Source: a virus
DNA length: 22,011 nt
Reading direction: 5' to 3' (one strand)
IMG/VR virus record: IMGVR_UViG_3300008116_005721
Coordinates: 1-22,011 of that record
Position numbers and translations under genes: made by a program. This document shows, in pieces, positions 1 to 22,011 of the stretch. Numbering within the stretch: position 1 is the first letter of the stretch; every line of letters starts with the position of its first letter. The notes below the pieces were generated by a model. That model worked only from the letters and a program-made list of their open reading frames with translations. It was not told the DNA's origin and did no database searches.

Positions 1-1
1 G

Positions 2-478
2 AAAGTTGATAAAGCAGGAGATAAATCCGTTAGCTTAAAATTAAGTTCCGATGATACGGAAACATCGTATCAGTTGGCTGATTTGGGTGTTATCCCTCCG
101 GTTCCAGATTTGAAGGCGTTGCCTGATTTTGGTATTACAATTGATATGACATCACAAATGGTAGACCGTTTCATCAAAGCAAAGGGTGCATTGAGTGATG
201 TAGATACTTTCACAATCTTTACAGAAGGTGGTGATTTGAAAATGGCAATTGGTTATTCTTCAATTTCGACAAACAGAGTAACATTCACAGCAATTAAGGG
301 ATTTGATGGTGAAGTAAAACCAATCTCATTCTCTTCAAAATATTTAAAGGAAATTCTTACAGCAAACAAAGAAGCAACTAATGCTAAATTAAAAGTTTCA
401 ACTGATGGTTTATCAAATGTTGAATTCCAAATTGATGATTTTGTATGTAAGTATTATTTAGTAGAAATTTCAAATTAA
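2..478 (+). CDS. 45: DNA polymerase sliding clamp, gp45-like (5' end outside window)
   Basis: The C-terminal 158 codons of a T4-type sliding clamp, the trimeric ring that tethers the phage DNA polymerase to the template and, in T4, also activates late transcription. The frame is open to the left edge of the window, so the true start lies outside; the TTG at 74 is only an internal codon. The visible part has the usual clamp layout: a linker rich in I/P/L (VIPPVPDLKALP), then a second domain of alternating beta strands with a helix that reads as a ring-lining helix (MVDRFIKAKGAL) and a late KYLKEILTANKEA helix before the closing strands. Similarity to gp45 is weak by eye, but the position just upstream of clamp-loader genes follows the T4 45-44-62 order. 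Four bases separate its stop from the next ATG. Confidence 0.75.
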   Translation, partial: KVDKAGDKSVSLKLSSDDTETSYQLADLGVIPPVPDLKALPDFGITIDMTSQMVDRFIKAKGALSDVDTFTIFTEGGDLKMAIGYSSISTNRVTFTAIKGFDGEVKPISFSSKYLKEILTANKEATNAKLKVSTDGLSNVEFQIDDFVCKYYLVEISN

Positions 479-482
479 TAAA

Positions 483-800
483 ATGACAAACGAACAATTA
501 GAATTATTCCCAATAGAGGAAGAACAATTACAAGGTAGTGTAGAAATTGAACAACCAAAAACAATTGGAGATGCTGAATGGTGTTTTCAATTTTTTAATA
601 ACGAACCTGTAGTATTTGGTTGGCAAGGTGAAAATACAGAACCATCACCATTGGTATTACAACTACAACCAATGGAAGGTGATGTGTTGACATTTAAACA
701 AAATGGTATGGAATTTAAAATATTCGCAAGACCAATTTCCGAAGATACAAAACAAATTAGAAAAGAACAAGAAAAAGAAAATGGAGATAGTAAAGATTAA
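483..800 (+). CDS. Small unknown protein with N-terminal clamp-binding-like motif
   Basis: A 105-residue acidic protein of no family I recognise. Residues 5-10 read QLELFP, which fits the bacterial sliding-clamp (beta) binding pentapeptide QL(S/D)LF closely, and the gene sits directly behind the sliding clamp. The middle (about 30-85) looks like a small beta-rich domain (AEWCFQFFNNEPVVFGWQG; LQPMEGDVLTFKQNG), and the tail is charged and probably disordered (KQIRKEQEKENGDSKD). The gene overlaps the start of dut by 20 bases, suggesting translational coupling. The role is unknown; binding the phage or host clamp is an inference from the motif and position only. Confidence 0.7.
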   Translation: MTNEQLELFPIEEEQLQGSVEIEQPKTIGDAEWCFQFFNNEPVVFGWQGENTEPSPLVLQLQPMEGDVLTFKQNGMEFKIFARPISEDTKQIRKEQEKENGDSKD

Positions 801-1224
801 AAAGCTACATAAAGATGCTGTAATTCCACAATATGCAAAGTATGGGGATGCCGGAATGGATTTGGTGGCAACATCAATCATATCTAATACAACATTTGAT
901 GTAACCTATGGAATGGGTATTGCATTAGAAATACCTGAAGGATTTGTAGGATTGATATTCCCTCGTTCATCAATTAGAAAAACTGATTTAGCATTAACAA
1001 ACTGCGTTGGTGTAATTGATAGTGGATATAGAGGTGAACTACAAGCTACATTCAAAAAGGTATATGGAAAAAATGATATTCGAATTGATGAAGTTGATTA
1101 CAAAGTGGGTGATAGAATTGCACAAATCATAATCCTACCATATCCAACAATCAGATTTGAAGAAGTAGAACAATTATCTAACACCGAAAGAGGCGAAGGT
1201 GGATTCGGTTCAACTGGAAATTAA
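781..1224 (+). CDS. dut: dUTP diphosphatase (trimeric dUTPase)
   Basis: Hydrolyses dUTP to dUMP and pyrophosphate, which keeps uracil out of phage DNA and supplies dUMP for dTMP synthesis. At 147 residues it has the length of the homotrimeric family, and all five motifs are visible: I, DAGMDL (23-28); II, PRSSIR (61-66); III, GVIDSGYRGEL (77-87) with the catalytic Asp80 and Tyr83; IV, the GDRIAQ region; and V, the RGEGGFGSTG tail that closes over the substrate. The frame is open upstream to 703, but ATG 781 is chosen because motif I then lies at the normal distance from the N terminus and the upstream codons encode a low-complexity lysine-rich stretch inside the preceding gene. Gene 44 follows after one base. 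Confidence 0.95.
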   Translation: MEIVKIKKLHKDAVIPQYAKYGDAGMDLVATSIISNTTFDVTYGMGIALEIPEGFVGLIFPRSSIRKTDLALTNCVGVIDSGYRGELQATFKKVYGKNDIRIDEVDYKVGDRIAQIIILPYPTIRFEEVEQLSNTERGEGGFGSTGN

Positions 1225-1225
1225 T

Positions 1226-1978
1226 ATGAGTTTTTTCGCAAACGATATAAACAAAAGAGAACATAGTTTGTGGGTGGAGAAATACCGCCCACAAACTCTT
1301 GCTGACTATGTTGGTAATGAGACCATCAAAGAAACAATTCAGCAATATTTAGATGCCAATGATATACCACATCTATTGTTGTATGGAAAAGCCGGCACAG
1401 GTAAAACAACATTGGCAAAGTTAATCGTAAACACTATCAAATGTGACTTTATGATTATTAACGCATCGGATGAAAACAATGTGGATACCGTAAGAACGAA
1501 GGTAAAGAACTTCGCATCATCGGTAGGTTTCGCAGGATTTAAAGTGATTATCCTTGATGAGTTTGATTATATGACACCGGGAGCACAGGCAATCCTTCGT
1601 AACTTAATGGAAACATTCAGTAAGCATTGTCGTTTCATCTTAACTTGTAACTATATTGAGAAAATCATTGACCCTATCCAAAGTAGATGTCAGTCTTTCG
1701 CAATTACACCTCCAACTAAAAAGGATGTAGCAGTTCAAGTAGCAAAGATATTGGATTCCGAAAAAATTAAGTATGAACCAAAGAATATGGCCGATGTGAT
1801 TAATTCATATTATCCAGATATCCGTAGAATACTTAACACTTGTCAATTACAATCTGCAAAGGGAGAATTGAAAGTAGACCACAAAGTGATGGTTGAATCA
1901 AACTTCCAAACGAAATTGATTGACCTATTAAAATCAAATGATGACAAACGTAATTTGTTTATGAAGATTCAAACGTAA
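1226..1978 (+). CDS. 44: Clamp loader ATPase subunit, gp44-like, apparently truncated in the collar domain
   Basis: AAA+ ATPase of the T4-type clamp loader, which with gp62 opens the gp45 ring and loads it at primer-template junctions. Visible in order: the RFC-like N terminus (LWVEKYRP, 15-22), Walker A GKAGTGKTT (54-62), Walker B VIILDEFD (107-114), the sensor-1 region (ILTCNY) and the SRC arginine-finger motif (153-155), then the lid domain. The ATPase part is intact. The frame stops after 250 codons, whereas T4 gp44 has 319, so most of the C-terminal collar domain that holds the loader together is missing. A matching C-terminal remnant lies in another frame at 1954-2079 (separate entry). 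ATG 1226 is chosen over the upstream in-frame ATG at 1199 because it sits one base behind dut and gives the standard N terminus. Confidence 0.9.
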   Translation: MSFFANDINKREHSLWVEKYRPQTLADYVGNETIKETIQQYLDANDIPHLLLYGKAGTGKTTLAKLIVNTIKCDFMIINASDENNVDTVRTKVKNFASSVGFAGFKVIILDEFDYMTPGAQAILRNLMETFSKHCRFILTCNYIEKIIDPIQSRCQSFAITPPTKKDVAVQVAKILDSEKIKYEPKNMADVINSYYPDIRRILNTCQLQSAKGELKVDHKVMVESNFQTKLIDLLKSNDDKRNLFMKIQT

Positions 1979-2079
1979 TCCTAACTATTGCAGATGGATT
2001 ATCCAAAGATGCATTAGTAGTAGATAAAGAAATCGTATTTATGAGTACAATTATTCAAATTTTAAATATTATAAAATAA
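1954..2079 (+). pseudogene. Out-of-frame remnant of the gp44 collar-domain C terminus
   Basis: No start codon of its own is evident. The frame, shifted relative to the gp44 gene, is open for 41 codons from 1954 to a TAA at 2077-2079. It encodes ILTIADGLSKDALVVDKEIV from 1978, followed by FMSTIIQILNIIK. From memory this resembles the last helices of T4-like gp44 proteins, which end with an IAN/IAD segment, a short helix, a VADxEI-type stretch and a hydrophobic helix. Its stop overlaps the ATG of the next gene (TAATG), the junction expected of the true end of gene 44. By rough comparison with T4 gp44 about 25-30 codons between the two pieces are missing, and the frame is also shifted. A real deletion, an assembly or sequencing error, or a removed insertion could all explain it. 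Confidence 0.6.
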
Positions 2080-2321
2080 TGGAACAACAAGGACAAGGGT
2101 TACCAATGAATTTCAAATTAACAGATGCAAGAGAAATGCTCTGTGAGTGTGGTAATGATACATTTATGCCAGGTTTTAGATTTAGAAAGGTATCACGTTT
2201 AATTACAGGTGGTGCAAAAGATAGTATACTTCCAATTGAAATGTACCTTTGTACACAATGTGGTAAACCTTTGCAAGACCTTTTGCCTGATGAATTAAAA
2301 GATAAAAAAATTATAGAATAA
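2079..2321 (+). CDS. Small zinc-ribbon protein
   Basis: An 80-residue protein with two cysteine pairs, C22/C24 (CECG) and C58/C61 (CTQCG), a pattern that fits a single zinc ribbon. A basic segment between them (FRFRKVSRLITGG, 33-45) could contact nucleic acid. Small proteins of similar layout lie between or beside genes 44 and 62 in marine T4-like phages, as far as I recall, but their role is not known to me. It overlaps the remnant end of gene 44 and the start of gene 62 by single TAATG junctions, so it belongs to the replication transcription unit. Function is unassigned; a regulatory or nucleic-acid-binding role is only plausible. Confidence 0.75.
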   Translation: MEQQGQGLPMNFKLTDAREMLCECGNDTFMPGFRFRKVSRLITGGAKDSILPIEMYLCTQCGKPLQDLLPDELKDKKIIE

Positions 2322-2773
2322 TGGCAGTTAAAAAGTTATTTGACCATTTAAACGCAATAACAGCAGAGCAAGACCCAAAGTATTTTGAAAAACTTTCCGA
2401 AGAAGATTTGAAATCATGGAGTAACTTTATGATTAATCGTTTTCTTTCTATGAAACCAGAGTGGGTTGAGTTGATTGCAACTTTACTACCTTTGACGCAA
2501 ACCCTGCAACCAAAGGAAATGTATAAGTTGTATATTAGTGTTATTCCAAAAGGCAAATACTTTTTAAAATATATAAAAGGAAAATCAGCTGACAAATACG
2601 AAGATTTTTTAGTTGAATTAATTAAAAAAGATTTTCAATGTTCGGAAAAAGAAGCATTGGAATATATAGAAGTTCTTTACTCAACTAGAGAAGGTAGAGA
2701 AAATATAAAATATATTTGCGAAAAATATGGAACTGATAAAAAACAAATAACTAAATTGAAATTAAAGATATAA
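2321..2773 (+). CDS. 62: Clamp loader small subunit, gp62-like
   Basis: A 150-residue, mostly helical protein. The conserved-looking core is NRFLSMKPEWVELIATLL (about 39-56), a YKLYISVIPKGKYFLKYIKG stretch and the following helical SEKEALEYIEVL segment. This pattern (NRxLS, then IPxxKxxxKYIK) is what I remember of the short gp62 proteins of T4-like marine phages; T4 gp62 itself is longer at 187 residues. In the clamp loader one gp62 joins four gp44 subunits. The position after gp44 supports the call. If gp44 here is genuinely truncated in its collar, how the two subunits assemble becomes an open question. Confidence 0.8.
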   Translation: MAVKKLFDHLNAITAEQDPKYFEKLSEEDLKSWSNFMINRFLSMKPEWVELIATLLPLTQTLQPKEMYKLYISVIPKGKYFLKYIKGKSADKYEDFLVELIKKDFQCSEKEALEYIEVLYSTREGRENIKYICEKYGTDKKQITKLKLKI

Positions 2774-2792
2774 TATTTATTATAAAACTATT

Positions 2793-3524
2793 ATGAATAT
2801 TAACTTTAATGATGCAAAAGATTCATTTTTAAAAAATGGATATTGTTCTTTTAATTTAAAAGATTTTGATTTAGAATTTTTTGAATTTATAAAAAACTTT
2901 CTTAATTGTTCTGAAGAAAAAAATTTAAGTGAAATTTTCTTGAAAGCAAGATTTGATGCAAACGATTTACAAACAACCTTTCAATATAAGACTTTTGAAG
3001 AAATGGAAAATTTCAAAAAAAGTTTAATAGAAAAATACGATTGGTATCAAAAAGATGGTATAACACCAAATACAACACAATGTTGGTATTATTGCCATAC
3101 AATAGATGTACATGATTATTTGAAAAAAAATTCAAATTATAAAATTTCAAACTTAAATAAATACATAAGTGATAAAATAAATAATATTGTAAAATATTTT
3201 TATGATTTATCGGATACAGCAAAAATAAATAATAACGAACTGATGTTTAGTTTATACAATAAAGATTGTAGATTTACACAACATCAGGATGGTGTTGGAG
3301 TAAACTATTGTTCAATTATTATCTATTTGAACGAAAATTATAAAGCAGAAAATGGCGGCCTTTTATTATTAAATGATGAAAACGTAGTTCCTGAAATTGG
3401 TAATGTTGCTATTATGGATTTATCAAAACACAACATTAGACATGGCGTATCAAAAGTAACAGGAGGACCTGGAAGATTCGCAATACTATGTTTTCCTATT
3501 TTAGAAGGTGAAAAATTAGTATAA
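2793..3524 (+). CDS. Fe(II)/2-oxoglutarate-dependent oxygenase (copy 1)
   Basis: A 243-residue protein of the prolyl-4-hydroxylase-like 2OG oxygenase type. The metal triad is visible as H164-x-D166 (QHQDG) and H217 (IRHGV), and R228 (GGPGRF) is placed to bind the 2-oxoglutarate carboxylate. Between them lies the double-stranded beta-helix core (IIIYLNENY, NGGLLLLND, PEIGNVAIMDL). Such enzymes hydroxylate protein side chains, sugars or nucleobases; the substrate here is unknown. The N-terminal 100 residues (GYCSFNLKDFDLEFF) are shared with the oxygenase at 15009, so these two form a paralogue pair. It starts 19 bases after gene 62, behind an AT-rich gap. Confidence 0.88.
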   Translation: MNINFNDAKDSFLKNGYCSFNLKDFDLEFFEFIKNFLNCSEEKNLSEIFLKARFDANDLQTTFQYKTFEEMENFKKSLIEKYDWYQKDGITPNTTQCWYYCHTIDVHDYLKKNSNYKISNLNKYISDKINNIVKYFYDLSDTAKINNNELMFSLYNKDCRFTQHQDGVGVNYCSIIIYLNENYKAENGGLLLLNDENVVPEIGNVAIMDLSKHNIRHGVSKVTGGPGRFAILCFPILEGEKLV

Positions 3525-3538
3525 ATTAATATTAATTT
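3523..3538. repeat. 16-bp perfect AT-rich palindrome
   Basis: AAATTAATATTAATTT is self-complementary over all 16 bases. It overlaps the stop codon of the oxygenase gene and the TTTG of the candidate promoter at 3536. It could be an operator, but in such AT-rich DNA a chance palindrome is possible. Confidence 0.45.
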
Positions 3539-3567
3539 GGTAAATACAAATAAAATGGTTATATTAG
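3536..3567 (+). promoter_or_regulatory. Candidate Bacteroidetes-type promoter before the nuclease gene
   Basis: TTTG (3536-3539), 20 bases, then TATATTAG (3560-3567), close to the Bacteroidetes primary-sigma consensus TTTG / TAnnTTTG. The second element ends 4 bases before the ATG at 3572, so any transcript would have almost no leader. The same spacing recurs at 19458 and 21569. Confidence 0.5.
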
Positions 3568-3571
3568 ATAT

Positions 3572-4435
3572 ATGGCAAGAGTATCATTTTCACAATATAG
3601 TATGTGGAGTAGTTGTCCACAACAATACAAATTAGCATACATAGATGGATTATCACAATCCACATCTAATATACATTCCGTATTTGGAACGGCAATGCAT
3701 GAAACACTTCAACACTATTTAGATAAGTGTTTAAGAATATCCAAATCACAAGCTGATAAGATGATTGATTTAAAGGAATATCTCAAAGAGAGAATGAGAG
3801 AAACCTATGTTAAAGATTCTGCAGGCGGAACTCTGAACGTTTGTACTAAAGAGGAAATGGTTGAGTTTTTAGAAGATGGTAATGTTCTTTTAGATTGGTT
3901 TCAAAAATCTAAAAACTTCAATAAGTTCTTTTCACTTAAGCATGATGAATTGGTTGCAATTGAACAACCAATTAATACTAAAATTGCAGAGGGTGTAAAC
4001 TTTATGGGGTTTATAGATTTGATTATCAGAGATACATTTACAGGTAAGTATCGTATTATAGATTTCAAAACATCAACAGCTGGTTGGAGTAAATATCAAA
4101 AATCAGACCCAGTCAAAAATTCACAAATACTTCTTTACAAAAAGTTCTATGCAGAGTTGATTGGTATTTCCGAAGATATGATTGATGTGGAATTTATTAT
4201 ATTAAAACGTAAGGTGACAATCAGAGAGGATATACCAACACATCGAATGAGTAAACATATTCCTGCAAATGGAAAACCATCCATAAACAAAGCATGGACA
4301 GGATTTAAAGGATTTGTGGAAAGTGTATTTGATGAAACGGGTAATTACCGATTGGGTATAAACTATCACAAAAAACCATCGAAGTTATGTGGTTGGTGTG
4401 AATTTTATGGAACACATTGTGATGGAAAAAATTAA
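3572..4435 (+). CDS. PD-(D/E)XK nuclease, RecB/Cas4-like, with predicted 4Fe-4S cluster
   Basis: A 287-residue exonuclease-type protein. The nuclease core shows H43 (GTAMHETL), D149 (GFIDLII) and D164-x-K166 (IIDFKTS), in the order of the RecB/AddB/Cas4 superfamily. Cysteines stand in the places that bind a 4Fe-4S cluster in AddB and Cas4: C15 (WSSCPQQY) near the N terminus and C273, C276 and C283 near the C terminus (CGWC, then THC). The likely job is DNA end processing in recombination, repair or replication. Cas4 of a CRISPR system is unlikely because no cas genes or array are nearby. It lies between the first oxygenase and the glycan locus and probably has its own promoter. The cluster may be supplied by the IscU/IscA pair encoded 15 kb downstream (inference). 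Confidence 0.87.
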   Translation: MARVSFSQYSMWSSCPQQYKLAYIDGLSQSTSNIHSVFGTAMHETLQHYLDKCLRISKSQADKMIDLKEYLKERMRETYVKDSAGGTLNVCTKEEMVEFLEDGNVLLDWFQKSKNFNKFFSLKHDELVAIEQPINTKIAEGVNFMGFIDLIIRDTFTGKYRIIDFKTSTAGWSKYQKSDPVKNSQILLYKKFYAELIGISEDMIDVEFIILKRKVTIREDIPTHRMSKHIPANGKPSINKAWTGFKGFVESVFDETGNYRLGINYHKKPSKLCGWCEFYGTHCDGKN

Positions 4436-4464
4436 GTAAAAACAATATATATTTAAAATTAGTT

Positions 4465-5712
4465 ATGGCAAAAAAGAAAATTCTGTTATTATCTGATGAC
4501 CTCCGAATGGCGAGTGGTATCGCAAATGTTTCAAAACAATTAGTATTAGGAACGGTTGATAAGTATGATTGGGTACAATTAGGGGCAGCAATCAAACATC
4601 CTGAAGCCGGTAAAGTTATGGATTTGAGTGAAGATGTTAGAAAGAAAACCGGAGTTGAAGATGCAAATGTAAAAATTTACCCATCGGATGGTTATGGAAA
4701 TCCCGATATGATTAGGCAGTTATTGATGATTGAAAAGCCTGATGCAATCCTACACTTTACCGACCCTCGTTATTGGATTTGGTTATATGAAATGGCACAT
4801 GAAATCCGCCAATCAGTTCCACTATTCTTTTATCACATTTGGGATGATTTGCCAGACCCAAAATACAACAGAGATTATTACGAAAGTTGTGATTGGATTG
4901 GATGCATTTCAAAACAAACTTATGGTATTACCAAAAGAGTTTGGGGATGGGATAAAGAAAAGTATTGGAACAGACCACAAAATTGGCAAGTAAGTTATGT
5001 ACCACATGGTATCAATTCGGAAGATTACAAACCTATAGAAGTTCCTGAAGATTTTAAAAAAAGTATCTTTGGTGATAAAGAATATGATTTTGTTCTTTAT
5101 TGGTCAAATAGAAACATTCGTAGAAAACAACCAATGGATGCAATGCTTGCTTTTGATGAATTTAGACAAACATTAAGACCAGAACAGCAAGATAGAGTTT
5201 GTATGGTAATGCATACATCTCCTGTTGATGAAAATGGTACAGATTTACCTAAATTTATTGAACATTGTATACCTGATTCTAAAATCATATTTGCATCAAA
5301 TCGTTACACCGAACAAGAACTTAATTATCTTTATAATTTGGCAGATGTTACAATCAACGTTGCATCCAATGAAGGATTTGGATTGGCAACCGCAGAATCG
5401 GTTATGGCGGGTACACCGATTATTGTAAATGTAACGGGTGGTATGCAAGACCAATGTGGATTTAGAGTAAAAGGTAGTGGTAAGTTATTAACCGCAGAAG
5501 ATTATGTAGAAATTGGTTCTTTGCATGACCGTTATAAAAAGAACACACATGGAAGAGAAGCAAGAAAAGAAGCAGGAATGAAAGGTAGAAAATGGATGTT
5601 AGGAGAAGGAAATTTAAGTAGAGAATATATGTGCCAATCTTTAATAGATGGTATGGAAGGAGCATTTGCAAATTGGAAACCTATTAAAAAATATCAATTA
5701 GTTACAATATGA
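4465..5712 (+). CDS. Glycosyltransferase, GT-B fold, GT4-like
   Basis: 415 residues. The N-terminal half (KKILLLSDDLRMASGIANVS) looks like the acceptor-binding Rossmann domain, and the C-terminal half has the nucleotide-sugar site with the EX7E motif at E303 and E311 (NEGFGLATAESV) followed by AGTPIIVN. This is the retaining GT4 pattern; the sugar donor and acceptor cannot be read from the sequence. It opens the 10.5-kb glycan locus, 29 bases after the nuclease gene; the gap contains TATATTTA at 4448-4455 but no TTG at the right distance. Its stop overlaps the next start in an ATGA, so the two GT-B genes are probably translationally coupled. Confidence 0.9.
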   Translation: MAKKKILLLSDDLRMASGIANVSKQLVLGTVDKYDWVQLGAAIKHPEAGKVMDLSEDVRKKTGVEDANVKIYPSDGYGNPDMIRQLLMIEKPDAILHFTDPRYWIWLYEMAHEIRQSVPLFFYHIWDDLPDPKYNRDYYESCDWIGCISKQTYGITKRVWGWDKEKYWNRPQNWQVSYVPHGINSEDYKPIEVPEDFKKSIFGDKEYDFVLYWSNRNIRRKQPMDAMLAFDEFRQTLRPEQQDRVCMVMHTSPVDENGTDLPKFIEHCIPDSKIIFASNRYTEQELNYLYNLADVTINVASNEGFGLATAESVMAGTPIIVNVTGGMQDQCGFRVKGSGKLLTAEDYVEIGSLHDRYKKNTHGREARKEAGMKGRKWMLGEGNLSREYMCQSLIDGMEGAFANWKPIKKYQLVTI

Positions 5713-6977
5713 AACCAACATTAGTATTTCAAGCACCAGTAGCAACAAGAAGTGGGTATGGTGACCACGCGAGAGACCTATTACACTCTCTTTACAAATT
5801 GGATAAATTTGATATTAAAATTATCAGTACTCGTTGGGGAATTACACCAATGGATGCATTGAATTATAATAACGAATTTCATAAATGGATTGTAGATAAT
5901 ATTATACCAAACATTCAGCAAAAGCCAGATATTTACATTCAAGTTACAGTTCCAAATGAATTTCAACCAATTGGATATTATAATATTGGTATTACAGCTG
6001 GTATTGAAACAACAGCATGTGCACTAGATTGGATTCAAGGATGTAACAGAATGGATTTAATTATAACACCATCAGAACATGCAAAGAAAAGTTTAGTAGG
6101 AACTGTTTACAACGAAGCAAATCAACAAACAGGTCAATTGATTAGGCAACACAAAATTGAAAAACCTGTTGAGGTTCTTTTTGAAGGATTTAATGAAATG
6201 GATTTCGGAACAGATACGGTTGCAACCATCGATGTGTTAGATGAAATAAAAGAAGATTTCGCATTTCTATTCGTAGGACATTGGTTAAGAGGTGATTTGG
6301 GAGAAGATAGAAAGAATGTAGGAATGATGATTAAAACATTCGCAATGGCGTTTAAAGATGAGAAAGTAAAACCAGCATTGGTATTAAAAACATCATCAGC
6401 TACATTTAGTGTTTTAGATAGAGAAAATACGATTAAAAAAATTAGAGAAGCATTGGGAAAAGATTATGGTAAAGTTCCTGTATACCTTATACACGGTGAT
6501 ATGCAGCCATATGAATTGAATGGATTATATGAACACCCAAAAGTAAAAGCAATGTTAAACTTCACAAAAGGTGAAGGATTTGGTAGACCTTTATTAGAAT
6601 TCAGTTTGACAGGTAAGCCTGTGATTGTTTCTAATTGGAGTGGGCATTTAGATTTCTTAAAAGAAGGTGCGGTATTGTTAGAAGGTGAATTGAAAAATGT
6701 ACACGAATCGGCAGCAGACCAATTCCTATTAAAAGAATCACAATGGTTTAATGTAAATATTTCAAAAGCATTGCAAAGTATTAAAGATGTTTATAAAAAT
6801 TATGATAAGTATAAAGTTGCATCTTTTCAATTGGGTAAACAAAATAAGCAAAATTTCAGTTTGGAAAAAATGACTAAATTGTTTGATACTATTTTAAATC
6901 AGTATGGTATTTATAGTAAGATACAACCAAAGTTTCAACAAATACAATTACCAAAACTTAAAATGTTAAATAAGTAA
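5709..6977 (+). CDS. Glycosyltransferase, GT-B fold, GT4-like
   Basis: 422 residues with a second retaining GT4-type signature: E289 and E297 form EX7E (GEGFGRPLLEFS), followed by TGKPVIVSNWSGHLDF. The N terminus (LVFQAPVATRSGYGDHARDLL) reads as the glycine-rich start of the GT-B acceptor domain. It is similar in size and architecture to the gene before it but not a close copy. The start overlaps the previous stop (ATGA), and the stop overlaps the next start (TAATG). Sugar specificity is unknown. Confidence 0.9.
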   Translation: MKPTLVFQAPVATRSGYGDHARDLLHSLYKLDKFDIKIISTRWGITPMDALNYNNEFHKWIVDNIIPNIQQKPDIYIQVTVPNEFQPIGYYNIGITAGIETTACALDWIQGCNRMDLIITPSEHAKKSLVGTVYNEANQQTGQLIRQHKIEKPVEVLFEGFNEMDFGTDTVATIDVLDEIKEDFAFLFVGHWLRGDLGEDRKNVGMMIKTFAMAFKDEKVKPALVLKTSSATFSVLDRENTIKKIREALGKDYGKVPVYLIHGDMQPYELNGLYEHPKVKAMLNFTKGEGFGRPLLEFSLTGKPVIVSNWSGHLDFLKEGAVLLEGELKNVHESAADQFLLKESQWFNVNISKALQSIKDVYKNYDKYKVASFQLGKQNKQNFSLEKMTKLFDTILNQYGIYSKIQPKFQQIQLPKLKMLNK

Positions 6978-7450
6978 TGAGTAACTATAATCCAATATAT
7001 CGTAAATTTGTGGATGATAAAAACGTAATAGCTGCAAATAAAATGACAAGAGGTAAATTTTACCTAATAAAAGAATACGAATATATAGATGGTGAAAAAA
7101 CAAGATTTACAGAAACTACAGGACCTATTGTTTTTACGTTGTTTGTTTCTAAAACAAAAGATATTATTCATTGTATAAAAGTTTCTAATATAAACCCAAA
7201 TGCAATTAAAAGATTTTTTGGAAAATTTGTAAATGAAGAAACGGAAAGATTACAAATGAGAGGAAATGCTAAACAAATATATGAAAAAACTATAAGTAAA
7301 ATGCCTACTATAACAAGTGACTCTTATAGAACTTATAAAATAAGTGGGTTAAGAAAAGTATTAGAATTAAATATGGATGTAAACGAAATTACACCTAAAA
7401 ATAAAAATGTAGTTGGAATAGATATTAAATCACAAAAAAGAAATGTATAA
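6977..7450 (+). CDS. Unknown phage protein inside the glycan locus
   Basis: A 157-residue lysine-rich protein with no family I recognise. The middle part (ETTGPIVFTLFVSKTKDIIH, then CIKVSNINPNAIKRFFGKFV) looks like a compact alpha/beta domain, and the tail is basic. It shows no glycosyltransferase motif, signal peptide or membrane segment. It is joined to the preceding gene by TAATG and lies 6 bases before the next gene, so it is co-transcribed with the glycosyltransferases, although its role need not be in sugar chemistry. Confidence 0.65.
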   Translation: MSNYNPIYRKFVDDKNVIAANKMTRGKFYLIKEYEYIDGEKTRFTETTGPIVFTLFVSKTKDIIHCIKVSNINPNAIKRFFGKFVNEETERLQMRGNAKQIYEKTISKMPTITSDSYRTYKISGLRKVLELNMDVNEITPKNKNVVGIDIKSQKRNV

Positions 7451-7456
7451 TAGGTT

Positions 7457-7723
7457 ATGACATCAAAAGAATTTGTTATTTGGTTAAAGGGATTTTCAAA
7501 AGCAGCAAACTCATATAATATTACACCTGCACAATGGGATGAAATACAAGAGGAATTAGAAAAAGTAAATGATGGTGGAGTTTCAATTGGAGTAGGCGGA
7601 CAGGGAATACCAAACGGAACTATAACAGCAACACCTGGTTATGGTACTCTTACATATAATCCATCCACATCAACTACAAATGGATATCCAAGCGGTAGTA
7701 GTTTTCATTATACAAATTTTTAA
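7457..7723 (+). CDS. Small unknown phage protein with Gly/Ser/Thr-rich tail
   Basis: 88 residues in two parts. The first 40 (KEFVIWLKGFSKAANSYNIT, then PAQWDEIQEELEKV) are helical and resemble, from memory, the N terminus of small conserved proteins of marine and Bacteroidetes T4-like phages. The rest is a low-complexity tail rich in G, T, S, P, N and Y. Function is unknown. It ends one base before the epimerase start. Confidence 0.65.
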   Translation: MTSKEFVIWLKGFSKAANSYNITPAQWDEIQEELEKVNDGGVSIGVGGQGIPNGTITATPGYGTLTYNPSTSTTNGYPSGSSFHYTNF

Positions 7724-7724
7724 T

Positions 7725-8591
7725 ATGAAAAACATATTAGTTACAGGAGGTGCCGGATTTGTTGGATATGCATTGACAAAAGAACTTATTAAAAGGGGAT
7801 ATAATGTTGATGTTTTAGATAATCTTTACATAGGTGCCAACGAAGCAGTAATTGCAGAAGGTTCTAACTTTTTAAATGGTGATGTTAGAAGTATGAATAA
7901 TATGAAAATTAAAGAGTATAAATACATATTTCATTTAGCAGCAATCAGTAGAATACAACCATCTTTTTATAAACCACAATTAACATTTTCCGTAAACGTA
8001 GATGGAACCAGACAGGTAATAGAATATACAATGCCAATTAGAGCAAAACTAATATACGCTGGGTCATCATCTCGTCATCATAATCCAATGTTATCACCAT
8101 ACGCTATGAGTAAACATATGGGTGAGGAATGGATTAAAATGTATAAAGGTATTTATGGGTTAAACGCAGAAATAGTAAGATTCTATAATGTATATGGACC
8201 AGGCGAATTAGTAGATTCTCATATGGCAGCAGTAATTGGAATTTGGAGAGCCGCAATCAAAAACGGAGAACCAATTAAAATACATGGTGATGGTGAACAA
8301 AGGAGAGATTTTACTCACATTGATGATATCGTAGATGGTTTAATCCGTATTGCGGAGAGTGATGAAAAGCATCAAGATGCGTGGGAATTAGGAACTGGTA
8401 AAAATTATTCTCTAAATGAAGTTGCCGATATGTTTGGTGATATTAGAAGGGAATATGTAGATGATGTGAGAGGTAATTATAGAGAAACATTAAGAATTAA
8501 CAATGATGCCATTGAAAGATTAGGATGGCAACCAACTGATAAATTAAAAAGTTATATAGATGAAATTAAGTTACGCAATAACAGCTTGTAA
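7725..8591 (+). CDS. NAD-dependent sugar epimerase/dehydratase (extended SDR)
   Basis: 288 residues. The N terminus carries the Rossmann glycine motif TGGAGFVG (7-14), followed by the acidic end of beta-2 (VDVLDNLY). The catalytic pair is Y126-x3-K130 (SPYAMSKHMGE) with upstream serines (GSSSRHH) as the third member, and a later RRDFTHIDDIVDGL segment is typical of nucleotide-sugar epimerases and dehydratases of the GalE/RmlB type. It probably makes or interconverts a nucleotide sugar for the neighbouring glycosyltransferases; which one cannot be told. ATG 7725 is chosen because it gives the canonical MKNILVTGG start; the frame is open 84 bases further upstream within the previous gene. Confidence 0.92.
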   Translation: MKNILVTGGAGFVGYALTKELIKRGYNVDVLDNLYIGANEAVIAEGSNFLNGDVRSMNNMKIKEYKYIFHLAAISRIQPSFYKPQLTFSVNVDGTRQVIEYTMPIRAKLIYAGSSSRHHNPMLSPYAMSKHMGEEWIKMYKGIYGLNAEIVRFYNVYGPGELVDSHMAAVIGIWRAAIKNGEPIKIHGDGEQRRDFTHIDDIVDGLIRIAESDEKHQDAWELGTGKNYSLNEVADMFGDIRREYVDDVRGNYRETLRINNDAIERLGWQPTDKLKSYIDEIKLRNNSL

Positions 8592-9183
8592 TGAGCATGA
8601 AGAGATTATAAGATTAGTTACGCAATTATTGAATTATAAGGGAGAAAATTCAGAAGTTGTAATTCTTTTAGATACACCAAAAGCACCTACTGAAATGGTT
8701 GAGTATTTGGAGTTGCAGGCAAACGCAGACCACATTACTCTAATCGAATCCGAATTTGATAATGATTTTGCACAATGGAAAAACCTATTGAACTCACAAT
8801 GTAAAGGTGAGTGGATATTTCAGTTAGATGCCGATGAATATTTAGAGCCAGATTTGATTGATAATTTGGAGGATATATTAAATAACAACGGAGATAAAGA
8901 TATGATTGTTGTTCCTCGTATTAATACGGTTGAAGGATTAACTGAAGCGCATATTCAAAAATGGGGATGGAGAGTGGATGAAAAAGGTTGGGTTAATTTC
9001 CCAGATGTTCAAACTCGTATCTACAAAAACTCTGATAAGATAGGCTGGAGTGGGAAAGTACACGAAAGAATTGTAGGATTTCAAAATTATACAGCATTTC
9101 CAACTGATGAAATTTATTGTATTAAACATCCAAAAACAATTGAAAGACAAGAAAAGCAAAACAATTATTACGATACTTTATAA
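8560..9183 (+). CDS. Glycosyltransferase, GT-A fold, GT2-like
   Basis: 207 residues. The N terminus (LSYAITACNEHEEI) is the usual GT2 opening that binds the nucleotide, and D90-A-D92 (FQLDADEYL) is the DxD-type metal site. A WSGKVHERI stretch follows, as in bacterial GT2 enzymes that transfer single sugars. The gene starts 32 bases inside the epimerase gene, and its TAATG junction couples it to the next one. Confidence 0.88.
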   Translation: MKLSYAITACNEHEEIIRLVTQLLNYKGENSEVVILLDTPKAPTEMVEYLELQANADHITLIESEFDNDFAQWKNLLNSQCKGEWIFQLDADEYLEPDLIDNLEDILNNNGDKDMIVVPRINTVEGLTEAHIQKWGWRVDEKGWVNFPDVQTRIYKNSDKIGWSGKVHERIVGFQNYTAFPTDEIYCIKHPKTIERQEKQNNYYDTL

Positions 9184-9854
9184 TGGTACACATTTATTAT
9201 CACATATATGCTATTGATGGAGTTGAATCTATAATTGATGAACAATTGACGTTGATTCAAAAATTTTTTCAATTCCCATATACATTGAATATTGGTATTT
9301 CTATTGCAGATGAAAATATAACATCGAGATATATTATTGAAAAAATTTATGGATACAATAAATTGGAATATAAGATTAAAGATATTAGATGTAAAGGAAA
9401 CGAATTTGTTACATTAGATTTGATTGAAACGGATAAAGATACATTTAAAGATGAAGATTATGTTTTTTATTTTCACACCAAAGGTGCTTCTAAAATAAAC
9501 CATGCATTTTACAATTATATTTGCGATTGGAGGAATCTATTACAATTTTTTAATATAGAAAAAGTAAATAATGTTTTTAAAATTTTTGAAAAAACTGATT
9601 GTAATACATATGGTATAAATTTATTAAGTAAAATTTATAATGAAAAGCCAACACAAATGTATGGTGGAAATTTTTGGTGGGCAAAAGCAAAATATATAAA
9701 AACAATAAATACAAAAAAATCAGATAAATTTATTAGAGTAGATGCTGAAATAAATTACATTCAAAATGGAATTGATTGGAATCCTTTTAACGCATTTAAT
9801 AGTAATGTAAACCACTATTATGAACCATATCCAAAAAATAATTATGCAAAATAA
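9183..9854 (+). CDS. Putative glycosyltransferase-like protein (HTKG/GGNFWW type)
   Basis: 223 residues. I recognise no catalytic DxD, but two signatures stand out: FYFHTKGAS (H98-T-K-G101) and YGGNFWWAKAKYI (G161-G-N-F-W-W166). Proteins with an HTKG stretch and a later GGNFWWAK stretch occur, from memory, in bacterial polysaccharide loci and in large viruses and are thought to be glycosyltransferase-like. D/N-rich segments near the end could take part in substrate binding. The position between two glycosyltransferases supports the idea, but the enzymatic role is an inference. The next gene starts inside its 3' end. Confidence 0.65.
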   Translation: MVHIYYHIYAIDGVESIIDEQLTLIQKFFQFPYTLNIGISIADENITSRYIIEKIYGYNKLEYKIKDIRCKGNEFVTLDLIETDKDTFKDEDYVFYFHTKGASKINHAFYNYICDWRNLLQFFNIEKVNNVFKIFEKTDCNTYGINLLSKIYNEKPTQMYGGNFWWAKAKYIKTINTKKSDKFIRVDAEINYIQNGIDWNPFNAFNSNVNHYYEPYPKNNYAK

Positions 9855-10740
9855 AATAACATTTATATACGATTACAAACAAGGTGAACAATGGTCGACA
9901 CCATTATCATTGGTAAATGAATTTAAAAAAAGAGGTTGGGAAACCGAAATAGTATCAATTGCTAATGGTGATGATTCCCAATTACAATTATGGATTCAGC
10001 AAGATACACATACTGATATTGTATTATTTATGGATTGGGGTAGATTTGATTCAAAGTGGTTAGATAAATCCTTAAAACCAAATGCATTTTGGATACAAGA
10101 AAGTGGAGATGACCCACAAAACTTTGAAAGAAACTTTCCAAAAGCAAATAGATTTCATTTAACCATAACACCTGCTGCAAATTCATATGAGGAATATAAA
10201 AAAAGAGGTATAAATGTTAGATGGATTACACATTGGGCAGATACTATGGTTCAATTTCCAATGAATGTTGAACCAAAATATGTTGCAGTTACAACTAGGG
10301 GACCAGGTGGTTCTCAATTTCTTGATTACCTAACAAATTGGGCAGAGGGTGTAATTGGTAATCGTAATGGTATGGGACCAAAAGAACATACTGAATTTTT
10401 AAATAGTGGATTAATCGTTATACAAAATAGTAGGTGGAGAGAGGTTACTCGTAGAATATTCGAAGGTATGGCTTGCGGTAAATTGGTTATAACAGACAGA
10501 TTACCAGATGAAGCAAAACTTTATAAATTATTTGCGGAAGGTGATGAAATCATTTTATACAACGATATGTTCGATTGTATAGAAAAAATAAATTACTATA
10601 ATGAAAATGAGCAGGAAAGAGAAAGGATAGCATTTAATGGAATGCAAAAGGTGTTAAACAATTATACGCAAATTCAAGTAGTGGATAAATTAATAGAAGA
10701 ATATGAAACGTACAGAAATAATAAACATACTAATAGCTAA
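9844..10740 (+). CDS. Glycosyltransferase, GT-B fold (CgeB/Glyco_trans_1_2-like)
   Basis: 298 residues. The C-terminal half has the pattern of the GT-B family with a RRIFEGMACGKLVITDRLPD segment, a DEIILYNDMFDCIEKI stretch and a final helical region (ERERIAFNGMQKVL), as in CgeB-like and PF13524-type glycosyltransferases. The N-terminal half (ITFIYDYKQGEQWSTPLSLV) is the other Rossmann-like domain. An in-frame ATG at 9820 would add eight residues; ATG 9844 is preferred because the protein then begins right at the first beta strand and the overlap with the previous gene is only 11 bases. The donor sugar is unknown. Confidence 0.82.
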   Translation: MQNKITFIYDYKQGEQWSTPLSLVNEFKKRGWETEIVSIANGDDSQLQLWIQQDTHTDIVLFMDWGRFDSKWLDKSLKPNAFWIQESGDDPQNFERNFPKANRFHLTITPAANSYEEYKKRGINVRWITHWADTMVQFPMNVEPKYVAVTTRGPGGSQFLDYLTNWAEGVIGNRNGMGPKEHTEFLNSGLIVIQNSRWREVTRRIFEGMACGKLVITDRLPDEAKLYKLFAEGDEIILYNDMFDCIEKINYYNENEQERERIAFNGMQKVLNNYTQIQVVDKLIEEYETYRNNKHTNS

Positions 10741-11299
10741 ATTTGGTTACAAATCTTATTTAGAAATTGGAACACAAGACCCTACATCTAATTTTGAATT
10801 AATAAATGCAAAATGTAAAGTATCAATTGACCCATTTCCGAGAGGAGAGGTTACATTCGTAGGAACATCGGATGAGTACTTTGAATCGATTTCAGAAGAT
10901 GTAAAATTTGATATAATTTTTATTGATGGATTACATCACAACGACCAAGTATTAAAAGATATAGAAAATTCATTAAATCATTTATCGGATAATGGAACGA
11001 TTGTTTGCCACGATTGTTTACCAACAACTGAAAAAATGCAGGAGAGAAATGATCATGGTGGAGAATGGACCGGAGATGTATGGAAAGCAATCGCCGAATT
11101 GCGAGTTGAAAGAATAGATTTAGATATTAGAGTAGTTGATACCGATTATGGGTGTGGTATAATTCGTAGAGGTACTAATATTCCATACGAACCAAATATT
11201 GAAAATTATAAAACATATGCATATTATTCAACGCATAGACATATGTTAAATGTTGTATCATTAGAAGAATTTATACAATGGATAAATATACAATCATAA
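10703..11299 (+). CDS. SAM-dependent methyltransferase-like protein
   Basis: 198 residues with the class-I methyltransferase layout: YLEIGTQD (E21-I-G23) as the SAM-binding first motif, an acidic end of the next strand (VSIDPFP), FDIIFIDGLHHNDQVLKDIE as the motif around the fourth strand, and GTIVCHDCLP as the following one. The IDGxHxxxxVxxDI pattern belongs to the Methyltransf_24 type often found in polysaccharide loci. It may methylate a sugar hydroxyl on the glycan built by its neighbours (inference). It overlaps the previous gene by 38 bases and the next by 22. Confidence 0.85.
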   Translation: MKRTEIINILIAKFGYKSYLEIGTQDPTSNFELINAKCKVSIDPFPRGEVTFVGTSDEYFESISEDVKFDIIFIDGLHHNDQVLKDIENSLNHLSDNGTIVCHDCLPTTEKMQERNDHGGEWTGDVWKAIAELRVERIDLDIRVVDTDYGCGIIRRGTNIPYEPNIENYKTYAYYSTHRHMLNVVSLEEFIQWINIQS

Positions 11300-11901
11300 T
11301 ACCTACACTTTGGAAATCGAATAGAACTTTTAAATTATTAACTTATTTAAAAAATTGCGAATTTGTAGATGAAATTATTATAATTGATAATAAATCTGAC
11401 AAAGTAGAAGATAAAACAGAAGGAAAAATTAGATTAATTTCATTTGGAGAAAACATATATGTTAATCCTGCATGGAATAAAGGAATTGAATTGGCAAAAA
11501 ATCAATCTATTGCATTGGTAAATGATGATATAAATTTTAATCCAAATATATTCGGTGTTATAACAAACGATATTTTATTACAATATGGTATTATTGGACA
11601 ATCTGAATTTAATTATAAAGGGAATAATTCAGATGAACCTATTTTGGAAGTATGGAATAATAAGGTTAGAGATTGGGGTTGGGGTTGTCTTATTATGTTT
11701 GATAAAACAAATTGGATAGATATTCCGGATGATATTAAAATATGGTATGGCGATGATTATATATTCAAATGCAATCCATCTCCAAAAGCCACTATGAAAA
11801 ATTTTAACATAGAAACTGAAATGAGTACAACATCCGATGAACCAGTATGGGATGAACGAAAGAGAAATGATTATACAAATTTTATAAAATATTTACAATA
11901 A
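11278..11901 (+). CDS. Glycosyltransferase, GT-A fold, GT2-like
   Basis: 207 residues. The N terminus (YTIIIPTLWKSNRTFKLL) and the strand FVDEIIIIDNKSD are typical of GT2 nucleotide binding; VNDDINF (N82-D-D84) stands at the metal-site position, and WGWGCLIMF (about 131-139) is the usual acceptor-loop strand. The short length suggests a minimal catalytic domain without membrane segments. The start lies 22 bases inside the methyltransferase gene, and the stop overlaps the next start (TAATG). Confidence 0.82.
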   Translation: MDKYTIIIPTLWKSNRTFKLLTYLKNCEFVDEIIIIDNKSDKVEDKTEGKIRLISFGENIYVNPAWNKGIELAKNQSIALVNDDINFNPNIFGVITNDILLQYGIIGQSEFNYKGNNSDEPILEVWNNKVRDWGWGCLIMFDKTNWIDIPDDIKIWYGDDYIFKCNPSPKATMKNFNIETEMSTTSDEPVWDERKRNDYTNFIKYLQ

Positions 11902-12578
11902 TGGTTACAAAAGAACAATCCGATTTTAATGCTATAATGTTAAATGCATTGTTATGGCATACGATGTCCGACAAGATAAATTTTACCGAAATAACAGGTT
12001 GGCACAATTCTCATCCTTATTTGAGATTAAACATTTATAATGGTGTTCAAATGTCGCAAGTATTGGGAGTATATCTTGCATTAAATCCAAACTACATATC
12101 TGAATTTGATAATATAATTGAAATTGGAACATATAATGGTGGATTAACATCTTGGTTATATGATAATAAAAATCCAAATGCAATGGTGGTATCATATGAT
12201 ATTGATGGGAGTATCAATCATACAAAAAGAACTGATATAGATTTCAGAGTAGAAGATTGTTTTGAAGAAAAATCATTTAATGAAATCATTTCTTATATTC
12301 AAAGACCTGGTAAAACTTTGTTCGTATGTGATGGTGGTGATAAACCAAAAGAATTCAGTATATTTTCGGAATATCTAAAAAGTGGAGATGTTATCATTGC
12401 ACACGACTATGCAAAGAATCCAGAATATTGGAAATTTGTAACCAATTATTGGCAATGGCCGTATGAATCCGATACAAATTATGATAGTATAAGAGATGCA
12501 ATTATCAAAAATGGATTAGAACCATATAGAGATGATGAATTTAATTTTTATTTGTGGACAAGTTATATTAAAAAATAA
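11901..12578 (+). CDS. SAM-dependent methyltransferase / CmcI-like protein
   Basis: 225 residues. IIEIGTYNGGLTSWL (E74-I-G76 and on) is the SAM-binding glycine loop, SYDIDG the acidic second motif, VCDGGDKPKEF the fourth-strand motif and GDVIIAHDYA the next. This is the arrangement of CmcI/Methyltransf_24-type enzymes, among them sugar O-methyltransferases; the name cephalosporin hydroxylase that is often attached to CmcI-like proteins is misleading here. It is the second methyltransferase-like gene of the glycan locus and not a copy of the first. The next gene follows after 3 bases. Confidence 0.8.
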   Translation: MVTKEQSDFNAIMLNALLWHTMSDKINFTEITGWHNSHPYLRLNIYNGVQMSQVLGVYLALNPNYISEFDNIIEIGTYNGGLTSWLYDNKNPNAMVVSYDIDGSINHTKRTDIDFRVEDCFEEKSFNEIISYIQRPGKTLFVCDGGDKPKEFSIFSEYLKSGDVIIAHDYAKNPEYWKFVTNYWQWPYESDTNYDSIRDAIIKNGLEPYRDDEFNFYLWTSYIKK

Positions 12579-12581
12579 AGT

Positions 12582-13325
12582 ATGAATAAATTACCAATTA
12601 GTATAGGAATATTGAGTTGGCATAGTGGACAAGTTTTAGTAGATACCCTAACAACATATTACAATAATGGATTATTTGATATAGTTGATGATGTAACTAT
12701 TCTTTTTCAGGAATTTAATGAACAAGATTATCAAATAGCAAAGCATTTTGGATTGAATGTTATTGGTATGAATTCTAATATTGGAATTGGAAAAGCATTT
12801 ATTAAATTAACTGAAAATGCAAAGAACGATTATGTTTTAGTATTAGAACATGATTGGAATTTAATTGAAGATAAAGAAACTACACACAATACATTGAAGA
12901 GAAGTATATCAGCAATTGAAATGGGAATGGATGTTGTCCGTTTAAGACATAGAAAGAATCCAGGTTATCCACATTTTTCATTTAGACATAAAGGTGAAGA
13001 ATTAACTTATTTCGATGAAGAAATTGGAGCAACATCACCACATCTTTTGGATTCAATACATTGGTGCGATGCTGATATTGAATTTTCAGAACAAATCAAA
13101 AAATCAGAAGATATGTTTTGGACTACATCTCGTTACGGTAATTGGACAAACAACCCATGTTTATACAAAAAACAATTTTATTTAGATGTTGTTAAACCAT
13201 TTGCTGGTGATGGAATTGCATTGGAAGGAAATATAGGTAGATGGTGGGTTCAGCAAGAATATAAAGTAGGACACAACGAAGGATTGTTCATGCATAACGA
13301 TTGGCAAAAATACGGAAGAAGATGA
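12582..13325 (+). CDS. Glycosyltransferase-like protein, GT-A fold
   Basis: 247 residues. A GT2-like start (ISIGILSWHSGQVLVDTL), the strand-helix units that follow and VLEHDWNLI (E89-H-D-W92) at the metal-site position suggest a GT-A nucleotide-sugar transferase. The segment DVVRLRHRKNPG and the acidic EGNIGRWWVQQEYKVGHNEG near the end may form the acceptor and base region. The canonical DxD is replaced by EHD, so the activity is less certain than for the other GT2 genes. Its stop overlaps the next start (ATGA). Confidence 0.72.
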   Translation: MNKLPISIGILSWHSGQVLVDTLTTYYNNGLFDIVDDVTILFQEFNEQDYQIAKHFGLNVIGMNSNIGIGKAFIKLTENAKNDYVLVLEHDWNLIEDKETTHNTLKRSISAIEMGMDVVRLRHRKNPGYPHFSFRHKGEELTYFDEEIGATSPHLLDSIHWCDADIEFSEQIKKSEDMFWTTSRYGNWTNNPCLYKKQFYLDVVKPFAGDGIALEGNIGRWWVQQEYKVGHNEGLFMHNDWQKYGRR

Positions 13326-14113
13326 AATATACAATAATAAGTTCTCTAACAAATTATGGTGTAGAGCAAATTAGACCTTTTGTAGAATCCATAAATACAT
13401 GTGGGTATAAAGGAGAAAAATTAATGTTGGTTTATAATGTATCGGAAGATGTAATACGATATTTGGATGATAATGGTTGGTTAATAGCACAATCGGAAGA
13501 ACAGCAACACATTATTTTACAAAGATTCAGAGACATGTATGCTTTACTTCAAACTTATCAAACTGATGTAATTATTTGGGTTGATGTAAAGGATATAGTA
13601 TTTCAAAAAGACCCAACCGAATGGTTAAATAAATGGATGCAAAGAGATATTTTAGCATTTAGTGAATCCTTAAAATTTGGAGATGAAGAGTGGGCCAGAT
13701 TAAATGCTGGAACCAGTTTTCCTATGGAATGGGAATGGTTACAAAAAAAAGAAATATATTGCGCAGGAACGATTGTAGGTAAAAGAGAAGCAATAAAAGA
13801 TTTGTTTATTGACATTTATAGATGGAGTTTAACAACGGCAAATCCTCAACAATTAGCCGACCAAGCTGCATATAATATTTTAATTCATATGTATCAATGG
13901 AAAGATAAAGTTCAATTTGTAAAACAACAAGAAGGATTTGCAGCTCAGTTACATTTAAAGTTAAAAAAGGGAGATACACTACCGTATACCGAAGAATTAC
14001 CAACTATTGATGGTGATGAAATTAAAAACTCAAAGGGTGAACTATATACATTAGTTCATCAATATGATAGAAACGAAGAACTTAAAAAAATAATAGAAAA
14101 CAAATACAAATGA
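13322..14113 (+). CDS. Glycosyltransferase-like protein, GT-A fold
   Basis: 263 residues. IIWVDVKDIVFQKDPTEW has D88-x2-D91, the acidic cluster found at the metal site of GT-A proteins in which a D-x-K-D-(I/V)-x-F-Q-x-D-P pattern recurs. A later YCAGTIVGKREAIKDLF segment fits the strand that carries substrate contacts, and LADQAAYNIL follows as in related transferases. Family assignment beyond GT-A-like is uncertain. ATG 13322 is chosen because it forms an ATGA overlap with the preceding stop and gives a normal beta-strand start (MKYTIISSL); an ATG seven codons upstream is less likely. Confidence 0.72.
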   Translation: MKYTIISSLTNYGVEQIRPFVESINTCGYKGEKLMLVYNVSEDVIRYLDDNGWLIAQSEEQQHIILQRFRDMYALLQTYQTDVIIWVDVKDIVFQKDPTEWLNKWMQRDILAFSESLKFGDEEWARLNAGTSFPMEWEWLQKKEIYCAGTIVGKREAIKDLFIDIYRWSLTTANPQQLADQAAYNILIHMYQWKDKVQFVKQQEGFAAQLHLKLKKGDTLPYTEELPTIDGDEIKNSKGELYTLVHQYDRNEELKKIIENKYK

Positions 14114-15012
14114 AAAAAATAGTTATAACATCTTTCGTAATGCCACATGAGTTGGATGATTTAGAAAGAGTATTGGTTGATTTGAATAAAGCATCTAAAT
14201 TTATAGATGGAATGAATTATGAATTTTATATTTCATTTTCAATTTCCGATTACTTATTTGATTGGGAAAATTCAAAAGTAGACAAACAATTCTTTATTGA
14301 TAGATTCAATTCAATGAAACCACTAACGGATTGGGCCGGTAAGGCAACATACCAAATAAGAGATGAAATATTTGGAGCATTTCAATGTAAACGATATGCA
14401 CATATGGAATGTAAAGATGCAACGCATTTTATTTGGTTGGATACTGATATTTGCTTTGATGATAAGATTCTTTATTATATGGAAGCAAGTATTGATAGAT
14501 TGAAACAAACCGACCCAAATGTTGATAAATATTTTATTACTCCTGAAATAGTAAAATATTGGGATACTACTTGGGATTGTTTAGTCAATGAAAACTACCT
14601 TAATAAAGAATTAGATTATTGCAAAACAAATAATCCATTCTCTGAAAGTGGTGAGGTTGGTGATGTTGAATTATTATCAGTAATAAACAATGTTCCCGGA
14701 CAACCAAGAACTAAATTTGGAGCAGGTTGGTTTACATTATTATCAAAGCCCCTATTAGATAGAATACCTTTGCCAGAATCAATGGGTGCGTATGGTCCTG
14801 ATGATACATTTTTAATGTGGGGTATTGAAAAATTAAATCAAACAGGAGCAAACATATATCAATTTAAATTAAAAAATTATATTGTTTGTGAAAATTATAT
14901 TTATAGAAATAGAAAACATTACGATTCTATAATCAAAAGAATTGATAGAAAAGAAGAATTTAAAAATAAAGCATTTAGTAACTTTCAATTAGAAATAGAT
15001 AAAATACAATGA
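14110..15012 (+). CDS. Glycosyltransferase, GT-A fold, GT2-like
   Basis: 300 residues. FIWLDTDICF carries the DxD motif D111-T-D113; a later GAGWFTLLSKPLLDRI strand-helix unit and the AYGPDDTFLMWG stretch (D231-D232) correspond to the acceptor and catalytic-base region of GT2-type enzymes. The N-terminal part (IVITSFVMPHELDDLERVLV) fits the nucleotide-binding half. It is the last glycosyltransferase of the locus, joined by ATGA overlaps to the genes on both sides, including the second oxygenase. Confidence 0.82.
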   Translation: MKKIVITSFVMPHELDDLERVLVDLNKASKFIDGMNYEFYISFSISDYLFDWENSKVDKQFFIDRFNSMKPLTDWAGKATYQIRDEIFGAFQCKRYAHMECKDATHFIWLDTDICFDDKILYYMEASIDRLKQTDPNVDKYFITPEIVKYWDTTWDCLVNENYLNKELDYCKTNNPFSESGEVGDVELLSVINNVPGQPRTKFGAGWFTLLSKPLLDRIPLPESMGAYGPDDTFLMWGIEKLNQTGANIYQFKLKNYIVCENYIYRNRKHYDSIIKRIDRKEEFKNKAFSNFQLEIDKIQ

Positions 15013-15830
15013 GTATCATAGAAGCAAAAAAATTTTTACAAGAAAAGGGATATTGTACTTTTAATTTAAAAGAATTTAATTCAGAATATTTTCAAACATT
15101 AAAAGAAAATTTTCAATGTAACGAAAATAAAAATTTTAAAAATGGATGTAAAAATTTAAAAGCAACTGTAAACACAAAGATAAAAACTCTAAATTTAGAA
15201 AATGATTATGTAGTTATTGAAAATAAAGTTCATGTAGATGATGTATACCAATCATTTCAAGACGCAGAAATCAAAAAAAATGAAATAATTGATTTGATAA
15301 AAAATAATAAAAATTACTTTTGCGCCCAATTGTGGTTTCACACTGCATTAAATGATGTTTTGGTAAATATCGATACTAATCTAGATTCAAAATCCAAAGA
15401 TTGTATTACAAAAATTAATTACTTAAGTGATTTTTTAGAAAAAAGTTTAGGTGATATAACTAGATATTTTTTTGATATTAATGAATCTCAAGAATTAAGT
15501 CACCTAATGGAATTTACATATTATGATAAAGGTTGTTATTTAAATAATCATTCGGATGGAACAGGAACAGGTCGAATTTGTGCAATATTGATTTATTTAA
15601 ATGAGAATTATGATGTAAACAACGGAGGAATTTTAGTTTTAAATAATGCGGATAATGTAGTTCCTGAAATTGGTAATGTTGCCATAATAGATTTACAATC
15701 ATTTGATATACCACATATGGTTACGGAAGTTACCGATGGAATTGGTAGATATGCGTTTTTATCATTTGTAAAAAGAAAAGAAGATGAGTTTATTCATTCA
15801 TATGCGGATAGAAAAAAAAGTTTAATCTAA
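15009..15830 (+). CDS. Fe(II)/2-oxoglutarate-dependent oxygenase (copy 2)
   Basis: 273 residues, a paralogue of the oxygenase at 2793. The metal ligands are H181-x-D183 (NHSDG) and H236 (IPHMV), and R247 (GIGRY) is placed for 2-oxoglutarate. Both copies share the N-terminal layout (GYCTFNLKEF here, GYCSFNLKDF there) and the core IYLNENY ... NGG ... VVPEIGNVAI. A 26-base stretch is identical in the two genes (3384-3409 and 15657-15682), including third codon positions. This copy has about 30 extra residues in the middle of the N-terminal half. It is translationally coupled to the last glycosyltransferase by ATGA, so its substrate may be the glycan or a glycosylated protein (inference). Confidence 0.88.
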   Translation: MSIIEAKKFLQEKGYCTFNLKEFNSEYFQTLKENFQCNENKNFKNGCKNLKATVNTKIKTLNLENDYVVIENKVHVDDVYQSFQDAEIKKNEIIDLIKNNKNYFCAQLWFHTALNDVLVNIDTNLDSKSKDCITKINYLSDFLEKSLGDITRYFFDINESQELSHLMEFTYYDKGCYLNNHSDGTGTGRICAILIYLNENYDVNNGGILVLNNADNVVPEIGNVAIIDLQSFDIPHMVTEVTDGIGRYAFLSFVKRKEDEFIHSYADRKKSLI

Positions 15831-15836
15831 TTTTTT

Positions 15837-15844
15837 TATATTTA
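15837..15844 (+). promoter_or_regulatory. Promoter -7-like element
   Basis: TATATTTA, the same octamer as in the candidate promoters at 19482 and 21593, lies 24 bases before the ATG at 15869 in a 38-base gap. There is no TTG 20 bases upstream (the region is A-rich), so the call is weaker. Confidence 0.3.
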
Positions 15845-15868
15845 TATCCGTATATACAACTAAAAAAT

Positions 15869-16252
15869 ATGAAATTTGAAGTAACGCATCCAAAAATTTG
15901 GAACAAACTTGCAGAGAAATCAATGCCTATGAAAAATAGGATTAAGATTTATGAAAAAATGGGTGGAGCATATCGTTTAGGTGAAGATGGTGGTGAACAA
16001 GTGTTCAATAAAATGACAGAATTACTAAAGCATAAAGTACAGGAGGCAGATTCCGGCGGTGACCACGAAGTTGGTATGGCTATGGGTCAGTTAGAAGATA
16101 TAATGAAAAATGCTACTGAACTTAAAGGTAAAATTGGTACTCAAGAAAAAAACTTACCAGGTTGGATTACTGACCATATTTCACAAGCAATGCAATTTAT
16201 TAACCAAGCTAACACCGGATACCACGAGTTAGGCGATAAAGGAGAAGAATAA
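15869..16252 (+). CDS. Unknown phage protein
   Basis: A 127-residue, mainly helical protein without a recognised domain. The C-terminal part LPGWITDHISQAMQFINQAN (94-113) followed by TGYHEL resembles a segment (L-x-x-W-V/I-x-x-x-I-x-x-A-x-x-x-I) that I recall at the C terminus of several small proteins of T4-like marine phages, some found near head genes. No enzyme motif, membrane segment or signal peptide is visible. The stop overlaps the next start (TAATG). Confidence 0.65.
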   Translation: MKFEVTHPKIWNKLAEKSMPMKNRIKIYEKMGGAYRLGEDGGEQVFNKMTELLKHKVQEADSGGDHEVGMAMGQLEDIMKNATELKGKIGTQEKNLPGWITDHISQAMQFINQANTGYHELGDKGEE

Positions 16253-16566
16253 TGGAAAATCTTTATTCGGTAATCATTACAGCACTAACCGTAGCAACAG
16301 GTGCATCAGCATTTAGATATTACGAAAAAAGAGCACAGAAAAGAGAAAGAGATGATGAGTTTATCAGACACGATTGCAAAGACCGTATTGCAAAGTTGGA
16401 AGCATTATTAGCAGAATCATCAAAAGAAAAAGATGAGATGCGAAGTATGATTTTAGATTTGACTAAGCAAGTCGCAGCATTAAGTGTTAAAGTTGAATTC
16501 CTTACAAAAGAAAATGAGGAACTTAATAAAAAGTCAAAAACTAAAAAGTCCTTATTGAATGGTTAA
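16252..16566 (+). CDS. Small membrane-anchored coiled-coil protein
   Basis: 104 residues. Residues about 4-22 (LYSVIITALTVATGASAF) form a single moderately hydrophobic segment, too near the N terminus to follow a long cytoplasmic domain. The rest is charged and helical, with heptad-like spacing over about 45-95 (IAKLEALLAESSKEKDEM, then VAALSVKVEFLTKENEEL). The layout, an N-terminal anchor with an extended coiled coil, would suit an inner-membrane spanin or another lysis or envelope-associated protein, but there is no holin, endolysin or outer spanin next to it, so the role is open. The start of the next gene lies inside its last codons. Confidence 0.7.
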   Translation: MENLYSVIITALTVATGASAFRYYEKRAQKRERDDEFIRHDCKDRIAKLEALLAESSKEKDEMRSMILDLTKQVAALSVKVEFLTKENEELNKKSKTKKSLLNG

Positions 16567-17407
16567 TTTTATATCTTCGTTATGGAATGGAATGAAAGTT
16601 GAATTTGGAAAAGTATATTCCAATCCATTTATTAATTCGTTCAAATCAATAAACGAAGAAGAACTACCATCGGGTAAAAAATTAAGAGTATTTGATTTTG
16701 ATGATACTCTTGTTAAAACCAATTCATTTATATATGTAAAGCATGCCGGGGGTAAGGAATCTAAATTAACACCAGGTGAATACGCAATATACGAACCAAA
16801 ATCAGATGACCAATTTGATTTTTCTGATTTTGAAAAAGTACAAGAACCACAGGAAATAAAAGGTATTACAAAATTACTAAAGACAGTTGCAAAATCGGAA
16901 GGTGAAAGAAAGGTAGTTATACTTACTGCAAGAAGTGCATATAAACCAGTTAAAGATTATTTAAAAGATATTGGACTTGATGGGATGTATGTAGTTGCAT
17001 TGGGAGATTCTGACCCACAAAAGAAAGCAGACTGGATTGAAGATAAAATTAAAAAGGGATACAATGATGTTTTCTTCATAGATGACTCTCACAAAAACGT
17101 TGCAGCAGTTAGTAAGTTGAAAGAAAAATATCCAAATATAAAAATGAAGGTTCAACATGTAAAACATGAAGTTCCAAAAGCACCAGCAAAAACATTTAAT
17201 CATTCAGAAAAAGAAAAACAAATGCCAACTAAAAAGGAACAACCTAAAGGAAACGACATGAGTTTAAAATCGTTATTACCAAAAGATTTAGATAAGAAAG
17301 TAAAAAATCCAGATACAGGTAAAATGATTAAAATCAAATCAGCATTGGCATACGATAAAAACACAAAAGCATACAAAGCAGCAGAATTTGCATTAAAAAG
17401 GAAATAA
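16559..17407 (+). CDS. HAD-superfamily phosphatase with basic C-terminal tail
   Basis: 282 residues. The HAD motifs are VFDFDDTLVKT (nucleophile D46, acid D48), ILTARSA (T123), a lysine-containing segment and FFIDDSHKN (D175-D176), giving an intact acid-phosphatase-type active site. The pattern resembles HAD proteins of T4-like phages; the substrate could be a sugar phosphate, a nucleotide or a nucleic-acid 3'-phosphate. After about residue 205 comes a lysine-rich linker and a separate tail (KNPDTGKMIKIKSALAYDKN, then TKAYKAA), a module I recall at the ends of other phage proteins. It is not a GmhB-type heptose phosphatase, whose motif is DRDGV. It is followed by the APS-kinase-like gene after 3 bases. 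Confidence 0.85.
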   Translation: MVNFISSLWNGMKVEFGKVYSNPFINSFKSINEEELPSGKKLRVFDFDDTLVKTNSFIYVKHAGGKESKLTPGEYAIYEPKSDDQFDFSDFEKVQEPQEIKGITKLLKTVAKSEGERKVVILTARSAYKPVKDYLKDIGLDGMYVVALGDSDPQKKADWIEDKIKKGYNDVFFIDDSHKNVAAVSKLKEKYPNIKMKVQHVKHEVPKAPAKTFNHSEKEKQMPTKKEQPKGNDMSLKSLLPKDLDKKVKNPDTGKMIKIKSALAYDKNTKAYKAAEFALKRK

Positions 17408-17410
17408 GTT

Positions 17411-17857
17411 ATGATTTACCTATTTACAGGTCAGCCAGGAAGTGGTAAGACTACTTTGGCAAAGAAGTTACAATTTTGGTTACAAACAGAAAAAAGAAAC
17501 TGGAGAAAATCCGTACTACATATTGATGGAGATAAGTTAAGAGAATTATTTCCGAACAAAGATTATTCTAAAGAAGGTAGAGAAAAAAATATCCAAAAAG
17601 CATTTGATATTGCAAAGTATTTAGATTCTGAAGGAGTTGATGTTGTAATCAGTTTAGTTTCACCTTATAGAAATTTGAGAGAAGGATTAAAATCCGAATG
17701 CAAAGTTGTAGAAATATATTGCCACACCAGAAAAATGAGAGGTAGAGAAGATAAGTTTGCATTAGATTATGAACCACCTATTCAATTTTTTGTAGATTTG
17801 GATACATCTGATTCGGTAGATGTGACATTTACAAAATTAATAAAAATGTTAGTTTGA
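17411..17857 (+). CDS. cysC: APS-kinase-like P-loop kinase
   Basis: 148 residues. GQPGSGKTT (7-15) is the P-loop, HIDGDKLRELF (37-47) matches the DGDxxR substrate region of adenylylsulfate kinase, and SLVSPYRNLRE matches the VSPYRxxR motif of that family. APS kinase makes PAPS, the sulfate donor for sulfotransferases. The protein is shorter than usual bacterial CysC (about 180-200 residues), mainly through a reduced C terminus. No ATP sulfurylase or sulfotransferase is recognisable in this window, so the substrate is uncertain; a related small-molecule kinase remains possible. Confidence 0.78.
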   Translation: MIYLFTGQPGSGKTTLAKKLQFWLQTEKRNWRKSVLHIDGDKLRELFPNKDYSKEGREKNIQKAFDIAKYLDSEGVDVVISLVSPYRNLREGLKSECKVVEIYCHTRKMRGREDKFALDYEPPIQFFVDLDTSDSVDVTFTKLIKMLV

Positions 17858-17860
17858 TAT

Positions 17861-17889
17861 ACTTATAGTTATAATTAAATGTTATAAGT
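17861..17889. repeat. Inverted repeat abutting the start codon of the HNH-like gene
   Basis: ACTTATA (17861-17867) and TATAAGT (17883-17889) form perfect 7-base arms with a 15-base spacer; the right arm ends directly at ATG 17890. It could be an operator, for example for autoregulation by the helix-turn-helix part of the downstream protein, or an RNA hairpin covering the start. Confidence 0.4.
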
Positions 17890-18483
17890 ATGGAACAAAC
17901 GGATAATTTTTTCCCAAATTTAGATGAAACACCAAAGGGAAAAAGAGGATTGGGAGCAAAACCACTCCTTGAATCACAAATAAAAGCAGCACAAGAAAAA
18001 TCCCGTTCAGCATTTGAAGCTGCACGATTGTTAGGAGTATCTTACAATACTTACAAAAAGTATGCAAAACTATATGGTATTTTCGAAGACCTTAAAAATC
18101 CATATGGTATTGGAATTGAGAAAGCAAAAAAGATTAAAAATAAAAAATATCACATAGAGGAGTTGATAGATGGTAAACATCTTCACTATCCACTACATAA
18201 ATTTAAAAATAAATTATTTGATAGTGGATATGTTCCAAAAGTTTGTGGTAGTTGTGGATTTAGTGAAGCCAGAATTACGGATGGTAAAATGCCACTACTC
18301 ATAGATTTTTTGGATGGCAATTTGAACAATAGAAAATTAGATAATATCAGACCGCTTTGCTACAATTGTTTCTTTCTTTTAGTCGGAGATAGAAATGTAA
18401 AAAATTGGTATGCAGAGAACGGTGGACAAATAACCGAAGATGAAGAAAAGAATTTACAGGAGCAAAGTTCCATTCAGGATTAG
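17890..18483 (+). CDS. HNH-fold zinc protein with helix-turn-helix, catalytic histidines missing
   Basis: 197 residues. Residues about 30-62 (AAQEKSRSAFEAARLLGVSY, then NTYKKYAKLYG) look like a helix-turn-helix. The C-terminal half has an HNH scaffold: CGSC (C119, C122) and C157-x2-C160 as the zinc pairs, and IDFLDGNLNNRKLDNIRPLC between them. In active HNH enzymes of this type the text reads DHxDGN ... N ... CxxCH. Here the first His is Phe140 and the His after the second pair is Phe161, while Asn152 remains. The protein is therefore probably a DNA-binding protein without nuclease activity (inference). It overlaps the start of hddA by 44 bases. Confidence 0.78.
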   Translation: MEQTDNFFPNLDETPKGKRGLGAKPLLESQIKAAQEKSRSAFEAARLLGVSYNTYKKYAKLYGIFEDLKNPYGIGIEKAKKIKNKKYHIEELIDGKHLHYPLHKFKNKLFDSGYVPKVCGSCGFSEARITDGKMPLLIDFLDGNLNNRKLDNIRPLCYNCFFLLVGDRNVKNWYAENGGQITEDEEKNLQEQSSIQD

Positions 18484-19474
18484 TTTCGGTGGTGGTGGAA
18501 CTGATATGCCCGATTATTGTAAACACCATACCGGTGCAGTAATTAATACTACAATTCGTTTGTTTACTCATACATCGTTAGAATTGAGGGAAGATGGTAA
18601 GGTATCGTTTTATTGGGTAAATAAAGAGGAAAGAGAGGAGCATGATTTCAGTAATGAGTTAGATTGTTCTTATGGATTAAAACTCTTTAAAGCAACCCAC
18701 AATCACATATGTAAGAGATTTAAGTTAGACCCTTTTGGATATGATATAGTTAGTTGGCAAGATGTTCCAACGGGAAGTGGATTAGGTACTTCATCTACAT
18801 TAATTGTTTCTCTTATTGGAGTTTATATGGAATTATTCAATTTACCATTGGGAGAATATGACATAGCCGAAATGGCAATCCAAATAGAAAGAGTTGAATT
18901 GGCAGAGAATGGTGGAAAACAGGATCAGTACGCAGCAGCATTTGGTGGATTCAACTACATGGAATTTAAAGGAGATGATGTGATTGTAAATCCACTTCGC
19001 ATTAAAGATAGCGTACAGGATGAATTAGAAAATAATGTGGTTCTTTATTTTACAAATTTTACAAGAAATAGTTCTGATGTGTTGGAAGAACAAGTTACTA
19101 AAATGAAAAATAAAAATAAAACATCGGTATTATCTTTACATGCATTGGTAGAGCAAGCAAAATTAATGAAGGATTGTTTGATAAAAGGGAATATAGATGA
19201 TTTGGGTGAGATATTGGATTATGGATTTCAGCAAAAGAAAATGTTAGCAAAGGGAATAAGTACGCCTGAAATAGAATTACTATATGAAACGGCTTTAGCA
19301 GCCGGAGCAACTGGTGGTAAAATAAGTGGTGCAGGTGGAGGTGGTTTTATGTTTTTCTATTGTCCAAACAATACAAAATATGATGTTATCAAAGCATTGG
19401 ACAAATTAAACATGGGATATCATCAACCATTCACTTGGAATAAATTGGGTATTAGGACTTGGCAAATTGGATAA
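18440..19474 (+). CDS. hddA: GHMP kinase, D-glycero-D-manno-heptose 7-phosphate kinase-like
   Basis: 344 residues, the normal size of HddA. GHMP motif 1 appears as FRISFGGGGTDMPDY (12-26), motif 2 as PTGSGLGTSST (110-120) and motif 3 as GKISGAGGGGFMFF (293-306). The FGGGGTD form of motif 1 is characteristic of heptose-7-phosphate kinases and their fucokinase-like relatives. HddA phosphorylates heptose 7-phosphate at C1 on the way to GDP-heptose. The other steps (GmhA isomerase, GmhB phosphatase, HddC nucleotidyltransferase) are not visible here, so they must come from the host or lie elsewhere on the phage. It is downstream of the HNH-like gene with a long overlap, and its 3' end carries the promoter for iscU. 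Confidence 0.88.
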   Translation: MKKRIYRSKVPFRISFGGGGTDMPDYCKHHTGAVINTTIRLFTHTSLELREDGKVSFYWVNKEEREEHDFSNELDCSYGLKLFKATHNHICKRFKLDPFGYDIVSWQDVPTGSGLGTSSTLIVSLIGVYMELFNLPLGEYDIAEMAIQIERVELAENGGKQDQYAAAFGGFNYMEFKGDDVIVNPLRIKDSVQDELENNVVLYFTNFTRNSSDVLEEQVTKMKNKNKTSVLSLHALVEQAKLMKDCLIKGNIDDLGEILDYGFQQKKMLAKGISTPEIELLYETALAAGATGGKISGAGGGGFMFFYCPNNTKYDVIKALDKLNMGYHQPFTWNKLGIRTWQIG

Positions 19475-19489
19475 TTTTACTTATATTTA
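19458..19489 (+). promoter_or_regulatory. Candidate Bacteroidetes-type promoter for iscU-iscA
   Basis: CTTG (19458-19461), 20 bases, then TATATTTA (19482-19489), with ATG 19512 about 22 bases further on. The spacing is the same as in the candidates at 3536 and 21569. The first element lies within the end of hddA. Confidence 0.5.
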
Positions 19490-19499
19490 TAAAAGTAAA
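19476..19499. repeat. Inverted repeat over the iscU promoter -7 region
   Basis: TTTACTT (19476-19482) and AAGTAAA (19493-19499) are perfect 7-base arms around a 10-base spacer that contains most of the TATATTTA element. It may be an operator; no T-tract follows, so it is not an intrinsic terminator. Confidence 0.35.
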
Positions 19500-19511
19500 T
19501 AAGATAATAAT

Positions 19512-19922
19512 ATGGCATATAGTGAAAAGGTGTTAGACCATTATTCTAACCCAAAGAACGTAGGAACATTAGATAAATCTAAATCGAATGTAGGTACGGG
19601 ATTGGTAGGTGCACCCGAATGTGGTGATGTAATGAGATTACAAATCGAAGTAAATGATGGTGTGATAACCGATGCTAAATTCAAAACTTTTGGGTGTGGT
19701 TCGGCAATCGCGGCATCTTCCCTAGCAACTGAATGGTTGAAGGGTAAGAGTGTAGATGAAGCCCTAACGATTGATAATATGGATTTGGTAGAAGAACTAA
19801 ATCTACCGCCTGTAAAAATACATTGTTCGGTATTGGCAGAAGATGCAATTAAATCGGCAATAAACGATTATAGAAAAAAGCAAGGATTAGAAGAATTAAT
19901 TTTTGAAGAATCACATATATGA
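19512..19922 (+). CDS. iscU: Iron-sulfur cluster scaffold protein IscU
   Basis: 136 residues. This is the scaffold on which new Fe-S clusters are assembled from sulfur supplied by a cysteine desulfurase. The three cluster cysteines and the aspartate are present: C37 and D39 (PECGD), C62 (FGCGSA), and C105 with H104 (KIHCSV). LPPVK at 98-102 is the motif by which IscU binds the HscA chaperone, so the protein is of the ISC rather than the SufU type. No cysteine desulfurase or chaperone gene is nearby, implying that host proteins complete the pathway. Its stop overlaps the iscA start (ATGA). Confidence 0.95.
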   Translation: MAYSEKVLDHYSNPKNVGTLDKSKSNVGTGLVGAPECGDVMRLQIEVNDGVITDAKFKTFGCGSAIAASSLATEWLKGKSVDEALTIDNMDLVEELNLPPVKIHCSVLAEDAIKSAINDYRKKQGLEELIFEESHI

Positions 19923-20242
19923 TTACAGTTTCAGAATCAGCAGCAAAAAAATTAAAATCACTGATTGAAGAAAGTGGGTTTACCACTCCTTATGTTAGAG
20001 TGGCAGTTAAGGGTGGTGGTTGTAGTGGTTTATCATATGACCTTTCATTTGATACCGACCAACATCCTACCGATACAATTGCAGAAGACAAGGGTGTAAA
20101 AATTTTAGTAGACAATAAATCGTTACTATACCTATTCGGTACTGAATTAGAATTTTCAGATGGTTTAAATGGTAAAGGTTTTCAGTTTATAAATCCCAAC
20201 GCTAGCCGAACTTGCGGATGTGGAGAAAGTTTCGCAGTATGA
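19919..20242 (+). CDS. iscA: A-type iron-sulfur carrier protein (IscA/SufA family)
   Basis: 107 residues, the normal length. The three conserved cysteines are C35 (GGGCSGL) and C99-x-C101 (TCGCGESF) near the C terminus. A-type carriers pass clusters, mainly 4Fe-4S, from the scaffold to target enzymes. It is translationally coupled to iscU by ATGA, which supports a joint function. The name IscA rather than SufA is taken from the neighbour; the sequence alone does not decide. A possible target encoded nearby is the cysteine-bearing nuclease at 3572. Confidence 0.94.
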   Translation: MITVSESAAKKLKSLIEESGFTTPYVRVAVKGGGCSGLSYDLSFDTDQHPTDTIAEDKGVKILVDNKSLLYLFGTELEFSDGLNGKGFQFINPNASRTCGCGESFAV

Positions 20243-20646
20243 TAATAAAACCAAAAAAAGTAGAAAAACTTTGGGGTTACGAATTATGGATTCACAATGA
20301 TAAACAATATTGTGGAAAACTTTTAGTATTTCCAAAAGAAGGTAGTAATTTTTCTATGCACTACCATATGATTAAAAATGAAACTTGGTATGTACAATCC
20401 GGTAGGTTTCAATTTGATTGGATTGATAATACAAAATTACACAGAATGGTTATAAATGAAGGTGATGTAATTTATATAGAAAGAGGAAAACCACACCAAT
20501 TAACCGCATTAGAAGAAGATTCATCAATATTTGAAGTTTCAACTGAACACTTTGAAGATGATTCTTACAGAATTTATAGAGATAATCCACAAGAATTAGA
20601 TGATATTCGATACGTTGAAAATCCAAATACGAAATTCGATATATGA
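20239..20646 (+). CDS. Cupin, sugar-phosphate-isomerase-like
   Basis: 135 residues, a single cupin domain. The metal site is H41-x-H43 with E48 (MHYHMIKNETWYV) and the distal H86 (GKPHQLTA), in the arrangement of the mannose-6-phosphate isomerase type II C-terminal domain. GDVIYIERG before the distal His is the second cupin motif. The protein may act on a sugar phosphate or nucleotide sugar, perhaps with HddA, but many such small cupins have no proven reaction. ATG 20239 forms an ATGA overlap with the iscA stop and is preferred over the ATG nine codons upstream. Confidence 0.82.
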   Translation: MIIKPKKVEKLWGYELWIHNDKQYCGKLLVFPKEGSNFSMHYHMIKNETWYVQSGRFQFDWIDNTKLHRMVINEGDVIYIERGKPHQLTALEEDSSIFEVSTEHFEDDSYRIYRDNPQELDDIRYVENPNTKFDI

Positions 20647-21371
20647 GTAAATTGTGGATTATAGGAGATAGTTTTACAGGTGTTTCAAAAGAAAAAAATT
20701 ATTGGCCTGAAATTCTATGCAGCAAATTTAAAGGTAAAAACTATTATGTTTCATCGAAAAGCAGTAGAGATTTTCAAACAATAATTGATATATTTTTAAG
20801 AAACTTAAAGGATATAAATTCAGAAGATTTTGTAATTTTGGTATTACCCACATTAGCTAGAGTAAGAGTGCCGAGAAGATATGAGATATGTGATGTAGAA
20901 CATTGTTCGTATGAACTTCAAAATCACGAAGAATTAAAATCAAAACATCACGATTTTTTTATGGGTGCACATGCATACCAACCTGATAATTTAATTGGTA
21001 GTGATTTTGAATTAGAATACCCATTAACAGGAATTTCAATTGAAGATTTAGATAAAAAAGTAAAAACAAATTATATTATTAACTCATCAAATGCATCAAA
21101 ACAAAATTATATTGAGATATTATGTTCATTAAAAGAATATTTACCATTTGAACTTTTTATATGGAGTTGGGAAAATGAAATAGAATCCGAAATTATTACA
21201 ACTAAAAACCAAATAACAAAGCAAATTGGATTTTGGCATACGATACATGATATTTGGGAAGAAACAAATGGTGAGTATGGCACAAAGGCAGATTTTCATT
21301 TTTCAGAAAAAATGCACAAAGCATTTGCAGATTATCTTATTGTTAAATTTCCACAATTTTTTAACGTATGA
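20643..21371 (+). CDS. SGNH-hydrolase-like protein
   Basis: 242 residues. The N terminus IIGDSFTG (G8-D9-S10) is the GDS nucleophile block, and DFHFSEKMHKAFADYL near the end (D217-x-H219) is the DxxH-like block that carries the catalytic Asp and His; here the spacing is D-x-H rather than D-x-x-H. The middle blocks are less clear (KSSRDFQTI for the Gly/Asn region). Proteins of this kind occur in T4-like marine phages. A carbohydrate esterase acting on acetylated sugars would suit the surrounding sugar genes, but this is inferred. ATGA overlaps join it to both neighbours. Confidence 0.75.
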   Translation: MSKLWIIGDSFTGVSKEKNYWPEILCSKFKGKNYYVSSKSSRDFQTIIDIFLRNLKDINSEDFVILVLPTLARVRVPRRYEICDVEHCSYELQNHEELKSKHHDFFMGAHAYQPDNLIGSDFELEYPLTGISIEDLDKKVKTNYIINSSNASKQNYIEILCSLKEYLPFELFIWSWENEIESEIITTKNQITKQIGFWHTIHDIWEETNGEYGTKADFHFSEKMHKAFADYLIVKFPQFFNV

Positions 21372-21568
21372 GTATAAAGAACTCTAAAGAAAATAATAGT
21401 AAAACGGAAAAACCTCAAAAATTTGAATACATATTTGAAGATGAAGAATCTACTTCGATATGGAAATATGACCTTAAAAAACAACCAAACGGGCCCATTT
21501 CGGTTGAGTATAAATGGAAACCACATTACCTAAAAGAGTTAGAACTTCGGAAGAAAAGAGGGAGATGA
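21368..21568 (+). CDS. Small unknown protein
   Basis: 66 residues, charged, without signal peptide or membrane segment. The central part (KFEYIFEDEESTSIWKYDL) alternates acidic and aromatic residues, and the tail is basic (LKELELRKKRGR). I recognise no family. It is kept as a gene because it is ATGA-coupled to the preceding gene and ends just where the next promoter-like site begins. Confidence 0.6.
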   Translation: MSIKNSKENNSKTEKPQKFEYIFEDEESTSIWKYDLKKQPNGPISVEYKWKPHYLKELELRKKRGR

Positions 21569-21600
21569 TTTGGTAGTATCAAATATTTTCCTTATATTTA
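21569..21600 (+). promoter_or_regulatory. Candidate Bacteroidetes-type promoter for the histone-like gene
   Basis: TTTG (21569-21572), 20 bases, then TATATTTA (21593-21600), the best match in the window to the TTTG / TAnnTTTG consensus. ATG 21622 follows 21 bases later, and the gene is closed by its own terminator, so this looks like a one-gene transcription unit. Confidence 0.6.
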
Positions 21601-21621
21601 CATAACAATAAAAACTAAATT

Positions 21622-21801
21622 ATGAGCAAAAAGCAAGAATTGTTTGAACAGATGAAAGATTTGTGGACAAAATTTGAAGCAGAACACAGCAAGACAACAA
21701 AGGTATCACAGAAGAATGCCCGAACCATAATTGGTGACCTTAAGAAATTGGTTACAGATTATAGAACGGCTTCGGTAGAAGAAACTAAAAATAGTAATTA
21801 A
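21622..21801 (+). CDS. Small histone H1-like (Hc1-like) protein
   Basis: 59 residues: a helical, moderately basic protein beginning MSKKQELFEQMKDLWTKFEA and continuing through SQKNARTIIGDLKKLVTDYR to TASVEETK. The second half fits the pattern of the short Bacteroidetes histone-H1-like (Hc1-type) proteins, in which a segment of the form ARKxxxxLxKLxxxxRxxSxEExK recurs (from memory). The lysine/alanine-rich tail of chlamydial Hc1 is absent. It may bind DNA and affect nucleoid or phage-genome packing. It has its own promoter-like site and a strong terminator, consistent with separate and possibly strong expression. Confidence in the reading frame is high; the family call is moderate. Confidence 0.7.
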   Translation: MSKKQELFEQMKDLWTKFEAEHSKTTKVSQKNARTIIGDLKKLVTDYRTASVEETKNSN

Positions 21802-21805
21802 ACCC

Positions 21806-21839
21806 AAAGGGTGTGACAAAGTCCACCCTTTTATTTTTT
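21806..21839 (+). terminator. Intrinsic (Rho-independent) terminator
   Basis: AAAGGGTG (21806-21813) pairs with CACCCTTT (21824-21831); inside, GAC and GTC can extend the stem with one bulged base around an AAA loop. A T-rich run (21829-21839) follows. It starts 5 bases after the histone-like gene and separates it from the next gene. Confidence 0.88.
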
Positions 21840-21855
21840 AACCAAAAAAACAAAT

Positions 21856-22011
21856 ATGAAAAAGACAATTTTGTCGTTAGTATTCGCAGCATTTACGATG
21901 GTAGGTTTCGGACAAATCACAACCTCAACCATTTCAGGTGTTGTAAAGAATGAAAAGAAAGAAGTGTTGGCAGGTGCAACCATTCATGCGGTTCACACAC
22001 CAACAGGGACA
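21856..22011 (+). CDS. Secreted protein with carboxypeptidase-regulatory-like domain, TonB-receptor (Oar)-like; 3' end outside window
   Basis: The first 52 codons only. Residues 1-20 form a signal peptide: KK, a hydrophobic core (ILSLVFAAFTMV) and a GFGQ cleavage region typical of Bacteroidetes. From about residue 24, TISGVVKNEKKEVLAGATIH, followed by AVHTPTGT, is the start of a carboxypeptidase-D regulatory-like beta-sandwich, the N-terminal extension of many Bacteroidetes TonB-dependent outer-membrane receptors; AVHTPTGT is especially like the Oar-type receptors. A T4-like phage would not be expected to carry such a gene, so it is either a transferred host gene or another secreted protein with the same domain. 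The barrel itself would lie beyond the window. An A-rich leader without Shine-Dalgarno precedes ATG 21856. Confidence 0.72.
   Translation, partial: MKKTILSLVFAAFTMVGFGQITTSTISGVVKNEKKEVLAGATIHAVHTPTGT

Follow-up and report, generated by a model that had tools for sequence, protein, structure and literature searches.

The apparent split of the clamp-loader gene 44 in the window, i.e. the whole stretch of 22,011 nt analysed here (IMG/VR record IMGVR_UViG_3300008116_005721), is almost certainly a metagenome assembly artefact, produced by a mis-join at a tract common to two strains. The split does not matter as biology and is not a real feature. Judged from its sequence, the actual gp44 of this phage is an ordinary 315-aa T4-like clamp-loader large subunit.

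The gp44 frame in the window runs from the ATG at 1226 to the TAA at 1976-1978 and comprises 250 codons (1226-1978). Downstream of this stop, the -1 frame from 1978 reads ILTIADGLSKDALVVDKEIVFMSTIIQILNIIK up to a TAA at 2077-2079 (remnant 1978-2079), which overlaps the ATG of the following ORF at 2079. The original prediction had described the end of the frame, a remnant resembling the end of gp44 and the overlap with the next ATG, all of which could be confirmed; the remnant is in fact identical to the C terminus of the intact 315-aa gp44 relatives. The predicted loss of 25-30 codons was close but slightly too low, as the window is 94 bp shorter in gp44 than the same strain in other contigs (31 codons plus 1 nt; residues 249-280 of 315). 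Because the junction lies between 1969 and 1970, the open frame ends with two codons (QT) that are read through out of frame, and only because of this join is the 3' end of gp44 out of frame. In the features listed below, strain A stands for the window and the contig G001, and strain B for the strain of contig L042, of which G006/L103 and others are intact contigs.

1-118, no strand: contig end with the sequence of another strain (L064/L065 exact over 1-129; all 22 mismatches to G001 within 1-5551 are located here)
1226-1969, + strand: genuine 5' part of gp44, 248 codons, with the AAA+ domains and the start of the collar region (1175-1969 is 100% identical to L088, an intact contig of the same strain; clamp-loader profile phrog_168, E=2e-77)
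1856-1969, + strand: 114-nt tract identical in the co-occurring strains A and B, its right edge being the putative false join (A/B comparison)
1969-1970, + strand: putative false join, 94 bp of the same-strain contigs absent, no overlap of the flanks (same-strain comparison)
1970-2079, + strand: genuine 3' end of gp44, the remnant with stop TAA 2077-2079 (100% identical to G001, L086 and L087)
5437-5550, + strand: second A/B-common tract, also cut after 114 nt (A/B comparison)
5550-5551, + strand: second putative false join, 132 bp (44 codons, in frame) absent (comparison with same-strain G001)

Profile searches and sequence comparison were used for the identification of the gene. The gp44 piece in the window matched phrog_168 (E=2.2e-77) and Pfam AAA (E=1.5e-18), and the Walker A motif (GKAGTGKT) and DExx box of an AAA+ ATPase are present along with the clamp-loader profile. 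For the intact protein of the same strain (315 aa), the phrog_168 match covers residues 10-310 of 315 and reaches profile position 307 of 314 (E=1.9e-84), while T4 gp44 is matched at E=6.7e-35. The complete C-terminal collar region is present in the same-strain contigs (315 aa), but not in the window copy. Neighbouring genes in the window encode a dUTPase and the clamp-loader small subunit gp62, the latter at 2321-2773 (PF16790, Phage_clamp_A, E=2.1e-8; phrog_225, E=2e-17). The real 315-aa gene, which adjoins gp62, matches the T4-like gp44 large subunit (PHROG 168; T4 structures 3U5Z, 3U60 and 3U61) with no difference, whereas in the window copy the join has removed residues 249-280. Further downstream, a 2OG-Fe(II) oxygenase gene (2793-3524) is situated between the gp62 and PD-(D/E)XK nuclease genes of the window; it is absent from this position in the strain B contig L042.

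Comparison of the same locus in related contigs, which had been proposed as a check, revealed a continuous 315-aa gp44 in 79 of the 80 closest IMG/VR relatives as well as in contigs of the same strain. In these intact proteins, the counterparts of the two window pieces are separated by about 32 residues. The sole exception among the 80 relatives was L042 (IMGVR_UViG_3300008116_005506), in which an in-frame loss of 102 bp leaves a gp44 of 281 aa. A scan of viral_contigs yielded no gp44 with a shortened junction besides L042. Three other pattern matches to the truncated junction (L082, L084 and L085) were unrelated contigs lacking a gp44 match and were rejected.

Contigs of the window strain were fetched with a pattern taken just right of the 1969/1970 junction. 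Three of them, all from other assemblies and encoding the 315-aa gp44, are 99.9-100% identical to the window on both sides of the junction: L088/G001 (39,466 bp, 3300031857), L086/G002 (3300032116) and L087 (3300031963). The junction of the window gp44 is thereby absent from same-strain sequence of independent assemblies, G001, L086 and L087 being intact. Over all of its 22 kb the window could be aligned to G001, in three blocks (1-1969, 1970-5551 and 5551-22011) separated by gaps of exactly 94 bp and 132 bp, with no other losses. Beyond position 118, no mismatches were found up to 5551 and a single one in the remaining 16.5 kb. The second gap shortens a glycosyltransferase gene (4465-5712) from 459 aa in G001 to 415 aa in the window; since the loss of 132 bp keeps the frame, it left no sign visible from the window alone. 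Both this loss at 5551 and the foreign origin of positions 1-118 had escaped the original prediction.

The two losses occur at particular positions. At the gp44 locus strain B is about 87% identical to strain A, and exactly two stretches (102 and 116 bp) are missing from L042 relative to intact strain B, their left edges coinciding with those of the window losses. In this region, the intact sequences of A and B have no more than two exact tracts of at least 115 bp in common (116 and 149 bp). The window and L042 are cut in both of these, and in none of the eight A/B-common tracts of 53-96 bp. The window and L042 each have two joins in these two tracts, and L031 has one; at all five, 114 nt of the tract, counted from its start, remain in the left flank, with an ambiguity of 0-1 bp. 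Overall, a value of 114/115 was obtained for seven out of ten joins, against 0.17% of all positions in the same contigs, although the joins are not fully independent and the computed binomial figure is therefore not to be read literally; the three others do not follow the 114-nt rule, given the strains at hand. The losses vary in length (94, 132, 102, 116 and 186 bp). A rule for the exact right edges was looked for and none was found, no single constant explaining them. As these edges differ and the flanks overlap by only 0-1 bp, recombination between repeats is no explanation.

Such losses are also restricted to one group of assemblies. For this comparison, 35 contigs with near-identical partners were considered, and a loss was counted when a clean join lacked 15-400 bp. 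Clean-join losses were detected in the window and in four out of eight contigs of the 33000081/84xx assemblies (L027, L031, L072 and L102); the 26 contigs of other assemblies had none.

These patterns are best accounted for by a mis-join during assembly. Two closely related T4-like freshwater phage strains with two exact common tracts longer than 114 nt would have been present in one sample, and the assembler would have stopped extending the strain-specific contig 114 nt inside each tract, like a de Bruijn unitig at k=115. Since the end of a unitig lies k-1 nt inside a tract, the value of 114 points to k=115. The contig would then have been joined to the downstream contig of the same strain with the loss of about 100 bp. 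The 94-bp loss breaks the gp44 frame, while the 132-bp loss in the glycosyltransferase gene stays in frame. The losses, their positions and the intact copies in the same strain are observed directly; from these we infer the k value, the exact assembler step and the presence of both strains in the sample of the window itself. Assembly is known to be hampered by inter-genomic repeats (PMC6710874). As in de Bruijn-graph mis-joins at such repeats between co-occurring strains, the left flanks here end k-1 nt into exact tracts common to two strains, and only one batch of assemblies contains the losses. IDBA-UD with a maximum k of 115 is in published use (PMC8204110), whereas a paper on a Lake Erie isolate used IDBA-UD with a maximum k of 92, not 115 (PMC5647855); a search of papers for the assembly identifier found nothing. 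A sequence artefact was one of the options in the original prediction, and it gains strong support from the intact same-strain contigs, the 114-nt left edge and the restriction to one batch.

If a real deletion were segregating among the phages, part of gp44 would be missing from a minority of genomes, which would be defective or complemented in co-infection. The intact remaining flanking genes, the clean junction and the in-frame version in L042 fit this view. Against it, deletions would have had to arise independently in two strains and still share both left edges, which lie exactly 114 nt inside the only long tracts, two in number, that A and B have in common. The differing right edges, with an overlap of 0-1 bp, do not fit a homologous or microhomology-driven deletion; no contig beyond the 33000081xx batch carries such losses, and an essential replication gene would be broken. 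We consider it very improbable that minority genomes of this kind exist, and equally so that a low-frequency deletion in the gp44 collar and the glycosyltransferase gene recurred at the same left edges across strains. Slippage between direct repeats was also rejected: the 10-bp CAAACGTAAT repeat flanking the join is native and kept in both copies, of which a repeat deletion would leave one, and the flanks do not overlap. A 6-bp inverted repeat seen by eye near the edges could suggest a hairpin-driven deletion, which is unneeded given the 114-nt rule.

That an intron, intein or homing endonuclease once resided in gp44 and left a scar is extremely improbable. Inteins do occur in the gp44 of some phages, an example being the in-frame P-loop insert of LR756508.1, the only insert found, but its position at the Walker A motif is some 190 codons upstream of where the join lies. 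In addition, intact relatives run straight through the join site, the second join affects a glycosyltransferase gene unrelated to gp44, and no insert or insert remnant was found at the gp44 join site in the 80 relatives and five further contigs (L086-L090). The deletion scar or mobile intron/intein event considered in the original prediction is unsupported, and the empty, intact sites in the same strain contradict a mobile element. LR756508.1 is an uncultured 484-kb phage; its gp44 (268660-270069; L106 577-1986) carries an in-frame insert of about 150 residues at the P-loop (GTGK/C...HN/TS) that looks like a mini-intein.

Just as little credence is due to a minimal clamp loader whose collar is detached, or to recoding by frameshift or bypass that links both frames: both pieces are still in order and the remnant is conserved, but it is conserved because it is the normal end of the gp44 gene, the same strain has a continuous 315-aa gene, which leaves the detached collar proposed earlier unsupported, and with 94 bp physically absent recoding cannot restore residues 249-280. 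None of the four alternatives (real deletion, scar, recoding, detached collar) withstands the intact copies in the same strain and the 114-nt edge common to unrelated genes.

The mis-join reading calls for caution with other contigs of the IMG 33000081xx series, in which joins of about 20-215 bp, in some cases in frame, are hidden. Hidden joins can mimic truncated, split or minimal genes, so gene calls on 33000081xx contigs need care, and the 114-nt signature can serve as a simple flag. Further clean joins missing 21-215 bp were seen in 33000081xx contigs at position 1671 of L027, positions 867, 1634, 2055 and 5731 of L031, position 612 of L072 and positions 959 and 3770 of L102. The end of contig IMGVR_UViG_3300008113_007145 (L101 6573-6875) shows an inverted match to strain A, probably another assembly fault.
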